Shown in pieces: positions 1 through 64,000 of a stretch of 64,000 nt of DNA (its first letter is position 1; every line of letters begins with the position of its first letter). The stretch spans positions 1-64,000 of IMG/VR virus record IMGVR_UViG_3300046318_000529. One strand, written 5' to 3'. A program made the position numbers and the translations under genes. The notes beneath the pieces were generated by a model that made no database searches, was not told where the DNA came from, and was given only the letters and a program-made list of their open reading frames with translations. Origin of the DNA: a virus.

Positions 1-372
1 AATAACACTATTGACAACATCATTAAAGTGTGATAGCAGCATCTAACAATCAACAATTTAGCTTTTTAATATAACCAGTAATAAGTATTACTGGTGGTAA
101 GAACTGTAACAAGGGTCTATGTTCACGTTAAGTGATTGATTCTCACAGTTAACATAACAAAAGTAGACAGACTCTGTATAAAGCGTTTTAAGGCATGTTG
201 TAGGCTTAGGCATAGGTTGATATAGGTAAACAGTTTAAACCTTGTTTAAGGCTATTGTAGGAGGTTTTGTAGGGCTAACGTAGAGATTATAAGGGAGAGG
301 CTGGGAAGGTAGGAGGTGTTTTACTAAGCACTGCCACACCTAGTAGGGTACTAGTAGGGTACTAGTAGGGTA
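1..372. other. Non-coding left end
   Basis: No convincing gene is seen on either strand. The stretch holds a perfect palindrome (75-94), a run rich in TAGG-type words (about 200-320) and the start of an 11-bp tandem repeat array (340-394). A TTGACA box lies at 11-16, but its spaced partner (TAGCAG) is a poor -10. This is probably a control or packaging region; that role is inference. Confidence 0.6.
75..94. repeat. Perfect palindrome, operator-like
   Basis: CCAGTAATA and TATTACTGG are perfect inverted 9-mers separated by AG, a 20-bp dyad. The size fits an operator for a dimeric helix-turn-helix protein, and such a gene (373-750) is close. A cruciform or weak hairpin is an alternative. No binding can be shown from sequence. 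Confidence 0.5.
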
Positions 373-394
373 CTAGTAGGGTACTAGTAGGGTA
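340..394. repeat. Five tandem 11-bp repeats
   Basis: Five perfect head-to-tail copies of CTAGTAGGGTA cover 340-394, followed by a degenerate continuation (CTAGTGGTAGTGGGTACTAGGGTA-like) to about 418. Each unit contains CTAG. The array overlaps the 3' end of the leftward gene 373-750, which stops inside it. Iteron-like protein binding, a packaging signal, or simple slippage are all possible. Confidence 0.85.
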
Positions 395-750
395 CTAGTG
401 GTAGTGGGTACTAGGGTATGCCCTATATGGCTGGAGGTTAGTAGGGGAATCAGTACAGGCCTTTCAGTCACCTTCATTACCCTGCGGTGATGTTGAATGG
501 TAGTGGAGGACACATCAAACAACATCGCCAGTTCGTTAACAGATAACTGATAGTCCACTGAGTATTCTTTTATGCACCTTACCTCTTTCTCACTGGGTTT
601 ATTTTTTCTTAGTCCTGTCTTTACAGGGCATTTATACGGCTTCATGAACTTAGGTTTCCTTTTTGTAGGGCACCCTTCCACTGTCGTATACACCCTGCCA
701 TCCTCAAATATGAAATACCCTCTAGACCAAACTATCCCCTCACTCTCCAC
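373..750 (-). CDS. Putative helix-turn-helix DNA-binding protein
   Basis: A 125-residue protein. Its middle segment (about residues 60-92, LSVNELAMLFDVSSTTIQHH) has the spacing of a helix-turn-helix seen in phage regulators and in DNA-binding tails of homing proteins. The N-terminal part is basic. The start is a GTG at 748-750, preceded by a good Shine-Dalgarno (AGAGAGG). The last residues (LLVPY and stop) are encoded by the 11-bp tandem repeats, so the C-terminus may have been altered by repeat growth. It is leftward and isolated, and could regulate the palindromes around it. Function is inferred from the motif only. Confidence 0.6.
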   Translation of the reverse strand: MESEGIVWSRGYFIFEDGRVYTTVEGCPTKRKPKFMKPYKCPVKTGLRKNKPSEKEVRCIKEYSVDYQLSVNELAMLFDVSSTTIQHHRRVMKVTERPVLIPLLTSSHIGHTLVPTTTSTLLVPY

Positions 751-781
751 ATTAAGCCTCTCTCTAAAAATTTTATGGGTG

Positions 782-824
782 CCCTACCACTAGTATGGCT
801 AGGTGCCATTATGGGGTGGTAGGG
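782..824. repeat. Inverted repeat with nested direct repeats
   Basis: CCCTACCAC (782-790) is the exact inverse of GTGGTAGGG (816-824), with a 25-nt loop. The loop contains GGCTAGGTGCCA, which recurs as GGTTAGGTGCCA near 864-875, so a direct repeat of about 20 bp overlaps the dyad. It lies just upstream of the leftward gene 373-750, in the gap 751-991, which otherwise shows no gene. An operator region is plausible. Confidence 0.55.
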
Positions 825-945
825 TGTGCCAGAAGGGATGTGCCCTCCTATAGGTTGGTTATGGTTAGGTGCCAATGCCCATCCTCTCTATTTAAAATTT
901 TCCTACCTACTAGCCCCAAGTATACGTCTTACACCTAGGCGGCCA

Positions 946-976
946 CACCTCTCAGGTGATGACTCCTGTAAGGAGT
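946..976 (-). terminator. Two small hairpins after gene 992-1618
   Basis: CACCT-ctc-AGGTG (946-958) and ACTCCT-gta-AGGAGT (962-976) lie directly downstream of the leftward gene that ends at 992. There is no clear T-run, so factor-independent termination is doubtful; they could be transcript-end or processing structures. Confidence 0.35.
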
Positions 977-991
977 TTAATATAAAATTAG

Positions 992-1618
992 CTAGGCAAA
1001 AATTACAGGTTCTTGCCCAATAACCGACCCGTCTGGACGTAGGCCATTACTAATGAAGTTTTCTAAATCGATACTAACCGTCTTTGTGTCCCAGCTGTGT
1101 GTAGCGGTTAATATATTAGTACCGATATCTCGCACTAAACAATAATCACTGGTAAAAGGGTAGGTGACATCTTTTTTAGTATAAATAAAAGCATCAATAG
1201 GTTTGATAGAGTTCTGATCCTTGGTAACAGATGCTTCGTCGTTATACTTATAACCCATACCTTTTACTTTATTTTCAAACTTTATAATTTTTTCTCTGGT
1301 TCCGGTTGTATCAAACCTAAACGGCTCTGCTTGAGTAACTGTTTCTTCAACTACAGTAGTTTCTTTGCTTTCACCTAAATAGCCCTCACAAATTACATCT
1401 TGGAAGGTATCACGGCCATTACGTAGGATAATACCCCTACCACAGTATTGTAATTCACTTGTTAAACATATACTTCCACTTGTTAATGTGGGTTCAGAGA
1501 CCTGCTCAACCTTTACAACTGGTTGATTCTTCCAGATCAAAGTTATTTGATTCTTCTCGAACTCTTCTCTAGTCATTATTTCCTTCCAACCCACCATCAC
1601 TTCTTGATTATGCCACAT
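992..1618 (-). CDS. Hypothetical protein, 208 aa
   Basis: A leftward ORF of 208 residues starting at an ATG with a well-placed GGAG (GGAGAAGAGT before the ATG). I do not recognise the family. The protein has no clear signal peptide or membrane segment. It holds several cysteines (ICL, YCG, VICEGY) and a mixed polar composition. It is divergent from the rightward early cluster that begins near 1687, so the short gap 1619-1686 probably holds promoters for both sides. Length and ribosome site support a real gene; the function is unknown. Confidence 0.6.
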   Translation of the reverse strand: MWHNQEVMVGWKEIMTREEFEKNQITLIWKNQPVVKVEQVSEPTLTSGSICLTSELQYCGRGIILRNGRDTFQDVICEGYLGESKETTVVEETVTQAEPFRFDTTGTREKIIKFENKVKGMGYKYNDEASVTKDQNSIKPIDAFIYTKKDVTYPFTSDYCLVRDIGTNILTATHSWDTKTVSIDLENFISNGLRPDGSVIGQEPVIFA

Positions 1619-1686
1619 ACTCTTCTCCTATTTGGTTACCTTTGTCTGCTACACCTAGTATCACCGACCTATATACGTCAGTGTCT

Positions 1687-1872
1687 ATGATACCTATCCT
1701 AATATTTTTAGCAATATTTATTTTACTAAAAATAATGTTGACTGTGAGTAACTGTCGTTGTATGATGAGGACTACCAGAAAACATAAGAGGTTTCCTAAT
1801 GATAATTACAATTGTGAGGTACGAGTAATTGAACATTTTCTACCTAGACCACAACATAGAGCTTTGTGCTAA
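1687..1872 (+). CDS. Small single-span membrane protein
   Basis: From the ATG at 1687 the product is 61 residues. It opens with a hydrophobic helix (IPILIFLAIFILLKIML), followed by a basic, cysteine-containing tail (CRCMMRTTRKHKR). A TTG at 1642 would add 15 residues; neither start has an obvious Shine-Dalgarno. The 3' end overlaps the next gene by 44 nt. Small inner-membrane proteins are common in phage early regions, often acting on host functions, but no role can be assigned. Moderate doubt that it is expressed. Confidence 0.4.
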   Translation: MIPILIFLAIFILLKIMLTVSNCRCMMRTTRKHKRFPNDNYNCEVRVIEHFLPRPQHRALC

Positions 1873-2311
1873 GTATCATAATAATAAACACTTAATCAAA
1901 CAAATACTAGAGTCGCTTCAACTCATCTCCACTACCTTGCACTTAACAGGCATCGAAGCGCCTTACAAGCCTACGCACATCAACCACCCTTGCGCTAAAT
2001 GGGTTAGGGAGTCAGCAGCTAACCTTAATTACTTAGAGAACCTGTTCCTAGCCTTATGTGATGAATACACCTACAGGTACGGCAAGGTTCATGCTTGTGA
2101 GACTAAGTGGAAGGATTATATTCACCATATAGCTGCTTGTAGAGATAAGCTCCCTGGACTACCCTTTACATACCCACCATTGGTGATGCCAGATCAGTAC
2201 AAAACAGCTTGCCCTGTCAGATCCTACCAGCTATACTACATTGGTGAGAAGAGTAGAATGTTTAAGTGGAAAAATAGAGATACACCCTACTGGGCTAGAG
2301 AGGCCATATAA
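1829..2311 (+). CDS. Conserved phage protein of unknown function (MNIFYLD family)
   Basis: A 160-residue protein of a family I recognise from many phages. It starts MNIFYLD, has a KH-LIKQILESLQLISTTLH helix, a central THINHPCAKWVRES block, and ends with a conserved YYIGEKSRMFKWKNRDTPYW block. The start is an unusual TTG (1829-1831) with GAGGT eight bases upstream; the family N-terminus confirms it. No catalytic role is established to my knowledge. Conserved His, Trp and Arg/Lys residues hint at nucleic-acid or nucleotide handling, which is inference. It lies in a compact rightward early cluster. Confidence 0.8.
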   Translation: MNIFYLDHNIELCAKYHNNKHLIKQILESLQLISTTLHLTGIEAPYKPTHINHPCAKWVRESAANLNYLENLFLALCDEYTYRYGKVHACETKWKDYIHHIAACRDKLPGLPFTYPPLVMPDQYKTACPVRSYQLYYIGEKSRMFKWKNRDTPYWAREAI

Positions 2312-2313
2312 CC

Positions 2314-2622
2314 ATGACACCCTTTAAAGATGAAGAGTTTTCAGGCCGTCTTCCAAGAGAGGAAGTCTACCAAGACATTCTAAAAAGAATAGCCATGAAT
2401 GATTATACAACAGAGTTTACATTTATTGGAGGTAGGTTGACTTATACCCACTACGTAACTGTGCATATTGACATTACTATAAACTCCGATAGGTTGAGGT
2501 TAGACCTTAACCTAGGTGGCGGTAAAGAGTTTTGTGAGAGGTTTCCTTACCTGGGCACACTGTACAAACATGTAGTACATATGATGGAGAGTTTCACAAG
2601 AGATGGGAGGATAGATGTATGA
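2314..2622 (+). CDS. Hypothetical protein, 102 aa
   Basis: A 102-residue ORF two bases after the preceding stop, with a predicted alpha-beta composition and no membrane segment. The region HYVTVHIDITINSDRLRLDLNLG looks like consecutive beta strands. I do not recognise it. Its stop overlaps the start of the next tiny membrane-protein gene (ATGA), showing translational coupling in the early cluster. Confidence 0.6.
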   Translation: MTPFKDEEFSGRLPREEVYQDILKRIAMNDYTTEFTFIGGRLTYTHYVTVHIDITINSDRLRLDLNLGGGKEFCERFPYLGTLYKHVVHMMESFTRDGRIDV

Positions 2623-2777
2623 ACAAATTATTATTATGGATTAGCGCCATATTATGGTTCATTTTAGTTCCACTTTTTTATATAGCCATAGGTACCATCC
2701 TAGTTGTGTTGTTCCTTAAATATGTTACGTGGTTGTTAAGTATCGTTATACCTATTATCGGAGGGTTGGGTTTGTGA
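2619..2777 (+). CDS. Tiny two-span membrane protein, 52 aa
   Basis: This 52-residue ORF starts at the ATG overlapping the stop of 2314-2622. Nearly the whole protein is hydrophobic, with two predicted membrane helices (LLLWISAILWFILVPLFYIA and ILVVLFLKYVTWLLSIVI). It ends GLGL and its TGA overlaps the GTG start of the next gene. The tight coupling on both sides, with GGGAGG upstream, argues for a real gene. The function is unknown; holin-like or host-membrane effects are speculative. Confidence 0.6.
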   Translation: MNKLLLWISAILWFILVPLFYIAIGTILVVLFLKYVTWLLSIVIPIIGGLGL

Positions 2778-3166
2778 TTAAATTAGAATTTAAAGACGGC
2801 AACTTGAATGTGCTCCATAATGGAACTTGTGTTTCTTTTTGTAGAGAGTGCCCTTCCTACACAATTGATGACATTGATTGTGGGATGGTCAGTGTGCATT
2901 CCTCTATCTGCTACTGGGATGATTGGGACTTTGTTCGTTTATATGTTGAGGTGTGGTGTTTGGGCAACGACACAGAACTGACACTAACGGCAGTTACTAT
3001 TCCTTTAGATGAAATAGACAGCTTCCAAACTATTTATGATAGAGAGATAGGAGAGTGCAAAGATATTCTCAATAGCCTAGCAAGTGATATTAACAGAGCC
3101 CTTTGCAAGCTGTCTTTAACTGATAAATATGCAAAAAAGATACAGGAGATTTATGATTATGATTAA
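2774..3166 (+). CDS. Hypothetical protein, 130 aa
   Basis: The likely start is the GTG at 2774, overlapping the previous TGA, with GGAG nearby. Longer in-frame starts would lie inside the membrane-protein gene. The product (MIKLEFKDGNLNVLHNG...) is acidic, with several cysteines in the first half (CVSFCREC, DCG, CYW). The C-terminal half is helical (IYDREIGECKDILNSLASDINRAL is the helical stretch by composition). I do not recognise the family. It belongs to the rightward early operon and overlaps the zinc-finger gene that follows. Confidence 0.55.
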   Translation: MIKLEFKDGNLNVLHNGTCVSFCRECPSYTIDDIDCGMVSVHSSICYWDDWDFVRLYVEVWCLGNDTELTLTAVTIPLDEIDSFQTIYDREIGECKDILNSLASDINRALCKLSLTDKYAKKIQEIYDYD

Positions 3167-3380
3167 AACATGCGGTGTGTGCGGCGTAAAAAGTGAAGGT
3201 GACACTACAGAAAATGTCACTTACAGATACAAGGGGTTAGAGTCTACTGTACCAAACGTAACAGGACACCATTGCCCACACTGCGGTGAGGTTGCTATGG
3301 ACTATGTGGAAGGTGGGAGGTATATGGCACATACTAATATTTTCCGTCACGTAGTGGATATAATTACAGGGGGAGATTAA
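3153..3380 (+). CDS. YgiT/MqsA-type zinc-finger protein
   Basis: A 75-residue protein with CGVC near the N-terminus and HHCPHCGEV around residue 42, the two CxxC zinc ligands of the YgiT-type (MqsA antitoxin N-terminal) zinc finger. The ATG at 3153 follows AGGAG closely; the ATG at 3159 has better spacing and is equally possible. Only the zinc-finger domain is present: no helix-turn-helix half and no toxin gene lies nearby, so it is not evidently a toxin-antitoxin pair. Phages often carry such stand-alone forms; DNA or protein binding is inferred. Confidence 0.65.
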   Translation: MIMIKTCGVCGVKSEGDTTENVTYRYKGLESTVPNVTGHHCPHCGEVAMDYVEGGRYMAHTNIFRHVVDIITGGD

Positions 3381-3381
3381 C

Positions 3382-3951
3382 ATGAAATCAGAAATACCAA
3401 CTATCGTAGACAGCAACCTACCAACATCAGTGATGGTTGATATAGAGACATTAGCGACGACAAATGATGCATTCATCGTCAGCATCGGTGCTGTATTATT
3501 CAATCAAGAAACAGTGTTACACAGACACTATACAGTTTGTCACAAAGGACAAGAAGACAGGGAAGTGTCTATACAGACTGTGGTCTGGTGGATGAAACAA
3601 AGCGATGCAGCCAGGGAAGTGTTCACTGCTAAGCAAAAGGTACACTCACTAGAAGCGTCTCTGATAGCCCTTTCTGCCTTCATAAAGAAAAGTGGTGGGT
3701 CAGTATGGGCGAACGGTGTTTTGTTTGATATAGGGGTATTAGAGAACGCCTACGAGAGTCTCTCACTTAACAAACCCTGGCACTACGGCAACATTAGGTG
3801 CTTAAGGTCGATAAGGTTGATCTACCCTGAGTTTGATGTTCTTATGAAAGAACGTAGAGGTGATAGAGCAGCTCACAATGCGTTAGATGATGCAGAGGAT
3901 CAGGCTAGTATCTTAATTCAACTTGCTAAATTGAAAGGATTTAGTTTATGA
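3382..3951 (+). CDS. DEDDh-type 3'-5' exonuclease
   Basis: This 189-residue protein has the three exonuclease motifs of the DnaQ-like superfamily. VDIETLAT (Exo I, Asp and Glu) lies near residue 20, WANGVLFDIGVL (Exo II Asp) near 111, and AHNALDDAEDQ (Exo III, His and Asp) near 163. Overall it resembles the single-domain phage exonucleases of the ExoVIII/Rv2179c-like group. It would remove nucleotides from DNA or RNA 3' ends using two metal ions. It follows the zinc-finger gene by one base and overlaps the next start (ATGA). Substrate and role (host DNA decay, recombination or proofreading) are not clear. Confidence 0.8.
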   Translation: MKSEIPTIVDSNLPTSVMVDIETLATTNDAFIVSIGAVLFNQETVLHRHYTVCHKGQEDREVSIQTVVWWMKQSDAAREVFTAKQKVHSLEASLIALSAFIKKSGGSVWANGVLFDIGVLENAYESLSLNKPWHYGNIRCLRSIRLIYPEFDVLMKERRGDRAAHNALDDAEDQASILIQLAKLKGFSL

Positions 3952-4367
3952 GTAAGAAGCTATTATTATGTTTACTACTTTCATCTACTACTGCTTACGC
4001 AGAAGATTCAACAGAGGACTATTTGTTACTAGGCCAATGGTCACGACATCATAAACAAGGTAACCTTTACAATCAAACACATGGCCTAGTAGGATTTGAG
4101 AGGAATAACTACTCTGTCGGGTATTACACAAATTCTTATAATGATCCGTCATGGTTTGTTGGTTATTCACAAAAATATACACCAAACTCGATGCCGTTTG
4201 CCCAATTTAAACTGAATTACGTAGCAGTAACAGGATACAGTATCCCTGTTGTGCCTATTATAGCCCCTAGTGTTACCTTGGGTAAAGGACTGATACAAAT
4301 GGACGTAAGCTACATCCCTATGGTAGCTACTACTGTAGGTTTTAGAATAAACATAACTGACTTGTGA
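3948..4367 (+). CDS. Secreted outer-membrane beta-barrel-like protein
   Basis: This 139-residue product has a clear signal peptide: MSKKLLLCLLLSSTTAYA followed by ED, a signal-peptidase I site near residue 18. The mature part is rich in alternating aromatic and polar strands (VGFERNNYSVGYYTNSYND). That strand pattern and the NNYSVGYYTNSYN-type motif recall PagP-like lipid A palmitoyltransferases or other small outer-membrane barrels. The start overlaps the exonuclease stop. A phage gene exporting a barrel could alter the surface, for example superinfection exclusion; that role is inference. Confidence 0.5.
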   Translation: MSKKLLLCLLLSSTTAYAEDSTEDYLLLGQWSRHHKQGNLYNQTHGLVGFERNNYSVGYYTNSYNDPSWFVGYSQKYTPNSMPFAQFKLNYVAVTGYSIPVVPIIAPSVTLGKGLIQMDVSYIPMVATTVGFRINITDL

Positions 4368-4428
4368 CATACATCATTGTATAAAGTACACAAAACATCA
4401 TTTATTTTGTAACAAATTGTAAACCTTC

Positions 4429-4457
4429 TTGACATCTCCTCCCATAAAAGACATTAT
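4429..4457 (+). promoter_or_regulatory. Sigma70-type promoter
   Basis: TTGACA at 4429-4434 is followed after 17 bases by CATTAT at 4452-4457 (4 of 6 to TATAAT). It sits in the 117-bp gap before gene 4485 and is probably a host-polymerase promoter for the second early operon. Confidence 0.55.
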
Positions 4458-4484
4458 ATCTTCACATTAAACAAAGGAGATACT

Positions 4485-4715
4485 ATGTCTTACACCAGAA
4501 TCCTCAGAGCTTACACATCAGGCAAATATAAAGCATATTTGTTCACTGGCAAGCATCGATACACACTTGAGATACTGGACCTAAAAAGGAAAACACTTAA
4601 AGTTCATACTTTTGATAGTAGTATGCTATCCAGTTCTCTATTTAAAGCTTCTTACCGCTTCTTCTTGCAGTACACACTGGTCAATGGTGATCAAAGGCTC
4701 AGTCATTATGTCTAA
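4485..4715 (+). CDS. Hypothetical basic protein, 76 aa
   Basis: This 76-residue basic protein starts at an ATG behind a strong AAAGGAG. It contains short predicted beta strands (KAYLFTGKHRYTLEIL) and no membrane segment. I do not recognise it. As the first gene after a sigma70-type promoter it may be strongly expressed early. Its end overlaps the following MazG-like gene by 8 nt. Confidence 0.6.
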   Translation: MSYTRILRAYTSGKYKAYLFTGKHRYTLEILDLKRKTLKVHTFDSSMLSSSLFKASYRFFLQYTLVNGDQRLSHYV

Positions 4716-5160
4716 AACAGCTTATCAACTAACCAAAGAATGGAACAAGGCTATAGGTAACCCTACAGTAGCTAAATTAGCCCTTAATCACCCCTACACC
4801 ATCTTATGTGCCAACTTAATAGCAGAAGAGCAAAATGAGCTAGTAGAGGCTCTTGAGAAGCGTGACAGAAAGGAAGTAATTGATGCACTAGGAGATATCA
4901 CGGTGTGCGTAAACAACATGTTAATGGCACTAGGTGTAGATGGAGATGACCTAAACCAAGAGATATTTGATAGTAATTTGAGTAAATTGTGTTATAATGA
5001 AGAGGATATAGCAGCTAGTATCAAGTTTTATGATGAAAAAGGAGTAAAATCACACAGTATTGAGGTGGAAAAGGGTGTTTGGGTTATAAAAAACACTGAA
5101 ACAGGGAAGACTTTGAAGGGTATACACTTTAAAACACCTAATTTAGATAGGTTTCGATGA
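4708..5160 (+). CDS. MazG-like nucleotide pyrophosphohydrolase
   Basis: A 150-residue protein from the ATG at 4708. The N-terminal helical part has the all-alpha NTP-pyrophosphohydrolase pattern: EEQNELVEALEKRD near residue 50, then VIDALGDITVCVNNML (Glu/Asp metal ligands). This is the MazG/HisE-like fold that hydrolyses nucleoside triphosphates, or ppGpp in some phage-linked proposals, to monophosphates. A C-terminal extension (about residues 110-150) is beta-rich and often seen in phage versions. Neighbouring dNMP kinase and ribonucleotide reductase genes fit a nucleotide-pool role. The exact substrate is unknown. Confidence 0.7.
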   Translation: MSKTAYQLTKEWNKAIGNPTVAKLALNHPYTILCANLIAEEQNELVEALEKRDRKEVIDALGDITVCVNNMLMALGVDGDDLNQEIFDSNLSKLCYNEEDIAASIKFYDEKGVKSHSIEVEKGVWVIKNTETGKTLKGIHFKTPNLDRFR

Positions 5161-5184
5161 TAAACAGCCATAAAGGGGTCTAAA

Positions 5185-5298
5185 ATGAAAAATAAGCGTA
5201 TTTGTAACATTTGCACACTCATCTGGGTGTTAACACTTGTAATGCCCTTAATCACCATTGTAGGTGCCTATTTTTTGATTAACGGAGGGTATTTATGA
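5185..5298 (+). CDS. Tiny membrane protein, 37 aa
   Basis: A 37-residue ORF starting at an ATG after AAGGGG, with a basic N-terminus (MKNKR), CNIC, and one long hydrophobic helix (LIWVLTLVMPLITIVGAYFL). Its TGA overlaps the ATG of the dNMP kinase gene, and GGAGGG inside it serves that next start. Coupling and composition support a real small membrane protein; the role is unknown. Confidence 0.5.
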   Translation: MKNKRICNICTLIWVLTLVMPLITIVGAYFLINGGYL

Positions 5299-5867
5299 AG
5301 ATAGTCGGTATTTCAGGAAAAGCTCAAGCTGGTAAGGACCTAACAGCACGGTTAATGAGAGAGTTCCTCATGGCCAAAGGTAAAAAGGTATTGATTGTTC
5401 ACTTTGCTGATAAACTTAAAGACATCGTCAAGTTCGCCTTCAATTGGGATGACGATATGGTCAATAGCAGCAAGAAGGATGAAGTAGTAGAAGGGACCAA
5501 CTACACACCTAGGTGGGTGTTACAGCAATTAGGCACAGAATTCTTCAGAGAAAAGATTAATGAAGATTTTTGGGTAGATACATTGTTGAACGAGTATAAA
5601 ATGGATCACTGGGAGAATGAAGTAGGGTATGATTTTATCCTTATCCCTGATGTGAGGTTTAACTCAGAAGCCTTAAGAATCAAGGACTTAGGAGGTAAAA
5701 TATTTTCAGTTGAAAGGGCTTCCCTTGAAAGCAAAGATCAGCATAGATCTGAATATCCTCTGATAAACTGTCTAGTTGATAGTAAATTGTCAAATAACGG
5801 CTCTTTCGAGTGGTTATCTAACATAGTAGAGAAAGAAGTATTAATTTTATTGGGGAAAGGGACATGA
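5295..5867 (+). CDS. Deoxynucleoside monophosphate kinase
   Basis: This 190-residue protein resembles T4 gene 1-type dNMP kinase. The P-loop is GISGKAQAGKDLTA near residue 5-18, with the unusual Ala/Gln spacing typical of the family. Further family features are a VLQQLGTEFFRE segment near residue 75 and a central IPDVRFNSEA block near 115. It would phosphorylate dNMPs to dNDPs for phage DNA synthesis in the cytoplasm. It lies beside the MazG-like gene and complements the ribonucleotide reductase downstream. The start is coupled to the tiny membrane gene by an ATGA overlap. Confidence 0.8.
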   Translation: MKIVGISGKAQAGKDLTARLMREFLMAKGKKVLIVHFADKLKDIVKFAFNWDDDMVNSSKKDEVVEGTNYTPRWVLQQLGTEFFREKINEDFWVDTLLNEYKMDHWENEVGYDFILIPDVRFNSEALRIKDLGGKIFSVERASLESKDQHRSEYPLINCLVDSKLSNNGSFEWLSNIVEKEVLILLGKGT

Positions 5868-6151
5868 CAGTATTATTTGAGCTAGATATTCTCATGCTAG
5901 AAGCGTTTGTGGCACTCAAGAAGGTGGCTGAGAAGGTAGATAGGGCTAAGGAGAGGGGAGACTTAGAAGGAAGCCAAAAAGAGGCTTTACAGATGCGTCT
6001 AGATGAGTTAGATGCTATGTTATGTGAGATACAAGATGTTGTAGAGCAAGAAGTAGAAGAGGACATAGGAAACCTCTTTGACTACATGCTTGGTGATGAA
6101 GAGGTAGCCAAACTATACGAGCCGTCAGGCCACCCTGGTGAGAAAGTATAA
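5864..6151 (+). CDS. Acidic helical hypothetical protein
   Basis: A 95-residue, strongly acidic, helix-rich protein with heptad-like stretches (ALKKVAEKVDRAKERGDLEG and EIQDVVEQEVEEDI), suggesting a coiled coil. The ATG overlaps the dNMP kinase stop, with GGGGAAAGGGA upstream. Unrecognised; acidic small phage proteins may mimic DNA or bind host proteins, but nothing here proves that. Confidence 0.55.
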   Translation: MTVLFELDILMLEAFVALKKVAEKVDRAKERGDLEGSQKEALQMRLDELDAMLCEIQDVVEQEVEEDIGNLFDYMLGDEEVAKLYEPSGHPGEKV

Positions 6152-6354
6152 TGAGAGATATTAACAATTTAAGTTTTATAAGTAAGGTCAGAAAGGAACT
6201 GATCTTACTTAACAAGGCTATCCCTGACTTCTCAATACTGGAACACGAGATGACCTTTACTTTTGGTGAAGTGTTGATGTTTCTCAAGGAGTTTGATAGG
6301 ATTCAATCTAAACTGGAAATTTATGAGCCCTATGATGCAGGAGAAGAAGTATGA
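6151..6354 (+). CDS. Hypothetical protein, 67 aa
   Basis: A 67-residue helical protein whose ATG overlaps the previous TAA. It contains a predicted amphipathic helix (FGEVLMFLKEFDRIQSKLEI) and no membrane segment. Not recognised. Part of the coupled run of small genes 5295-6575. Confidence 0.5.
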   Translation: MRDINNLSFISKVRKELILLNKAIPDFSILEHEMTFTFGEVLMFLKEFDRIQSKLEIYEPYDAGEEV

Positions 6355-6575
6355 TAATCCTGGGTGGTTGTAGTATAGACCCTACACAAGTTAGTGAGGT
6401 TTTTACTAACGGGTTCCTAATAAACGTTACAATGATGGACGGTAATGTGATAGAGGTTACTTTCCCTTCAACTATGAACTATAGTGACACTATCAAAACA
6501 GCAGAAGCTATATATCTAGCTGTAAGCCTCACTAGAGGTGAGCCTGTATCAACTTGTATCAACCTTAATTGGTAA
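6351..6575 (+). CDS. Hypothetical protein, 74 aa
   Basis: A 74-residue protein overlapping the previous gene by four bases. It shows beta-strand-like stretches (FLINVTMMDGNVIEVTFPS) then a helix (TIKTAEAIYLAVSLTR). Unrecognised. It is the last gene of the rightward early run; a hairpin follows within 30 bases. Confidence 0.5.
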   Translation: MIILGGCSIDPTQVSEVFTNGFLINVTMMDGNVIEVTFPSTMNYSDTIKTAEAIYLAVSLTRGEPVSTCINLNW

Positions 6576-6601
6576 TAAACCCTCACTCTACCTCGCTCAT
6601 C

Positions 6602-6641
6602 AGGTTATGTTTGTCTCGCTAACGCTCGCCAAACATAACCT
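6602..6641. terminator. 12-bp perfect hairpin at end of early run
   Basis: AGGTTATGTTTG (6602-6613) pairs perfectly with CAAACATAACCT (6630-6641) around a 16-nt loop. It follows the stop of gene 6351-6575. No T-run on either strand, so termination efficiency is uncertain; its symmetry would serve rightward early transcripts and leftward transcripts from the promoter near 7000. Confidence 0.5.
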
Positions 6642-6991
6642 TCTTCACTCGTACCCTTCCTGTCTACTAAATACTTTACATTATCCATTAATTTGTTAAC
6701 AATTACCTTAACCTGATATGTATCAGTGTGAGTTACTACGCACGGTTCGGACCTTACCTCTCTTATGGGTGCGCCTTAGGGGATGCAAACAAAGAAGAAG
6801 ACCCAAACCACCTGTTCCATTGCAAATGAATTCCATATATAGGTGTGTTTGGTAGAAGAAGAAAGAAGTTAGTTTTCACAGTAGACTTTCTGTTCCTATT
6901 ACTAGGATAAGTTTAGACACGTTAGATTTGGTGTGTTTAGGTTTGAGCCTTTTACAGATAAATGAGACAATACAATCTCAAAGAGGTCATC

Positions 6992-7016
6992 CTCTGTATT
7001 ATAGTCGACATTAATT
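6992..7016 (-). promoter_or_regulatory. Leftward phage RNA polymerase promoter
   Basis: The minus strand here is identical over 25 bases to the rightward copy at 7133-7157, including the 17-nt core AATTAATGTCGACTATA. Predicted start is near 6999, reading left. The transcript would open with two small hairpins (AGAGG-atga-CCTCT, then GAGA...TCTC) and run antisense to the early genes. The length and layout resemble T3/T7-type promoters. Confidence 0.7.
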
Positions 7017-7132
7017 CGAGCCCATATAAACCAAGGCTTCCCAGCTGGTGGAAGTGTCATAGTAGGTTACTTTACCAGACCCCCTGTTGACAAGCTATAA
7101 TCAAGGTGTTAACATTCAATTAAACAGAAAAC

Positions 7133-7157
7133 AATTAATGTCGACTATAATACAGAG
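7133..7157 (+). promoter_or_regulatory. Rightward phage RNA polymerase promoter
   Basis: The core AATTAATGTCGACTATA (7133-7149) is followed by ATACAGAG. The same 17-mer occurs at 16733 and, inverted, at 7000-7016. It lies 33 bases before the helicase gene. A T7-type polymerase is encoded at 14395-16698, and this core has the length (17 nt upstream of the start) and AATTAA...CTATA style of T3/T7 promoters. TATAAT inside it might also serve sigma70. Confidence 0.75.
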
Positions 7158-7182
7158 CTTACACCAAAGAGGACAAACTTAA

Positions 7183-8310
7183 ATGTCATTGAAACTTTTC
7201 TCAGAAGATCAGCTTAAAGCCCTAGAAGCTATTTCCTCTTGGTACAAATCTAAAAGTATGGATCCTTTTAAACTTTCTGGCTTCGCGGGGTGCGGAAAGA
7301 GCACTCTAACAGCCTATTTAAGTACACACCTGGATGTACGGGTTTTGTACATGGGGCCAACAGGAAAGAGTGCGGCTGTACTTAGAAGTAAAGGGGTATT
7401 AGCAAGCACCATCCACAGTACAATTTATATTCCTGTTGTTAATACCTACAGGAGAAGGATAGACTACACCCTTAAAAATGATATGGAAGACTCTTGTGAC
7501 CTTATTGTGGTAGATGAGGCATCTATGGTTAGTGAAGACATACAAAGAGACCTAGAGTCACTAGGGCCTAAAGTTATTTACGTAGGAGACCCTTTTCAGC
7601 TCCCTCCTGTAGGAAGCTCCACCAATCATATGGAACATGCTAATTTTACACTAAGCAAATTACACAGGTTTGCTGAGACAAACGAAATATACCTACTCTC
7701 GCAGCGTGTAAAGGCAGGTAACAGTGTTCCCTATGGAAAGGTAGGGGATAACCTCAAAAAAGTAACTAAAGGCCTAGCTTTGCTTCCTAAGACCCTTGTT
7801 GAGGCTGATGTAGTGTTGTGTGGGATGAACAGCACCAGAAAAAGGATTAATGACATTGTAAGAAACAAGAAAAGATTCAAAAATATACTAGAAGATGGCG
7901 AGAGGGTCATTATTACCAAGAATAACAGAGAGACAGGTTTAGTCAATGGTGATATGGGTGTGATAACCAGCGTTGGCAGAGAAAGCAAGGTAGATTACCT
8001 AATTGAAGTCCAATATTTGGATGACCAGAGTGACAAGCCGAGGACATTGACGGTAGATACACATGCGTTTTATGGGGTAGATTTGGCTAAGGAGTCTCAT
8101 ATGTCAGATAAGAAGTTTAACATGGCTAGAGAGGCTCACAGGGTGGTTGTAGACTATGGGTACGCATTGACATGCCACAAGTCACAAGGTAGTGAGTATG
8201 ATAATGTGGTTTTGATAGAAGAGCCGATAGGTGAAACAGCCCTAGATAAGGCACGTTGGCTTTATACAGCGGTTACGAGAGCAAAGAAGACTTTACTAAT
8301 AGGAAAATAA
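7183..8310 (+). CDS. RecD/Dda-like SF1 DNA helicase
   Basis: A 375-residue superfamily 1B helicase. Motif I is GFAGCGKST near residue 35, and motif II is LIVVDEASMV near 108. VGDPFQLPPVG (motif III) is near 136, YALTCHKSQGSEYDNV (motif V) near 326 and LYTAVTRAKK (motif VI) near 360. Length and order fit phage RecD-like/Dda helicases that unwind DNA 5' to 3' during replication start and recombination. It is the first gene behind the rightward phage promoter and heads the replication and nucleotide-metabolism block. AAAGAGG precedes the ATG. Confidence 0.88.
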   Translation: MSLKLFSEDQLKALEAISSWYKSKSMDPFKLSGFAGCGKSTLTAYLSTHLDVRVLYMGPTGKSAAVLRSKGVLASTIHSTIYIPVVNTYRRRIDYTLKNDMEDSCDLIVVDEASMVSEDIQRDLESLGPKVIYVGDPFQLPPVGSSTNHMEHANFTLSKLHRFAETNEIYLLSQRVKAGNSVPYGKVGDNLKKVTKGLALLPKTLVEADVVLCGMNSTRKRINDIVRNKKRFKNILEDGERVIITKNNRETGLVNGDMGVITSVGRESKVDYLIEVQYLDDQSDKPRTLTVDTHAFYGVDLAKESHMSDKKFNMAREAHRVVVDYGYALTCHKSQGSEYDNVVLIEEPIGETALDKARWLYTAVTRAKKTLLIGK

Positions 8311-8313
8311 CTT

Positions 8314-9054
8314 ATGAATTTTTATGATGATGATGACTACATGTTTTGTCCTAAGTGGAAAAAATTACTACTGAAAATAGTCCCTAAAAAAATCATTTTA
8401 CGCTGGAATCTGTTTTCCTACAAACACGATGCCCTTGTTTTCGCTGTAGAAAATAAAATAGAGGCCATTAAAGACGCTCTGAGGCCTAAAACTTATTACA
8501 GCATGCTTAACTGGTACCAAGATAACTTAGGTGGTGCGCGTGGCAGGATTAAGACATCCTGGGACTACGCCAAATTTGCTTGGAAAGATTTTGACTATGA
8601 CTACTCCTTCTTCCTTAAGTTAATGAAGTTCAAGTTAGATAGGATGGAAAGCAATATCAGAGAGAATGACAGACATGTAGACTCACAGGTATATGCAGAC
8701 CAAATGAAACTGGTTTCAGAGTGCCTAGGACGACTGATAAACAACAACCATAATGTCATGGCTTATGAGGAGATAAACAAACACTTCCCTGGGCGCCAAA
8801 TAGACATTTTTGAAAACATGAAGCGAGAGGTGCATCTAAATTCGACAGGTAAGAAGGTTGTTCTGTACAGTACTGAACACAAAGAGATGACGGGTGACTA
8901 TTATACTATGCAGAAAGAACTTAACGCCTATTATAATGACTTTATGGTGGCTGATATGCGGGTAATGTTCCATATAATGCTTCCTATGACGTCTGGACAG
9001 AAAGAGAAGAGAGTTGGAGAGAGACACTACGGGATCTTGAGCTGGTGGGACTGA
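8314..9054 (+). CDS. Hypothetical protein, 246 aa
   Basis: A 246-residue protein starting MNFYDDDDYMFCP, rich in aromatic and charged residues, with no membrane segment. Central region DYAKFAWKDFDYDYSFFLKLMKFKLDRM and later NNNHNVMAYEEINKHFPGRQ are notable. The family occurs in other phages between helicase and PhoH genes as I recall, without known function. It starts three bases after the helicase stop and is likely co-transcribed. Confidence 0.6.
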   Translation: MNFYDDDDYMFCPKWKKLLLKIVPKKIILRWNLFSYKHDALVFAVENKIEAIKDALRPKTYYSMLNWYQDNLGGARGRIKTSWDYAKFAWKDFDYDYSFFLKLMKFKLDRMESNIRENDRHVDSQVYADQMKLVSECLGRLINNNHNVMAYEEINKHFPGRQIDIFENMKREVHLNSTGKKVVLYSTEHKEMTGDYYTMQKELNAYYNDFMVADMRVMFHIMLPMTSGQKEKRVGERHYGILSWWD

Positions 9055-9078
9055 TTTAATTTAACTAGGGTAAACAGT

Positions 9079-9294
9079 ATGACAGAAAATGAAGAGAAAA
9101 TGACTTTAATTTTTCAGAACGAAGATGGAGTCCCATACACGGAAGGACTTTGCTCTCTTGACATAGATATGGAAAGTTTCCGCTGTATAGAGTACATAGC
9201 TGAAACAGAAAACATCACTTTTAGTCAGGCATTTATTAACTTAATGAAAAAGTCAGGCTTAGTTAAAGAGGAAGGTACAAATGAAGAGAAGTAG
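9079..9294 (+). CDS. Hypothetical protein, possible ribbon-helix-helix
   Basis: A 71-residue acidic protein. The second half (MESFRCIEYIAETENITFSQAFINLMKKSG) has the strand-helix-helix length of a ribbon-helix-helix or CopG-like fold, though this is weak. It ends overlapping the PhoH start by 14 nt. Function unknown. Confidence 0.5.
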   Translation: MTENEEKMTLIFQNEDGVPYTEGLCSLDIDMESFRCIEYIAETENITFSQAFINLMKKSGLVKEEGTNEEK

Positions 9295-9994
9295 AAGCAG
9301 CAAGTACCAAGAGAAGACAGAAAAAAATGAGAGTAAAAAGGTTAACTTTAGGCTAAAGGCACTTAACAGTAAGCAGGCTGAGTATATAAAACTCTTAAAC
9401 ACTAAAGATGTTGTTATGGCAATAGGTGTGGCCGGGACAGGGAAAAGCATGGTGGCAGCTATCCATGCTGCTGAAAAACTAGCTAATCATGAAATAGAAA
9501 AGATAATAGTTACAAGACCTTACCTAGGAACCACAGGAACTATTGGGTTCCTAGGGGGCAGCTTAAACGAGAAGATGGCCCCAGTTTGTGCCCCTATTTT
9601 AACAGTCTTAGAGAACTGCTTAGGGAAGTCACAATATCAATATGCGCTTGATAATAAGCAAATTGAAATGGTACCAACAGAATTTTTACGTGGCGCTTCA
9701 TATAACGATTGTGTAGTCATAGCTGACGAAGCCCAGAATAACAACCAAGATACAATGAAAGCTATTTGTACTAGAATAGGATACAATTGCCAATTGGTAC
9801 TAACAGGAGATGTCGTGTTCCAGTGCGATTTAGGGTCAAAAAATGATAGTGGATTAGCCTGGTTGATAAGAATGCAAGAAAAATATGGATTAGATGAGAT
9901 AGGGGTAGTCCAATTTGAAGTTGAGGATATCGTGCGCAGTGGTTTTTGTAAATCTTTTGTAAGGATGATGTATCAGGAAGGAGAGTACAAGTGA
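9281..9994 (+). CDS. PhoH-like ATPase
   Basis: This 237-residue protein is a PhoH-family P-loop NTPase. Walker A is GVAGTGKSMVA near residue 48, followed by the family block IVTRPYLG..GFLGG, Walker B VVIADEAQN near 150, and LVLTGDVVFQCDL near 172. A basic N-terminus (about 30 residues) precedes the core. PhoH proteins are very common in marine and other phages and are thought to act on RNA or in phosphate-related metabolism, but their phage role is not settled. It lies between the helicase and ribonucleotide reductase genes. Confidence 0.88.
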   Translation: MKRSRSSKYQEKTEKNESKKVNFRLKALNSKQAEYIKLLNTKDVVMAIGVAGTGKSMVAAIHAAEKLANHEIEKIIVTRPYLGTTGTIGFLGGSLNEKMAPVCAPILTVLENCLGKSQYQYALDNKQIEMVPTEFLRGASYNDCVVIADEAQNNNQDTMKAICTRIGYNCQLVLTGDVVFQCDLGSKNDSGLAWLIRMQEKYGLDEIGVVQFEVEDIVRSGFCKSFVRMMYQEGEYK

Positions 9995-10110
9995 CAAGGT
10001 TAGTAGATTTAACAGGTGACAGATATGGGAGCTGGACAGTAGTCGAGAAATCAGACCCATCTAATTTTGTAGTGAAAGATGGCAATCTAGTGACATTAAC
10101 GGTTTTTTAG
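9991..10110 (+). pseudogene. Remnant of an HNH-type homing endonuclease N-terminus
   Basis: A 39-codon ORF begins with a GTG overlapping the PhoH stop and reads MTRLVDLTGDRYGSWTVVEK. DLTG-RYG-WTV is the characteristic start of a large family of free-standing phage HNH endonucleases (compare LRGLRFGSRVV at 39432 in this genome). The zinc ribbons and HNH core are missing; the ORF ends after about 20 unrelated residues. I read it as a decayed endonuclease left between phoH and nrdB, though a tiny domesticated gene is possible. Confidence 0.55.
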
Positions 10111-10125
10111 TTTTCAGGAGTTCAG

Positions 10126-11115
10126 ATGGACTTATTTAAAGAGAATTACGGCGGGGCATACATTTATACCCCAGAACTGGCCCCTGCCCTAGCTTTTGAA
10201 AAACAACAGTTAGATTTTCTGTGGCGTGCAGATGAGATGTTGGTAGAACAGGATAGGCACACATTACTTACACAGACAACGATAGCAGAGAAGCATGCAC
10301 TTCTCACTGTTTTAAAAACTTTCACTCATTACGAGGTACGTGCAGGGAATGATTATTGGTTAGGGCGTGTTTTGAATACGTTTTCACCGATAGAAATAAA
10401 ACGTATGGCCACAATTAACGGTTTTGTAGAAAATGTATCCCATGCACCTTTTTATAATAAGATAAATGAAGTGTTATATGTTAATGATGCGTCTTTTTAT
10501 AATGACTACTTAAAAGACCCTGTTCTTTCAGAGCACATGCAAGAGGTTGATAGGGCAGCTAGTGGGGAGAACCTATTATTGAGTTTAGCAACATTCAGTC
10601 TTATCGAAGGTGCTGTTTTGTACAGTAGTTTTGCTGTGTTAAAATCATTTAGGGCAAATGGATACAATAAAATGGGGGCAATAGCTAACGGCATAAACCT
10701 GAGTGAACGTGATGAAACATTGCACAGCGCAGGAGGTGCATGGTTATACCTAACCACATTGAAATACGGAAATCTGCCAAAAAAGGATAAAATAGAGTGC
10801 GAAGAGATGTTACCACACGTTATAAAAAGATTAGTCAAGCACGAGGATCATATTATTGAATTGATTTTTGAAAAAGGTGATTTTTGTGGGTTAACGAAAC
10901 TTGATGTTCAACTGTGGGTCAGAGAGCGTGTGAATTATTGTCTTAAGCAGTTACGTATGCCGTCAATGTATGATGTAGGTAAGACAAAAATAGGAAGATG
11001 GTTTGATAGTGAGACAAAAGGGATAACTCACACCGATTTCTTTGATGGTTTACCTAAATACAGAAAAGGGTTCCCATTAGAGGGTTTTGATTTTAGTGGA
11101 TTAATAGAGGTTTAA
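10126..11115 (+). CDS. Ribonucleotide reductase small (beta) subunit
   Basis: This 329-residue protein matches class I NrdB/NrdF beta chains: helical throughout, with diiron-ligand segments DEMLVEQDRHTLL, AEKHALLTVLKTFTHYEV, SLIEGAVLYSSFAVL, and INLSERDETLHSAGG. The C-terminal tail (KGFPLEGFDFSGLIEV) fits the part that binds the large subunit. It would make the radical or oxidant that alpha uses to reduce ribonucleotides. It is slightly short for the family but complete in motifs. The alpha gene follows by four bases. Confidence 0.9.
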   Translation: MDLFKENYGGAYIYTPELAPALAFEKQQLDFLWRADEMLVEQDRHTLLTQTTIAEKHALLTVLKTFTHYEVRAGNDYWLGRVLNTFSPIEIKRMATINGFVENVSHAPFYNKINEVLYVNDASFYNDYLKDPVLSEHMQEVDRAASGENLLLSLATFSLIEGAVLYSSFAVLKSFRANGYNKMGAIANGINLSERDETLHSAGGAWLYLTTLKYGNLPKKDKIECEEMLPHVIKRLVKHEDHIIELIFEKGDFCGLTKLDVQLWVRERVNYCLKQLRMPSMYDVGKTKIGRWFDSETKGITHTDFFDGLPKYRKGFPLEGFDFSGLIEV

Positions 11116-11119
11116 GGTT

Positions 11120-12808
11120 ATGGATTATGAAGGATTTTCAGAACAACGTAAGTCAGGTCAAAAAAGAGGGACAGTGCCTGATTGGGTAAGTACGGCAGGT
11201 TATCAATTACTCTGCAACAAGAACTATATTGATAAAGACGAGACACTCAAGGATAGGCTTAAAAGCATTGCCTCTGTCCTTTCTCAAAAAAAATATTCAA
11301 TACTACCTATTACTGAACAACGTGTTTTTGACATTCTTTGGAAGGGCTGGTATTCACTACCTACACCTGCCCTGACAAGTATTGGTAAAAATAATAAGGG
11401 TATGCCAGTAAGTTGTACTGGCAACTTAATCCCTGACAGTATTAATGGATTTTACAGCTCCTCTAAAGAGATAGCTGAGCTAACTAAGTCAGGCTTTGGT
11501 ACCAGCAGTGATTTATCTGCAATAAGACCTAGAGGTACAACAACAAGTAATGGCCTAAGTGCAGCAGGGGTCATGCCTGTTGTAGAACTTATGACTCAAA
11601 CTGTACAAAATGTTAGCCAAGGTAAAAATAGGTCAGGTGCATGGGCAGGATATATCACATTTGAGCATGGCGATTTCGACGAGTTCTGCCAATACATACT
11701 CCACAACCCTAAAGCTGTTAATGCAGGATTTACACGTACAGAAAGTTTCTCTAAACTAGTATCTAAAGGTGACCCAGAAGCACACAGGCGTTTGAAGATG
11801 TGGATGAAGATAAGGTTTGAAACTGGGACAGGGTATCTAGTTAAGCGTGATGTGATAAATAAAAGATGGGAGGGTTGGGGTCGTAAAGATAGGTTCAGGG
11901 CTTCAAATTTGTGTACCGAAGTGGGTTTGCCATCACGTCAAGATTTAAGCTACACTTGTGTATTGAGCAGTATAAACATAGCTAAATATGATGAGTGGTC
12001 TAAAGATGACATGTTTCTACATGACTCTTTTATTATGCTTAACGCAATAAATGAACTGTTTACTGATATGGCCACCAAAGCAGGTTGGAGGGATAACCTT
12101 GAACTTGCCCGTACATTGAAATTTGCGAAAGAGTACCGTGCTGTTGGTATGGGGGTGTTAGGTTACCATACCTACTTACAATCTAAGTCTATACCGTTTT
12201 CAGAACAAGAAAAACTCAATAAGCAACTGTTTCAAAAAATACAGTCAGCAGGTGAAATGGTAAGTCGTGGAATATATCAAAGTACAGGACTCTCAGCAGT
12301 AGATACACCTGGGAGATATAATTATGCACTCTGTGCAGTCGCCCCTACTTTAAGCACAAGCTTAATACAAGGAGGTGTGTCTCAGGGGATAGAGCCGGTA
12401 TTCAGTAATGCCTACACTCAAGCTATGGCAGGTGGCACTGTGAACAGGGTCAACCCAATATTGTTACACCTACTTAAAAGTAAAGGTAAAGGACAGCAAC
12501 CTATTCTTGATGACATTGTTGAGCATGATGGAAGTGTCCAGCATTTGGATTGGCTATCAGACCATGAAAGGAGTGTATTCAAAACAGGATTTGAAATTGA
12601 TCAAATGCAGATAATAAGACACGCATCAGCTAGGCAACCCTATATTGATCAAATGCAATCTATAAACCTGTTCAATTGTAATGATCAGAAATATATGTCT
12701 GATGTACACTCATACGCTTGGTCTAATGACAATATACACAGTTTATACTACCTACACCCAAGTGATAAGGTTAGGCCTGTTCCTAGATGTGAGTCTTGCG
12801 AAGGTTGA
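11120..12808 (+). CDS. Ribonucleotide reductase large (alpha) subunit
   Basis: The 562-residue alpha subunit contains the class I active-site set: redox Cys99 (VSCTGN), Asn263-Cys265-Glu267 (NLCTEV), partner Cys280 (CVLSSIN), a YY radical-transfer pair near the C-terminus (HSLYYLHP) and a CxxC tail (CESC). It is about 200 residues shorter than cellular NrdA and lacks the N-terminal ATP-cone, so it is probably not subject to dATP overall inhibition, as in other compact phage enzymes. With NrdB it supplies dNDPs from host ribonucleotides. Confidence 0.9.
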   Translation: MDYEGFSEQRKSGQKRGTVPDWVSTAGYQLLCNKNYIDKDETLKDRLKSIASVLSQKKYSILPITEQRVFDILWKGWYSLPTPALTSIGKNNKGMPVSCTGNLIPDSINGFYSSSKEIAELTKSGFGTSSDLSAIRPRGTTTSNGLSAAGVMPVVELMTQTVQNVSQGKNRSGAWAGYITFEHGDFDEFCQYILHNPKAVNAGFTRTESFSKLVSKGDPEAHRRLKMWMKIRFETGTGYLVKRDVINKRWEGWGRKDRFRASNLCTEVGLPSRQDLSYTCVLSSINIAKYDEWSKDDMFLHDSFIMLNAINELFTDMATKAGWRDNLELARTLKFAKEYRAVGMGVLGYHTYLQSKSIPFSEQEKLNKQLFQKIQSAGEMVSRGIYQSTGLSAVDTPGRYNYALCAVAPTLSTSLIQGGVSQGIEPVFSNAYTQAMAGGTVNRVNPILLHLLKSKGKGQQPILDDIVEHDGSVQHLDWLSDHERSVFKTGFEIDQMQIIRHASARQPYIDQMQSINLFNCNDQKYMSDVHSYAWSNDNIHSLYYLHPSDKVRPVPRCESCEG

Positions 12809-12816
12809 TGGTCAAC

Positions 12817-12844
12817 ACTAACCCTACTTTTTGTTAGGGTTAGT
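12817..12844 (+). terminator. Hairpin after nrdA
   Basis: ACTAACCCTA (12817-12826) pairs with TAGGGTTAGT (12835-12844) around an 8-nt T-rich loop. It lies directly after the nrdA stop. There is no downstream T-run, so it may attenuate or stabilise the transcript end instead of stopping it fully. Confidence 0.5.
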
Positions 12845-12872
12845 TGTCACTTAATATTCAGGAGGTGCGGGT

Positions 12873-14030
12873 TTGAAGATCTCTAAAAAGGAAAATAGGG
12901 CAAACCTTAATATCATGGCGTTTTACGGTAACGATGATGTTTTTTATTTATCTCGATCTTTTTCTGAGGGTTTTTGTAAGAAACCAAGCAATAATAGTAG
13001 AAAAGTCAGGAGAATAACTGACCTTATCCTTTTGTTAATTTCCAATGGCCTATACCACTATCCAGAACCTTTCGGTATTTCAATTTCCTCTGGTGTGACG
13101 TTAAAAGGACAACAATACTCATCTTTTGTGCTCAGGAAAGTTGTTAATTACTTAGTGAAAAGGGAGGTTATAAACTATAAGAAAGGTTATAGCTTCAAAG
13201 GTAATGTACAAAATTCACAAATAGTCCTTGTTCCTTCTTTTCTTAAGAGTTACAAAGAGGAACTAGCTACGGCTAAACAAGATAAAGGAACTAGGCGTGT
13301 ATTTATTAGGGACAAGAACAAAGAGGACATGTTTAAGGAATACAATGACAACACTTTCATGTCTCAGGTTTTTCTTAACAAATACGAGGACTTCCTGATA
13401 AGTAACAATGTTCTACTAGATGGACTGCCACTTACTGTATCACCTATCTATCGGATTTTTAATGGAGATGAAGATCACGGAGGAAGGCTATATGGGAAGT
13501 GGACTAACCTACCTAAAGAGACAAGGAAAAGGATTACAATAGGAGGAGAAGGCCTGGCAGAAATTGACTTGAAAGCTTGTACATTGTCAATAGCTTGTCA
13601 TCTTAATGGTATAGAATTAGATAGAGATCCTTACGATTTTGGTGTAAAAAGAGATGTAGCTAAAAAGGCTATGATAATAATGTTTTACTCTCAGACAGAA
13701 ATCAGGGCTAAGAGGGCTATAGCAGGGTTAGGAGCAGTTAACGGATTTAAAAAGGGAGAGCTCTTCACCAAGTGTGTTAACCACTTAGAAGAGAAGGGAC
13801 TTAAAGGGATAATGATGAAGGGTGAAGGATTGTCCTACATTAAGAAAGAGTCTGATTTTTGTATTGACGTAGTTAATACTTGTATTGAGCAAAAGGTTGT
13901 GGTACTTTCAATACACGATGCTTTCCTGTGCAGGGTTAGCGATGTGGATAAACTGCAAAATAACATAGATATAACCTACTTAAAATGTTTTAAAAGGCTA
14001 CCCGAATGTCACAGAATGTTGTTAGATTGA
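12873..14030 (+). CDS. Compact single-subunit polymerase-like protein
   Basis: This 385-residue protein carries all active-site motifs of the single-subunit RNA polymerase/family A superfamily in a very small frame. It has DxxGR (D201-HGGR205), motif A (EIDLKACTLS, Asp232), motif B with exact T7-type spacing (Arg260, Lys264, Tyr272), and motif C (SIHDAF, His348-Asp349). Residues 1-180 show no recognisable T7 promoter-binding domain; about 50-110 looks winged-helix-like. It starts at TTG behind AGGAGG and lies upstream of the full T7-type polymerase. Related YRIFN...GGR proteins occur in other phages and bacteria, mostly as hypothetical. Polymerase or primase activity is inference. Confidence 0.7.
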   Translation: MKISKKENRANLNIMAFYGNDDVFYLSRSFSEGFCKKPSNNSRKVRRITDLILLLISNGLYHYPEPFGISISSGVTLKGQQYSSFVLRKVVNYLVKREVINYKKGYSFKGNVQNSQIVLVPSFLKSYKEELATAKQDKGTRRVFIRDKNKEDMFKEYNDNTFMSQVFLNKYEDFLISNNVLLDGLPLTVSPIYRIFNGDEDHGGRLYGKWTNLPKETRKRITIGGEGLAEIDLKACTLSIACHLNGIELDRDPYDFGVKRDVAKKAMIIMFYSQTEIRAKRAIAGLGAVNGFKKGELFTKCVNHLEEKGLKGIMMKGEGLSYIKKESDFCIDVVNTCIEQKVVVLSIHDAFLCRVSDVDKLQNNIDITYLKCFKRLPECHRMLLD

Positions 14031-14386
14031 AAACTAAAGACAAAAGTACTTTTAAACTGTTCATCCAATATGTCTTCAGGAACTACGGTAATAAGGTAGG
14101 TATGAGGCTTGAGGACTTGTTAATGTTCATGTGGTATGAGAAAACTTTTCCTAAAGAACTCCTAAATAGGGAAGAACTTTCGAGTATTTATTCAGAATTC
14201 AAAGAGGATTGTGATAAGCTGACAGATTCTCTTTGTAAGTTTGAGAAGTTTAAAGAGCCTTCACAGAAAGCTTTTGTCGCTACAATATTAGTGTTAACGG
14301 AACTATCACTAGGTTATGGAATATTCCCTAGTGATTATGGCTTCAGTAGCTTCTTTGATTCCCAGGAAAATGTCGATTTCACTTAG
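14006..14386 (+). CDS. Hypothetical protein, 126 aa
   Basis: A 126-residue, helix-rich, charged protein with no membrane segment, overlapping the preceding gene by 25 bases. I do not recognise it. It is sandwiched between the compact polymerase-like gene and the RNA polymerase, eight bases before the latter, so it could be an accessory factor of either; nothing in the sequence proves that. Confidence 0.6.
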   Translation: MSQNVVRLKTKDKSTFKLFIQYVFRNYGNKVGMRLEDLLMFMWYEKTFPKELLNREELSSIYSEFKEDCDKLTDSLCKFEKFKEPSQKAFVATILVLTELSLGYGIFPSDYGFSSFFDSQENVDFT

Positions 14387-14394
14387 GAAACAGT

Positions 14395-16698
14395 ATGTCG
14401 CCAATCGAAAAACAAATAATTGCTGAGAAAGAGATACTCGATTTAGGTGTATCTAAACTTAAGGAAGTAGCTCTAGAAACTCTCAACGGAGAGGAAGGGT
14501 GGTTACATTCTTATGTCAGGGAATTAGTTTGGCCACTGTCTTTAGTGATACAGGATAGGTTTGAGGCAGAAGATAAAAGAGGAGGGGCAGGAAGGAAGAC
14601 CTTATTTTACACCTTACTTAAAGAGGGGTTTGATCCTTTTGCCATATCTGTTTGTGTTCTTAACGCGACAATAAAAAGTGCGATACAAGAGAGGATACTC
14701 TTAACAATCTTATCGGGGGAGATAGGCAATAACATACAGGACTATTTTGGTAAAAAAATAACTAAATTCAATAAAATAGGACTAGGTGTAACTTTGCTTC
14801 ACTCTCTTTCAGTTTCTTCACCAGGACTTTTTGAACTTGAGAAGGATATGGCTACAGGTACGGCAATTTACATGGTACAATTTAAAAGTTGTAGTAGTTT
14901 TAAAACCATAAAAAAATGTATTTCTCTTATATTGGGGAGGTATAGCCCTATGTCTGTTCCTCCTAAAACTTGGACAACAAGTAAAGAGGGTGGGTACCTA
15001 TCGAGTGACTTATCTAAAAAAGCAACACTAGTAAGAAAAAGGAGTTCTGAAGCATATGAGAGTGTTTATAGTTATGAAGCAATGCCAGATGTCTATGATT
15101 CAGTCAACTACATACAATCAGTACCTTACAGAATAAACAGTTTTATTTATGACGCGTTCACAAAAGCAGTGAGAAAGGGATTGAAAGTCAAAAACCTCCC
15201 AGCTTGCAAGCCTCTTACTTTATACTCTTATCCTCTACCAAAAAAACTAACTAAAGATAAGATGACAGAGGAACAAAGAGGTGTTCTTAAGAAGTGGATG
15301 ACTGTTAATGGGCACATCAGGAAGGAGAAACAAAGATACCAATCAAAGATGTTCAACATAAAGATCATTAAAGAGGTTTGCGGTAAACTCCTTAACGAGG
15401 GAGACTTCTATTTCCCCCACAACCTAGATTATAGGGGGAGAATATATCCTGTTCCTGTTATTTTTAATCTTCACAGTCTAGACTATGTAAGGGCTATGTT
15501 GTTGTTTTCAGAAGAGAAAGCCCTCAAAAATGAGGAGGGTGTTAAATGGTTAGCAGTCCATGGTGCAAACTGTTTCGGGGTGGATAAAGAGTCATATGAA
15601 GACAGGGAGAGATGGGTAAAAGATAATGAGATGGCTATTCTTTTCGCGTACAGAGAACCTATGGCCTCTACTTTTTGGCACAAAGCTAAAGACCCTTTTC
15701 AGTTTCTAGCGTTTTGTAAAGAGTGGGCAGGGTATTGCAAGTTTGGTTATGGGTACAAAACAGGGCTGCCTATTGGGGTGGATGCAACTTGTTCTGGTTT
15801 GCAACATTACAGCGCTATGTTAAAAGACCCTGTAGGGGCTAGGTATGTTAACATCCTGCCGTCAAATAAACCCCAAGATATATATCAAGAAGTGGCTAAT
15901 GTACTTGTCAAAAAACTAGAAGAGCTGGTGGCCTCAGGGGCTATACAAGACTCAGAAGAGGCTAAAAAATGGCTGGCACTAGGGATTAATAGGAGTACTA
16001 CTAAGAGGGTGGTTATGACAACTGTCTACAGTTTAACCCAATACGCATCTAGACAATATATTGAAGAGTACATAATAGACACCAACAAAGATGCCTTTAT
16101 AGATACCTTTAAGGCCAGTTTATGGTTGTCGCCTTTTCTTTGGAAAGCCGTCACAGAGGTGATAAAAGGTGCAAGGGTAGCTATGGATTACCTTAAAATG
16201 TGTACAAAAGACCTATCTAAGATGCAGGAAGGGATAATATGGCAGGTTCCTAGTGGTTTTATATCCCACCAAAAATGTATGAAGAAAGAGAAAAAAGAAG
16301 TCAAGTGTGATTTTGGAGACAGGAGGATATCTCTCACTATCTATGATGACTCAGACAAGATAAACTCAAGTAAACAAGTTAATGCAGTTTGCCCTAATAT
16401 TATCCACAGCCTAGATGCCTGTCATCTAATGATGGTTGCTAATAGGTCTAAAGGGGAGGGTTTGTCAGGGTTCGGTGCTATACATGATTGTTTTTTTACG
16501 CACCCTAGTGATGTAGGTGTTTTACAGAAGGTTATAAGAGAGTCTTTTGTGGACATGTACCATGAAAGTTCTTTTTTAGAAGATTTTAAGGTCTTCTTAG
16601 AATATAAATATAACATAAAACTACCTCAAGTACCTGTAGATGATAGTTTTACCCTCAACCTAAGAGAGGTCTTACAAAGCCCTTATTTTTTCTGCTAG
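14395..16698 (+). CDS. T7-type single-subunit DNA-dependent RNA polymerase
   Basis: A 767-residue phage RNA polymerase. Visible motifs are DYRGRIYPVP near residue 345 (DxxGR), GVDATCSGLQHYSAML with the catalytic Asp near 463, RSTTKRVVMTTVYS (Arg533, Lys537, Tyr545; T7 R627/K631/Y639 spacing), and AIHDCF with Asp near 698. It is somewhat shorter than T7 polymerase (883 aa), mainly in the N-terminal half. It should transcribe from the 17-nt promoter copies at 7133, 7016 (leftward) and 16733. This enzyme class is typical of podoviruses; here it sits in a contractile-tail phage. Confidence 0.95.
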   Translation: MSPIEKQIIAEKEILDLGVSKLKEVALETLNGEEGWLHSYVRELVWPLSLVIQDRFEAEDKRGGAGRKTLFYTLLKEGFDPFAISVCVLNATIKSAIQERILLTILSGEIGNNIQDYFGKKITKFNKIGLGVTLLHSLSVSSPGLFELEKDMATGTAIYMVQFKSCSSFKTIKKCISLILGRYSPMSVPPKTWTTSKEGGYLSSDLSKKATLVRKRSSEAYESVYSYEAMPDVYDSVNYIQSVPYRINSFIYDAFTKAVRKGLKVKNLPACKPLTLYSYPLPKKLTKDKMTEEQRGVLKKWMTVNGHIRKEKQRYQSKMFNIKIIKEVCGKLLNEGDFYFPHNLDYRGRIYPVPVIFNLHSLDYVRAMLLFSEEKALKNEEGVKWLAVHGANCFGVDKESYEDRERWVKDNEMAILFAYREPMASTFWHKAKDPFQFLAFCKEWAGYCKFGYGYKTGLPIGVDATCSGLQHYSAMLKDPVGARYVNILPSNKPQDIYQEVANVLVKKLEELVASGAIQDSEEAKKWLALGINRSTTKRVVMTTVYSLTQYASRQYIEEYIIDTNKDAFIDTFKASLWLSPFLWKAVTEVIKGARVAMDYLKMCTKDLSKMQEGIIWQVPSGFISHQKCMKKEKKEVKCDFGDRRISLTIYDDSDKINSSKQVNAVCPNIIHSLDACHLMMVANRSKGEGLSGFGAIHDCFFTHPSDVGVLQKVIRESFVDMYHESSFLEDFKVFLEYKYNIKLPQVPVDDSFTLNLREVLQSPYFFC

Positions 16699-16732
16699 GT
16701 CCAGTAATAAACAACAACTTAGATGCTGTTCA

Positions 16733-16749
16733 ATTAATGTCGACTATAT
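16733..16749 (+). promoter_or_regulatory. Late phage RNA polymerase promoter
   Basis: A third exact copy of the 17-mer AATTAATGTCGACTATA, followed by TAAAGAGA where the other copies have ATACAGAG. It lies in the 157-bp gap between the RNA polymerase gene and the terminase genes, where a late promoter for the structural operon is expected. No other feature is seen in the rest of the gap. Confidence 0.75.
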
Positions 16750-16855
16750 AAAGAGACTGTGACCATATAAAACAGACATCACTTTGTGACGCATAGCGAT
16801 CACCCTGCTGCACAGTGTGTGTTAGAATTAAACGAAACACTATGAAAATGACCCT

Positions 16856-17431
16856 ATGAACAATTTTGAAGGTAGGACACTTAAGCCACTGACCTACGAC
16901 GAGATAAAAGAATTACCAGATACAGAGAAGCCTAATTATAGAGGTGAAGATTCTCTAGGTAAATATATCGTTGACGGTTATGGTATTAAAAGACGAGAGG
17001 GTGAGAGGGGTGGGCCTTTGGCAGAAAGACCACCTCTGGTGACTGAAAGATCAGAGTCACCCCAACCTAAGGTAGCTAAAATACAGAAAAAAACCCTTAA
17101 GTCATTCTTAGCTAATAAACCAAGATGGAAAGACCCAGGGGAGATACTGTTAGCTATAGCTAATGGTGATAAAGAATTTTTCAACAACTCTAGGCTAAAC
17201 AAAGATACGAAAGTAGAGGATATCCCTCTTTTCATGAGAATGGATGCTGCTAAGCAACTTCTACCTTACCTATACAGTAAGCCTGTGTCTATACTAGAGA
17301 CAGAAGAAACAGTAGAAGAGAAAGCACATAGGCCTCAGGTCATGGTTATTCTCGGCAGTAACGGTCATGAGCTTGTTAAACCTGAAAATAGAGGTTATAA
17401 TGGTTTAGAAGATAACCAAGAAGAGATTTGA
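16856..17431 (+). CDS. Putative terminase small subunit
   Basis: This 191-residue protein lies immediately upstream of the large terminase gene. The N-terminal third is charged and probably disordered. The segment EILLAIANGDKEFF...PLFMRMDAAKQLLPYLYSK (about 100-148) resembles a helical block found in proteins that precede terminase large subunits in many phages (compare RIDAAK.AAPY). Small terminases bind packaging sites and regulate the motor. The assignment rests on position and this block, with no solved motif. Confidence 0.6.
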   Translation: MNNFEGRTLKPLTYDEIKELPDTEKPNYRGEDSLGKYIVDGYGIKRREGERGGPLAERPPLVTERSESPQPKVAKIQKKTLKSFLANKPRWKDPGEILLAIANGDKEFFNNSRLNKDTKVEDIPLFMRMDAAKQLLPYLYSKPVSILETEETVEEKAHRPQVMVILGSNGHELVKPENRGYNGLEDNQEEI

Positions 17432-17434
17432 AAT

Positions 17435-19984
17435 ATGAGAGACGATGCTTATGATGATAAAGATAAGATTTTCAAGCCTCAGCCAGGCCCACAGACAGCC
17501 TTTATAGAAAGTAAAGCGGATATTGCCATTTATGGGGGCTCAGCAGGCTCGGGTAAGCTCTTGATTTTAAAGGAGAAAGTACAAACGCCCACAGGAGAGG
17601 TTGAGATACAAGATGTAAAAGTAGGAGACAAGATCTTTAACCCTGACGGCAACACTCAAGACATTCTTCAAATACACCATCATAAAAATGTTAATATTTA
17701 TAAAGTTTCATTTAATGATGGCACATTTGTAAAGGCTTGTGAAGATCATCTATGGAACACTTGGAAGGCAGGCATAAGAACCAACAAAGCCATAAAACTG
17801 ATTAAAAGTGGAACCCCTGATCCAGTTTTTAGCCTCTACCCACTGTCAGCTGAGGTAATGCGCACTAAAGATATAAAAGACAACTGGTTGTCAAAAGGGA
17901 TAAAACCTCTGATACCTTGCACAAAACCCCTAGACTACAAAATAAAGAGCAACCTACTAAAAATAGACCCTTACCTCCTTGGGATTCTTATAGGGGACGG
18001 TTGCTTCTCTGATAAGAGTATGGTTAGGAGTAAAAGGATACGTATTTGTAAGCCAGACAAAGAAATCCTAGAATATCCCTCTAAAGTAGGGTTCTCGACT
18101 GAAATTATCCCACCCTCTGGGTCTAAATGCCCTTACGTAGAGTTTAAAAGGGATAAAAAAGACGCTGAACTAAGGGAGGATCTGGTTAAGTGCGGTTTGT
18201 TTGGGACTTATTCACACAGTAAGTTTATACCAGAAGAGTTTTTTACCCGCCCATTAAAAGACAGGTTATCACTGGTTCAAGGGATATTTGACACAGACGG
18301 CACTTGTGCAGAAAAAGAATCCAACATAACATGGACTACTGTTTCTGAGAAACTGTCTGAAGGGGTTGTAAAATTAGTACAATCTTTAGGAGGGTGGGTC
18401 TCTGTATCTACAGAGGAAGCTGGGGTGAACCCTAACAGGAAACATAAAAGAGATTGCCAAAAACTTTATAAACATTATGTGAAACTCCCTGTAGAGTGCC
18501 CTCCTTTTAGGATGAAGAGAAAACTTTCCAAATACAGGAAACCTACTAGGAGGTTGTATAGAACGATAGTTTCTATCGAGTTTGATCACATAGGAGAAGG
18601 GAAGTGCCTAACTGTATCTAACCCTAACGGACTTTTCATAACCACAAATTTTATAGTGACCCACAACTCTTTTGCAATTCTTTTGGAATCTTTGAGGAAC
18701 ATTAATATTCCTAATTTTTACACAATGATTTTGAGAAGAACTTCTAATGAGGTACTAGGCCCAGGATCTTTATGGGATGAATCTCACAATATTTACCCTC
18801 ATTTTGAAGGGGAGTCTTTTGTTACTAGAAGAACTTGGAAGTTCCCTACTGGGGCTAAAACTCAGTTTGCTTTTATAGAATTAGAGAAGGATTTGGAGAG
18901 GTTCAAAGGTACACAAGCCCCTCTAATCATGTTTGATGAGTTGACAACATTTTCAGAACGTATGTTTTTCTATATGTTATCAAGGAACAGGTCAACCACA
19001 GGTATCCCTGGCTACATTCGTGCTACTACTAACCCTGAAGAAGGTTGGGTAAGAAAACTCATAGCTTGGTGGTTAGATGACACAGGTTACCCTATCCCTT
19101 ATCGTTCTGGCGTTATCCGTTGGTTTGTAAGGATAGAAGGAGAGATGTTTTGGGCAGACAAGCCGGAGGAACTTATTGAGATGTTCCCTGGCCAACGAGT
19201 CCTACCTAAGTCTTTAACTTTCATCCCGGCTAAGTTGTCAGACAATAAAAAGATGATGGATAAAGACCCAGGGTATGAATCTTCACTGATGGCCATGTCA
19301 AGGGTAGACCGTCTTAAATTGTTAGACGGCTGTTGGCTAGCACAAGCTACTTTCGGAAGCTATTTTGAGAGGTCTTGGTGTGACCTAGTAATGATGCCAG
19401 ATGAACCTTGCCGATGGGTAAGGTACTGGGATAGAGCTTCTTCTGAGCCGAGTGAAACATACCCAAACCCAGATTATACTGCTGGTGTTTTGATGGGTAT
19501 AGGTAAACAAACAGGCTCATTCTACATAAAAGATGTGGTAAGGTTTAGGGCAAAACCAATGAAAGTCCATGCTGAAATCAGAAAAACAGCTGAAAAGGAT
19601 AAAAAACTTTACGGCAATGTTCGTGTCGTAATAGAGAAAGATCCAGGACAAGCAGGGGCATCAGATGCTCACTACCTTGTCAACCACCTCAAAGGGTTTG
19701 AAGTCAGAGTAAGAAGTGCTACTAAAGATAAGCTTACACGGTTCCTGCCTTTCTCAGCAGCAGCAGAGAATGGCTTAATTAAGGTTTGCCGTGGGGAATG
19801 GAATGAAGCTTTCTTAGCTGAACTAGAAAGGTTTATAGGTGATGGCGTAGGAAAGGACGATCAAGTGGATGGAGCTAGTGGTGGTTTTAATGAGCTACTA
19901 AGTAAAGCGTACTCAGCACCTAATCTCGTAATGCCAGACTTATCTTTCAAAGGACTAGGCATCTCATCTAATGTAAGGTTTTAA
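17435..19984 (+). CDS. Terminase large subunit precursor with intein
   Basis: The 849-residue precursor splits into an N-extein (1-41), an intein (42-411) and a C-extein (412-849). Joining the exteins restores the Walker A GGSAGSGK-SFAILL. Other parts are Walker B (PLIMFDE), and an RNase H-like nuclease half with WDRASSEP, VVIEKDPG and DDQVDG acidic motifs. The mature protein is 479 residues, normal for phage motors that cut and package DNA into proheads. The precursor cannot bind ATP properly until splicing, so packaging depends on the intein leaving. Confidence 0.93.
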   Translation: MRDDAYDDKDKIFKPQPGPQTAFIESKADIAIYGGSAGSGKLLILKEKVQTPTGEVEIQDVKVGDKIFNPDGNTQDILQIHHHKNVNIYKVSFNDGTFVKACEDHLWNTWKAGIRTNKAIKLIKSGTPDPVFSLYPLSAEVMRTKDIKDNWLSKGIKPLIPCTKPLDYKIKSNLLKIDPYLLGILIGDGCFSDKSMVRSKRIRICKPDKEILEYPSKVGFSTEIIPPSGSKCPYVEFKRDKKDAELREDLVKCGLFGTYSHSKFIPEEFFTRPLKDRLSLVQGIFDTDGTCAEKESNITWTTVSEKLSEGVVKLVQSLGGWVSVSTEEAGVNPNRKHKRDCQKLYKHYVKLPVECPPFRMKRKLSKYRKPTRRLYRTIVSIEFDHIGEGKCLTVSNPNGLFITTNFIVTHNSFAILLESLRNINIPNFYTMILRRTSNEVLGPGSLWDESHNIYPHFEGESFVTRRTWKFPTGAKTQFAFIELEKDLERFKGTQAPLIMFDELTTFSERMFFYMLSRNRSTTGIPGYIRATTNPEEGWVRKLIAWWLDDTGYPIPYRSGVIRWFVRIEGEMFWADKPEELIEMFPGQRVLPKSLTFIPAKLSDNKKMMDKDPGYESSLMAMSRVDRLKLLDGCWLAQATFGSYFERSWCDLVMMPDEPCRWVRYWDRASSEPSETYPNPDYTAGVLMGIGKQTGSFYIKDVVRFRAKPMKVHAEIRKTAEKDKKLYGNVRVVIEKDPGQAGASDAHYLVNHLKGFEVRVRSATKDKLTRFLPFSAAAENGLIKVCRGEWNEAFLAELERFIGDGVGKDDQVDGASGGFNELLSKAYSAPNLVMPDLSFKGLGISSNVRF
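17558..18667 (+). mobile_element. Class 3-like intein with LAGLIDADG endonuclease in TerL P-loop
   Basis: The 370-residue insert starts with Leu instead of Cys or Ser (GSGK|LLILK) and ends VTHN before Ser+1. It carries the three class 3 marks: Trp two residues after the block B His (DHLWNT), Cys at block F position 4 (KCLTV), and Thr before the terminal His-Asn (VTHN). Two LAGLIDADG helices are visible (LLGILIGDG and LVQGIFDTDG), so the homing endonuclease domain looks intact. Insertion is inside the Walker A loop, a classic conserved homing site. Confidence 0.85.
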
Positions 19985-19993
19985 ATTAACAGT

Positions 19994-20034
19994 ACCTGCC
20001 AAGCCTATGCCTAGGTATGCTCAAACCGGCAGGT
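19994..20034 (+). terminator. Hairpin after terminase
   Basis: ACCTGCC (19994-20000) pairs with GGCAGGT (20028-20034), with a second partial stem inside (GCCTATGC / GGTATGC). It is followed by a T-rich stretch. It lies between the terminase and portal genes and may act as a partial terminator or processing site. Confidence 0.45.
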
Positions 20035-20056
20035 CATTTATTTTGTAGGGTGAAAA

Positions 20057-21400
20057 ATGGATAAAAGTTTATATAAGCCCATAGGAGTTTCTGGCCTGCG
20101 CCACTCTGGTGGCATAATTCAGGAAGAGTTTCTACCTGAATTAAGGAACAGTGAAGCTCTTAAAGTTTTTAGACAAATGTCCACTAATGATGCTACTGTC
20201 AGCTCAATGTTGTTTGCTATTAAAATGCTTATACGTGGAATAGAGTGGGATGTCACCCCTTTTTCAGACAAGCCTAGGCATATTAATCAAGCTGATGAAT
20301 TGAGAACAATGCTAGATGATATGGATATAAGCTGGGCAGACACCCTCTCAGAGATTATGTCTTTTCTAGTTTACGGTTTCAGCATTCATGAGATAGTCCT
20401 CAAAAAGCGTCAAGGCCGTAAAAAAGGCTCTAAATATAATGACGGTCTTGTGGGCATTAAAAAACTTGCAATTAGAGGCCAAGAAACTATCCAATATTGG
20501 AAGTTTGATGAGTATGGTGACCTTTTGTGGGTGGAGCAAGTAGACCCTAATACCGCTAAACGTAACATTTTAAGGCGAGATAAGTTTCTTCTTTTCAAAG
20601 CAGATTCCTATAAAGAAAACCCAGCTTCTACCTCTATTCTAAGGAATAGTTACAGAGCATGGAAACTTAAAACTAAAATAGAAGATTATGAAGCTGTAGG
20701 CATAAGTAGAGACTTAGCAGGAATGCCTGTTATATATGTTCCTGCTCAAATGCTAGGAGAAGATGCAACAGACGAAGAGAAAAGTGCAGTAGAATATTTC
20801 AAAAAGGTAATAACCTCTGTTCAAAACAACGAACAATCAGGTGTTATGATCCCTGCTCTCTATGACGAAAATGGTAACAAACTTTTTGACTTCCAGCTAA
20901 TGAGTTCAGGCGGGACAAGACAGTTCGATACTTCTGCAATTATCCAACGTTATAATACACAGATAGTGCAAACAGTACTGGCTGATTTTATCATGCTTGG
21001 CCAAGGTTCACAAGGTTCTTATGCCCTTTCTAGTAATAAGACTAAGCTTTTTACAGTGGCCATCCAATCGTGGTTAAAATCTGTAGTCCATGAATTAAAC
21101 AACAACCTAGTTACTAAACTAGGTGAGTATAATGGTTGGAAGCAAGATGAGCTGCCAAGGATAACACACGGTGAACTTGAAAGCCAAGATGTTAATGGTA
21201 TCTCAACGTTCATATCCGACCTAGCTAAAGCTGGTGTTATCACATATGACGTTAAACTAGAGAACTACATGAGAAGTCTTGTAGATGGCCCACTTACCGA
21301 TGGAAGTGGTAAACCCTTAGGGGCAGCTAATAAAGATAATAAAAATGTTACTACTACCCCAACTGCATCAGGCAAACCAACAGGAGAGGCGAAAACTTAA
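20057..21400 (+). CDS. Portal protein (Mu gp29/DUF935-like)
   Basis: This 447-residue protein matches the Mu-type portal family. Early segments are MSTNDATVSSMLFAIKMLI and SDKPRHINQADEL; the middle has SFLVYGFSIHEIVLKKR and later FLLFKADSYKENPASTSILRNSYRAW, typical of portal wings and stem. Portals form a dodecameric ring at one capsid vertex, through which DNA is packaged and the neck is attached. The gene lies between terminase and protease as expected. Its stop overlaps the next start (TAATGAG region). The C-terminal tail is low-complexity. Confidence 0.85.
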   Translation: MDKSLYKPIGVSGLRHSGGIIQEEFLPELRNSEALKVFRQMSTNDATVSSMLFAIKMLIRGIEWDVTPFSDKPRHINQADELRTMLDDMDISWADTLSEIMSFLVYGFSIHEIVLKKRQGRKKGSKYNDGLVGIKKLAIRGQETIQYWKFDEYGDLLWVEQVDPNTAKRNILRRDKFLLFKADSYKENPASTSILRNSYRAWKLKTKIEDYEAVGISRDLAGMPVIYVPAQMLGEDATDEEKSAVEYFKKVITSVQNNEQSGVMIPALYDENGNKLFDFQLMSSGGTRQFDTSAIIQRYNTQIVQTVLADFIMLGQGSQGSYALSSNKTKLFTVAIQSWLKSVVHELNNNLVTKLGEYNGWKQDELPRITHGELESQDVNGISTFISDLAKAGVITYDVKLENYMRSLVDGPLTDGSGKPLGAANKDNKNVTTTPTASGKPTGEAKT

Positions 21401-21837
21401 TGAGTTTTAAAGCAAAACTAAAAGCAATGTTTGAGTCTTTCTTAGACAAAGAGATTGTTGAAGATGATAGTAAGTTTATTAGTAAATCGAACGATGAGCT
21501 TAGAGAAGTTACTGGCATTGTCCTCGTACCGGAAGAAGTTGATCTTCAAGGGGACATATACTCTGAGGAAGAAATACACAAAGCTATGATTAGTTTCAAC
21601 ACTTTGTGTAACAGAACTAAGTTACAACACGCTGTAGGCTCCGAGTCCCAAGTAATAGAGAGTTGGCAAGCCAAGTCAGACGAGATCATAAACGGCAAGG
21701 TAGTTAAAAAAGGCAGCTGGCTTTTAACAATGAAGCTTCCCCTCACAGAGTGGGAAATGGTTAAGAACGGCATGTTTAGTGGGTTCTCAGTAGGTTGTAG
21801 GGCCAGACCAGAAAATTTAGGAGAACAGTATGACTGA
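21400..21837 (+). CDS. XkdF-like prohead protease
   Basis: This 145-residue protein resembles the putative phage serine protease domain of XkdF. Visible blocks are EVTGIVLVPEEVDLQGDIYS, a LQH motif (candidate catalytic His) and the FSGFSVG strand that follows GM (candidate Ser region). Such proteases cut scaffold and capsid N-termini during head maturation. In many phages the domain is the N-terminal part of a longer protein; here the next gene (overlapping by 8 nt) carries the downstream part, so the two are split. Catalytic residues are inferred from the family. Confidence 0.65.
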   Translation: MSFKAKLKAMFESFLDKEIVEDDSKFISKSNDELREVTGIVLVPEEVDLQGDIYSEEEIHKAMISFNTLCNRTKLQHAVGSESQVIESWQAKSDEIINGKVVKKGSWLLTMKLPLTEWEMVKNGMFSGFSVGCRARPENLGEQYD

Positions 21838-22732
21838 CATAGCAAGACCAGAGCCAAGAAAGAGGCTTTTCGACTTCGACTTCTCTGAGGAAGGCGCAGA
21901 GATAAGCTTAGTAGACAAAGCTGCTAATGGGCATAAATTTCTTATGCTTAAAGCTGCCCCTGCTTCTGAAGAAGAAAAACCTGTTGAGGTTGTTGAAGAA
22001 AAAGATGCTGAAGAGGTAACTAAAAACCTAAGCACTTTAATGGGGATATTAGGACAACTCCTAGGAAACCCTGAACAGCAACAACAAGCCGCACCAGTTA
22101 CTCAGCAGAACGGATTCGATGTTGAGTTAGGTAAGTTCTTGGCGTACTTGACTGATCAAGTCAGACAAAGTGCACCTGAATCACCATCCCCGCACCGTGT
22201 GAACGAAAGTACCCAATACAATCCAACACCAGCAACTATGTATTTAACAGAAAAAAGTGAGGAAAATGAAATGCCTTTAGAGGATGTCATTAAGTCAGAA
22301 GAAGGTCAAAAGTTTATCAACGAATTAGTTGAGAAAGCTATTGATGGCGTGAAAAAGGAAAATGAGGATCTTAAAAAGTCTTTGAAGTTTTTCCAAGAAG
22401 AGCAAGAAGTACTACGTTCAAAGCAGTTTGTAGAAGTTGCTAAAAGCTTAGGTTCGCTTGGTTTCACAGAAGAGCATGGTAATTTGTTGAAAAGTATTTG
22501 TGACAAATCACCAGAAGAATATCAACAACTATCTGTAATTTTAGAAAAAGCTTCTAAGATCAGCAAAAGTGAAGATATGTTCCAAGAAGTAGGTACTGCC
22601 GCTGAAGGTGATTCTGATCAACTTATAGACGGTCTTCCTAAAAACATAGTCCTTATGGCTAACGAATTACAAAAAGCAGACAAATCTTTAACACGTCCCC
22701 AAGCTGTTGCTAAGGCTTACAAATCTAGATAA
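21830..22732 (+). CDS. Scaffold-like protein (XkdF C-terminal part)
   Basis: A 300-residue protein that begins with a short segment (EISLVDKAANGHKFLMLK near residue 25) typical of the region following the XkdF protease domain. It continues as an acidic, glutamine-rich and helical protein with coiled-coil stretches (VEKAIDGVKKENEDLKKSLK). Helical acidic proteins between protease and capsid genes usually serve as head scaffolds and are removed by the protease. An internal ATG near 22270 (MPLEDVIKSEEG) might start a separate shorter scaffold, as in lambda-type nested genes. Confidence 0.6.
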   Translation: MTDIARPEPRKRLFDFDFSEEGAEISLVDKAANGHKFLMLKAAPASEEEKPVEVVEEKDAEEVTKNLSTLMGILGQLLGNPEQQQQAAPVTQQNGFDVELGKFLAYLTDQVRQSAPESPSPHRVNESTQYNPTPATMYLTEKSEENEMPLEDVIKSEEGQKFINELVEKAIDGVKKENEDLKKSLKFFQEEQEVLRSKQFVEVAKSLGSLGFTEEHGNLLKSICDKSPEEYQQLSVILEKASKISKSEDMFQEVGTAAEGDSDQLIDGLPKNIVLMANELQKADKSLTRPQAVAKAYKSR

Positions 22733-22745
22733 GAGGTATTTTTAC

Positions 22746-23159
22746 ATGTTTTCATACAAAGGCGAAGATGTTGGTGTTTTTGTTTCTAGCGCAAACTTAG
22801 ACCCATTAAACGGCGGAACTAACCACCTATACAAAGCAGTTAAACTTAATGGCACGACTGGCAAAGTTGATGTTGTTTCTGCAATCGGTGACGTAGTTTT
22901 CGGTGTTCTTCAAGGACAACCAAGAGCTGACCAAGCTGCATTAGTAAGGATTGAAGGCGTAAGCAAAATGATCGCTGGTGGAGTTATTGCACTTAACTCA
23001 CCTGTTTACTTAGCCGCTACGGGCAAATGCTTAGCTACGGCTGGCGCTGCTTCTGGTGCAAGATTTTTAGGCACGGCACTTTCTGCCGCAGCAGCTGATG
23101 GAGAGCATATTACTGTTCTTTTAGCTGACCAAAATACAACCACCCCTGTTAAAGCTTAA
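22746..23159 (+). CDS. Capsid decoration-like protein (DUF2190-type)
   Basis: From the ATG at 22746 (AGAGG upstream) the product is 137 residues. The composition is Gly/Ala/Val-rich with beta strands and resembles DUF2190/decoration proteins: LYKAVKLNGTTGKVDVVS, then GVLQGQPRADQAALVRIEG, and GVIALNSPVYLAATGK near the end. Such trimers bind the outside of capsids and stabilise them. It lies immediately before the major capsid gene, as in many phages. Confidence 0.7.
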   Translation: MFSYKGEDVGVFVSSANLDPLNGGTNHLYKAVKLNGTTGKVDVVSAIGDVVFGVLQGQPRADQAALVRIEGVSKMIAGGVIALNSPVYLAATGKCLATAGAASGARFLGTALSAAAADGEHITVLLADQNTTTPVKA

Positions 23160-23180
23160 CAACTAATCTAGGAGATAACC

Positions 23181-24146
23181 ATGCCTAATCCAAATATGAA
23201 TGCTGTACACATTGATGTACCACTAAGTAACATTGCTATTGCTTTTATGCAATCTAGCGAAGGTTTTATCGCTAACCAAGTATTCCCAGTAGTACAAGTA
23301 AGCAAGAAATCAGACAAGTTTTATAAATATAAAAGAGAAGATTGGAACAGAGTTGAGATGAAACCTCGCGCTCCTGGTTCTGAATCAGCTGGCGGAGAGT
23401 ACAACTTAGATACCGACTACTTCGTTTGTGAAGAGTTCGGCCTACACAAAGACGTTAATGATGCTGAAGTTGAGAATGCTGATAGCTTATTCAACTTGCA
23501 AGCAGAAGCTGCTGAATGGTTAGCTATGCAACAAATGCTTTTCACTGAGAAAAAATGGTTTGACACCTTTTTCAAAACTGGCGTATGGGGCGTTGACACA
23601 ACCGGTACGGCTTCTTTAGGTGGCGTTCTATCTAGCCCTACTTCAACACCTATTAAAGGTTTGAAAGAGCTTATCCGTAACCAACAACAAATTACCGCTG
23701 GCTACAAACCTAATACGCTAGTAATTGGCGCTAAAGTTTGGGATGCTCTTCAAAGTAATGATGACTTCTTGTCAAGAATCATTGGTGGTGCTACCATTTC
23801 TCAACCTGCTGAAGTTAGCAAACAGCTTTTAGCTAACATGCTAGGTATTGGTAAGATTTTGGTTTCTGAAGCCATCATCAACACGTCAGCACAAGGTGCT
23901 GCTGAGTCTAACAGCTTTGTTGCTTCTGACTCTATGTTGTTATGTTATGCAGCTCCTAAAGCTGGTATCAAAAAGCCTACCGCTGGTTATAGCTTTGCTT
24001 GGACTGGTATGGGTGGAGTTGAAGGCTCTGCTATCAAAAGATTCCGTATGGAGCATTTAGAATCAGAAAGAGTTGAAATTAATTCTTCTTTCGTTCAAAA
24101 AGTTATCGCTCCTGAAATGGGAACTTTTATCCGTCCTTTAGTATAA
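23181..24146 (+). CDS. Major capsid protein
   Basis: A 321-residue protein located after decoration and before neck genes, with a strong GGAG and a codon choice that looks highly expressed. The N-terminus (HIDVPLSNIAIAFMQ) and the segment YKREDWNRVEMKPRAPGSES match the family of HK97-fold capsids in contractile phages with Mu-type portals. The product should form the icosahedral shell. A GNRA-type hairpin follows the stop, fitting high transcript levels. Confidence 0.8.
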   Translation: MPNPNMNAVHIDVPLSNIAIAFMQSSEGFIANQVFPVVQVSKKSDKFYKYKREDWNRVEMKPRAPGSESAGGEYNLDTDYFVCEEFGLHKDVNDAEVENADSLFNLQAEAAEWLAMQQMLFTEKKWFDTFFKTGVWGVDTTGTASLGGVLSSPTSTPIKGLKELIRNQQQITAGYKPNTLVIGAKVWDALQSNDDFLSRIIGGATISQPAEVSKQLLANMLGIGKILVSEAIINTSAQGAAESNSFVASDSMLLCYAAPKAGIKKPTAGYSFAWTGMGGVEGSAIKRFRMEHLESERVEINSSFVQKVIAPEMGTFIRPLV

Positions 24147-24156
24147 TCTAAGTTTA

Positions 24157-24170
24157 GGGGCGAAAGCCCC
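24157..24170 (+). terminator. Stable hairpin after capsid gene
   Basis: GGGGC-gaaa-GCCCC at 24157-24170 with a GNRA tetraloop, followed by TTCCC. It lies between the capsid gene and the next; an attenuator or 3'-end stabiliser that raises capsid yield is likely. Confidence 0.6.
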
Positions 24171-24188
24171 TTCCCAGAGAGGTATTAA

Positions 24189-24482
24189 ATGGGATATTCA
24201 GTTACGCGACCATTGTTTTGGTTGCAAGATCACAATGAACACAAAAGAGGAGAGCCTGTTGGTAAACTAGCATTAATTGCTGTTGCCAGGGTAAAAATGC
24301 TTTGTGCTCAAGGTATTGTAGGAACAGAAGATGACCTAGTAGCTACAGCTTGTAAAGTTGAAGTTAAGGTTGTTGAAGTTGTAAAAGAGGAAGAAGTACT
24401 TGAAGAGGTTGTTGAGCCTGAAGAAGTATCTGCCCCTGTCTTAGAAGAAAAGAAAGATTACTCTAAAAAGAAAGGTAAATAA
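24189..24482 (+). CDS. Hypothetical protein with acidic/Lys tail
   Basis: A 97-residue protein with an ordered first half (RPLFWLQDHNEHKRGEPVGKL) and a Val/Glu-rich, then Lys-rich tail (KKDYSKKKGK). It is located between capsid and connector genes. Not recognised; it may be a small head-completion or tail-joining protein by position. Confidence 0.5.
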   Translation: MGYSVTRPLFWLQDHNEHKRGEPVGKLALIAVARVKMLCAQGIVGTEDDLVATACKVEVKVVEVVKEEEVLEEVVEPEEVSAPVLEEKKDYSKKKGK

Positions 24483-24484
24483 AT

Positions 24485-24904
24485 ATGTCTTGGTCATATT
24501 CAGGTGACCCATCTACGTCTAACGTTGATGCGGTTAGGTTTCTGATTGGTGACACAGACATCGCCGATCCTATTATGAGTAATGAAGAAATATCTTGGCT
24601 CCTTACCCAACACGGGACACCAGCTAAGGCTGCTTACCATGCTGCCCTATCAGCAGCTGGCAAGTATGCAAGAATGGTTAATCAGGAGGCAGGAAGAATA
24701 AAAGTCAAAGCTGAAAGTAAGTTTTTGCATTACAAAATGCTTGCTGTACAACTTAGGGACGATATGATCTCAGGGTTTAGTGTAAGAAACCTTAAAATGT
24801 ATGCTGGTGGCATCTCTGTCTCTGACATGCAATCTAAGAATGCTAATACTGACAAAGTTCAAAACCCGTTCTCAATAGGTCAAGATGACTACTATGAAAA
24901 TTGA
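24485..24904 (+). CDS. Head-tail connector (adaptor) protein
   Basis: A 139-residue helical protein. The N-terminus SWSYSGDPSTSNVDAVRFLIGDTD and the NEEISWLLTQHG block are typical of head-tail adaptors in Mu/SPP1-like neck modules, which bind under the portal ring. The next gene overlaps by 20 bases. Functional placement rests on this N-terminal block and on gene order. Confidence 0.7.
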   Translation: MSWSYSGDPSTSNVDAVRFLIGDTDIADPIMSNEEISWLLTQHGTPAKAAYHAALSAAGKYARMVNQEAGRIKVKAESKFLHYKMLAVQLRDDMISGFSVRNLKMYAGGISVSDMQSKNANTDKVQNPFSIGQDDYYEN

Positions 24905-25343
24905 AATGGTGGTTAACTCAAAGGCTTTAAAGGCAATAAAACGAGAGTTAGCTAAGAAAATCAAAGTAGGTTATCTGAAAGATGACGGTGAGCATGACAT
25001 CCCTTCCCCTTTATTAGCTTCAATACTACACAATGGTAACGAAGAGGTATTAATACCTCCTAGGCCATTCTTCAGCAACTTTAAGAACAACTATAAGATG
25101 CAAATCGAAAGTGGACTTAAGTTGATGGCAGTTAAGGCTTTACAAGGTGAAAGTGGCCATGCAGAAGCTGGGTATATCTTTAAAACCAATCTTAGAAAGG
25201 CCATAGAGGATTATAAGTTTGGTGCAGGTATGATAAACAAAGATAACACCAAATCGACCATCAAACAGAAAGGGTTTAACAAAGCCCTTACAGAAGAAGG
25301 TTTCTTAGTGGAAGGTGTCGATTTTGAAACAGTCAATAACTAA
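24885..25343 (+). CDS. Neck protein, HK97 gp10-like candidate
   Basis: A 152-residue protein. Its VLIPPRPFF segment, near residue 55, is characteristic of HK97 gp10-like/minor head proteins that complete the head-tail joint. A second ATG at 24894 would remove three residues. The C-terminus (KQKGFNKALTEEGFLVEG) is conserved in style with these families. Located in the neck cluster between adaptor and tail terminator. Confidence 0.6.
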   Translation: MTTMKIEMVVNSKALKAIKRELAKKIKVGYLKDDGEHDIPSPLLASILHNGNEEVLIPPRPFFSNFKNNYKMQIESGLKLMAVKALQGESGHAEAGYIFKTNLRKAIEDYKFGAGMINKDNTKSTIKQKGFNKALTEEGFLVEGVDFETVNN

Positions 25344-25354
25344 AGGTAACAGAA

Positions 25355-25714
25355 ATGACAACATTTGATCCAACTTCTGTTGGTTTTGTTAATCTGACAG
25401 TTACAAGACCTGGCACTGGTGGTACATATGTTCTTGGTTTATATCAAGAACCCGTAGCTACTACTTTTGTTATAAAAGCTAACATACAGCCATGTGACTT
25501 CGAGATTCTAAGAAAGATGCCTGAGCTTGAGAGAGCTGACGACGTTATTGTTATCTTTACCCCGACGGTTCTAAAAGTAGGTAGTCGTCCTAATAAACAG
25601 AAAGCAGATTACTTCACTTGGAATGGTGGGGTATATGAAGTGTTTAAGGCAGGAACATTCTCTATGGGTGTTCAGAACCACACAGAAGCTATCTGTGCAA
25701 GGATATCATCATGA
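25355..25714 (+). CDS. Putative head-closure (stopper) protein
   Basis: A 119-residue, beta-rich protein in the position of head-closure/stopper proteins between gp10-like and tail terminator genes. The segment PCDFEILRKMPELERADDVIVIFTP and YFTWNGGVYEVFKAG are consistent with small neck beta-barrels. No decisive motif is seen; assignment is by order and size. Confidence 0.5.
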   Translation: MTTFDPTSVGFVNLTVTRPGTGGTYVLGLYQEPVATTFVIKANIQPCDFEILRKMPELERADDVIVIFTPTVLKVGSRPNKQKADYFTWNGGVYEVFKAGTFSMGVQNHTEAICARISS

Positions 25715-26247
25715 TAAATGACACAGCCACACTACAAGAGCTTTTATTTATCTTAGGCCAGAACACAAGCCTAGGCCCTAGTAAATACGTCCTTTCTCAC
25801 CACAACAGCCCACAACCTGACCTACCCTACGCTACCTTGAGTACTAGGGCTTTAACACCCTATGGAATGCTCCAGAATGGTGAAATAGATAATGCAGGTA
25901 ATAGGGAAGTGGTCGGTTGGTATAGGTGGGATGTAAGATTCTCATTCTTTGGTGACAACTCAGTAGGTTTAGCATTAGAAACTTTGACAGCACTTAACTT
26001 CGAGACAATCAGACTTCTTTACTTGCAAGAAGGTTTCAATCTGCTCCACTCAGGTGGTATAGAGAGAGCGCCTTATCTTGTGGATAACCTTTGGCGAGAC
26101 AGTTCTTTTTTCATAGTATCCTTCCTTATTTCGGATAAAAACAACGAGTTTGTATCTTTCATAGAACACCTTGGTGTTACAGAAGGTAAATTCTTACGTG
26201 GCCAGGGAGATCCTGACCCAATCATAAACAACTTCACAATTAATTAA
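25711..26247 (+). CDS. Putative tail terminator/neck protein
   Basis: A 178-residue protein overlapping the stopper-like gene by four bases and preceding the sheath gene. The segment LPYATLSTRALTPYGM and the strand RWDVRFSFFGDNSVGLALETL match the LIC_12616/gp12-like neck terminator group found before contractile sheath genes. It would cap the tube and sheath and dock the tail to the head. Confidence 0.6.
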   Translation: MINDTATLQELLFILGQNTSLGPSKYVLSHHNSPQPDLPYATLSTRALTPYGMLQNGEIDNAGNREVVGWYRWDVRFSFFGDNSVGLALETLTALNFETIRLLYLQEGFNLLHSGGIERAPYLVDNLWRDSSFFIVSFLISDKNNEFVSFIEHLGVTEGKFLRGQGDPDPIINNFTIN

Positions 26248-26259
26248 TCGAGGTATTTA

Positions 26260-27579
26260 ATGGCCGATATAGATCAAGTCATTACAGTCAATATCTCTAG
26301 GGAAACTTCTGCCGTTAGTCAAGTAGGCTTCGGTACAGGTATGTTCCTAGGTGATCATAGACGTTTTATCGAAAGATACAAATCTTATAAAAGTGCCGCA
26401 GAAGTATTAGCAGATGGTTTTGCATCAACAGATGCAGAGTACATTGTTGCTACTAAATTCTTCGGACAAGAACTTAAGCCAACGAAACTAGCTATTGGCC
26501 GCAGAAAGGCTGTTGATATTGCTACGTTAACTTTCTCAGCAGCAGTTTCAGGAACATCTTATAGCGTCACTGTTAATGGTGTTGTACTGAGTTATACTGC
26601 TGCTGGCATCATGACAGCCATTGCTGTTGCTGCTGCTTTTGAAACAGCTAATGCTGCTGGGTTTGTCACTGCTGGTATTACGTTCAGTGATGCTGCTGCT
26701 GATGGCACTGCTACCATTACACCTACTGTTGCTGCTACACCTATTTCAATAGTTGGTGAGACATCTACTATTGTTATTGTAAACACGTACACAGAAACAT
26801 TGACAGATGCACTAGCTGCTGTTGCTGACGAAAACTCAGACTTCTTTGTAGTTATGGCTAAGTCACACATCAAAGCTGACCAACTTGAGTTGGCAACGGT
26901 TGTTGAGTCTATGGACAGAATATATGTTACATCATCTTCTGATGTTAACATTAAAAACCAATCAGCTGTAGTTGATACTACATCTATTGCAAGGGCCTTG
27001 AAAGATGGCTCTTACAACAATACCGCTCTTATGTATTCAGCTGTAGCTAACAGCCAATACCCTGAAGCAGCTTTTGTCGGCTATAACCTAAGCTACCAAC
27101 CTGGTGAAAATACCTGGAAGTTTAAAACCCTTTCTGGAATCACTGTTGACAGTTTAACAACCACACAGATCAACAACATTAAAGCTAAATACTGTAACTA
27201 CTACACCAACATTCGTAATATTAATATTACATCTGAAGGCGTTACGTCATCATCTGAATTTTTGGATGTAACGGTAGGAGTGATGTGGTTTAAGGCTCGT
27301 TTAGCTGAAAGATTGTTCAACCTATTGATTAACGCACCTAAAATTCCTTATACCGCTGCTGGATTGGCTGCTGTACAAGCAGAAGTTCTTGGCCAACGTC
27401 AAGAGGGTATTGCATCTGGTTTCCTATCAGGAAGCAAGTCAGATTTAACAATAGTACCTAACATGAAAGATGTCTCATTTGCTGATAAAGCTACGAGAAC
27501 ATTAAACAATGTTAAGTTTGAATACAAATTAGCAGGCGCTGTACATTTTATCAATGTAGCCGGATCAGTTGTACTTTAA
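26260..27579 (+). CDS. Contractile tail sheath protein (DUF3383-like)
   Basis: This 439-residue protein corresponds to the DUF3383 sheath family. The start DIDQVITVNISRETSAVSQVGFG and end VKFEYKLAGAVHFINVAG are diagnostic. Residues about 85-170 form an Ala/Thr-rich Ig-like insertion (SYSVTVNGVVLSYTA), which resembles one in the gpJ-like baseplate protein of this genome. Sheath subunits contract to drive the tube through the envelope. Together with the tube gene it shows a myovirus tail. Confidence 0.85.
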   Translation: MADIDQVITVNISRETSAVSQVGFGTGMFLGDHRRFIERYKSYKSAAEVLADGFASTDAEYIVATKFFGQELKPTKLAIGRRKAVDIATLTFSAAVSGTSYSVTVNGVVLSYTAAGIMTAIAVAAAFETANAAGFVTAGITFSDAAADGTATITPTVAATPISIVGETSTIVIVNTYTETLTDALAAVADENSDFFVVMAKSHIKADQLELATVVESMDRIYVTSSSDVNIKNQSAVVDTTSIARALKDGSYNNTALMYSAVANSQYPEAAFVGYNLSYQPGENTWKFKTLSGITVDSLTTTQINNIKAKYCNYYTNIRNINITSEGVTSSSEFLDVTVGVMWFKARLAERLFNLLINAPKIPYTAAGLAAVQAEVLGQRQEGIASGFLSGSKSDLTIVPNMKDVSFADKATRTLNNVKFEYKLAGAVHFINVAGSVVL

Positions 27580-27591
27580 GGGGCATAAAAA

Positions 27592-28032
27592 ATGGCATAC
27601 GACAAAACACGTCAATACAGCCCTTCAGATATTAAATTTATCTTTGGCGGTGTTGAGATTACTGGCTTAGCTGACGGTACCTTTTTAGGTCTCGAATTCG
27701 GCTCTGACAGGTTCATGAAAACGGTAGGAGCTGATGGCTCTGTTGTCCGTACAAGATCAGCAGATGAAAGTGCTGTTATTACTTTAACACTCCTCCAAAG
27801 CTCTATATCTAACGATATTTTAAATGCTTTTGATGCAGCTGATTTTGAAGGGTTAACAGGCGCTCTACCTATGATCATCAAAGATGCAAATGGTAACAGC
27901 TTATATACAGCTGACAAATGCTGGATCTCTAAGCGTCCTTCTGTTGAGTTCGGTAAAGAGCTTGGCACGAGAGCATGGGAATTCACTGTTGACCATGTAT
28001 TCGCTATCACTGGTTCTTCTAATCAGTTATAA
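27592..28032 (+). CDS. Tail tube protein (DUF3277-like)
   Basis: A 146-residue protein with segments typical of DUF3277 tubes in contractile phages: YSPSDIKFIFGGVEITGLADGTFL, FMKTVGADGSVVRTRSAD and LGTRAWEFTVDHVF. It stacks in hexameric rings inside the sheath. It follows the sheath gene by 12 bases. The next structural gene (tail chaperone) is 1 kb further right because a structured RNA and an endonuclease gene intervene. Confidence 0.85.
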   Translation: MAYDKTRQYSPSDIKFIFGGVEITGLADGTFLGLEFGSDRFMKTVGADGSVVRTRSADESAVITLTLLQSSISNDILNAFDAADFEGLTGALPMIIKDANGNSLYTADKCWISKRPSVEFGKELGTRAWEFTVDHVFAITGSSNQL

Positions 28033-28040
28033 TAAATAAT

Positions 28041-28290
28041 GATGCGAGTCAGATATGTTGGCAACAACATTACATCACACCACCTGAAAAGGTCATCTCC
28101 TAGAGAGCTGGCCTTGACAGGTCAGCCAGTGGCGGTAAGGGTGATCTGTGCAGTCCCCGCACTTGGGATGGCCTGTGAGACAGGTGAAGGTGTGGTTAAC
28201 CCCGCTAGAGATCGCATCTCTAGTCTGACGTCACTAAGCTATATGTTGTTACTGTTTATCGGGGGCAACATTTAGTGACGTTTCTTTCAA
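28041..28290 (+). ncRNA. Candidate structured RNA in tail module
   Basis: The stretch looks richer in GC than its surroundings and holds many short stems. They include ATGTTG-gcaa-CAACAT (28055-28070), ACCT-gaaa-AGGT (28082-28093), CTGGC...GCCAG (28108-28129), CCTGT-gag-ACAGG near 28172, CTAGAGAT-cgc-ATCTCTAG near 28206, and a long stem ACGTCACTAA/TTAGTGACGT (28228-28281) that again encloses ATGTTG/CAACAT. Two loops are GNRA type. It is bounded by the tail tube stop and a strong terminator. No match to known intron cores is seen. The rest of the 28033-28398 gap is terminator plus promoter. Confidence 0.45.
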
Positions 28291-28324
28291 TGCTCACCTG
28301 TAATAGGGTGGGCATTATTTTTTT
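28291..28324 (+). terminator. Strong rho-independent terminator
   Basis: TGCTCACC (28291-28298) pairs with GGTGGGCA (28307-28314, one G-U) followed by TTATTTTTTT. It ends the rightward transcript and structured RNA before the endonuclease promoter. Confidence 0.85.
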
Positions 28325-28325
28325 G

Positions 28326-28354
28326 TTGACAACACACCTGTATCAATTTATAAT
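28326..28354 (+). promoter_or_regulatory. Consensus sigma70 promoter
   Basis: TTGACA (28326-28331), 17-bp spacer, TATAAT (28349-28354): perfect match in both hexamers. It drives the Vsr-like endonuclease gene at 28399 with host polymerase, independent of the late phage transcript. Confidence 0.9.
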
Positions 28355-28398
28355 TTTCTTGTCTAGGGCAATTACAAATTAACACCAAAGAGGCGTTT

Positions 28399-29028
28399 AT
28401 GATTTTTCCTTTTAAAATAGAATACGAAGGGTATTTAACACAATCAAAACTTCTGGGGATCTTAAAACAAATACCAGAAATAACATTCCTTGGGGAGGAG
28501 GTTAAAGTTAGCCCTAAGTCCAGGAGGAGATGGGACATGTTGTTTAAGAAAGGTGAACAGGTATTAGCAATAGAGTTTGATGGGGACAGTCACTACCAAA
28601 ACTCATTAGTATCTAAATCAGACAAAGAGAAGAACAAAGAAGCAGAGTCACAAGGGATAACAGTGGTTAGGGTTCCTTTCTTTATACAACTGGACAGTGA
28701 TGTTTTTGAAATACTTTTTGGTTTCAGGCCTTCTGTTGAGATATTGAACAATTTTCCTAGTGGTTTCATAACAACAAAAACATTCCCTTGTTCTTTCGGT
28801 GATATAGGCATTTCTAGACTTTTCCATGAAGTTAAAGACATGCCAGAAAAAACAAAGAAAGAGGTAGTGCAGAGTTTGATTGATAGGTCTTTAGTCTATG
28901 GAGAGGAATATGTGTGGCCCCCTTCCTTTAAAAGGACAGCGATAGGGATAATTGAGGAGTTCGGAGGAGAAGAAAAGGATTATTCCTTAAAAGAAGACCT
29001 TGACATTTTCTTCAATGTACTACAATAG
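28399..29028 (+). CDS. Vsr-like (EDxHD-type) homing endonuclease
   Basis: A 209-residue protein whose core (about 45-110) has AIEFDGDSHY, then KNKEAESQGITVVRVPFF. This is the PD-(D/E)xK-derived arrangement of Vsr-like nucleases and EDxHD homing endonucleases, with basic SPKSRRRWD before it. The remainder (110-209) probably recognises DNA. It is free-standing between tail tube and tail chaperone genes, with its own terminator and consensus sigma70 promoter, so it was inserted as a self-contained cassette. It is probably mobile; the target is likely the uninterrupted junction in related phages. Confidence 0.75.
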   Translation: MIFPFKIEYEGYLTQSKLLGILKQIPEITFLGEEVKVSPKSRRRWDMLFKKGEQVLAIEFDGDSHYQNSLVSKSDKEKNKEAESQGITVVRVPFFIQLDSDVFEILFGFRPSVEILNNFPSGFITTKTFPCSFGDIGISRLFHEVKDMPEKTKKEVVQSLIDRSLVYGEEYVWPPSFKRTAIGIIEEFGGEEKDYSLKEDLDIFFNVLQ

Positions 29029-29039
29029 ATTAAATAAAA

Positions 29040-29068
29040 TTGACAAAGTTTGTATAACATAGTAAAAT
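29040..29068 (+). promoter_or_regulatory. Sigma70 promoter before tail chaperone
   Basis: TTGACA (29040-29045), 17 bp, TAAAAT (29063-29068). It restarts transcription of the tail operon after the endonuclease cassette and its upstream terminator. Confidence 0.8.
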
Positions 29069-29101
29069 ACAAGCTGACATTAAACATTTAGGAGATAGGC
29101 A

Positions 29102-29473
29102 ATGATAAAGTTGTGCGAAGTAAATATTGATGGCAAGTACTATAGCTTTAACCAATACACGGCGTCTAAAGGGCTTAACATTCTTAAGCGTGTCGCTAAA
29201 GTAGCAGGCCCAGCTATTATAACTGCTATGCAAGAAGGCAGGGGTTTCGGATTAGATCTTCTCCGTGATGCCGCTCAAGAGCTTGTTATGGGCCTTGACC
29301 AAGAAGACCTAGGACAACTATGTAAAGACATCTTAGCTGATGTAAAAATCGATAACAAGCCTATTTCCTTTGACCTCCACTATGGTGCTAACTACAGAGA
29401 ACTGTTCAAAGCAGTTTTTGAAGTACTCAAAGGTAACTTCTCTGATTTTTTGGAACAAAAAGATTCTCAGTAG
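29102..29473 (+). CDS. Tail assembly chaperone (short form)
   Basis: A 123-residue helical protein in the position of the gpG-like chaperone upstream of the tape measure gene. It has GGAG before the ATG. Ends ...SDFLEQKDSQ. The last codons include CAA AAA GAT, where the run of five A (29457-29461) allows a -1 shift into the next frame. It would bind the tape measure during tail assembly and is not part of the finished virion. Confidence 0.75.
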   Translation: MIKLCEVNIDGKYYSFNQYTASKGLNILKRVAKVAGPAIITAMQEGRGFGLDLLRDAAQELVMGLDQEDLGQLCKDILADVKIDNKPISFDLHYGANYRELFKAVFEVLKGNFSDFLEQKDSQ

Positions 29474-29679
29474 CCAGCTCAGAGTCTGAAGTACACCCAG
29501 TAAGCAAAAAAATTGCTAAAGAATCACAATTAGAGTTAACCTTGTGGAGGCCAGTTCTCGCCAAGGTGGCCTCATGGCATGAAGTATCAACATATTGGAC
29601 AATCAACGACTTATACGATTGTATTGAGGCGCTTGATATAGAACACGCCTACGAGGCACACCAAAACAAAAAAGGTTAG
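29102..29679 (+). CDS. Frameshifted tail assembly chaperone (gpGT-like)
   Basis: A -1 slip of the Lys codon in C-AAAAA-G joins codons 1-120 (29102-29461) to an open frame from base 29461 that reads RFSVASSESE... and ends at 29679. This gives 192 residues. The downstream frame is open for 72 codons, has no start codon with ribosome site of its own, and ends five bases before the tape measure ATG. This is the classic G/GT arrangement. The slip site is a simple A-run, not a canonical XXXYYYZ heptamer in frame. Stimulatory structure was not assessed. Confidence 0.7.
29456..29462 (+). promoter_or_regulatory. Programmed -1 frameshift site
   Basis: CAAAAAG at 29456-29462. In zero frame it is read CAA AAA G; moving back one base still pairs tRNA-Lys with AAA. 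It lies four codons before the zero-frame stop, the usual distance for tail chaperone shifts. Confidence 0.6.
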
Positions 29680-29683
29680 ACTA

Positions 29684-31632
29684 ATGGAAAACTTATCCGG
29701 TGCGATAGCCCAATTCTTTGCCACTTTATCTATCAAAATAGACAAGGCTGGCATTGACACTGCACTAAAATCAATGAAGGCTCTTGTTGAATCAAGCAAC
29801 GAATTAGCCGTTAAACTCCATGTAGCTCTTGATACCAGTGGCATAAAATCTCAATTAACTAAAGTAAAAGAACAACTCAACCTGACAGTAAACACAGCTA
29901 CTGCAAAAGAGGCTACATCTAGTCAAATAAGAAAAGTAAAAGATAAGGTCACTAGGGGAGATCTAATAAAAGCTGCCGACATCCACACAAATATGGTGAA
30001 GGATGTTGGGCCTAATAGACTTGAGAACATGCTTAACCAAGCTGACCATCTTAAAAATGTCATGGCTGAGATGGATAAAGGCACACTAAACCTTGCACAA
30101 GACTTTAAGGGGCGCCTAATACCCACTTCAGAACAGTTAGGTGTGTCCTTTAAAAAGCTTCAAGGACAAATAGAACTTTTAAGGACACAAAACTTGTCCC
30201 CTAAAGCTACCAAAAACATGGTCAGCAGGGTACAAACCTCCTCCAAAGAGCTTGAGTCACTTTTACCTATTATGGGTGCTGAGAATGCTAAACCTATGGC
30301 TACTTTAGCTAACAGAAGATTAGCAGATATCTCAGCACTAGACAAGGCTGGCACTAAAGGTTTCGAGCCTTCTAAGGCTATCTTTGAGGAAGTTATCAGG
30401 AAGGCCAGTAAAACTCTCGGAGATGCGTCACAAGGCAAGGCACAGGAGATTAATAGGTCACAGTACAACAGGACGTTAGATAGGCTTAAAGAGCACGCTG
30501 CGCAGATTAAGGAGGGTTTAAGTAACCTTGCGCCTAGTCAAAGATCATTTGGTGCAAGAGCATTGCCTCAATTAAAAGCTAACACTGGTGTTTTTGGTAA
30601 AGATGACCAAAACTTCATCTCTGGATATGAAAAACTTCTAGTATCTCAAAGAGAAGTTGCTAAAAATAACAGAACTATTAATGAGCTTAAGAAATATGAG
30701 CATCAAATTAATAGAGAGTTAGCTAAAGATGACGCATCTGCTGCTATCAAACAGTCAGCTACTTATTCAAAAAGAATAAGAGAGCTTAAGTCGCTTATCA
30801 GTAATGAAGAAAAGCTCCTTAAGACAATGTACGAGAAGAAGAATGGTAAAGGAAGCTTTAGGCCAGGCTCTGAAGAAGCTAGAAAGTTCTCTTTAAGTGA
30901 GCCATACCTCAACGCTTTACCTAGACGTGGCCCTAATACAGGCCTTCTTGAGGCACAATCTCAAGACCTACTTAACAGGTTGTTATTATCTGAGGTAGCC
31001 CTTAAAGAGCGAATTAGCGGCGTACAACAAAGAATAAATAGTTCTGAAATAGGTTCTATTGAAAACAACAAAGCTTTGATTGAGCTGCAAAAAGTACAGA
31101 GTAACCTTCAATCAGTTATGAGTTCTAAAATGGCTGTAGCAGGAGATGCTTCTGTTGCCCGTTATAGAGCGGAAGAAGTATCGATACGTAATCAAGAAAG
31201 ATCACTAGGTGGCTTCTTACAACGTACCAGAACATTAATGACAGGTATCAGGGACATAGCTAATAACATATTCCTACCCTTCATTGCTTTCTCTGGTGCT
31301 AAATACATCAGTGATGTAGCTGCTAAAGTATCATCACTTAAAGCTAGCTTAGAGGCTATTACAGGCAGTACAGCCGCAGGAGCAGATGAGTTTGCCTTCT
31401 TAGAAGCAGAAGCTAAAAGGTTAGGTGTCACATTAGGTGGCGTAGGTAAAGAATACGTTAAGCTTGTAGGTTCAACAACCTTATCAGGTATTGACAGTAA
31501 AGTGACCAGAGACCTTTTCACAGGGGTATCACAGTCTGCTGCTGTCTTTAACCTTGATGATCAAGAAACAGGAAGAGTATTAACCGCACTAGGTCAAATT
31601 GCCTCTAAAGGTAAGGTATATTCTGAAGAGCT
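29684..31632 (+). CDS. Tape measure protein, exon 1
   Basis: Encodes the first 649 codons plus two bases of a codon. The protein is helix-rich with long coiled-coil stretches (INELKKYEHQINRELAKD) and ends at a conserved tape-measure motif region: ...GQIASKGKVYSEEL. The contiguous reading goes on 22 bases into the intron to a stop at 31652, giving a false 656-residue ORF. Spliced to exon 2 it gives SEEL-KGQIAESLPGAF, the family's conserved block, and a 1057-residue protein that sets tail length. Splice frame closes exactly (1949 + 1225 nt = 1058 codons). Confidence 0.85.
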
Positions 31633-32699
31633 TAAATATAGGCTCGCGGCATAGTAATATGTCGAAAAATAAATCTCTTTAATTGCTGGAAACACTTGTT
31701 AAGTGTTGACTACTAACTAGGATAGTGATAACCTAGACAGTAATAATGTCAACAATAGAGTCAATCAGCAGGTAAGAATCTTAGAAAACTCTGAACACCA
31801 GTAGGAGGATAAATGAACGAGAAAATTATAGACGGTAAGATAGTCAGAATGAGCAATAAGCACGAAGGGTATGGTTCCACTAGATGTGGGATTGTTTATT
31901 TGTGGTCAACTGAGAAAAAGGCAAGAGTGCACCTTAGGGGTGGTGGGAATTCTACACCATACCACTGCTTTAATTGCCGTAAGAATGGCAAAAACAACTC
32001 AGCCTTCGTGCATGTAGTTGTTGCGGATTGTTGGGTATTTAATGATTCCCCAGATCACAAAATAGTGGTCAACCATATTGACGGGGACAAGAACAACAAT
32101 CATTCAGAAAACCTAGAGTGGTGTACAAGGTCTCAAAACCAAAGGCACGCCTTTAGTACAGGACTATCCCCTAAAGGTGCTGATCACCCTAACTCCTACC
32201 TAGACCCTAACCAAGTCCATTTAATCTGCCAAAGACTACAAGAGGGGTGGAGGGTGAAGGACATAACAGACAGTTTTGGCGTGCCCCAGACTGTCATAAA
32301 AAAGATAAAAAGTGGTGATTCTTATATTAATATAAGAAGTTTATACATTATAGAAAACAAATTTTATTATTCACTATCTGAAAGTACAGTAAGATGGGTG
32401 TGTGAAAGGATGAAGGAAGGTCTCTCTGATAAGAAGATATCTTTAATCTCCTCTAACAAAAACTTAAGCGTTATCGAAGTAAGAAGGATACGCAATAAAA
32501 TCAGGTATAAAACTATATCTGATGAATATCTCTAAGATTAAACTCCAACGATCAGCCGAAAGGCGTAGGGCCAAGTGGCCCGAAATGGGAGACAACGTAA
32601 CAAGTAATGTTGACGTTGAAGATATGATCTGGTCTGCATGGAGACATGCAGCAGCCTTTACAGGCGGGTAATGTTTAACGCACATTATTGAACAAAACG
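31633..32699 (+). mobile_element. Group I intron in tape measure gene
   Basis: Intron of 1067 nt. Exon 1 ends GAGCT, which pairs with intron GGCTC (31641-31645), giving the required U-G at the splice site (P1). Core elements: P AATTGCTGGAAA (31681), Q AATCAGCAGGT (31763), P7 from GATCA (32550-32554) and TGATC (32625-32629), P8-like GGGCC-aagt-GGCCC (32568-32581), P9-like CTGCATG-gaga-CATGCAG (32634-32651). It ends in G32699. The endonuclease ORF lies in a loop between Q and R. Splicing restores the frame and the conserved protein motif. Confidence 0.85.
31813..32535 (+). CDS. Intron-encoded HNH homing endonuclease
   Basis: A 240-residue protein starting at ATG after AGGAGG. The HNH core lies near residues 70-115: VVADCWVFN, HKIVVNHIDGDKNNNHSENLEW, RSQNQRHAF. 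The C-terminal half has two helix-turn-helix-like segments (DITDSFGVPQTVIKKIKSG, and SDKKISLISSNKNLSVIEVRRI) for site recognition. It would cut intronless tape measure genes near the exon junction to spread the intron. It is within the group I intron 31633-32699, so it can be translated from the unspliced RNA. Confidence 0.88.
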   Translation: MNEKIIDGKIVRMSNKHEGYGSTRCGIVYLWSTEKKARVHLRGGGNSTPYHCFNCRKNGKNNSAFVHVVVADCWVFNDSPDHKIVVNHIDGDKNNNHSENLEWCTRSQNQRHAFSTGLSPKGADHPNSYLDPNQVHLICQRLQEGWRVKDITDSFGVPQTVIKKIKSGDSYINIRSLYIIENKFYYSLSESTVRWVCERMKEGLSDKKISLISSNKNLSVIEVRRIRNKIRYKTISDEYL

Positions 32700-33924
32700 A
32701 AAAGGTCAAATAGCTGAATCGTTACCTGGTGCTTTCAAACAAGCAGCAGATTCGATGGGTATTACGACCGCTGAACTTACTCAAAAACTTAAAGATGGTG
32801 CTTTAGACTCTAAAGAGTTCCTAGGCAATTTCTCTGTATACTTAAAAAACTCTACCGATGAAAAATTTAAAAAGATACTAGGCTCCTATGCTTTCTCTCT
32901 AAAAAGACTAAATGTAGCTAGGGAAGAGTTCATTAGAGGTATTGCAGATAACGGCGGTGAGGAAGTTTTTCAACAACTTACTGAGTTTGCTATTTACCTA
33001 CTACAAATACTTAAACCTGTTACAGCTGCACTTGCTGCTGCTTTCAAATGGTTCTCTAGGATATTCTTTGGGCCACTAGGAAGAGCGATAAAAAGGGTAA
33101 GTGATGTAATTGGGGATATGGCAGAAAACGCTGGGGAAGGCAGTAAAGAATTAAGGAAAATTAAATCTGAGCTAGCCAGCATGATAGTTGTTATGACACC
33201 TATAATTTTCATGTTTAGAAAATTCTTCCTAGGATTATTAGTTTTCGAGCTTATGGTGGCTATTTGGGATGACCTGAATATGTACATCAAGGACGGTAAG
33301 GGACTATTAGGTGAGTTCATGGATAAAATGGACGACCCTAAGTGGCGGGAAGAACACCCTATAATTGACACATTTATGACAGCATATGTGTTGTTAGGTG
33401 AACTGATAGACTCAGTTGATAAACTCTTCAAAAACCAGGAGTTCTTAGATAACCCATTAGTCAGGGCGTTTACAGATATAGAAGAAACTATTAACACAAT
33501 TATAGAACTTCTAACTAAAACTCTTCCAGCAGCATGGTCTTACTTTAAAGGTTCTTTAGGGTACGGCACTGATGAAGAAGTTGCAGATGCTCAAAAAACT
33601 AACGAAGAAAAAAGTACTCCTGAATATAGAGATAGGATAAAAGCCCAGGCTACTAAAAGGAAAGTAGGAGGTATTAATAATAGCAGTCTTCTCCCATCAA
33701 AAGAGACTCTTATTAAAGGTATTCTAGGTGACAATAAACTAGGCAACTGGGCTGTTAACACCCTTAGCGGTGAGACTCAAACTAATAAAAATGTCACTGA
33801 CATCAATATGTATGTCAAAGTAGAGGGGGCATCACAAATGGATAAGACCACAGCTAATCAGATAGCCAAGGAAGTCTCTGGCAGAGTTACTAATCAGGCG
33901 GCGTTGGCAGGAGTTCCACAATGA
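32700..33924 (+). CDS. Tape measure protein, exon 2
   Basis: Second coding part of the tape measure, beginning A AAA GGT CAA ATA GCT GAA after the intron. It encodes residues from about 650 to 1057: AESLPGAFKQAADSMGITTAELTQKLK, a hydrophobic region (about FWFSRIFFGP and IIFMFRKFFLGLLVF), and a C-terminal tail. Read alone it would start at the ATG 32755, which is only an internal Met. Hydrophobic segments in tape measures help DNA cross the inner membrane. The end overlaps the next baseplate gene by four bases. Confidence 0.85.
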
Positions 33925-34625
33925 CAAGCCCTAAATCTCTTCTCTCTCTCATCGTCTCATCTACAGCAAGTTTAGCTAATAATTTCCCTAGGGTGTCCAG
34001 CACACTCAAGGGGAATAACTCTATATTGGTTTTTGATTGTGTGCCAGAGTACACTGAATCGTACAGCAGTGACCTGTCCTCTTTCCCTATAGAGAGAGGG
34101 TCGGACATAACCGATCATGTTGTTAACAAGAACCCTGAGATACAGCTTAAAGGTATCGTCACCTCAATCTATCACAGATTAGGCAAGACATTAGTGCCAT
34201 CTATAAAAATGACTAATGGTGTATTGTCTATTAGTCAAAATAAAACACCTGGTGACTGGAAGGATGCCTACAAGACTTTGAAAGGTATGTGGGAAAGTAG
34301 GTCACTGTTGACACTAAGCTCTGTATTAGGTGAACATCAAGATCTTATAATAAAAGATTTGACTTTCCCTAAAACAGTAGACAACTTCGCTAGCCTTGAT
34401 ATAAATATTACCCTTACCAAAATAAGGACAGTGGCTACAAAAACAGGGATTGTTCCTGTGCCTGTTGGGCTTCTTAAGAAAAGTGGTGTTGAGGATTCTG
34501 GTAAAGGCCAAGGCAATGCTTCTGCTAATAGTGCGTCTGAGGATGTTAAAAAGAAGACAACGTTCACACCTTCTCAACTACAGGAGTTTAGAGATATTCT
34601 TACAAAAGGATTGCCCTTACAATGA
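33921..34625 (+). CDS. Dit-like baseplate/tail protein
   Basis: This 234-residue protein follows the tape measure. The middle section NNSILVFDCVPEYTESYSSDLSSFPIERGSDITDHVVNKNPEIQLKG fits the N-terminal domain of Dit-like proteins in small contractile tails (DxVPEY...IERGSDITDHV is the marker). It has a low-complexity Ser/Gly/Lys C-terminal tail. It would cap the tube at the baseplate. It overlaps the plug gene by four bases. Confidence 0.65.
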   Translation: MTSPKSLLSLIVSSTASLANNFPRVSSTLKGNNSILVFDCVPEYTESYSSDLSSFPIERGSDITDHVVNKNPEIQLKGIVTSIYHRLGKTLVPSIKMTNGVLSISQNKTPGDWKDAYKTLKGMWESRSLLTLSSVLGEHQDLIIKDLTFPKTVDNFASLDINITLTKIRTVATKTGIVPVPVGLLKKSGVEDSGKGQGNASANSASEDVKKKTTFTPSQLQEFRDILTKGLPLQ

Positions 34626-34954
34626 TAAAACTTACACTTTTAAATAAATACAATTACACACAATCCTTTACTTTAGATGGTATTGAGTTTAAACTTAACT
34701 TTAAATATAACTCAAGAGAGAGCCAATACTACCTGTCTCTCTTATCTTCTGATAATACAATACTTTTAAGTGGTGTTAAAATAGTTAAAGATACTCTTCT
34801 TACTGGCAGATTCAGGAAAGAAGGGTTCCCTGTTGGTGATTTCATAGCAATGTCCCCTTACATCTTTGATAAAATAGGTGAAGTGGATTTCTCCGATACC
34901 TTAGAGTTATTTTACATCACTTCAGCGGATATTGAGGAGCTAGCAAGTGCCTAA
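34622..34954 (+). CDS. Baseplate plug protein (Pam3 gp18-like)
   Basis: A 110-residue beta-rich protein located between the Dit-like and hub genes. YTQSFTLDGIEFKLNFKYNSRESQYYLSLL and later LFYIT are characteristic of the small baseplate plug family described in cyanophage Pam3-type contractile tails. It likely closes the lumen beneath the hub. Overlaps neighbours by four and eight bases. Confidence 0.65.
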   Translation: MIKLTLLNKYNYTQSFTLDGIEFKLNFKYNSRESQYYLSLLSSDNTILLSGVKIVKDTLLTGRFRKEGFPVGDFIAMSPYIFDKIGEVDFSDTLELFYITSADIEELASA

Positions 34955-35855
34955 TTTCATTCGTAAGTATGAGATGCTTATAGGAGAGGGCGGCAAGGAG
35001 GGTCTCCTTATCACCGACTTTCAAATTGAATTTGACATAAAAAAATCTTCTGACTCGAAAATGAACACAGCTTATTTTAGGATATATAACCTTAACCAAG
35101 AACATAGGCGCCAGTTACAGTCACTAGAAGCTAAGGATGGTTTTATCTTCTTTAAGGTAGGATACTCAGGTGAACCTTTAGTCCTGCTTTTCACAGGCAA
35201 TATTATCGACTACAAGGTGAAAAGGGAAGGAGCTGACATTATCACAGAGTTGCTTTGTGGTGACGGTTACTCCTATATCAGAGACTCAGTTGTTAATGTA
35301 TCTTACCCTGAGAATGTCCAACTATCTAAAGTACTCCTTGACTTAGCTAAGCTCACAGGGGCATCAATAGGGAACATTGCAGGCCTGGCCACAGGTAAAG
35401 TGTTTAAAAACGGACTTACGCTGAACGGTAAGGTTTATAATTACCTAGACACATATACCAAAACGCACAACATGACATGGGCCATCAATGATGGCATTAT
35501 CAACATCAAAGATGTTAACAGTGCATCTAGTGAGTCTGCTTTCGTTATCAGCACAAATAATGGCCTGATTGGTGTCCCTGATATTATAGGTGATAAAATA
35601 GGACGTAAGAAGGATAAAGGGCAAAAAGCTTTAGATAAAGTGAATAAAGGTGAAGCACTTGAAGATTACACACTAAAATCTGGTGTTTCTTTCCAAACAC
35701 TATTGCAACCTGAGCTAAGGCCTGATAGATTCTGTAAACTAGAATCAGTTTTCGTTAATGGTTTTTATGTAATAAAAGAAGTAGGTCACTCAGGCTCTTA
35801 TGAAGGGCAAGATTGGACTACAACAATAGAAGCTGAAAATTTGGAGCAAACGTAA
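34947..35855 (+). CDS. Baseplate hub protein (gpD-like)
   Basis: A 302-residue protein. The opening FIRKYEMLIGEGGKEGLLITDFQIEFDIKKSSDSKMNTAYFRIYNL is typical of hub proteins in small myoviruses (the F-I...KSxxSxxNxAxIxIYNL pattern). Later segments SKVLLDLAKLTG and TYTKTHNMTWAINDGIINI complete the family pattern. It forms the trimeric ring carrying the spike. Its stop overlaps the spike gene start. Confidence 0.75.
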   Translation: MPNFIRKYEMLIGEGGKEGLLITDFQIEFDIKKSSDSKMNTAYFRIYNLNQEHRRQLQSLEAKDGFIFFKVGYSGEPLVLLFTGNIIDYKVKREGADIITELLCGDGYSYIRDSVVNVSYPENVQLSKVLLDLAKLTGASIGNIAGLATGKVFKNGLTLNGKVYNYLDTYTKTHNMTWAINDGIINIKDVNSASSESAFVISTNNGLIGVPDIIGDKIGRKKDKGQKALDKVNKGEALEDYTLKSGVSFQTLLQPELRPDRFCKLESVFVNGFYVIKEVGHSGSYEGQDWTTTIEAENLEQT

Positions 35856-36700
35856 TGGCGAAGGAAGTATCACTATCTGAGGTAATCAAGCACTACCTGA
35901 GTAATTTCTCTGAACACTTAAGGACAGCCTTGCCTGCCACAATAGTGACATATGACCCTGCCACACAAAAAGCATCTGTTCAGCCTATGAACCATCGTTT
36001 AGATAGTGATGGGACACTCCACAAGCCCTCAGTGATGTATGGTATACCTATCATGTTCCCATCATCAGGAACAGGCATCCTAAGCTTCCCTATCAAGCCT
36101 GGCGACCCTGTTTTATTGATAATATCAGACAGGAGTATAGACAATTACACCTACAGTGAAGGCATTGTTCCTGTAGACCCTACAGACAGGAAGACACACG
36201 ACCTCAGTGATGCCATTGCAATACCTGGCTTCTACCCTTACAGGAAGGCACTAGGCATCCACTCAGAGGATGTTGTGTTGCGGATGAATGCTATTGAGAA
36301 CAATGCACAAAACCCTGGTGAGAACAGCCTACACTTACTCCCTATTGGCAAAACAGATGCTGTTGTGATAAACGCTAACCAATATAACGGTAACTATAGT
36401 GTTATTAAAATATTGCAGAATGGCGATATTAATATTGATACTTTACAAGGCACAAATATCTTGCTAAACCAAGCAGGAGATGTTACAGTTAACAGCCCTA
36501 CTAAGGTAGTGGTTAATTCTGGCGCAAACACTGAGGTAAATGCTGGCGGTGATTGTAAAATCGTAGCAGATGGGCAAGTTACTCTAGAGGGAAGTGGAGG
36601 TGGGGTTGTTGCTGGGATTATAAATGGACTCTCAATTAACGAATTGACAGGGTTACCTTTTGCTGACCCTTCCTCTAATGTTTTTAACACAAAAGGTTGA
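35855..36700 (+). CDS. Baseplate central spike (gp138/gpV-like)
   Basis: A 281-residue protein with the OB-fold N-terminal domain of phage spikes: LPATIVTYDPATQKASVQPMNHR, then GIPIMFPSSGTGILSFPIKPGDPVLLIISDRSID. The C-terminal half is a repetitive beta-helix-like region (VTVNSPTKVVVNSGANTEVNAGGDCKIVADGQVTLEG). Trimers pierce the outer membrane. The tip lacks an obvious HxH metal site in what I can see. Confidence 0.8.
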   Translation: MAKEVSLSEVIKHYLSNFSEHLRTALPATIVTYDPATQKASVQPMNHRLDSDGTLHKPSVMYGIPIMFPSSGTGILSFPIKPGDPVLLIISDRSIDNYTYSEGIVPVDPTDRKTHDLSDAIAIPGFYPYRKALGIHSEDVVLRMNAIENNAQNPGENSLHLLPIGKTDAVVINANQYNGNYSVIKILQNGDINIDTLQGTNILLNQAGDVTVNSPTKVVVNSGANTEVNAGGDCKIVADGQVTLEGSGGGVVAGIINGLSINELTGLPFADPSSNVFNTKG

Positions 36701-36763
36701 ATTTGGTTTGTATGGTTAAAGATCTGACAGGTGAAAAGAATACTACTATATAAAGAGGAACGT

Positions 36764-36946
36764 ATGGCACTATCCACATCAATTATTAAGTCAGCCATCA
36801 TGTCGTCAATGGTTTCTAGGGGTTTTAACCCTAGTGCTGGCCTTTATGGAGAACAGTACATAGAGGCTTTGGCTGAGGGCATTTACATAGCGATAACAAC
36901 CTCAGCAACAGTAACTGACGAGACATCCACCTGGCCTGTCCAGTAA
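36764..36946 (+). CDS. Small baseplate-module protein, 60 aa
   Basis: From the ATG at 36764 (AGAGGAA upstream) the product is 60 residues: helical, with SIIKSAIMSSMVSRGFNPSAGLYGEQYIEALAEGI as main body. Not recognised. It sits between the spike and gp25-like genes. The 63-bp gap before it has no other feature. Confidence 0.55.
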   Translation: MALSTSIIKSAIMSSMVSRGFNPSAGLYGEQYIEALAEGIYIAITTSATVTDETSTWPVQ

Positions 36947-36963
36947 CAATAAGGACAACTAAC

Positions 36964-37365
36964 ATGGCTAGAGACCTACTTCTTAACTTAGAAACACACG
37001 ACCTAGATTTAACTAACCTTCAAACAAGTTTAACAGTTGATGAAGATGGCCAGTCCTTGCAACAAAGATTGAAGATAAACCTTCTCATAAACGTAAAAGA
37101 ATGGTTTTTCAACCAAAGTGACACTTTTGGACTACCTTACCTAAGAAGCTCTAGTGACCAGTTCCAACAGTTTATTCTGTCTGACAAGACAAACGACATA
37201 TCTATTATTGATGCCATTTTCAAAGAGCACATTCTAAAGGTGGAAGGTGTATCTCAGTTGCTAGAGTACTCTTCAAACTTCGACAAGGCAACACGTACTT
37301 ATAATTTCAACTTCACAGTATCCGATATAAACGGGTCACTGGTCAATTTATCATTGGTGGCTTGA
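36964..37365 (+). CDS. Baseplate wedge protein, gp25-like
   Basis: This 133-residue protein matches the gp25/W-like family by segments QSLQQRLKINLLINVKEWFFNQSDTFGLPY and the strand-rich C-terminus (RTYNFNFTVSDINGSLVNLSL). gp25-like proteins join the sheath to the baseplate wedge and belong to the contractile injection machinery core. Position directly before the gpJ-like gene supports this. Confidence 0.75.
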   Translation: MARDLLLNLETHDLDLTNLQTSLTVDEDGQSLQQRLKINLLINVKEWFFNQSDTFGLPYLRSSSDQFQQFILSDKTNDISIIDAIFKEHILKVEGVSQLLEYSSNFDKATRTYNFNFTVSDINGSLVNLSLVA

Positions 37366-37366
37366 T

Positions 37367-38809
37367 ATGGCAGGATTACTTTCTACAGGCTTAGTCATAA
37401 AAAATTATGACGAAATAATAGCAGAGATTAAAGAAGATTTAAAAATCAACCTAGGGTCAGGCCTCAATGTGAGCGATGACTCTGTTATCATGCAAATACT
37501 TAAGCCTGAAGCTTTACAGATATCAGAACTGTGGGAAGCCTTACAGGCCATCTATAACTCTACAGACCCTGATACAGCTTCAGATGAGGCTCTCGAAAGG
37601 TCTGCCAACATTATAGGTGTGCCTAGGCTACAAGCCACTAAATCTGTTGTAGAGGTGATGAACACAGGTGACCACAACACAGTAATTCCTATTAATTCTG
37701 TGGTAGAGGTAGATGGAACAGGAAGCAGGTTTGTTAATAGTGATCCTTACACCCTAGATCTCACCAATATACAAATATTAACTATCGAGTTCACAACTGT
37801 ATCAAACAACGCAACATACACTGTGACCGTAGATGCTACACCTTTAAACTATTTATCTGACGGCTCAGCAACAGCGGCAGAGATAGCAGCTGGTATTACC
37901 TCTGCGATAAACCTGTCATCTTTGACTGTTACAGCTACTGTTATCACAGGTAATAAAGTACAAATAACTGCTGATAGTAGTCTTGTTGACCACTCATATG
38001 TTTTATCGGCTGGTATAACCCCCAGAAAAGTGACTAAAAGGGCAACCTTTCAAGCAGATGTCACTGGTGTTATTAGGGCACCAGCATCTACCCTCAATAA
38101 GATAATCACACCTGTTAGTGGTTGGGATAGTGTATACAACCCTCTTGATGCTGTTTTAGGTAGAGATATTGAGACTGACACTTCTTTCAGAGTCAGAAGA
38201 AAAGCATCTTTATCTTTAGCAGGAGCCAGCACATTGCCAGCGATAAGGGCGGCTCTATTAGCTATCAATGCTGTTACCGCAGTTGTAGTAAAAGAGAACG
38301 ACACAGATGTCATAGATTTACAAGGAAGGCCCCCTCATTCCTTTGAGGCTATTGTCCTTGGCGGTACAGATGCCCAGATCGCAGAAGTGATATGGGAAGA
38401 TAAGCCATTAGGCATAAAGACGTATGGTTCTACAACCTACACCCACCTCGATGAGCAGAATTTCCCTAGGGACATCAATTTCTCTAGGCCGACAGAGATT
38501 TACCTCCACGTAAAAATAGAGTACACCTTAAATAGTGAGGAACTCTTCCCATCAGGTGGTGAAGCAGCTATAGCTGCCTCTGTATTGGTGACAGGTAAAA
38601 CCTTATCTATCGGTGATAATGTGATACCTAAAAGGTTTGTTGGCCCTATATACACAGCTGTACAAGGCATAGAAGACCTTATAGTGAGTATTGCTACCAG
38701 TGCAACACCTCTAGGGCCTCCTGGTGCCTTTTCACAAGTGACATTGGCTATAGGAGACACAGAGTTGTCATCTTTTGATAGCGGCAGAATAACAGTAGAT
38801 CTAATTTAA
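37367..38809 (+). CDS. Baseplate J-like protein
   Basis: A 480-residue protein with the baseplate J order: ALERSANIIGVPR near residue 82, GVIRAPASTLNKIITPVSGWDSV near 240, DTSFRVRRKASLSL near 270, ending in a C-terminal strand-rich domain. Residues 140-235 form an Ala/Thr-rich inserted domain (NATYTVTVDATPLNYLSDGSA) resembling the sheath insertion. It joins wedges into the ring. Confidence 0.8.
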   Translation: MAGLLSTGLVIKNYDEIIAEIKEDLKINLGSGLNVSDDSVIMQILKPEALQISELWEALQAIYNSTDPDTASDEALERSANIIGVPRLQATKSVVEVMNTGDHNTVIPINSVVEVDGTGSRFVNSDPYTLDLTNIQILTIEFTTVSNNATYTVTVDATPLNYLSDGSATAAEIAAGITSAINLSSLTVTATVITGNKVQITADSSLVDHSYVLSAGITPRKVTKRATFQADVTGVIRAPASTLNKIITPVSGWDSVYNPLDAVLGRDIETDTSFRVRRKASLSLAGASTLPAIRAALLAINAVTAVVVKENDTDVIDLQGRPPHSFEAIVLGGTDAQIAEVIWEDKPLGIKTYGSTTYTHLDEQNFPRDINFSRPTEIYLHVKIEYTLNSEELFPSGGEAAIAASVLVTGKTLSIGDNVIPKRFVGPIYTAVQGIEDLIVSIATSATPLGPPGAFSQVTLAIGDTELSSFDSGRITVDLI

Positions 38810-38821
38810 AGTAGGTAAAAG

Positions 38822-39421
38822 ATGAGTGAGAGTTATGAGAAAATAACAGACCATGCTGAAAGGGCAAAAGGTTTGATGTTGAGTCAGTTTTCAGACTCCA
38901 CTCTACTTAAAGCTGTCCAGGATGTTGTTTGTAGACAAATACAAGATATAGAGAATGTTATTTTTGATGTTATGTTGAAAAACAATAACATAGATTTAGG
39001 AGAAGGTGTCCAACTTGACCTGCTAGGTAAAATAGTCAACAGGAAAAGAAATGGCTTCTCAGATGATGACTATAAAGACCTTCTAAGATTGCAGATAGCG
39101 ATAAACAATTCAAAAGGTAACCCTGAGCCTATAACCTCTACGATACAGAAGATAACTGGCTCTACTTTTATTCAAGTGCAGGAAAACTTCCCTGCCGCGA
39201 TAGATTTCATCATAGGTGACGCTAACATTAACCCAGACCTCCTACCTCTTATCGAGGAAGTAGCATCCGCTGGGGTTAATGTGAACATACTAGCTATAAA
39301 TTCCTTTGATGGAGATGTGTTCGCGTTTGAGGGGTACCCTGAAGATATTTTTGCACTAGGGTTTGGTGATATAGACGACCCTTTGCTAGGTGGAAGGTTT
39401 GCTAGTTTAATAGAAGTGTGA
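38822..39421 (+). CDS. Baseplate/tail protein (DUF2612-like)
   Basis: This 199-residue protein contains the segments GVQLDLLGKIVNRKRNGFSDDDYKDLLRLQIAINNSKGNPEPI that mark DUF2612/tail protein I-like wedge proteins linking fibres to the baseplate. The C-terminal part is acidic. Position after gpJ-like and before the fibre supports the call. An HNH gene is inserted immediately downstream. Confidence 0.75.
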   Translation: MSESYEKITDHAERAKGLMLSQFSDSTLLKAVQDVVCRQIQDIENVIFDVMLKNNNIDLGEGVQLDLLGKIVNRKRNGFSDDDYKDLLRLQIAINNSKGNPEPITSTIQKITGSTFIQVQENFPAAIDFIIGDANINPDLLPLIEEVASAGVNVNILAINSFDGDVFAFEGYPEDIFALGFGDIDDPLLGGRFASLIEV

Positions 39422-39431
39422 TGAGGGTTAA

Positions 39432-40241
39432 ATGGAAGACTTGAGGGGCTTGAGGTTTGGTAGCAGGGTGGTGACAAACACTCCCTCTGTGATGTTTGGC
39501 AACCAAAGAAAATACCAGTGCCTGTGCGATTGTGGTTACTCTTCTTGGGTTTTAGCTAATAACCTTAAAAGAAAGGAGTATAAAAGTTGTGTTAAGTGTC
39601 GAGAGAGAAAACCTCCAATACCATTATACGGCATGAAGGTAGGTAAAAAACAGATAGTAAGTGAAGTGCCAAATAAGATAGGAAGAAGGGTTTTATGGAC
39701 ATATCTTTGTGATTGTGGCTACCAAGGTGTAACTAACTCCCACAAATTCCTTAAAAACACAAATAAAGATTGCCCAAGCTGTTCAGGGATTTTAAGTAAA
39801 GGTGAAGATGCCGCTAATAAATCTCCTTTATGGAGAAGATGGGACAGTATTAAATCTAGGTGCTACAACCTTAACTCTCCTAACTATAAATACTACGGAG
39901 GTAGAGGGATCACTCTTGAAGAGTATTTACATGATTTTAGGAATTTTGAAAAATGGGTAATAGAGAATTTAGGGCCACCTCAAAAAGGGTTGAGTTTAGA
40001 TAGGGTGGATAATGAGAAAGGATATCAACGAGGGAATTTAAGATGGGCCACAGGAACTGAACAAAACCTTAATAGAAGGAGAGGTTTCTTTACCTTAATC
40101 CCAACCTCAGACGGGAAAGACATCACTGTAAGGGAGTATGCAAGCCTCCATTCCCTAACAGCCCAAACAGTAAGGTATAAAATGAAAATAGGCGAGATAA
40201 GCTTTAAACAACCCACACTAGGAGAAGGTAAATGCCACTAA
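39432..40241 (+). CDS. Free-standing HNH homing endonuclease
   Basis: This 269-residue protein has two zinc-ribbon-like CxCDCG...CxxC blocks in the N-terminal half (CLCDCGY, SCVKCRE; LCDCGYQ, CPSCSG). The HNH-type core follows: KYYGGRGI, then GLSLDRVDNEKGYQRGNLRWAT and EQNLNRRR. It lies between the DUF2612-like wedge and the fibre gene; its last 10 bases overlap the fibre start, so the insertion supplies the fibre's ribosome site. Typical mobile endonuclease sitting next to conserved or diversifying genes; the C-terminal domain (about 215-269) probably binds DNA. Confidence 0.85.
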   Translation: MEDLRGLRFGSRVVTNTPSVMFGNQRKYQCLCDCGYSSWVLANNLKRKEYKSCVKCRERKPPIPLYGMKVGKKQIVSEVPNKIGRRVLWTYLCDCGYQGVTNSHKFLKNTNKDCPSCSGILSKGEDAANKSPLWRRWDSIKSRCYNLNSPNYKYYGGRGITLEEYLHDFRNFEKWVIENLGPPQKGLSLDRVDNEKGYQRGNLRWATGTEQNLNRRRGFFTLIPTSDGKDITVREYASLHSLTAQTVRYKMKIGEISFKQPTLGEGKCH

Positions 40242-43200
40242 CACCCCCATCAAAATACCCAGAGTTCGCAAGGCAACTTTTGAACAACGGCCCTTTAGGA
40301 AGCCCTAATAAATCTGAGCCTAGTGAGATTAAAAAAGATACAGGGTGGCTGCATGGCGAGAGGCCCCCCAGACAAACCTTTAATTACCTCCAAAACCTGA
40401 CCAGTGATTGGATCGTGTACTTCGATAAGCTTTGGTCAACCTCTGGCCAAATTAACTTCCACTTCAACCAAGACCTATCAACCACAACAGGTTTAGTTTT
40501 TGGCATAAGTGCAGGAACTATCACTTTTGATGGCCAAGAATCAACTGTCGCATCAACTACACTAACAATGACAGCAAATGCTACCACAGTTATAGGCTTT
40601 AACCTAGACGCTTTAACCATATCTCAGTATCTCTCTGGTGGTGAGCCTACTTCTGATTTTGTTAAACTGTTTGTGGTCACTACCAACGGCAGTGCTATCA
40701 CAGCCGTAGATGACAGACGCACACCATTCCAAGTGCAATCACGCTTACAGTCAGGAGACAATAAATTAATCATAGACGGCGCTACTGACACATTAAACTA
40801 CACTAATAACGGTGTGTCGGTTCTATATACTTCTTTTGGAGGCGATGTAGGTATTAACACCACCACCCCTCTAGGTAAACTACACATCAAAGACGGATCT
40901 TCAGGTGTCACGTTAGTCTCAAATAAAGACTTAGTTATTGAGAGTAATGACTCCACAGTTATTCAGTTGATGTCTCCTAATACAGCATCTCCTGCCATAT
41001 TCTTCGCTGACCCACAAGCAAACAGTGCAGGTGGCTTAGAGTATTCCCACGGTGCTGGTAAGATGCACCTTCGTGTAGAAGATCAAAATAGAGTGTCTTT
41101 AGATAGTGCTGGGCAGATGGTTATAGCCAACGCTTCAGATACTGTTTCACCTTTGGCAAAGCTTCATGTTAAAGCAGGAACATCGGGCGCTGCTCCGATC
41201 TCCTCTGACGGTATTTTTGTAGAGAGTGCAGGAAGCACACACATTACGATAGGAACAAGCGCTACTGATATAGGAGCACTTAACTTCGCTGACACAGGAT
41301 CACAGGTAGTAGGAGCTATCCAATATGACAACAGCACAGATAAGCTTCATTTAGCAGCATCTGGTGCGAGCAAGGTAACTATTGTAGGTTCTAATGGTAA
41401 TGTTGGTTTTGGTGAACAAACTCCTTTTGCTAAAGTACATATTAAACAAGGCTCATCTGGTGTAGCTTCTCTTAATGCTGGCGGAGATGGTTTGTTTGTT
41501 GAGGATGCAGGCATAGCAGGGTTGACTATAGGTACCCCTAATAATGTTGAAGCAAATATATTCTTTGCAGACCCTCAAAGTAACACTCAAGGTGGTTTCC
41601 AGTATAATCAAGCTAATGATACTTTATCTTTGAGGGCAGGCGACCTACAAGTAGTGCAAATTGATGGTATTAATGATGTATTAAATCTAAACCCTCATGG
41701 CGTCAATGATTATTCTGTGAGTACCAAGAGGTCTTTAAGGATAAACATTGATAGTGATGCAAATCAGACAGGGGCTTCTTTTACGGTAGGCCACGATCAA
41801 AACACAACAGTTGACACTAATGTACTTCTGAAAGTGCTAGATACAGGTAATGTCGGTGTGGGGGTGACAAACCCTACACATAGGCTAGATGTTGCAGGTG
41901 ATGCTAGAGTTAGTGGTTCTTTTTACAGGCCAGATGACTTAGGGTTAGTGGCAACTCTTGGCAACGGACAAAACATACTATTCGCAGATACCCACCTCTT
42001 CCGGGATGCCACAGGGACAACTAACAGAGCTGTATTAGATTCTTTAGGTAATACAGGCATTGGGGATATAACTGTACCTCAAGGTAAGCTTCACGTCTTC
42101 CAAGGAGAATCAGGTGTGTCTTCTGCTTTAACAGATGCAGATGCACTTATATTAGAAGATTCAGGAAGTACAGGGATAACCATCCAGACACCTAACTCTG
42201 CAAGTGGTAACATCAGGTTCGTAGATCCTGAGAGTAATAACGCTGGCAGTTTATCTTTTAACCATACCACTGATACATTCAGTGCTCAAATTGAAGCTGT
42301 AACTAAGCTTAGTATAAGTCCAGCTACTACAACAGTTACGAATGATTTAACTGTTGCAGGTAACCTTACAGTAAATGGCACTATAACAACTATTAACAGC
42401 ACTACAGTCACAGTAGATGATAAAAATATTGAGATAGGCTCAGTATCTGTTCCAACAGACGTCACTGCTGATGGCGGTGGTATTACCCTTAAAGGTGCTA
42501 CTGATAAAACCATTAACTGGACAGCAGCTACTGGTGACTTTGATGTGAGTGAAAACTGGGATTTAGCCAGCGGTAAAAGTTACAAGATAAATAATATATC
42601 AGTTCTTAATGGTACAACATTAGGTAGCGGTGTTACTGCCTCTAGTTTAACTTCAGTAGGTACTTTAGGATCATTAGTTGTCAGTGGCAATGGTGGTTTT
42701 GGTTCACTTAATGTAAGTGGACTAACAGGATTAGGTGGTAGTGCTTTCTCTGGAGCAAAACTGACAGTATCAGACGGTACTTCAACTGCTTTTAAATTTA
42801 TAGTGAGTGGGTCATCTTCTACTTTACAATCTAGAGATCATGTAGATGGATCTTATACTCCTTCAATCTATGATGCTATTCAGCATATATTTCAAGAATC
42901 AGGAGTTGAAACTTTTAGAACTTATGCTGGCAACTTAAGTGTAGGTGCAGGAGCAACTGCTTTATCTAAACTACACGTTAAATATGGAACATCAGGTATC
43001 TCTGGGGTTGTGACTGATGGGTTATTAGTAGAAGGCTCATCAACTACTGGTATAAATATAGCTACACCTAATACTCAAGTAGGTTTAATTGCTTTTGCTG
43101 ACCCTGAGAACACCTCTTCTGGCTTCATAAGCTATCATCACACTGTTGATACTTTGTACGTAGGTACTGCCGCTGCCACAAAAATGACTGTTGACAGTGC

Positions 43201-45430
43201 AGGTAAAGTGCTTGTAGGTTCCTCTGGCACAGCATTAGGTAAACTTCATGTTAAACAAGGCACATCAGGTGTCACATCTGTCTCCAACCAAGCGGATGCC
43301 CTTGTAATAGAGGACAGTAACTCTACAGGAATTACAATAGCCACACCTAACACCCAAGACGGTGCCTATCTATTCGCTGACCCTGAGTCGAATACTGTAG
43401 GGGGTATGACCTACCTTCACGGTGGGGATGTTTTGACCTTACGTACAAACGACAATGATAGGTTAGCTATAAACAATATAGGTGATGTTAGTATTTCTAG
43501 CCCTCCTACGGTAAATGCTCTAGGAAAACTACATATAAGACAAGGGGCTGTGGCTGGTGTTTCAGCAGACGGCAATGCTAATGAACTTGTATTAGAATCA
43601 AACAATAACGTAGGGATGACTCTCCTTACCACTAATGTTGGTGTTTGTAATATATTTTTTGGTGACCCTGAAGGTAACGCTACTGGGCAATTAAGTTATG
43701 ATAACCAAATAAACCAGTTAAGAGTAGGGGTGAATGGAGAGATAAGGTATGCAGTGCACAACTCTGGTGATTTTGTTATTGCTTCTGCTGCACACGCAAC
43801 CACACCACAAGGCAAACTACACATCAAAGACGGGACTTCAGGTGTCACGTTAGGCTCAAATAAAGACTTAGTTATTGAGAGTAATGACTCCACAATTATT
43901 CAGTTTATGTCACCTAACACGGCCTCTCCTGCCCTCTTCTTTGCTGACCCACAAGCTAATAGTGCAGGTGGCTTAGAGTACTCACATGGTGCTGGTAAGA
44001 TGCACCTTCGTGTAGAAGATCAAAATAGAGTGTCTTTAGATAGTGCTGGGCAGATGGTTATAGCCAACTCTTCAGATACTGTTTCACCTTTGGCAAAGCT
44101 TCATGTTAAAACAGGGACATCGGGCGCTGCACCCATATCTTCAGACGGTATCTTCGTAGAGAGTGCAGGAAGCACACACATTACGATAGGCACACCTAAC
44201 AACAGAGAAGGGGGTATCTTTTTTGCTGACCCTGAGAGCAATACTGTAGGGGGTATGAGTTATAATCACTCTTCTGAGTATTTAGCACTTAGAGCAGGTA
44301 ACGTTGAAGGCGCTAGGTTAGAAGGAGATGGGGATTTCTTTCTCAACACAGGTAGGTTAGGTGTAGGGATCTCACCTTCATCAGGTAAGATACACTCACA
44401 AGTAACTAGCGCAGATAATGTCACCTATATTGAAACTGTTACATCAGGTAACCCTGTTCTGAGCTTAAGTGCTACGGGTGCAGGTGGCTACCAACTTTAT
44501 AACGATAGGGCCACAAATAGTTTCAGGATAAAAGCTGAAGGTGGTGCTGATAGGGTGACGGTGAGTAGTGCTGGTGACGTAACTGTGGCGCAACAGTTGT
44601 TGGTTAAACAGGGGACAGCTGGTAGCCCAGGCATATCTTTCACAGGAGAATCAGGGACTAACACAGGGGTGTATAGTGGTGGTGAAGGTTTAGTCAATAT
44701 ATCATGTGACTCTAACAGGAAGTTCAATATTTCTGATTCAGCTTTTACTTTTTACCAATCAGGAAATTCATCTATTGCTCTTTTAAGGGCCACGTCAGAT
44801 AAAATAGAGATTCAAGGGACTGGTACAGGCATAGTAGATGCAGGGCTAAATGTATCAGGAACAACAACGGCGATTACACTATCTACGACAGCAGCACCAA
44901 GCTCATCTAAATACTTCCTGACAGCCTATGGATCAGCCTCCTCCGACAGGGAGTTTATTATAGATAGTACAGGGGCTATTTTCACAGACGGGTCAACTGC
45001 TATAACAACCCCTGCTGGGGATTATGCTGAAATGTTTGAGTGGTTAGATGGCAACACCGGTAATGAGGATAGGGTAGGCTTCTCTGTTAGCTTATCAGAA
45101 GGTAAACTAGTGAAGGCGACATCAAAAGAGGGGGTAATAGGGATAATCTCGGCTGCTCCTTCTATACTAGGAGACTCTGCTGAACTTTCTTGGTCAGGCA
45201 AATGGTTAGTGGATTCTTTTGGTCGCAGAATATTAGACGAGAATAACTCCCAGATATTGTCTCCATCTTATGATCCAGAAGCACCTTACACCCCTAGATC
45301 TAAACGTCCAGAATGGTCCCCAGTGGGTCTTCTAGGTAAGTTAATCTTACGTAAAGGACAACAAACTGCACCTACTTGGATTAAGTTAAAAGATGTCAAT
45401 GAAGATCTTGAACTATGGCTTGTTAAGTGA
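40232..45430 (+). CDS. Long tail fibre with self-cleaving C-terminal chaperone
   Basis: This 1732-residue fibre begins with an attachment part (LLNNGPLGSPNK, GWLHGERPPRQTFNYLQNL). The shaft is built of about ten related modules (KLHIK.G.SGV..., then IESNDST, then FADPES...GG..Y.H...L.LR). It ends in a domain starting near residue 1596 (GDYAEMFEWLDGN, then VGFSVSLSEGKLV and GIISAAP) that matches the peptidase G2-type intramolecular chaperone. That domain trims itself after trimer folding. Two modules are nearly identical at DNA level (40874-41254 and 43811-44191). Host binding is expected near the mature tip. Confidence 0.85.
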   Translation: MPLTPPSKYPEFARQLLNNGPLGSPNKSEPSEIKKDTGWLHGERPPRQTFNYLQNLTSDWIVYFDKLWSTSGQINFHFNQDLSTTTGLVFGISAGTITFDGQESTVASTTLTMTANATTVIGFNLDALTISQYLSGGEPTSDFVKLFVVTTNGSAITAVDDRRTPFQVQSRLQSGDNKLIIDGATDTLNYTNNGVSVLYTSFGGDVGINTTTPLGKLHIKDGSSGVTLVSNKDLVIESNDSTVIQLMSPNTASPAIFFADPQANSAGGLEYSHGAGKMHLRVEDQNRVSLDSAGQMVIANASDTVSPLAKLHVKAGTSGAAPISSDGIFVESAGSTHITIGTSATDIGALNFADTGSQVVGAIQYDNSTDKLHLAASGASKVTIVGSNGNVGFGEQTPFAKVHIKQGSSGVASLNAGGDGLFVEDAGIAGLTIGTPNNVEANIFFADPQSNTQGGFQYNQANDTLSLRAGDLQVVQIDGINDVLNLNPHGVNDYSVSTKRSLRINIDSDANQTGASFTVGHDQNTTVDTNVLLKVLDTGNVGVGVTNPTHRLDVAGDARVSGSFYRPDDLGLVATLGNGQNILFADTHLFRDATGTTNRAVLDSLGNTGIGDITVPQGKLHVFQGESGVSSALTDADALILEDSGSTGITIQTPNSASGNIRFVDPESNNAGSLSFNHTTDTFSAQIEAVTKLSISPATTTVTNDLTVAGNLTVNGTITTINSTTVTVDDKNIEIGSVSVPTDVTADGGGITLKGATDKTINWTAATGDFDVSENWDLASGKSYKINNISVLNGTTLGSGVTASSLTSVGTLGSLVVSGNGGFGSLNVSGLTGLGGSAFSGAKLTVSDGTSTAFKFIVSGSSSTLQSRDHVDGSYTPSIYDAIQHIFQESGVETFRTYAGNLSVGAGATALSKLHVKYGTSGISGVVTDGLLVEGSSTTGINIATPNTQVGLIAFADPENTSSGFISYHHTVDTLYVGTAAATKMTVDSAGKVLVGSSGTALGKLHVKQGTSGVTSVSNQADALVIEDSNSTGITIATPNTQDGAYLFADPESNTVGGMTYLHGGDVLTLRTNDNDRLAINNIGDVSISSPPTVNALGKLHIRQGAVAGVSADGNANELVLESNNNVGMTLLTTNVGVCNIFFGDPEGNATGQLSYDNQINQLRVGVNGEIRYAVHNSGDFVIASAAHATTPQGKLHIKDGTSGVTLGSNKDLVIESNDSTIIQFMSPNTASPALFFADPQANSAGGLEYSHGAGKMHLRVEDQNRVSLDSAGQMVIANSSDTVSPLAKLHVKTGTSGAAPISSDGIFVESAGSTHITIGTPNNREGGIFFADPESNTVGGMSYNHSSEYLALRAGNVEGARLEGDGDFFLNTGRLGVGISPSSGKIHSQVTSADNVTYIETVTSGNPVLSLSATGAGGYQLYNDRATNSFRIKAEGGADRVTVSSAGDVTVAQQLLVKQGTAGSPGISFTGESGTNTGVYSGGEGLVNISCDSNRKFNISDSAFTFYQSGNSSIALLRATSDKIEIQGTGTGIVDAGLNVSGTTTAITLSTTAAPSSSKYFLTAYGSASSDREFIIDSTGAIFTDGSTAITTPAGDYAEMFEWLDGNTGNEDRVGFSVSLSEGKLVKATSKEGVIGIISAAPSILGDSAELSWSGKWLVDSFGRRILDENNSQILSPSYDPEAPYTPRSKRPEWSPVGLLGKLILRKGQQTAPTWIKLKDVNEDLELWLVK
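40874..41254 (+). repeat. 381-bp duplicated fibre module, copy 1
   Basis: Nearly identical to 43811-44191 at the DNA level, offset 2937 bp. It encodes KLHIKDGSSGVTL...STHITIG. Divergent modules lie between the copies, which suggests recent duplication or gene conversion. Confidence 0.9.
43811..44191 (+). repeat. 381-bp duplicated fibre module, copy 2
   Basis: Second copy of the block at 40874-41254, with scattered single-base differences, mostly silent (for example GSS versus GTS in the first residues). Recombination between copies would delete 2937 bp in frame (979 codons). Confidence 0.9.
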
Positions 45431-45459
45431 TATTATAGTTACTAAATAAAGGGGCCTTT

Positions 45460-45975
45460 ATGGCTGTAGATTACATTTCCCAAGTTATAGGTATTTTCAG
45501 GGCTTCTGAAGATCTCTCTGGCCACCAATACAGAGTAGTGCAACTCAACAGCCTTAACGCTGAAGTGTTGTGGCAGAAACCTAGTTTATCTGGCACCCCG
45601 CAAGGGGTGTTAATCAACGCACCAAGGATAGGTGAGTCTTGTGCTGTCCAGGTATTTGGCATAGCCAAGTGCATATTAGGCGGCACACAACCTATTATGG
45701 CAGGGAGAGGGGTAGGGACACTTGATGATGGTACAGTAGTGGAAGGTGGTAGTTTCGCTACCACCACTTCATCTGGTAACCCAGGTGACATTATATCTAT
45801 CTTGTTAGGTGGCTCGTCATCCTCAACTGAGTCTTTCTCATGGGAGACAGTCCTACCAGGAAGAGTGATTAAAGTACCTTCAAACCAACAGATGCACGTT
45901 CACTTGCTTTGTGATGAAGAGTATGTTATAAATGGCGACTTATATTTAGACGGCAACTTAGTAATTGAGTTATAG
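45460..45975 (+). CDS. Fibre-module structural protein, 171 aa
   Basis: A 171-residue beta-rich protein following the long fibre. Segments such as PQGVLINAPRIGESCAVQVFGIAKCILGG and the ending VINGDLYLDGNLVIEL are typical of small tail or receptor-region proteins. Not assigned to a precise family. AAAGGGG precedes the ATG. Probably a virion component. Confidence 0.55.
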   Translation: MAVDYISQVIGIFRASEDLSGHQYRVVQLNSLNAEVLWQKPSLSGTPQGVLINAPRIGESCAVQVFGIAKCILGGTQPIMAGRGVGTLDDGTVVEGGSFATTTSSGNPGDIISILLGGSSSSTESFSWETVLPGRVIKVPSNQQMHVHLLCDEEYVINGDLYLDGNLVIEL

Positions 45976-45990
45976 ACAAAAAGGTGAAAT

Positions 45991-46713
45991 ATGTCCATTA
46001 TAAGAATGGTTACTCAGACGGAGATTAATACACCTCCAACAGATAGGGTGTGTTTCTATGTCTCTTCTGAGACACTCACTGCCCAGATAAAGGACGATGA
46101 GGGGAGTATACAATACCTCTCAGGTATTACTGGGCTTGTCAATGTAGCCAAGATAATCGATGACGGCTCAGCTGAAGCGCCAGGAGTAGGCCTTCCTTCT
46201 GAGCAACCTGGTGTAAGGTACATCATACGTACCAACACAGGTATAGGGTCTTTAAACGCTGGCTGGGGGCCTATAACAGGCCTACTGCCTAATGACATTA
46301 TACAAAGAGCAAATAACAACTCTCAGTGGCACATAGTGAGGCCTGCTTCATTAGGTGCTGGTGATGTATTTGCTTACGATTTATCAAGGAAAGAGATATA
46401 CACCTACAACAATACGTCTTGGGTGTCTACACAATCAATAAGGACGCAATTAGTAGTAGCTAATGATACTCTGCAATATAATAAACTTCACCTAGTAGAT
46501 AACACTGGTGGGCCACTCACACTGGTTTTACCTAGTGCTATCAGTCACGAAGGGGACAGTGTAACGATAAAAATATCAGTAAATAGTTCTAACATTGTTA
46601 CGATAAACACAACATCTGGGCAGACCATCGATGGCTCTGGTTCAGATTCTCTTTCAATAGGTTACAGTTCCGCTAAATATACTGCTTATGCAGGTAACTG
46701 GTTGAAAATATAA
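45991..46713 (+). CDS. Fibre/receptor-region structural protein, 240 aa
   Basis: A 240-residue beta-rich protein. N-terminal DRVCFYVSSETLTAQIKDDEGSIQYL recalls fibre head-binding segments. The C-terminal strand region TLQYNKLHLVDNTGGPLTLVLPS...GDSVTIKI looks like a trimeric beta tip. It precedes a terminator. A role as fibre tip or accessory adhesin is inferred from composition and location. Confidence 0.55.
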   Translation: MSIIRMVTQTEINTPPTDRVCFYVSSETLTAQIKDDEGSIQYLSGITGLVNVAKIIDDGSAEAPGVGLPSEQPGVRYIIRTNTGIGSLNAGWGPITGLLPNDIIQRANNNSQWHIVRPASLGAGDVFAYDLSRKEIYTYNNTSWVSTQSIRTQLVVANDTLQYNKLHLVDNTGGPLTLVLPSAISHEGDSVTIKISVNSSNIVTINTTSGQTIDGSGSDSLSIGYSSAKYTAYAGNWLKI

Positions 46714-46719
46714 CTTACC

Positions 46720-46736
46720 AATTTCCTTCGACTATT
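46720..46736 (+). promoter_or_regulatory. Degenerate phage promoter candidate
   Basis: AATTTCCTTCGACTATT matches the phage promoter core at 12 of 17 positions, keeps TCGACTAT, and is followed by GACAGAG as in copies 7133 and 7016. It lies in an intergenic gap before the gene at 46804. Could be chance. Confidence 0.3.
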
Positions 46737-46738
46737 AT

Positions 46739-46767
46739 GACAGAGATGGCACCTTTTTGGTGCTGTC
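46739..46767 (+). terminator. Rho-independent terminator
   Basis: GCACC (46749-46753) pairs with GGTGC (46759-46763), extended across a bulge by GACA/TGTC, and followed by ATTTTCTCGTTTTCTTTT. It separates 45991-46713 from 46804-48456. Confidence 0.65.
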
Positions 46768-46803
46768 ATTTTCTCGTTTTCTTTTCACAAAGAGGTATTT
46801 ATA

Positions 46804-48456
46804 ATGGCTGGTAATTTTCTTAGAACAAAGACAGGCCTTTCAATTGATGATTTAGCGTTTGTAATGTATGTTGACGCCGTTCCTGGTGCGTCTGGGTTAA
46901 GCTCTACTGTAGCACCTGGTGCTGTAGCTATCGGTTCTTCAGGTAGCCCTGTCCAAGGTAAGATTTATCAAAAACTTACATCAGGATCTGGTACTGATAA
47001 ATGGCAAGCAATGGTTAACTCACAAGAGTTGGCTGATGCAATTGCTTCTAGTGCCTCTGCTTTTGATGGTAAAGAATCTGTAAGGGTTTCTACCTTAGCT
47101 AACCTTGCTGTAACAGCGGCTGGTACTGGCGTAGGAAAAACCTTAACAGCTACCGCCAATGGTGCTATTGTTATTGACGGTGTAACACTTGCTTTAAATG
47201 ACCGTGTGCTTGTTAAAGACCAAACAGCACAGGCTGACAATGGTATTTACCGTGTATCTACAGTAGGTAGTGGTGGAGCTCCTTATGTATTAACAAGATC
47301 TCTTGATGCTGACCAAGATGCTGAAGTAACAGCAGGTATGTTCTGCTTCGTAGAAGAAGGTACAGCTGGTGCTGATAGAGGTTATATCCTTGTCACAAAC
47401 AATCCTATTGTTGTAGATACAACCAACTTAGTTTTTACTTTATTCTCTACAGCAGGCGGCCTATCTGGCTTACAAGCTGAGATTGATGCAATTGAAGTTA
47501 CCTTAGGGTCAGCTATCAACACCGATGGCACCTTTGCAGGTTTTACTGGCACTAACCACATCAACAGTGCTACGTCATTCACAAATGCTATAACTTTGTT
47601 AGATGCTGAAATAGGTGCTGACCCTACAGCTAATGCTAGGACTAATAACCCCATCATAGCTGGTGCTAACCTTAATGATAACATTGAGAAATTAGATGAC
47701 TCAATAGGCTCGGACAGTCAACTTTCCCCACTCACTCGTACGGTTGGTCAACTATCACTAGCAGCATCTGTTTATACGAGCTTAGATAGCTTAGATACAG
47801 TGGTAGGTGCTGATTCTGACCTCACCCCTGTTACCCGCACTTCAGGACAATTGAGTTTATCTAACAGTATCTATGCTAACTTTGAACAACTTGACACTTT
47901 AGTTGGTGTTGATGTTACTCCACAAGTACGTACATTTGCGCCTATCTCTGCTTCAGGGACACTTAACGCTAACACTGATGCACTAGACTCTGCAATAGGT
48001 ATAGATGTTTCTAGCGTTAACTACGTTGCGATCTCTAGTACGATCAATGCTAACCTATCTGCACTAGATACGCAAGTAAAATCTAACAGTGATGCACTTG
48101 TTGATATTCGTACCAAATCAGTTACCGCTATTGCTGGTGGTTCATTTGTAACTGTTGCTTCTATTAACGTTAATAGTTACCAACAAGGCATGTTTAAAGT
48201 CCTTGTTAAAGAGAACGCTGCTCCTGCTAAAATGGAATCCATCACAATTAACGGCTTACACAACAAGACAACTGGTGATGCGACTCTAGTAGACAGCACT
48301 GATAGTCATGAGTTGAAGTTCGCTGCTAATGCTGTTGCAGGCTTTGACTACCAAGTTACCCTTTCTGGCACTGGTGCAGGTCAAACCATGGATCTTCAAA
48401 TTAAAACCACAAACGCTTCTAGCTGTACAACCTACACAGAAAGGTTTGCATTTTAA
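46804..48456 (+). CDS. Repetitive virion/fibre protein, 550 aa
   Basis: A 550-residue Ala/Thr/Ser-rich protein. Residues 1-225 form a beta domain (VRVSTLANLAVTAAGTGVGKTLTA; NGIYRVSTVGSGGAPYVLTRS resembles a domain found in fibre and neck appendage proteins). From about 235 to 430 come repeats of roughly 35-40 residues (LD..IG.DS.LSPLTRT.GQLSL...). The C-terminal 110 residues are a separate beta domain. Codon use suggests high expression. Probably a fibre, whisker or surface protein. Confidence 0.6.
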   Translation: MAGNFLRTKTGLSIDDLAFVMYVDAVPGASGLSSTVAPGAVAIGSSGSPVQGKIYQKLTSGSGTDKWQAMVNSQELADAIASSASAFDGKESVRVSTLANLAVTAAGTGVGKTLTATANGAIVIDGVTLALNDRVLVKDQTAQADNGIYRVSTVGSGGAPYVLTRSLDADQDAEVTAGMFCFVEEGTAGADRGYILVTNNPIVVDTTNLVFTLFSTAGGLSGLQAEIDAIEVTLGSAINTDGTFAGFTGTNHINSATSFTNAITLLDAEIGADPTANARTNNPIIAGANLNDNIEKLDDSIGSDSQLSPLTRTVGQLSLAASVYTSLDSLDTVVGADSDLTPVTRTSGQLSLSNSIYANFEQLDTLVGVDVTPQVRTFAPISASGTLNANTDALDSAIGIDVSSVNYVAISSTINANLSALDTQVKSNSDALVDIRTKSVTAIAGGSFVTVASINVNSYQQGMFKVLVKENAAPAKMESITINGLHNKTTGDATLVDSTDSHELKFAANAVAGFDYQVTLSGTGAGQTMDLQIKTTNASSCTTYTERFAF

Positions 48457-48485
48457 TTGACATAACCTAAAATACAAGGTAGTAT
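48457..48485 (+). promoter_or_regulatory. Sigma70-type promoter inside structural cluster
   Basis: TTGACA (48457-48462), 17 bp, TAGTAT (48480-48485). It is followed by a hairpin GCCAAGT-accttcaa-ACTTGGC near 48522-48543 in the 184-nt leader before the gene at 48641. No ORF is seen in the leader. Confidence 0.6.
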
Positions 48486-48640
48486 TATCGGACAAGGAAG
48501 TTATTGTTGTTCTAAAGGTCGCCAAGTACCTTCAAACTTGGCACTTATTCAAGAAAACCCAACCTTAGGGCTCCGCCAGTGGTCGGTGATGCAACTTACA
48601 TCAGTACCACTCCTTATTTACACAATCAACAGGTAATATT

Positions 48641-49219
48641 ATGCCTACCGAAGATTTCTTCAAACGTACAGCCACGTTCAAAGGTTTATCCTTAAACGAC
48701 AACGTAGGTATTCTAACAGGTGCAGATGTGCCTTGGAACCTTTATACAGGTGTCCCTATAGGCAGTAGGTTCTTCCACACCAACGGCACTGAATATAAAA
48801 AAATAAGCGCTAGTGACCTACAAGCCGGGTGGGCTATTGCTTATGTAATAACAGAACTCCCTACACCACAGTATGTTTACAGTCCCTCAACGGTCAACAA
48901 TGCAACAACAACATATGTTAATATAGTAACACTCAACGCCACCACAGTTATCGGTAAATCTTATTTGGCTAAGTTTAGTGGCATAGCTAAAACTCCAACT
49001 TCACAGGGTTGTACTATAGGTTACTTCAACGGTGCAACAGAGGTAACAAACAGTGGTTACAGAATTAATCATGTAGACAGTGAACTTTGTATTAACCTCA
49101 CGCTACTTATAGTAGCAGTGGCAACCACAACCTCTATAACCCTTAAGATGAAGTCAAGAGGTGCAGGTTCTACCTGTAGTGTCAGAAATGCAGCAATAAC
49201 TTTTGAGGTGGCACAATGA
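48641..49219 (+). CDS. Fibre-module structural protein, 192 aa
   Basis: A 192-residue protein with N-terminal FFKRTATFKGLSLNDNVGILTGADVPWNLYTGVPIGSRFF, a segment seen in tail-associated proteins of contractile phages, and a C-terminal beta region. It overlaps the following gene by four bases. Likely virion-associated; family name not known to me. Confidence 0.5.
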   Translation: MPTEDFFKRTATFKGLSLNDNVGILTGADVPWNLYTGVPIGSRFFHTNGTEYKKISASDLQAGWAIAYVITELPTPQYVYSPSTVNNATTTYVNIVTLNATTVIGKSYLAKFSGIAKTPTSQGCTIGYFNGATEVTNSGYRINHVDSELCINLTLLIVAVATTTSITLKMKSRGAGSTCSVRNAAITFEVAQ

Positions 49220-49632
49220 ACTATACTTATACACTTGTTACTGGGACTGATATTCCTAGTTTGTGGTCTTCTATTTTTGATACAGTTTCAGAAACTTTAG
49301 CCTCTATTACAGAGAACGTTGATGATATTACAATATCCTTCTTACAGACCCTCAACCAACAACAAGAGGATATTTTAGTTGCTCTTATGGCCAGTCCACC
49401 TTTAGTAGCACTTTCAAGAAACATTTCTAAACTTCAATTCAGGCTTCTTTTTACGTTTGAGGAAAGGGTTGCCTTAGATAATTCAACAGACCCTATAATA
49501 AATACCTTGAGAAGAGATTTGGCCAGTGCTGAGTTTGTTGATTTAGACTCCCCTTTAATCTCTCAAGGTTTAGATTTACTTATTTACAAAAACATCATCT
49601 TATACACAAGAAAAGCTGAGATACTAGCTTAG
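49216..49632 (+). CDS. Hypothetical protein, 138 aa
   Basis: A 138-residue helical protein coupled to the preceding gene by a four-base overlap (ATGA). Middle VDDITISFLQTLNQQQEDILVALMASPP and RNISKLQFRLLFTFEERVAL are helix-rich. Not recognised. End of the fibre cluster, followed by a membrane protein. Confidence 0.5.
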   Translation: MNYTYTLVTGTDIPSLWSSIFDTVSETLASITENVDDITISFLQTLNQQQEDILVALMASPPLVALSRNISKLQFRLLFTFEERVALDNSTDPIINTLRRDLASAEFVDLDSPLISQGLDLLIYKNIILYTRKAEILA

Positions 49633-49653
49633 TGTTGTTCACCGGAGATACTT

Positions 49654-50262
49654 ATGCTGCCTAAAAAATATATTATTGGACTTTTATTGCAAACTATTCC
49701 TCTTTTCCTCATCAACCTGGTTGCAGTTATTTCAGGGCTAATCCTAGTCCCTATAGGCCTCTTATTCAGGTATGAAGATAAATCACACAAAGGTGACCCT
49801 TCTTACCCTAAGTGGAAGATGGTTAAAATGCCTAAGATGTTTCATATCTGGAATAATTATGAAGAAGGCTGCATCGCGAAAGGTGAGTATTTATACCTTG
49901 TAGGGGAAGATCGTGAATCTCCTTTTTACATGTGGTGGTTTTTGGCAGTGAGAAATCCTGCCAACAACCTTAGAACTTTTAATCTATTTAGATGTGACTC
50001 CCTTAATTGCGAACATGTTCTATACACCTCAAATTTTTGGTTTTTTATTGTCTCAACAGATACTACCTCTAAAAAGGAATACTATTCTTTCAGGTATAGG
50101 AAAACACATAAAAACCCTGAAAAAGGAGATTTAGTTGTACATATCGGGTACAAAGTGTTCCCAGAGACATTAGAGCTAATAAAAAATGGCAAAATAAATA
50201 AAGAAGACACAATATTAAGGTATAGGGGGTTCGCCACACAGTTTATCCCCTCAAGAAGGTAA
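49654..50262 (+). CDS. Membrane-anchored hypothetical protein, 202 aa
   Basis: A 202-residue protein with a strong N-terminal membrane segment (IIGLLLQTIPLFLINLVAVISGLILVPIGLLF) and a hydrophilic remainder rich in Trp/Tyr (YPKWKMVKMPKMFHIWNN). Small DUF7338-like proteins of this kind occur near fibre and lysis genes in several phages. GGAGA precedes the ATG. The role is unknown. Confidence 0.55.
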   Translation: MLPKKYIIGLLLQTIPLFLINLVAVISGLILVPIGLLFRYEDKSHKGDPSYPKWKMVKMPKMFHIWNNYEEGCIAKGEYLYLVGEDRESPFYMWWFLAVRNPANNLRTFNLFRCDSLNCEHVLYTSNFWFFIVSTDTTSKKEYYSFRYRKTHKNPEKGDLVVHIGYKVFPETLELIKNGKINKEDTILRYRGFATQFIPSRR

Positions 50263-50263
50263 T

Positions 50264-50932
50264 ATGAGACGTGATTATGACTCTGTTTTAGAAAGTGCAG
50301 AAAACTTTCTAAGGGTAGAGATAGGGAGTAGTATAGTTAAAAGCCTCATACCTGCCAGAGTAGGAGGTAGGTGGCTTTTTGAGTGCCAATGTCAAATTTG
50401 TAGCAAGGTTAGCCTTATCCGGGTGTCTGATATAGAGAAAGAACTGTATAAAGGTTGCCTTTTGTGCAGGCCTAAAAAGAGAAAAGATAATGCGGTGAAG
50501 AGACACCCTCTCTACCCTACATGGTCTAACATCAAAGCCAGGACCCTCAAAAAATCTAACCATAATTACCATCTCTACGGTGGCAGAGGTATAAAAATGG
50601 AGGAGAGTTGGCTTCAGGATTTTTGGAAATTTGTCAAAGATATAGAAGGTACTTTAGGGGTTAAACCTTCCCTCTCTTATTCTTTAGATAGAATAGATAA
50701 TAATATAGGATATTTCGTTCATAACCTTAGGTGGGCAACTACTAAAGAACAGGCCCAGAACAGAAGAGGATCTCCTCCTAGAAGGAGGTTTGTTGATTTT
50801 GAAGGGAAGAAGATAGGTTTGAGAGAACTTTCAGAGTTGCTAATGGTACCTTTGAATTTAGTGGTATCAAGTTATATTAATCAAGGATGGAGAAACTCAA
50901 ACCAATTCACCACACTACAGGAGTCTGTATGA
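50264..50932 (+). CDS. Second free-standing HNH endonuclease
   Basis: A 222-residue relative of the protein at 39432: one zinc-ribbon-like block (CQCQICSKV...GCLLCRP), then LYPTWSNIKARTL, HLYGGRGIKM, and SLDRIDNNIGYFVHNLRWATTKEQAQNRRG. It lies between a membrane-protein gene and the endolysin, and its stop overlaps the endolysin ATG, with GGAG of the lysin start inside it. A mobile endonuclease that has become coupled to lysis gene expression. Confidence 0.83.
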   Translation: MRRDYDSVLESAENFLRVEIGSSIVKSLIPARVGGRWLFECQCQICSKVSLIRVSDIEKELYKGCLLCRPKKRKDNAVKRHPLYPTWSNIKARTLKKSNHNYHLYGGRGIKMEESWLQDFWKFVKDIEGTLGVKPSLSYSLDRIDNNIGYFVHNLRWATTKEQAQNRRGSPPRRRFVDFEGKKIGLRELSELLMVPLNLVVSSYINQGWRNSNQFTTLQESV

Positions 50933-51549
50933 TTTACCCTATAACGCTTGACACCTTTAAAAAGGCTGTACCACTTTGTAAAGACCCCACCAAATGGTTA
51001 GAGGCTTTTAACAGTAAACTACCTTCTAGCACAATCAACACTAAACTAAGGCTCTGTGCCTTTATCGCACAATGTGCACATGAGTCTAGTAACTTCAACA
51101 TCTTGCAAGAGAACCTTAACTACAGTGCAAAAGGACTTAAGGTTACCTTCCCTAAATATTTTGTAACTGATGAAACTGCTCTTATGTTTGAGAGGCAGCC
51201 TGCAAAAATAGCCAACCGTGTTTATGCTGACAGGATGGGCAATGGGACAGAGATGTCAGGTGAAGGTTACAAGTACCGTGGCAGAGGTATTATCATGTTG
51301 ACTGGTAGAGATAACTACTTGAAACTATCTAGTGCAATAGGCATAGATAACAAGTACACAGTTAACCCTGACCTACTAATGAAACCAGAGGACGCGATAG
51401 ACGCTGCCCTCTGGTTTTGGAATAAAAATAACCTTAACCAATTTGCTGATAAGTCAGATATGATCACCTTAACAAAAAGAATAAATGGTGGTTTAATCGG
51501 AATAGATGAACGTATCGCTAACTACAAGAGGGCATTAGTTGCCCTATAG
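50929..51549 (+). CDS. Endolysin, glycoside hydrolase family 19
   Basis: This 206-residue protein is a GH19-type lysozyme. Catalytic Glu lies in LCAFIAQCAHESSNFN (near residue 48), and family blocks are YADRMGNG, YKYRGRGIIMLTGRDNY and DAALWFWNKNNLNQFAD. The start at 50929 overlaps the HNH stop and has GGAG; upstream in-frame starts would be inside the HNH gene. It would cut peptidoglycan at lysis. No signal peptide is present, so it needs a holin. Confidence 0.9.
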   Translation: MIYPITLDTFKKAVPLCKDPTKWLEAFNSKLPSSTINTKLRLCAFIAQCAHESSNFNILQENLNYSAKGLKVTFPKYFVTDETALMFERQPAKIANRVYADRMGNGTEMSGEGYKYRGRGIIMLTGRDNYLKLSSAIGIDNKYTVNPDLLMKPEDAIDAALWFWNKNNLNQFADKSDMITLTKRINGGLIGIDERIANYKRALVAL

Positions 51550-51557
51550 GGGTGATT

Positions 51558-51923
51558 GTGAAAGAGCTTAAAAGAAAGCCTAACTTTTGGGAAAATGTCT
51601 TCCTTACTATAGATATAATTCTTTGTTTCCTTACGTTCGGACGTGTAGGGGAAACATTGTCTAGTCACTTTGGAAAATCCAGCCTGCTTATGAGGCCAGC
51701 GCACATGAGATTAGAGAAAGCTGTAAACTGGTTGTTTATGCGATCTTGGATACCTCATGAGTGGAGAGGACCTGACCACTGTTTCAGGTGTATGGATTTT
51801 GATACAGGATTGAGTAGAGATTGTCTTGTTGATAGAATTATTAAAAAATACCTAGTCACCAAAGACCACAGGCTTATAGAGAGTCTTGAAAAATTAGGGC
51901 ACTTTAAACCAAAGGAGATGTAG
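51558..51923 (+). CDS. Lysis-module protein with membrane segment
   Basis: 121 residues from GTG at 51558 (GTG 51552 is an alternative), with AGGGGTG upstream. A hydrophobic helix (NVFLTIDIILCFLTFGRVGETL) lies near residue 15-35. The rest is soluble with MRSWIPHEWRGPDHCFRC. It lies between endolysin and the holin candidate. Phage proteins with an FLTFGRVGETLS-like segment occur elsewhere; the role is not known to me. Confidence 0.5.
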   Translation: MKELKRKPNFWENVFLTIDIILCFLTFGRVGETLSSHFGKSSLLMRPAHMRLEKAVNWLFMRSWIPHEWRGPDHCFRCMDFDTGLSRDCLVDRIIKKYLVTKDHRLIESLEKLGHFKPKEM

Positions 51924-52181
51924 ATGAAAGAGACGTTTGAATTAAGAGCTATTAGGTTCGTGTGCTTTTTAGCCATGGGCATAGGCTACCTATACCTGAC
52001 TTATATGATGGTAATGTGGTTCACTGAAAGTAGTGAGATTAGTATGGAAAAGGCTGCTGCTTTTGGGGCATTCATTACAGCCACATTTGCGTTTAGTAAA
52101 CATTTTATGGCATCTCTTAACAAAGAGATAGACGATGAGGAAAAGGAAGAGAAAGAAGATGATTCCGATAAATCCAATTAG
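51924..52181 (+). CDS. Holin candidate
   Basis: An 85-residue protein with two predicted membrane helices (VCFLAMGIGYLYLTYMMVMW and AAFGAFITATFAFSKHFMA) and a strongly acidic C-terminus (DDEEKEEKEDDSDKSN). Size, topology and position between endolysin and spanins fit a class II-type holin that times lysis, releasing endolysin. Charge of the tail is opposite to the usual basic end, so some doubt remains. Its 3' end overlaps the i-spanin gene. Confidence 0.6.
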   Translation: MKETFELRAIRFVCFLAMGIGYLYLTYMMVMWFTESSEISMEKAAAFGAFITATFAFSKHFMASLNKEIDDEEKEEKEDDSDKSN

Positions 52182-52590
52182 CGCTCTTAAACTGGGGGTG
52201 ATTTTAGTTTTCCTTTCTGCATTAAGTCTCAGTTATTTTGTGTATCAGAAGAACCAACAACTCAAGGAAGAGTTAGTTGTTGAAAAATTAAAAGTTTCAG
52301 AGTATGCTAGTCAAATCGCTGTTCTTGCTCAGGCTAGGGCAGATGACCAAGCACTAATACTCGCGTATAGCGCTAAGATTAATAAAGTTGAGAAAAGGTA
52401 TAAAGATGGTATCACTTTCCTTGAGAAGCAGAAGCAAAAGAAGAAGGTTCTACTTAGCAAGCCTGATATGGTTACTAATCGTATTAACGCTGCTTCTAAG
52501 CGCCTGTTCCTCGAATTCTCCTGCATTTCCGGAGAAGCAACATCCTGTAATGATACATCCGCCACTGCCAATGCCAATAACACCGATTGA
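52159..52590 (+). CDS. Inner-membrane spanin (Rz-like)
   Basis: From the ATG at 52159 the 143-residue product has a short N-terminal tail, one membrane helix (LGVILVFLSALSLSYFVY) and a long periplasmic coiled coil (QLKEELVVEKLKVSEYASQIAVLAQARADDQ). This is the Rz architecture. An o-spanin ORF (52406-52765) begins inside it in another frame. The pair spans the periplasm and fuses inner and outer membranes at the end of lysis. Confidence 0.75.
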   Translation: MIPINPISALKLGVILVFLSALSLSYFVYQKNQQLKEELVVEKLKVSEYASQIAVLAQARADDQALILAYSAKINKVEKRYKDGITFLEKQKQKKKVLLSKPDMVTNRINAASKRLFLEFSCISGEATSCNDTSATANANNTD

Positions 52591-52765
52591 ACCTAACTTC
52601 AAGATAATTAAAACTTCTGCACCTGACGCTGTAGTAGCCCTAGATTGGGAAGAGTACCTTGAGTTGGCTAAGTTTATGGCAGATGTTAAGCGTTATATGG
52701 AAGAGACTAAAATCCTTGTCTGTAATTATCGTAAAAGTTTAAATGAAACCTACTGTAAAAAGTAG
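52406..52765 (+). CDS. Outer-membrane spanin lipoprotein (Rz1-like)
   Basis: From ATG 52406 (AAAGG upstream) the product is 119 residues, overlapping the Rz-like gene in a different frame. It has a basic start, a hydrophobic signal and lipobox LLSAC (Cys near 40), so the mature protein is lipid-anchored. A Pro-rich stretch follows (HPPLPMPITPIEP), then a helix. Lipobox, Pro-rich linker and nested position are the Rz1 hallmarks. It is longer than lambda Rz1 and extends past the Rz end. Confidence 0.78.
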   Translation: MVSLSLRSRSKRRRFYLASLIWLLIVLTLLLSACSSNSPAFPEKQHPVMIHPPLPMPITPIEPNFKIIKTSAPDAVVALDWEEYLELAKFMADVKRYMEETKILVCNYRKSLNETYCKK

Positions 52766-52772
52766 TTTATTC

Positions 52773-52804
52773 GACGCCCTTGCCTATATGGTAAGGGCGT
52801 TTTT
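52773..52804 (+). terminator. Rho-independent terminator after lysis genes
   Basis: ACGCCCTT (52773-52780), 11-nt loop, AAGGGCGT (52792-52799), then a T-run to 52804. It sits between convergent gene sets and is likely to stop rightward late transcription; the A-rich left flank gives weak activity leftward too. Confidence 0.88.
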
Positions 52805-52812
52805 TGTTGGCT

Positions 52813-53121
52813 CTACCACCTAATTAAGTTCTTACGATCTTTAGTACCTTTGTGTAGGATCTTATCTATCATAGCCAAAGCACCTATAGTGTTAGCATCT
52901 AAGAATAACCTCCTAGACCTCACCTTATGATAACCTTTCCTTTCCTTCCTACTTTCCATACGAGATACAGCTATCTCAGACCTATGGAAAGTTAAATGTT
53001 CAAATGTTACATCACCTAAGTTAAAAGACAGGTACTTTGATGTGTACCTATAGTTTTTTCTTTGCTGCCTTTCAATTTCTATAACATCTGAGTAACTACT
53101 AGTGTAGTTAAACTTACGCAT
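52813..53121 (-). CDS. Hypothetical basic protein, 102 aa
   Basis: From ATG 53121 (GGAGG five bases upstream) the leftward product is 102 residues, rich in Arg/Lys (ESRKERKGYHKVRSRRLFLD) and Tyr/Ser. It overlaps the phosphoesterase stop (TGATG). Last gene of the leftward replication operon before the terminator. Not recognised; nucleic-acid binding is possible from charge only. Confidence 0.55.
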   Translation of the reverse strand: MRKFNYTSSYSDVIEIERQQRKNYRYTSKYLSFNLGDVTFEHLTFHRSEIAVSRMESRKERKGYHKVRSRRLFLDANTIGALAMIDKILHKGTKDRKNLIRW

Positions 53122-54443
53122 CAAAACCTCCACTTACCATTAATAAAGTTGATTAACGTAGCACCATAAGGGTAGATCAAACAGCTTGAGTGTATCCAAG
53201 AGGACAGTCCACCGACATTATATCCCATATCAAGTAGGCTATTTGTCCCTACAACAATCGAACCATCCATCACTTGAGGTGTATGCGAATGTCCCGTCAC
53301 TGTAGGTACACCAGCTGTACAGAATGATTTGAGTGATCCTTTAGCCCCATTAGCCCCTTTATGACCGTGCATGGCCAACTCGTAACCGCCTATAATTAAA
53401 CTATCTTTGTCATTCAAAAAATCTACATCATTAAGGAATGATTGTTTTTCTTCAACAAATAACGCTAGAGGGGAAGCCAACCCTCCACAATCCAACCTAT
53501 CAAAATTAAGTTTGTGCCATATCTTAAGGTTAATACCTGTAGGTATAGGGCCTTCTAGCCACTTGGTTATGTGGTCATTATGGTTGGAGGATACCACAAA
53601 AGTTTTTGCTGGCATAGAATCTAGAAAACTCACAACCTTATTCAACTCATTTTCGACATTGTGCTTATTTGTTGTTTCTTTAAAATAAGAAGATGCACTT
53701 CCTTTATCATGGTGGCTAGCACTTTCAAAATCTAAAAGGTCATGAACTATTATGTCCTTAGGCTTAGTGACTGAGTAAAGACTTTTATCACCAAGGAAAG
53801 TAGATTTATATACATCCAAGTCATTGTTAGGCACATGAACATCTCCTAACACTAAGGCTAGGCAATTACTCATACTGACACCTCTATGGGTGTATTTCTT
53901 ATCTAAATCATAGAAGTAGCCGCCTACAGGGTGTATTGTCAACTGCCTGTGATGGAAAGTTCCCACTCCATCAGTCTCTAAGTAAATAGCTGACAAGGTA
54001 TGTTTGGTCTCAGCGATATAGCCTGCCCTGTTTTTCCTATAATTAGGCTTAGTGATAGCACCAGGACAGATAAGCATCTTAGGTAGCCTGTTTTGCTTAA
54101 CAGGGACAACCTTAACTCTTAGCTTAGTCCCAGGCACTATACAGCTCCTGTCTTTAGTTATGTTCTCAATACCTGCCACAGGATCGGCATTTTGGTAATT
54201 GATAGGCATAGAGGTAACGACATCGAGATTGTTACAGATGCTGAAGTCTTGTGTAACTTCGTTATCTTGTAGGTACTCACTGAGGAAAGGGTGCCACTCT
54301 GCCTCTTTATCTTTACCCATGAAAGGAAGTACAATAAGTTCTGCACCATTAAGCTCGCAGAATACTTCTAAGCTTTTAAGGCCCTTCTTGAGGATTGCAG
54401 TTTTGTTCTGAGCCGAGGTTATAACCATCTTTTTAATTGTCAA
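53121..54443 (-). CDS. Metallophosphoesterase, T5 A1-like
   Basis: The 440-residue protein has metal-binding motifs of calcineurin-like phosphoesterases in order: GDVHVP (near 195), DLLDFES, SSNHNDHITKWL (near 275), HGHKGANGAKG (near 360) and TGHSHTP (near 380). These and the length match phage proteins related to T5 A1, which is needed for host DNA breakdown and second-step DNA transfer. The start is TTG, supported by TAGGAG upstream; the next ATG is too far from that site. Part of the leftward replication operon. Confidence 0.75.
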   Translation of the reverse strand: MTIKKMVITSAQNKTAILKKGLKSLEVFCELNGAELIVLPFMGKDKEAEWHPFLSEYLQDNEVTQDFSICNNLDVVTSMPINYQNADPVAGIENITKDRSCIVPGTKLRVKVVPVKQNRLPKMLICPGAITKPNYRKNRAGYIAETKHTLSAIYLETDGVGTFHHRQLTIHPVGGYFYDLDKKYTHRGVSMSNCLALVLGDVHVPNNDLDVYKSTFLGDKSLYSVTKPKDIIVHDLLDFESASHHDKGSASSYFKETTNKHNVENELNKVVSFLDSMPAKTFVVSSNHNDHITKWLEGPIPTGINLKIWHKLNFDRLDCGGLASPLALFVEEKQSFLNDVDFLNDKDSLIIGGYELAMHGHKGANGAKGSLKSFCTAGVPTVTGHSHTPQVMDGSIVVGTNSLLDMGYNVGGLSSWIHSSCLIYPYGATLINFINGKWRF

Positions 54444-54456
54444 AGTATTCTCCTAG

Positions 54457-55017
54457 TTAACAGGCTTTAAAAAATGGGTCAAATAATCCGGCGAAGTGTG
54501 CTCCTGTATAGTAGGTTGCCACAGCGTCCCCTATATGCTCACAATTTGCTTGCGGCTCACCTGTCTGCTTACTTATCTTCCAACCATTTGCATCAGGAGA
54601 TAGGTCGTAAGCACGATTAATAATAAACCTCTTGTCTGCTTCCTTCGATCCAGCGAACGTCTTCTTTATTACAGGCACCCTTAACCCTGTGAACTTGATG
54701 TGTTTGAACTCAGCCTCCAAGGCCGCCATCATCATGACTGTGAAGGCGTAGCTTATCAGGGCAGATGCCGATTTACTACCGATAGGGTACTCAAAGAAGA
54801 CATTTTGAGGCTGGTAATCGTCAATAACCTCTTTGAGGCCTTTATACATCTGCATCGCATCGAGAGTATGGCTCTCAACCTTGTATTTACAAGTAATAGC
54901 TTTTGTCCTGACAGTACCTACGGTGTGTATTTTATGGTGTTTTCCATCGTAAATACCAACACAGTACCCTATGTTCCTCATCGCTGGGTCCACGCCCATT
55001 GATTTTACCTTGATCAT
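54457..55017 (-). CDS. RuvC-like Holliday junction resolvase
   Basis: 186 residues from ATG 55017 (GTG 55032 would add five). RNase H-fold motifs: SMGVDPAMRNIGYCVG near residue 7 (first Asp), VFFEYPIGSKSASA (Glu) near 78, and EHIGDAVATYY with Asp near the end. It matches phage RuvC-like resolvases that cut branched DNA before packaging. The start overlaps the exonuclease stop (ATGA). Adjacent gene order (exonuclease, SSB, polymerase, primase) is T7-like. Confidence 0.8.
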   Translation of the reverse strand: MIKVKSMGVDPAMRNIGYCVGIYDGKHHKIHTVGTVRTKAITCKYKVESHTLDAMQMYKGLKEVIDDYQPQNVFFEYPIGSKSASALISYAFTVMMMAALEAEFKHIKFTGLRVPVIKKTFAGSKEADKRFIINRAYDLSPDANGWKISKQTGEPQANCEHIGDAVATYYTGAHFAGLFDPFFKAC

Positions 55018-56084
55018 TTTGGGACACTCCACGTTTGTATGTTAGCTATTTTATCAAAAGGTTTTCTCAGCATCCATAACAAAGTCATAACCTCTCTTAG
55101 ATACTCATCGATTGAGACCTTCACCCTCTTCGCCCCTTTCTTCAAAACTCTCTTTGTCTTTATCTCATTCGGGTCTACCAGTTCAGTCCAAGGGTGATAG
55201 ATAACTTCATTACCTAACGCCTTTACATACTCATGCCTGACAGTCTTGTACAGCTGTTCTTCAGTTTCGTCCCCTAAAAGGGCTGTATATGCTTTTTTCT
55301 CGCTCATAATTCCAGGGATAGCGTCTACATCATCCCCAACTAGCGCTTGAAAATATAACCCTTTAAGGCCGTTAAAACGCACCTTATCTTTACCGTTACC
55401 ACGCTCTTCTATATACAGTTCGCCTAATTCAGTTATGAACTCAGCTTCATTGTTATGACTGCCGAAATTATAAAACCAACCAGGACATTGCTTAAGGTCT
55501 TTATCTCTTGACATCAGAATAGTATTACAGTTCATTTTAAGGTCTGTTAGGTCATCAGAGATGTTTTTAGCCCTTTCGTATTCTTCAAAATGATCCATTA
55601 CCAACTGATCGTCTGTTTCCCAATTATCAATAATAATTGCTTTATGCTCCTTCACCAAATGGTCCCTTATCAGTCCTAAATAGACAGGCTTTTCACTTCT
55701 TCCTGCCTTATACTTATTTATGCTAGCCACTTGATCGCGAAAGTTGTTTTTACCTTGTAGGTATAGCCTTACTTCCTTAGGGTTAAATGACCTGTATAAA
55801 GACTTAAGCTGTGACTCTAAGCTGTAAATGGCTTGTGATTCACTTTCAAGTTTTGTGCCTTTCACTGTTACTAGGCCATCAGGTAGAATACCTTTGTGGT
55901 ATTTTGTTTTCAAGTCTGCCATACAATTGAAAGTCTCTACAACATCATCCCCATCTTTCACCTCATAATAGCTCTTCTGGCAAGCAAAAGCACTACTGTA
56001 GACCAGGCCGTCAGCATCTATTAGGAGTGTCTTGTCGCCTTTGAATTGGTCGAAGGTTATCTTAGAATTGTTCAAAATAATCAT
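55014..56084 (-). CDS. 5'-3' exonuclease, T7 gp6/FEN-like
   Basis: A 356-residue protein with FEN-family features: TLLIDADGLVYSSAFAC near residue 18, LYLQGKNNFRDQVASINKYKAGR near 107, NWETDDQLVMD, LMSRDKDLKQCPG near 195, and FQALVGDDVDAIPG near 255. It would remove RNA primers and degrade host DNA from 5' ends. A terminator hairpin lies just upstream in the transcript, and no strong Shine-Dalgarno is visible before the ATG, so its level is probably lower than that of the SSB upstream. Confidence 0.85.
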   Translation of the reverse strand: MIILNNSKITFDQFKGDKTLLIDADGLVYSSAFACQKSYYEVKDGDDVVETFNCMADLKTKYHKGILPDGLVTVKGTKLESESQAIYSLESQLKSLYRSFNPKEVRLYLQGKNNFRDQVASINKYKAGRSEKPVYLGLIRDHLVKEHKAIIIDNWETDDQLVMDHFEEYERAKNISDDLTDLKMNCNTILMSRDKDLKQCPGWFYNFGSHNNEAEFITELGELYIEERGNGKDKVRFNGLKGLYFQALVGDDVDAIPGIMSEKKAYTALLGDETEEQLYKTVRHEYVKALGNEVIYHPWTELVDPNEIKTKRVLKKGAKRVKVSIDEYLREVMTLLWMLRKPFDKIANIQTWSVPK

Positions 56085-56092
56085 AATGAAAA

Positions 56093-56106
56093 GGGGCGTT
56101 AGCCCC
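56093..56106 (-). terminator. Attenuator between SSB and exonuclease genes
   Basis: On the minus strand, GGGGC-taac-GCCCC followed by TTTTC. A short stable stem with T-run lying just after the SSB-like gene; it probably lets more SSB than exonuclease message be made. The mirrored stem resembles the one after the capsid gene. Confidence 0.7.
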
Positions 56107-56113
56107 TATACTC

Positions 56114-56842
56114 CTAATACATGTCTGATTCGTCACACTCTTCATCAGCTTCAACGACTGGGGCTGGCTTTGCCTTTTTAGCAGGAGCAACATCTTTCTT
56201 AGCTGGGGCACCTTTAGGTTTATTGTCCCTTTCTTCTTTATCTTTAGCGAACTGTTCTTCTAGCGCAGTCAATCTCTCAGCTAACTCATCCTCACAACAA
56301 ATCTTATCAGCATTATGTGACTCTAATATTTTAATGATAATGTGTCTAGGAAGGTATTTAACACACTCCATGTCTTGTTCTTTATCCCAAGCATCAAAAA
56401 TGAAAACAGGGTTGTGAATCTCATCCATTTTACTCACATCTTTAGCTCTGATTTTAGATGTGCCTTTGATCACATTGTAATCATTTTCGTTTATATCAAG
56501 GATAAGCGCTACAGGGCGTCCGATTAAAGCAGAGCCATCTAGGCTTTTACCCACAACAACAGCTTCTTGGTTGATATCTAGAGCATATTTAACCAGTGTA
56601 GCTTTCTCATGTGCACTTGCTGTTAGGTTTTTGCTGAGTCTTCTCGGGTTACCACTAGCATCCTTCTCTTCTGGGATCTCAAAATCTAAACATACAGTGT
56701 TAATCCATTTCAGGGGGTTACCTTGGCTATCTTTGTCATAAGAAGGTTGTTCACCTAAGTTTACCATACTAAGACAGTATGATGAATAGGTACCTGCTTC
56801 TATAGCTGGTAATTTTGGCTTTGCTGAATTTGTTATCTTCAT
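56114..56842 (-). CDS. Single-stranded DNA-binding protein (gp2.5-like role)
   Basis: A 242-residue protein in the place of an SSB in T7-like modules. The first 130 residues have OB-fold-like strands (YSSYCLSMVNLGEQPSYDK and TVCLDFEIPE). The linker is Lys/Pro/Ala-rich (KPKGAPAKKDVAPAKKAKP) and the extreme C-terminus is acidic with an aromatic end (DEECDESDMY), the hallmark tail that contacts polymerase and helicase. GGAAAA precedes the ATG. Confidence 0.72.
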   Translation of the reverse strand: MKITNSAKPKLPAIEAGTYSSYCLSMVNLGEQPSYDKDSQGNPLKWINTVCLDFEIPEEKDASGNPRRLSKNLTASAHEKATLVKYALDINQEAVVVGKSLDGSALIGRPVALILDINENDYNVIKGTSKIRAKDVSKMDEIHNPVFIFDAWDKEQDMECVKYLPRHIIIKILESHNADKICCEDELAERLTALEEQFAKDKEERDNKPKGAPAKKDVAPAKKAKPAPVVEADEECDESDMY

Positions 56843-56929
56843 TGTGTTTTCCTATTGTGTTACTATATTTTGCAGGTTTCACCTACGGTTACCTAGTCTT
56901 AACGACTAAATTCTTTTAACTCCTTGATT

Positions 56930-59140
56930 TTAATGGGTATTTAACCACGAAAGGCCTTCTTTCGCTACACCGTCCAGAGGGCACTTGAGTTTGTAATATT
57001 CTCCAGCCTCTACAATAGACTCTACAAGCGCCTCTTTTGCAAACTCCCTGTGTTTAGGGTCAGTTATTATCTGTTGCTCGTCATGCATGAAAGTTACTAA
57101 ATTGTAAGGCACCCTGGCCTTCTTAAACATCTCTTTAGCTATAATGATGCTTCTTTTGTATACAATAGCTCCTGTGCTTTGTATCTTAAGGTTCAGTGCA
57201 GCATGAGGTGCTCTGCATGTCAGCTTCCTGCCATCTATACCTACTAGATATTTATTAGCTTTGGCGAAATCTTTTAGTTTGGTAACAAGCTCACCCAGCT
57301 CTGGAATACCATTCAAGTAGTTAGATGTGATATTAGCGCCTATAACTGTATTCTGTGCTACTAAGAAGTTGACAGGTGATTCACCCCTCTTCTCCATGTA
57401 AGGCAGGATAAACGTACCATCACCTACTTTCTTCCATCCATACGATAATATCTCACTTAGTCCTACAGAGTCTCTACCATTATCAGCCATTGATCCTAAT
57501 TTATCTTTACCACCACCATACAGAAAAGCATATGTTACACCTTTGCTTGCACCTCTAGACCCTATCCATTTAACATTCACACCCCAGAACCTGGAATGGA
57601 TATCACCTGATATTACTTCAGCTGTAAACTCAGGGTCATCTAAGAAATGGGCTAATAACCTCAATTCTATCCCGCTTGCATCACAACCTATTAGGGCTGG
57701 TTTGCAAGTCTCAACAGTGATTACTTTCTTCTGTCCCTTACTATCTAATACATAGTTGCCATCTTTGTCTCTCAGTTCTGTTTTAAATGACCACATAGGA
57801 TACTCTGGACTGTTACCAGATGTAAACATCTTTCTAAAATGTGGGCCATAAAGTGTATCAACAGAAGGCAGGTTCACAATACCCCTATGCGTACCTCTTC
57901 CTGTAACAGCCCCTACAGTGTTGTTATAAGGCGTAATACGGCCATCTTCTCTGATAAGGTTAAGTAGGCCTTTACCTTCTTTCTTGCCTTTCAAAACATT
58001 CCTTCTGTGCATCAGTTGTGACCTAAGGGATATCTTCCCTAGTACAGGTGTCTTCTTTGCCACCCTTTCTAAGCTCTGCTCACAAATCTGAGGAGACCCC
58101 TTGTCAGTGAACTGTAATGGCTCCCACCCCTGTGTCAGGAGGTAGGTTTTCAGTTGACTGTATGAGTTTATGTCCACTTTCTCAAAAGTAACCTTTGTGA
58201 ACGGCCCAGACACATTAACAAAATCATCACCAAACCATTTCTTAACAGTCTCTGAATGTGCACTGTTACCTTTACACCACTTCATTGTAGGTTTTGGCAG
58301 TTTCTCGTGCCTTTTAGAGTACACTGACTTGAAGCGGGATACCCACTCCTCTACGCCAGACTTCATTACATCCCTTAAAACAAATTCATTATAGGTACCC
58401 TGCTCCATTAACTCTGTATGCCAAACTACAAGGTAAGGTAATAGTCTATTTAACTCTTCGTCTATCTTCTCTACCTCACCGTTTATTTTGTTATAAACCT
58501 TCTCCATCCAAACTCTATCAACAGGGAACCCTCTGACCTCTGAGTCAAACATGATAGATGAGATCTCATGCTCCATAACCAGAGCTGCATTCCACTTCAC
58601 ACCTTTACCAGCTTCATGTCTGTTATCTTTTTCTTTGCTTAAGTGTTCATAAAGTTTCCTAGTAACAACAACATCTTGGATGTTATATCTCAGCATCTCT
58701 AAAGAGAATTGGGAGAAATCGTGGAAGTCCCCTTTAGGCATCTGTAACCTCTCCCCCCAAGCCCTTAGCGAGTGGCCGCCTAGTCTGTCTGGTGAAAATA
58801 TAGAGCTTAATATGAAAGTATCTGTGCATTTTTCCCACGACAGGCCAGTACCTAGTAGTTTATTTACTAAAGGGATGTCAAATTTAACTATATTGTGCCC
58901 AATAATCCTCTTAGCTTCATTAAGTAGTTTTGGAAGAGATGACATTGGGTAGATGTACACACTAGAGCTTTTACACCATTGAACTACCCTCTTCTTTACT
59001 TCACCTGTAATATCTGAGATGTGATTATCGTGTATAAAGATGTGCCAAGCCAGCCCATCTAGGTCAAAACATGATGCACACCATATTTTTTTAGCTGTAT
59101 CATATAGACCATCAGATTCTAGATCAAATATCAGTTTCAT
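56930..59140 (-). CDS. Family A DNA polymerase (T7 gp5-like)
   Basis: A 736-residue polymerase with proofreading. Exonuclease motifs: FDLESDGL near residue 5, GHNIVKFDIPLV near 75, YNIQDVVVTRKLY near 155. Polymerase motif A is GCDASGIELRLLAHFLDDPE near 490, motif B RGASKGVTYAFLYGGG near 530 (Tyr at the nucleotide-selecting position), and motif C FMHDEQQII near 690. It replicates phage DNA with the primase-helicase whose gene overlaps upstream (ATGA). The 87-bp gap before the SSB gene shows no gene. Confidence 0.94.
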   Translation of the reverse strand: MKLIFDLESDGLYDTAKKIWCASCFDLDGLAWHIFIHDNHISDITGEVKKRVVQWCKSSSVYIYPMSSLPKLLNEAKRIIGHNIVKFDIPLVNKLLGTGLSWEKCTDTFILSSIFSPDRLGGHSLRAWGERLQMPKGDFHDFSQFSLEMLRYNIQDVVVTRKLYEHLSKEKDNRHEAGKGVKWNAALVMEHEISSIMFDSEVRGFPVDRVWMEKVYNKINGEVEKIDEELNRLLPYLVVWHTELMEQGTYNEFVLRDVMKSGVEEWVSRFKSVYSKRHEKLPKPTMKWCKGNSAHSETVKKWFGDDFVNVSGPFTKVTFEKVDINSYSQLKTYLLTQGWEPLQFTDKGSPQICEQSLERVAKKTPVLGKISLRSQLMHRRNVLKGKKEGKGLLNLIREDGRITPYNNTVGAVTGRGTHRGIVNLPSVDTLYGPHFRKMFTSGNSPEYPMWSFKTELRDKDGNYVLDSKGQKKVITVETCKPALIGCDASGIELRLLAHFLDDPEFTAEVISGDIHSRFWGVNVKWIGSRGASKGVTYAFLYGGGKDKLGSMADNGRDSVGLSEILSYGWKKVGDGTFILPYMEKRGESPVNFLVAQNTVIGANITSNYLNGIPELGELVTKLKDFAKANKYLVGIDGRKLTCRAPHAALNLKIQSTGAIVYKRSIIIAKEMFKKARVPYNLVTFMHDEQQIITDPKHREFAKEALVESIVEAGEYYKLKCPLDGVAKEGLSWLNTH

Positions 59141-60894
59141 TTATTGGCCCCTCCTTTAAATATAACACCACCCAGTTCCTGTTTCTCTAACATCCACCCA
59201 GTTTCTGGTGTATACACAAAATCACAAACTTTCCCTGTCTCCCCCCAAACCCTATTTTTCCGTATGTGACACTCTATTACATTAGAGCCTTCCGCTACAT
59301 TCCTAGATAAAGTGATAATATTGAAGGCCAGTTGCTCTATTGAGGATGAGCCTTTTGTGGATTCAGCTAATATCTCGCCACCTTTTGAGGCTACAGAGGA
59401 ACCATTACCCCTTTTTATGTGGCTTACAATAAAGATATGGCAACCTGTTTTTACTGCAAAAGTGGCTAATTGTGTCATTACTTGCCCAATAACTTTATGG
59501 TCTCCGCCTTTATCTTGGTTATTGTTCCCATCAATAAGCATTGATAGATGGTCTAGGATAATAAATTTACAATCCTTAGCATATACTAGGTAGTGTATTT
59601 TCTCAATTAAATCCTCTATAGACATAGAGCCAAACTGGTCAACATAAACCTCCATAGAAGTGACTTCTTTAAGGCCTTCTAGCCACTCCTCCTCTGTTAA
59701 AATAGAGGGATCTTCCGATAGGTTTTTTACTGCTTTTTCATAGTACAAAGCAACCCCTTGTTGTTTTGTGAATTGGACTGTTTGCTCTAGACAGAGGTAT
59801 GCTACCCTTCTCTTTAGTTCTGTGGCTATGAAAAAACCTAGTGTCCTGGTAAATGTACTTTTCCCACAACTTGTACCAGCTGTGATTACTGTCAACTCCC
59901 CTTCCCTTAGTCCTCCCAACTTTTCTGATAACTTTTGAAAAGGGATTGTAAGGCCTCTCTTTCTAGGGGTCATTATCTCCTCTAAAGTGGTGTCCCTCCC
60001 GTCTACTACCCAACTAGGGACAAAAGGTTTAGCCTTGTAGTAGGCATTTATAAAGTCTTGGTAACCTTGTTGGCCGCCCATAAGTGCATCATTAGCGTCT
60101 TTATAGTCTGAAGGTAGCTTCATTATCTTCAACTTATCTGTGAAACCAAGCACTTCTACAGCATCTTTTACTGCCTTCTGTCCAGGCTCGTCATTATCAA
60201 AACACACCAACACTTCGTCAAAACTGGAAAGGAATTCCAGATTATCCGCAAATACCCTTTTAACTGATCCTGCACCATCGGGGATAGACACTACATTGGC
60301 TTTGAAGTTACGGTATTTAGGATCTCCGGTCAACCTATGCTTCGCCATCATAGAGAATGCGGCAATTGCATCGAACTCTCCCTCTGTCACTATTATTTTC
60401 TTAGCATTAGGGTCACATACCTCTTGGCCAAAAAAACCTAAACCTTTAGTATCTCCTACAGACTTCATAAACTGCTTAGGGATGCCCACTACCTTATAAA
60501 CCTTTCCACCTTTATATGGGAAATAAACTACATTAACTTCCCCCGACACTTCTGACACAGTTGTCTTCACGCCATAATAAGCTAATGCCTTCTGCTTAAG
60601 CCCACGATGCTTTATTTCAAGCGTAGGAAGCTCAGCCACATCTAAGGCTGATAAGGGCTTAGCATAGCTATTCTTATCGATTTTAGGTGCTTCCTGGTCA
60701 TTTGAAAAATGGCCCACAGAATGAGGCACATCATCACTATCCAGCAACGAGATGTCATTTTTAGTGTAAAATTTACTACATCTATCGCAATACCCTGTTA
60801 AGGTTTCAAAAATCATAAGATGGTTATCTGTTTTGTCTCTACCTTTAGCTTTACAGCCAGGGCAAGCGATACTCCTAATAATCTTATTAGCCAT
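59137..60894 (-). CDS. Primase-helicase (T7 gp4-like)
   Basis: A 585-residue bifunctional protein. The N-terminal zinc finger has CPGCKAKG and YCDRC; the TOPRIM region has VTEGEFDAIAAFSMM near 165 and VCFDNDEPGQKA near 230. The helicase half starts with Walker A TAGTSCGKSTF near 340, then ILDHLSML (Walker B) near 455 and IFIVSHIKRG near 487. It unwinds DNA and primes lagging-strand synthesis. It is coupled with the polymerase gene. AGGTTATTT precedes the ATG. Confidence 0.93.
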   Translation of the reverse strand: MANKIIRSIACPGCKAKGRDKTDNHLMIFETLTGYCDRCSKFYTKNDISLLDSDDVPHSVGHFSNDQEAPKIDKNSYAKPLSALDVAELPTLEIKHRGLKQKALAYYGVKTTVSEVSGEVNVVYFPYKGGKVYKVVGIPKQFMKSVGDTKGLGFFGQEVCDPNAKKIIVTEGEFDAIAAFSMMAKHRLTGDPKYRNFKANVVSIPDGAGSVKRVFADNLEFLSSFDEVLVCFDNDEPGQKAVKDAVEVLGFTDKLKIMKLPSDYKDANDALMGGQQGYQDFINAYYKAKPFVPSWVVDGRDTTLEEIMTPRKRGLTIPFQKLSEKLGGLREGELTVITAGTSCGKSTFTRTLGFFIATELKRRVAYLCLEQTVQFTKQQGVALYYEKAVKNLSEDPSILTEEEWLEGLKEVTSMEVYVDQFGSMSIEDLIEKIHYLVYAKDCKFIILDHLSMLIDGNNNQDKGGDHKVIGQVMTQLATFAVKTGCHIFIVSHIKRGNGSSVASKGGEILAESTKGSSSIEQLAFNIITLSRNVAEGSNVIECHIRKNRVWGETGKVCDFVYTPETGWMLEKQELGGVIFKGGANK

Positions 60895-60905
60895 AAATAA
60901 CCTGT

Positions 60906-61061
60906 TTACTTCTTGATGTTCTCACTAATATCTTTGACGACTACAGCATAGTAGAAGCCGTTAACTGACATCCTCTGGGCGATCTGCTGTGCTGTGTATA
61001 TATCTTTCACCCAACCTATCTCTTCTTCTGTCTCATAATCAACTATAGCGTAAACTTTCAT
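60906..61061 (-). CDS. Small protein, 51 aa
   Basis: From ATG 61061 (AGGAAGG upstream) the product is 51 residues: KVYAIVDYETEEEIGWVKDIYTAQQIAQRMSV as strand-strand-helix, then FYYAVVVKDI strand. It resembles the adjacent 45-residue product in length, order of strands and the YAV/YVV ending, so the two may be paralogues. The function is unknown. Upstream of the primase gene by 11 bases. Confidence 0.55.
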   Translation of the reverse strand: MKVYAIVDYETEEEIGWVKDIYTAQQIAQRMSVNGFYYAVVVKDISENIKK

Positions 61062-61068
61062 ACCTTCC

Positions 61069-61206
61069 TCACAAATACATAACGACATACCTATTAGTGA
61101 ATGCGTTCATCTCCTCACAAGCTGCCCTAGCTTCATCGTGGTCTGTATAATCACCCACTATTTCCCAACCCTCTTGGGTATCAACTACCACCCATCTATT
61201 ATTCAC
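61069..61206 (-). CDS. Small protein, 45 aa (GTG start)
   Basis: The GTG at 61204-61206 overlaps the end of 61199-61438, and the ORF runs 45 codons: NRWVVVDTQEGWEIVG, then helix DHDEARAACEEMNAFTN, then RYVVMYL. The strand-strand-helix-strand plan and length resemble the next gene, 60906-61061. Its end overlaps nothing but supplies AGGAAGG for that gene. Small but well formed and positioned; function unknown. Confidence 0.5.
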   Translation of the reverse strand: MNNRWVVVDTQEGWEIVGDYTDHDEARAACEEMNAFTNRYVVMYL

Positions 61207-61438
61207 AATTTTCTTCCTCTTCATCTGTTCCAATTCCATATAGGCTTAGAAAATCTTCAGAGGCATATACATCATCAAAAACCCAAGCGTTTTCCTTGTC
61301 AAGCATAAAACTTTTTAGGGCCTCTCTGTCCTCTGACATAAACATATTGGTAGGTGTCCTCTTAATAGCCTTTTTCAACCTTTTCAAATACTTATGCGCA
61401 GTATCTCTGTGGTTTGTAAGCAGTTTGCTGTTGTTCAT
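61199..61438 (-). CDS. Hypothetical protein, 79 aa
   Basis: A 79-residue protein: a basic first half (KYLKRLKKAIKRTPTNMF) and a very acidic end (GTDEEEENCE). The ATG overlaps the stop of the upstream gene. Not recognised. In the leftward cluster of small genes before the primase. Confidence 0.5.
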   Translation of the reverse strand: MNNSKLLTNHRDTAHKYLKRLKKAIKRTPTNMFMSEDREALKSFMLDKENAWVFDDVYASEDFLSLYGIGTDEEEENCE

Positions 61439-61773
61439 ACTATTCTCTCATTTGTTTTTTCTTTCATGTCACTTTGTTGGTCAACTACACTGGCCTTAGG
61501 TTCAGGTGGAAAAATCCCTCGACTTATCTTATGTGGAACATGTTTAGGCATAGGCTCATCTAGGCCGGGGATATAGTCTATTACACGTGCAACCTTTCTG
61601 TTAACCCTGCTACAAGCTAGGCATGTTCCTCCGCTAACACTTCTCGGTGAAAGGTGTCCTCTTCCACAAGGAATGCCAGTATAATAGTTAGTCAGTCCTT
61701 GTTCTTTGGCCCGTGCCCTCGCCATAGTCACAACTCTTTCAGTCTTCAGGAGCCTATTATTCCTCAAAATCAT
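61435..61773 (-). CDS. Zinc-motif protein, endonuclease VII-like fragment
   Basis: 112 residues from ATG 61773, with AGGAGG nine bases upstream in the preceding gene's tail. The segment NYYTGIPCGRGHLSPRSVSGGTCLACSR (key residues C-x4-H and CxxC) is the metal-binding pattern seen at the start of phage endonuclease VII-like and HNH proteins. No nuclease core follows; the rest is Pro/Lys-rich. It may be a free-standing zinc-binding domain or a truncated nuclease. Confidence 0.5.
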   Translation of the reverse strand: MILRNNRLLKTERVVTMARARAKEQGLTNYYTGIPCGRGHLSPRSVSGGTCLACSRVNRKVARVIDYIPGLDEPMPKHVPHKISRGIFPPEPKASVVDQQSDMKEKTNERIV

Positions 61774-62272
61774 AATCATCATCCTCCTCTACCAACAAAT
61801 CTCCACCTTCTGTTACCAGCTTGCAGAACATTATGATTTGTTTTAACACTTCGCAGAATGTATCATACTCTCTCACACTCTCATCGTCAACAATAATTAC
61901 TTCTTTGTTGAATGCAAATGTAGTCAACATAGCTTTCATAATAATTTCAGCATCAAGAATACCCACTTCAACTGGGATGTTGCTGACAGGGAATGAAGGG
62001 TATTTCGGATAGAGAGATACAACAACTTGTGCATCCTCATGTGCTTGTTTCTTTTCTAGAACATGAAGCAAGATCAACCCTGCAATACCTGCTATACTCC
62101 TGGCGTAAGGTGACAGGTAGACAAGCTCTTCCCACCCTTTAGCGTCAGTGGGGGTGGCTTGGAACCACATACAGACAGTGTAAGCGTAGTTGAGAAGGCG
62201 TTCTTTAGTCTCATCTTTGTCTAGGCCCTTGAAACGTGCGTGTGGGTCAACAACCTCGGTTTCTTTTGTCAT
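61757..62272 (-). CDS. Hypothetical protein, 171 aa
   Basis: A 171-residue, mostly helical protein with an acidic tail (EEDDDYDFEE). A hydrophobic helix SIAGIAGLILLHVLEKK lies near residue 60, but is too short and mixed to be a sure membrane anchor. AGGAAG precedes the ATG. Unrecognised; start of a leftward group of small genes. Confidence 0.55.
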   Translation of the reverse strand: MTKETEVVDPHARFKGLDKDETKERLLNYAYTVCMWFQATPTDAKGWEELVYLSPYARSIAGIAGLILLHVLEKKQAHEDAQVVVSLYPKYPSFPVSNIPVEVGILDAEIIMKAMLTTFAFNKEVIIVDDESVREYDTFCEVLKQIIMFCKLVTEGGDLLVEEDDDYDFEE

Positions 62273-62334
62273 TACACTTCCTATAAACTTTTGATAAGTG
62301 TCCTTATTAGGTTTATTTTATTATAGAGCATACA

Positions 62335-62682
62335 TCATTCTCTTGTATTTAAAAGCATATCTACGACTTCAGATAGTTCCTCATAGAATCTTCTCTCATC
62401 TTTATACCTTGAGATAATGACCTTATTACCAGACTTACCTGATGGCATTATCAACCAATCTACGATAGTAAAAGAGTTTCCGCTCATACAATCTACCCTT
62501 AAAATATTCTCTCCCCTCTCAATAATATAAGGTGTCCAGTACAACGATTTAACTATTCTATGTTTTTCACGGAACTGTGAGTCTAGATCTAACAAACCTT
62601 CAATACAAGGTGCAACAGCTAAAGCAACATCTAGTTTAGCTTCCTCTTCTCCAAGCTTACCATTCCTCTCAAATTGAAACAT
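62335..62682 (-). CDS. Hypothetical protein, 115 aa
   Basis: A 115-residue protein starting behind AAAGAGG. Sequence (EEAKLDVALAVAPCIEGLLDLD, then FTIVDWLIMPSGKSGNKVIIS) is alpha-beta without known motifs. Not recognised; independent small leftward gene. The 62-nt gap at 62273-62334 carries an AT-rich TATAAT-like box of uncertain meaning. Confidence 0.5.
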   Translation of the reverse strand: MFQFERNGKLGEEEAKLDVALAVAPCIEGLLDLDSQFREKHRIVKSLYWTPYIIERGENILRVDCMSGNSFTIVDWLIMPSGKSGNKVIISRYKDERRFYEELSEVVDMLLNTRE

Positions 62683-62752
62683 ATCACACCTCTTTAATTT
62701 ATAAATCCAACTTACTTCTGAACCCTAATAACACTGGGAACCTAGGCACATC

Positions 62753-62977
62753 TTATGCCCCATAATCAGTGTACTTTAATTTTATAAGTTTACCTATCAA
62801 GTTGTCCCTTGTCAACCAAAACTTCACCCTTTCTTCGCCTGTGAAGCCACTCCCACTGTTCATCCAAAAAATTACTGCAGTATTGTAGTACAAGCCCGTC
62901 TGACATGAGAAAGCTGTAGATGTAGCCGTCATCCCATAGCAACCCTCTTTCTTTATAAGCTTCATATAATTATCCAT
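62753..62977 (-). CDS. Hypothetical protein, 74 aa
   Basis: 74 residues from ATG 62977, with TGAGG close by (GTG 62989 would add four). Contains several Cys and Gly residues (EGCYG, SCQTGLYYN) and FWLTRDNLIGKLIKLKY at the end. Overlaps the upstream gene by eight bases. Unrecognised. Confidence 0.5.
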   Translation of the reverse strand: MDNYMKLIKKEGCYGMTATSTAFSCQTGLYYNTAVIFWMNSGSGFTGEERVKFWLTRDNLIGKLIKLKYTDYGA

Positions 62978-63203
62978 CTTTTTCCTCACTTAGGCTGCCT
63001 ATCTCATCCCAGTCACCGTCAGATAAAGCTAGAGCATAAGCTAATATCTTTTCTTTTATGACCGTCTCATCTTTCTCTAGCCAATCTATACCTGCCTTCC
63101 AACTAAAAATATTATAACCTAATACACCGTTCTTTATTATGAGATAGGAAACACCGTCATCCCTGCACCCTGTTGTTTCAATATAGCTGTATGTATCCGC
63201 CAT
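62970..63203 (-). CDS. Hypothetical acidic protein, 77 aa
   Basis: 77 residues starting after AAGGGGAT. Composition is acidic with aromatic strands (TYSYIETTGCRDDGVSYLIIKNGVLGYNIFSW) and a helical, Asp/Glu-rich end. Unrecognised member of the leftward small-gene run. Confidence 0.5.
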   Translation of the reverse strand: MADTYSYIETTGCRDDGVSYLIIKNGVLGYNIFSWKAGIDWLEKDETVIKEKILAYALALSDGDWDEIGSLSEEKDG

Positions 63204-63214
63204 GTTATATCCCC

Positions 63215-63418
63215 TTAATCATTAATATTTCTAACCTTAGGCACCTTATAGTCTGTCTCATACCATCCTTTGCCCACTAACCTAAACACAGTAGGTGTGA
63301 TCATCTTAGACACCTCACCTGAGCAGTTTTCACAAACCTTAAGCGGCTCCTCTGATATTTTCTGAAACTTTTCAACAACTTGCGAGCAGTTATTACATTT
63401 GTATGTGTAAGTAGGCAT
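63215..63418 (-). CDS. FmdB-like zinc ribbon protein
   Basis: A 67-residue protein beginning MPTYTYKCNNCSQVVEKFQKI, with a second CENCSG near residue 34. The two CxxC knuckles and the MPxYxYxCxxC start are diagnostic of the FmdB zinc ribbon family. Family members are proposed regulators; the phage role is unknown. First gene of the leftward unit, divergent from 63543. Confidence 0.75.
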   Translation of the reverse strand: MPTYTYKCNNCSQVVEKFQKISEEPLKVCENCSGEVSKMITPTVFRLVGKGWYETDYKVPKVRNIND

Positions 63419-63482
63419 AGTTTAATCTTCTCTGTTTCTTAGTAGGCCTAATACTACATCAAAAATATTTTCATTGCAAGGC

Positions 63483-63511
63483 TTGTTTTTTAAATAAATA
63501 GAGATTAGTAT
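63483..63511 (+). promoter_or_regulatory. Possible sigma70 promoter in divergent gap
   Basis: TTGTTT (63483-63488), 17 bp, TAGTAT (63506-63511), in the 124-nt gap between divergent genes 63215-63418 and 63543-63815. Weak -35; the AT-rich surroundings would help. Confidence 0.4.
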
Positions 63512-63542
63512 TATCTCAACGAAACAACAGGCAAGGCACAAT

Positions 63543-63815
63543 ATGACAAATGCAGACTTCTATAAAAACATGCTTTACTTTGACGGCACAGTTTACCACT
63601 ACAACACTGAGACAGAGGCTTGCAATGCCTTTATGTCAGTATTAGCAGAGGAAGGTGTTCCTGATGGATACCACTACACTATGCCAATAACAATAGAGAA
63701 ATTTTCCCATTGGATAAGCGTAGATGAGAGAAGAGTTCTTGACATTATGTTGAATGAGATGGATAATCAGCAAATGGGATTGTTGAGTAAGAAAAAGGAG
63801 GAGAGAAGTGTATGA
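63543..63815 (+). CDS. Hypothetical protein, 90 aa
   Basis: A 90-residue protein: MTNADFYKNMLYFDGTVYHYNTETEACNAF, then a helix-rich half with VDERRVLDIMLNEMDNQ. It is rightward and coupled (ATGA overlap) to the next gene. Not recognised. Its direction suggests the start of another rightward operon at the right edge. Confidence 0.5.
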   Translation: MTNADFYKNMLYFDGTVYHYNTETEACNAFMSVLAEEGVPDGYHYTMPITIEKFSHWISVDERRVLDIMLNEMDNQQMGLLSKKKEERSV

Positions 63816-64000
63816 CAGAATTGCCTAGCTTTGATGAGTTAGTTAAATTACACAAATCGTCACCAGATGAGCTAGAAGCCCTTAGATTGAGTCTTATCGA
63901 AGAGGTGATACTTAGTGCACCTGAGGAGAAGCAAGCGCGTTTAAGGGGCTTACAGTTCCAAATAGACGCACAAAGGTCTATGGCTAAGAATCCTATTGAT
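63812..64000 (+). CDS. DUF3135-like protein, partial at right edge
   Basis: The ATG overlaps the previous stop, with AGGAGGAGAG upstream. The visible 63 codons read ELPSFDELVKLHKSSPDELEALR, then RLRGLQFQIDAQRSMAKNP, which fits the short DUF3135 family of gammaproteobacteria and their phages. The gene continues past the window. Function unknown. Confidence 0.65.
   Translation, partial: MTELPSFDELVKLHKSSPDELEALRLSLIEEVILSAPEEKQARLRGLQFQIDAQRSMAKNPID

Follow-up and report, generated by a model that had tools for sequence, protein, structure and literature searches.

The proteins that most resemble the one studied here are the divPolA2 proteins, described from barbaviruses and other phages (Yutin et al. 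2024, Virol J 21:200, PMC11348598). Their palm looks active, they have no exonuclease and no known thumb, their N-terminal domain was left without a described kinship, and their copies differ in number and location among phages; Yutin et al. proposed that divPolA2 is either a repair polymerase or an RNA polymerase (PMC11348598). A second point of comparison is given by the PICMI satellites, whose core genes for excision and replication encode integrase, regulator and primase (PMC10803314).

The window, that is, the whole stretch of 64,000 nucleotides analysed here, belongs to a virus record of 68,189 bases. A second IMG/VR contig (IMGVR_UViG_3300046338_000047, our locus L001, positions 1-9337) is 99.99% identical to positions 10691-20027 of the window. 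The polymerase gene and the features that frame it are these:

12820..12841, plus strand: hairpin AACCCTA-N8-TAGGGTT, between the putative ribonucleotide reductase genes and the polymerase gene (sequence reading)
12860..12866, plus strand: Shine-Dalgarno sequence AGGAGGT, 6 nt 5' of the TTG, a strong ribosome site (sequence reading)
12873..14030, plus strand: divPolA2-type mini polymerase, 385 aa, TTG start (ORF; PHROG 4756; AF2 pLDDT 86)
14006..14386, plus strand: 126-aa protein, its start overlapping the 3' end of the polymerase gene
14395..16698, plus strand: T7-type RNA polymerase, 767 aa (PF00940, E 1.1e-98), a neighbour outside divPolA2
56930..59140, minus strand: family A replicase of the phage itself (phrog_17, E 1.6e-97; PF00476)
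59137..60894, minus strand: primase-helicase (phrog_239, E 2.7e-134)

The 385-aa ORF proposed at 12873-14030 in an earlier note on this DNA is real, with an open frame and AGGAGGT placed 6 nt before the TTG. That it could be a pseudogene or a frameshifted duplicate of the RNA polymerase was excluded by the open frame, the strong Shine-Dalgarno sequence and the invariant residues common to its relatives. The gene has the same orientation as its neighbours, and 5' of it lie PhoH and Dda-like helicase genes (Pfam, PHROG) and, by our reading of the ORF translations, apparently also ribonucleotide reductase genes. The earlier note had called the gene adjacent to that of the RNA polymerase, which is not the case: the 126-aa gene intervenes, and its product matched no recognisable family in Pfam and PHROG searches. 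Just 5' of the polymerase gene, the hairpin at 12820-12841 has a perfect 7-bp stem without a T run; no resembling motif recurred above chance in the 64-kb window, and promoter-like sites were not enriched near the polymerase gene. Further downstream, the large terminase gene (17435-19984) carries an in-frame insert of ~370 aa that interrupts its Walker A motif; the ends of the insert are intein-like (GSGK / LLILKEKVQTPTGE...VTHN / SF), and its first residue is apparently Leu, where Cys or Ser is usual.

On sequence evidence, the window protein belongs to divPolA2 (PHROG 4756) as a divergent member. PHROG 4756, whose function is unannotated, matched it with an E of 1.7e-35. The assignment follows from a profile of 72 bacterial-type relatives, with the window protein left out, which recovered it at 118.7 bits together with both reference proteins (Barba18A gp034, 126.1 bits; AUR84708, for which Yutin et al. 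had built a model, 107.0 bits), while nine control RNA and DNA polymerases stayed at or below 6.6 bits. A hidden fragment of a T7-like RNA polymerase was ruled out, since the bacterial profile ignores such enzymes. Pfam, NCBIfam and PADLOC offered no convincing model for the window protein; membership of a known defence family is thus unsupported by PADLOC and NCBIfam. A PF00940 match fell under the Pfam gathering score (E 0.22, 10.7 bits against a cut-off of 22), the Pfam scan returned nothing for PF00476 at E <= 1, and hhalign to family A phage polymerases was not significant; against T7-type RNA polymerases, hhalign matched the motif C region with an E of 0.0017 and a probability of 15%.

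Using tblastn we found relatives in 48 phages. Most of these are phages of Vibrio or Aeromonas, 115-145 kb in size; the others include some of Pseudoalteromonas and Klebsiella and the Shewanella phage KASIA. A search from one phage relative extended the family to the barbaviruses and to ORF100 of Vibrio phage ICP1 (positions 3308-4975 of locus L109), which is itself a divPolA2 member. Searches of viral contigs with the window protein, the KASIA protein and alignment A1 gave few matches. In the tree the window protein was the most divergent, with the longest end branch (2.7), and it grouped with phage proteins with moderate support. Like other members, it has an intact palm, no exonuclease or recognisable thumb and an extra N-terminal domain, and its phage encodes it beside another, regular replicative polymerase (56930-59140). 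It differs in being shorter than the other phage members. Phage divPolA2 genes lie mostly amid small uncharacterised genes, away from replication genes (phage loci; PMC11348598), whereas the window gene is near single-subunit RNA polymerase, ribonucleotide reductase and terminase genes.

The active-site positions of the window protein, read against the alignments, are the following:

13473..13487, plus strand: D201-HGG-R205, GR motif, at the position of T7 DxxGR and Pol I TGR (sequence, alignment)
13566..13568, plus strand: motif A Asp232, invariant (alignments)
13650..13664, plus strand: motif B Arg260 and Lys264, invariant (alignments)
13686..13688, plus strand: Tyr272 at the T7 Y639 position, Asn in almost all relatives (alignments)
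13914..13919, plus strand: motif C His348-Asp349 (alignments)

The residues singled out earlier, D201-R205, D232, R260, K264 and Y272 (+4/+12) and H348-D349, are all where they had been placed, and the distance from motif A to motif C is indeed 117 residues here against 275 in T7 RNA polymerase (D537 to D812). Homologues had been expected to conserve five of these residues. D232, R260, K264 and D349 do not vary among 86 sequences that are ~20% identical, but Y272 is not conserved, being Asn in 69 of 72 bacterial-type and 11 of 13 phage relatives. R205 is present in 71 of the 73 sequences of the alignment that joins the window protein to 72 bacterial or prophage relatives, and an alignment of 14 phage proteins shows no variation at R205, R218, D232, D252, Y254, R260, K264 and D349. 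Because the residues are invariant across these 14 phage proteins and 73 sequences, the active-site match is well above chance. The window protein also departs from near-invariant residues of the family, with Thr237, Tyr272 and Ile323 in place of His, Asn and Gln/Met, respectively; 58 of 72 relatives have His at position 237, presumably the equivalent of Pol I E710 and T7 G542. With the greatest divergence of the set and several near-invariant residues gone, the window protein may have a function unlike that of the rest of the family.

Sequence alone failed to reach solved relatives, as neither the protein by itself nor two profiles matched a polymerase among PDB sequences, so a fold prediction was needed. 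AF2, run without templates on an input of 73 sequences from the window and the fetched loci, returned a model with a pLDDT of 86.1 and a pTM of 0.79, in which residues 160-385 were mostly above 90. Two domains were delimited:

12990..13232, plus strand: probable winged-helix DNA-binding domain, residues 40-120 (AF2 N-terminus, Foldseek; suggestive only)
13449..14027, plus strand: palm and reduced fingers, residues 193-385 (AF2, Foldseek, VIA-align)

In agreement with the earlier proposal of a minimal polymerase, the predicted structure has the palm and fingers of a single-subunit polymerase with the catalytic and triphosphate-binding residues intact (AF2, Foldseek, alignment); it has no exonuclease and no recognisable thumb, and the fingers are short. 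In the model D232 ends a strand, R260 and K264 lie on a helix and H348-D349 sits in a hairpin turn, a predicted placement that fits what motifs A, B and C demand. No Pfam exonuclease matched the 385-aa protein, and the lack of a thumb is indicated by the predicted model and by the family description (PMC11348598). The best 50 Foldseek matches in the PDB, with E from 1e-5 to 5e-4, were without exception family A DNA polymerases, and VIA-align of residues 139-385 gave tied Z scores of 13-14 to apPol, Taq, yeast Rpo41, T7 RNA polymerase (structure 1h38, Z 13.6) and POLRMT. The N-terminal 158 residues, modelled alone, formed a separate domain (pLDDT 74) whose best Foldseek matches were mostly winged-helix proteins (replication terminator protein, MarR and PadR; E 0.03-0.2). 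A MarR-type regulator also ranked first in a profile search of PDB sequences (E 0.16), and VIA-align gave a best Z of 7.7 with no clear known fold. The model thus makes a winged helix likely for this domain.

With the family A polymerases (Pol I, T7 gp5, apPol), divPolA2 shares the palm and fingers fold, the GR...Q..P motif, a D-[Y/F] motif A, an R-x3-K motif B, an HD motif C and an [L/M]-Q helix ahead of motif C. The differences are the Glu of motif A, which is His in the family and Thr in the window protein, the Tyr766 equivalent, which is mostly Asn, the missing exonuclease and known thumb, a profile-profile match that is not significant, and the spacing of the motifs. In the window protein motifs A and B are 28 residues apart (family median 35) and K264 and motif C 85 (family median 84); to our knowledge, no standard family A polymerase or T7-type RNA polymerase has spacings this short. 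The T7-type enzymes have in common with the mini polymerase the palm and fingers fold, a spacing like that of R627/K631/Y639 and the HD motif C; their motif A glycine, H-S/A-x-D motif, specificity loop and promoter-binding N-terminal domain are missing from it. Motif A reads D232-LKACT in the window protein and D-[Y/F]-x-x-[L/M]-H in the family, and in the alignment the RNA-polymerase form D-x-[S/T/C]-x-[S/N]-G was absent from both, as was the H-[S/A]-x-D motif. The D-[Y/F] pair, the [L/M]-Q helix and the GR...Q..P run have a DNA-polymerase-like look, and motif A appears closer to the DNA-polymerase than to the RNA-polymerase type; the sequence as a whole would allow either dNTPs or rNTPs as substrates.

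Outside phages, divPolA2 relatives occur on bacterial plasmids and at no fewer than 180 loci in the genomes of bacterial species. They were present in 24 of 289 sampled genomes (some matches weak or partial) from the class of Thioclava (G001, Alphaproteobacteria), in 6 of 247 from the phylum of Desulfovibrio (G002) and in none of 14 control genomes. We surveyed the context of 49 bacterial loci with long flanks; as controls, 40 windows were taken from six sampled genomes. Of the 49 loci, 38 carried a gene for a tyrosine or serine recombinase, and none of the controls did (Fisher p 2e-15); a tRNA or tmRNA gene was present in 33 loci and seven controls (p 2e-6). These statistics come from related, not fully independent loci and from controls of few genomes. 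Tyrosine integrases accounted for 36 loci and serine recombinases for 20, the integrase queries being drawn from the family's own loci with a match required from another locus; in about a fifth of the bacterial loci no recombinase was seen. At 11 loci, exact repeats of a tRNA 3' end (19-66 nt) bracket both the integrase and the polymerase gene. These bounded elements measure 4.9-12.1 kb, and nine of them are lower in G+C than their surroundings. Pfam annotation of their 73 other proteins of at least 100 aa returned integrases, resolvases, a few nucleases, and TIR and trypsin-like proteins, with no other primase, helicase, Rep or polymerase of a family known to Pfam; divPolA2 is the only polymerase- or replication-like protein that Pfam recognised in the 11 elements.

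The Rhodobacterales loci (L016-L032, L097) often have a DNA methyltransferase gene 3' of the polymerase gene (clusters of 13 and 8 loci), and at several of them a DEAD/DEAH helicase gene also follows it. Together the two genes probably encode a type III restriction system, present as cargo, and through this resemblance a link with defence is possible at some Rhodobacterales loci (the cluster of 13).

Bacterial divPolA2 sits in the same genetic slot as in PICMIs and other phage satellites, an integrase plus one replication-type protein. It differs in that this protein is a palm-type mini polymerase and not one of the primases that define PICMIs, and the likeness is one of gene content. Filling the slot of a PICMI-type primase, divPolA2 may make primers or start synthesis for the excised element, and the bacterial context suggests help in starting or doing the copying of element DNA, not a part in shared transcription. 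From its residues and fold the mini polymerase is probably active, and the role in element replication is drawn from genomic context. We lean towards a reduced family A-like polymerase joined to a probable winged-helix DNA binder, which makes primers or starts or extends DNA at chosen sites. This reading is close to the primase that the earlier note had listed among its possibilities. The enzyme would be recruited to DNA by its N-terminal domain and would there make a primer or start or extend short stretches at chosen sites, with two metal ions held by D232 and D349 and the nucleotide triphosphate bound by R260 and K264 as it comes in. In bacteria, small integrative elements could rely on it for their replication once excised. 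In the window phage such a primer-making or replication-starting enzyme would be an accessory to the replicase and primase-helicase that the phage itself encodes, perhaps where initiation takes an alternative route or synthesis is recombination-dependent; with both of those enzymes present, it is not an obvious requirement for priming. Also counting against this reading are the usual phage setting of the gene, away from replication genes, the bacterial loci in which no recombinase was seen, the weak winged-helix match and the possible defence link at some Rhodobacterales loci.

A polymerase for DNA repair, gap filling or lesion bypass, acting on primed DNA without starting synthesis, is unlikely but deserves weight. 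It would suit the family A-like fold, the DNA-polymerase-like motif A, the lack of an exonuclease and the small fingers, which befit an enzyme of low processivity, and it is among the options of the family's discoverers (PMC11348598). It leaves unexplained, however, the pairing of bacterial copies with integrases in small elements where no further replication gene was recognised.

The earlier note had also suggested that early and late work could be split between two enzymes, this one as an RNA polymerase and the T7-type enzyme encoded two genes downstream. Such a compact RNA polymerase could draw on the Z scores of 13-14 to the T7, yeast and human mitochondrial enzymes, equal to those of DNA polymerases, on the hhalign match over motif C with its low probability, on the T7-like Tyr272 and on the position of both genes, co-oriented in one cluster. 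KASIA has both genes as well; in KASIA and the window each lies a few kb before the terminase and portal genes, and RNA polymerase, portal and divPolA2 are 25-29% identical between the two, which points to a neighbourhood owed partly to common descent and not to a rule across the family. Of ten related phages whose whole genomes were searched, KASIA was the only one with a T7-type RNA polymerase, while eight showed a match to a family A polymerase at another place in their genome. The nine without it, a motif A that lacks the S-G residues of RNA polymerases and resembles DNA polymerases, the absent H-S/A-x-D motif, specificity loop and promoter-recognition domain, and the spread of the family through bacterial integrative elements whose cargo has no T7-type RNA polymerase together make the proposed division of labour improbable. 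Least probable of all is a catalytically dead palm-fold protein serving as a DNA-binding or regulatory factor or a counter-defence decoy, which would accommodate the near-invariant residues lost in the window protein and the varying number and location of phage copies (PMC11348598), and against which stand catalytic and triphosphate-binding residues kept in all 86 sequences at ~20% identity, an argument for activity.

The divPolA2 family was already known, its name turning up in two texts of one work; what appears new here is that bacterial relatives lie next to integrase genes in elements of 5-12 kb inserted at tRNA genes. Among titles and abstracts, a range that leaves the source papers on VEIMEs and tycheposons to one side, we found no paper linking such a polymerase to integrative elements. 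We tentatively propose that a widespread class of small elements, integrated at tRNA genes in Alphaproteobacteria and other bacteria, encodes divPolA2 as its own replication enzyme, a primer-making or replication-starting polymerase with a DNA-binding domain, and that large phages have versions of this enzyme. If so, satellites and integrative elements would have a replication module of a new type, built on a stripped-down family A polymerase, and a minimal palm polymerase would join the short list of enzymes that start the replication of mobile DNA. Its coupling to an integrase in elements of 5-12 kb makes the function of divPolA2 directly testable in a small genetic element.
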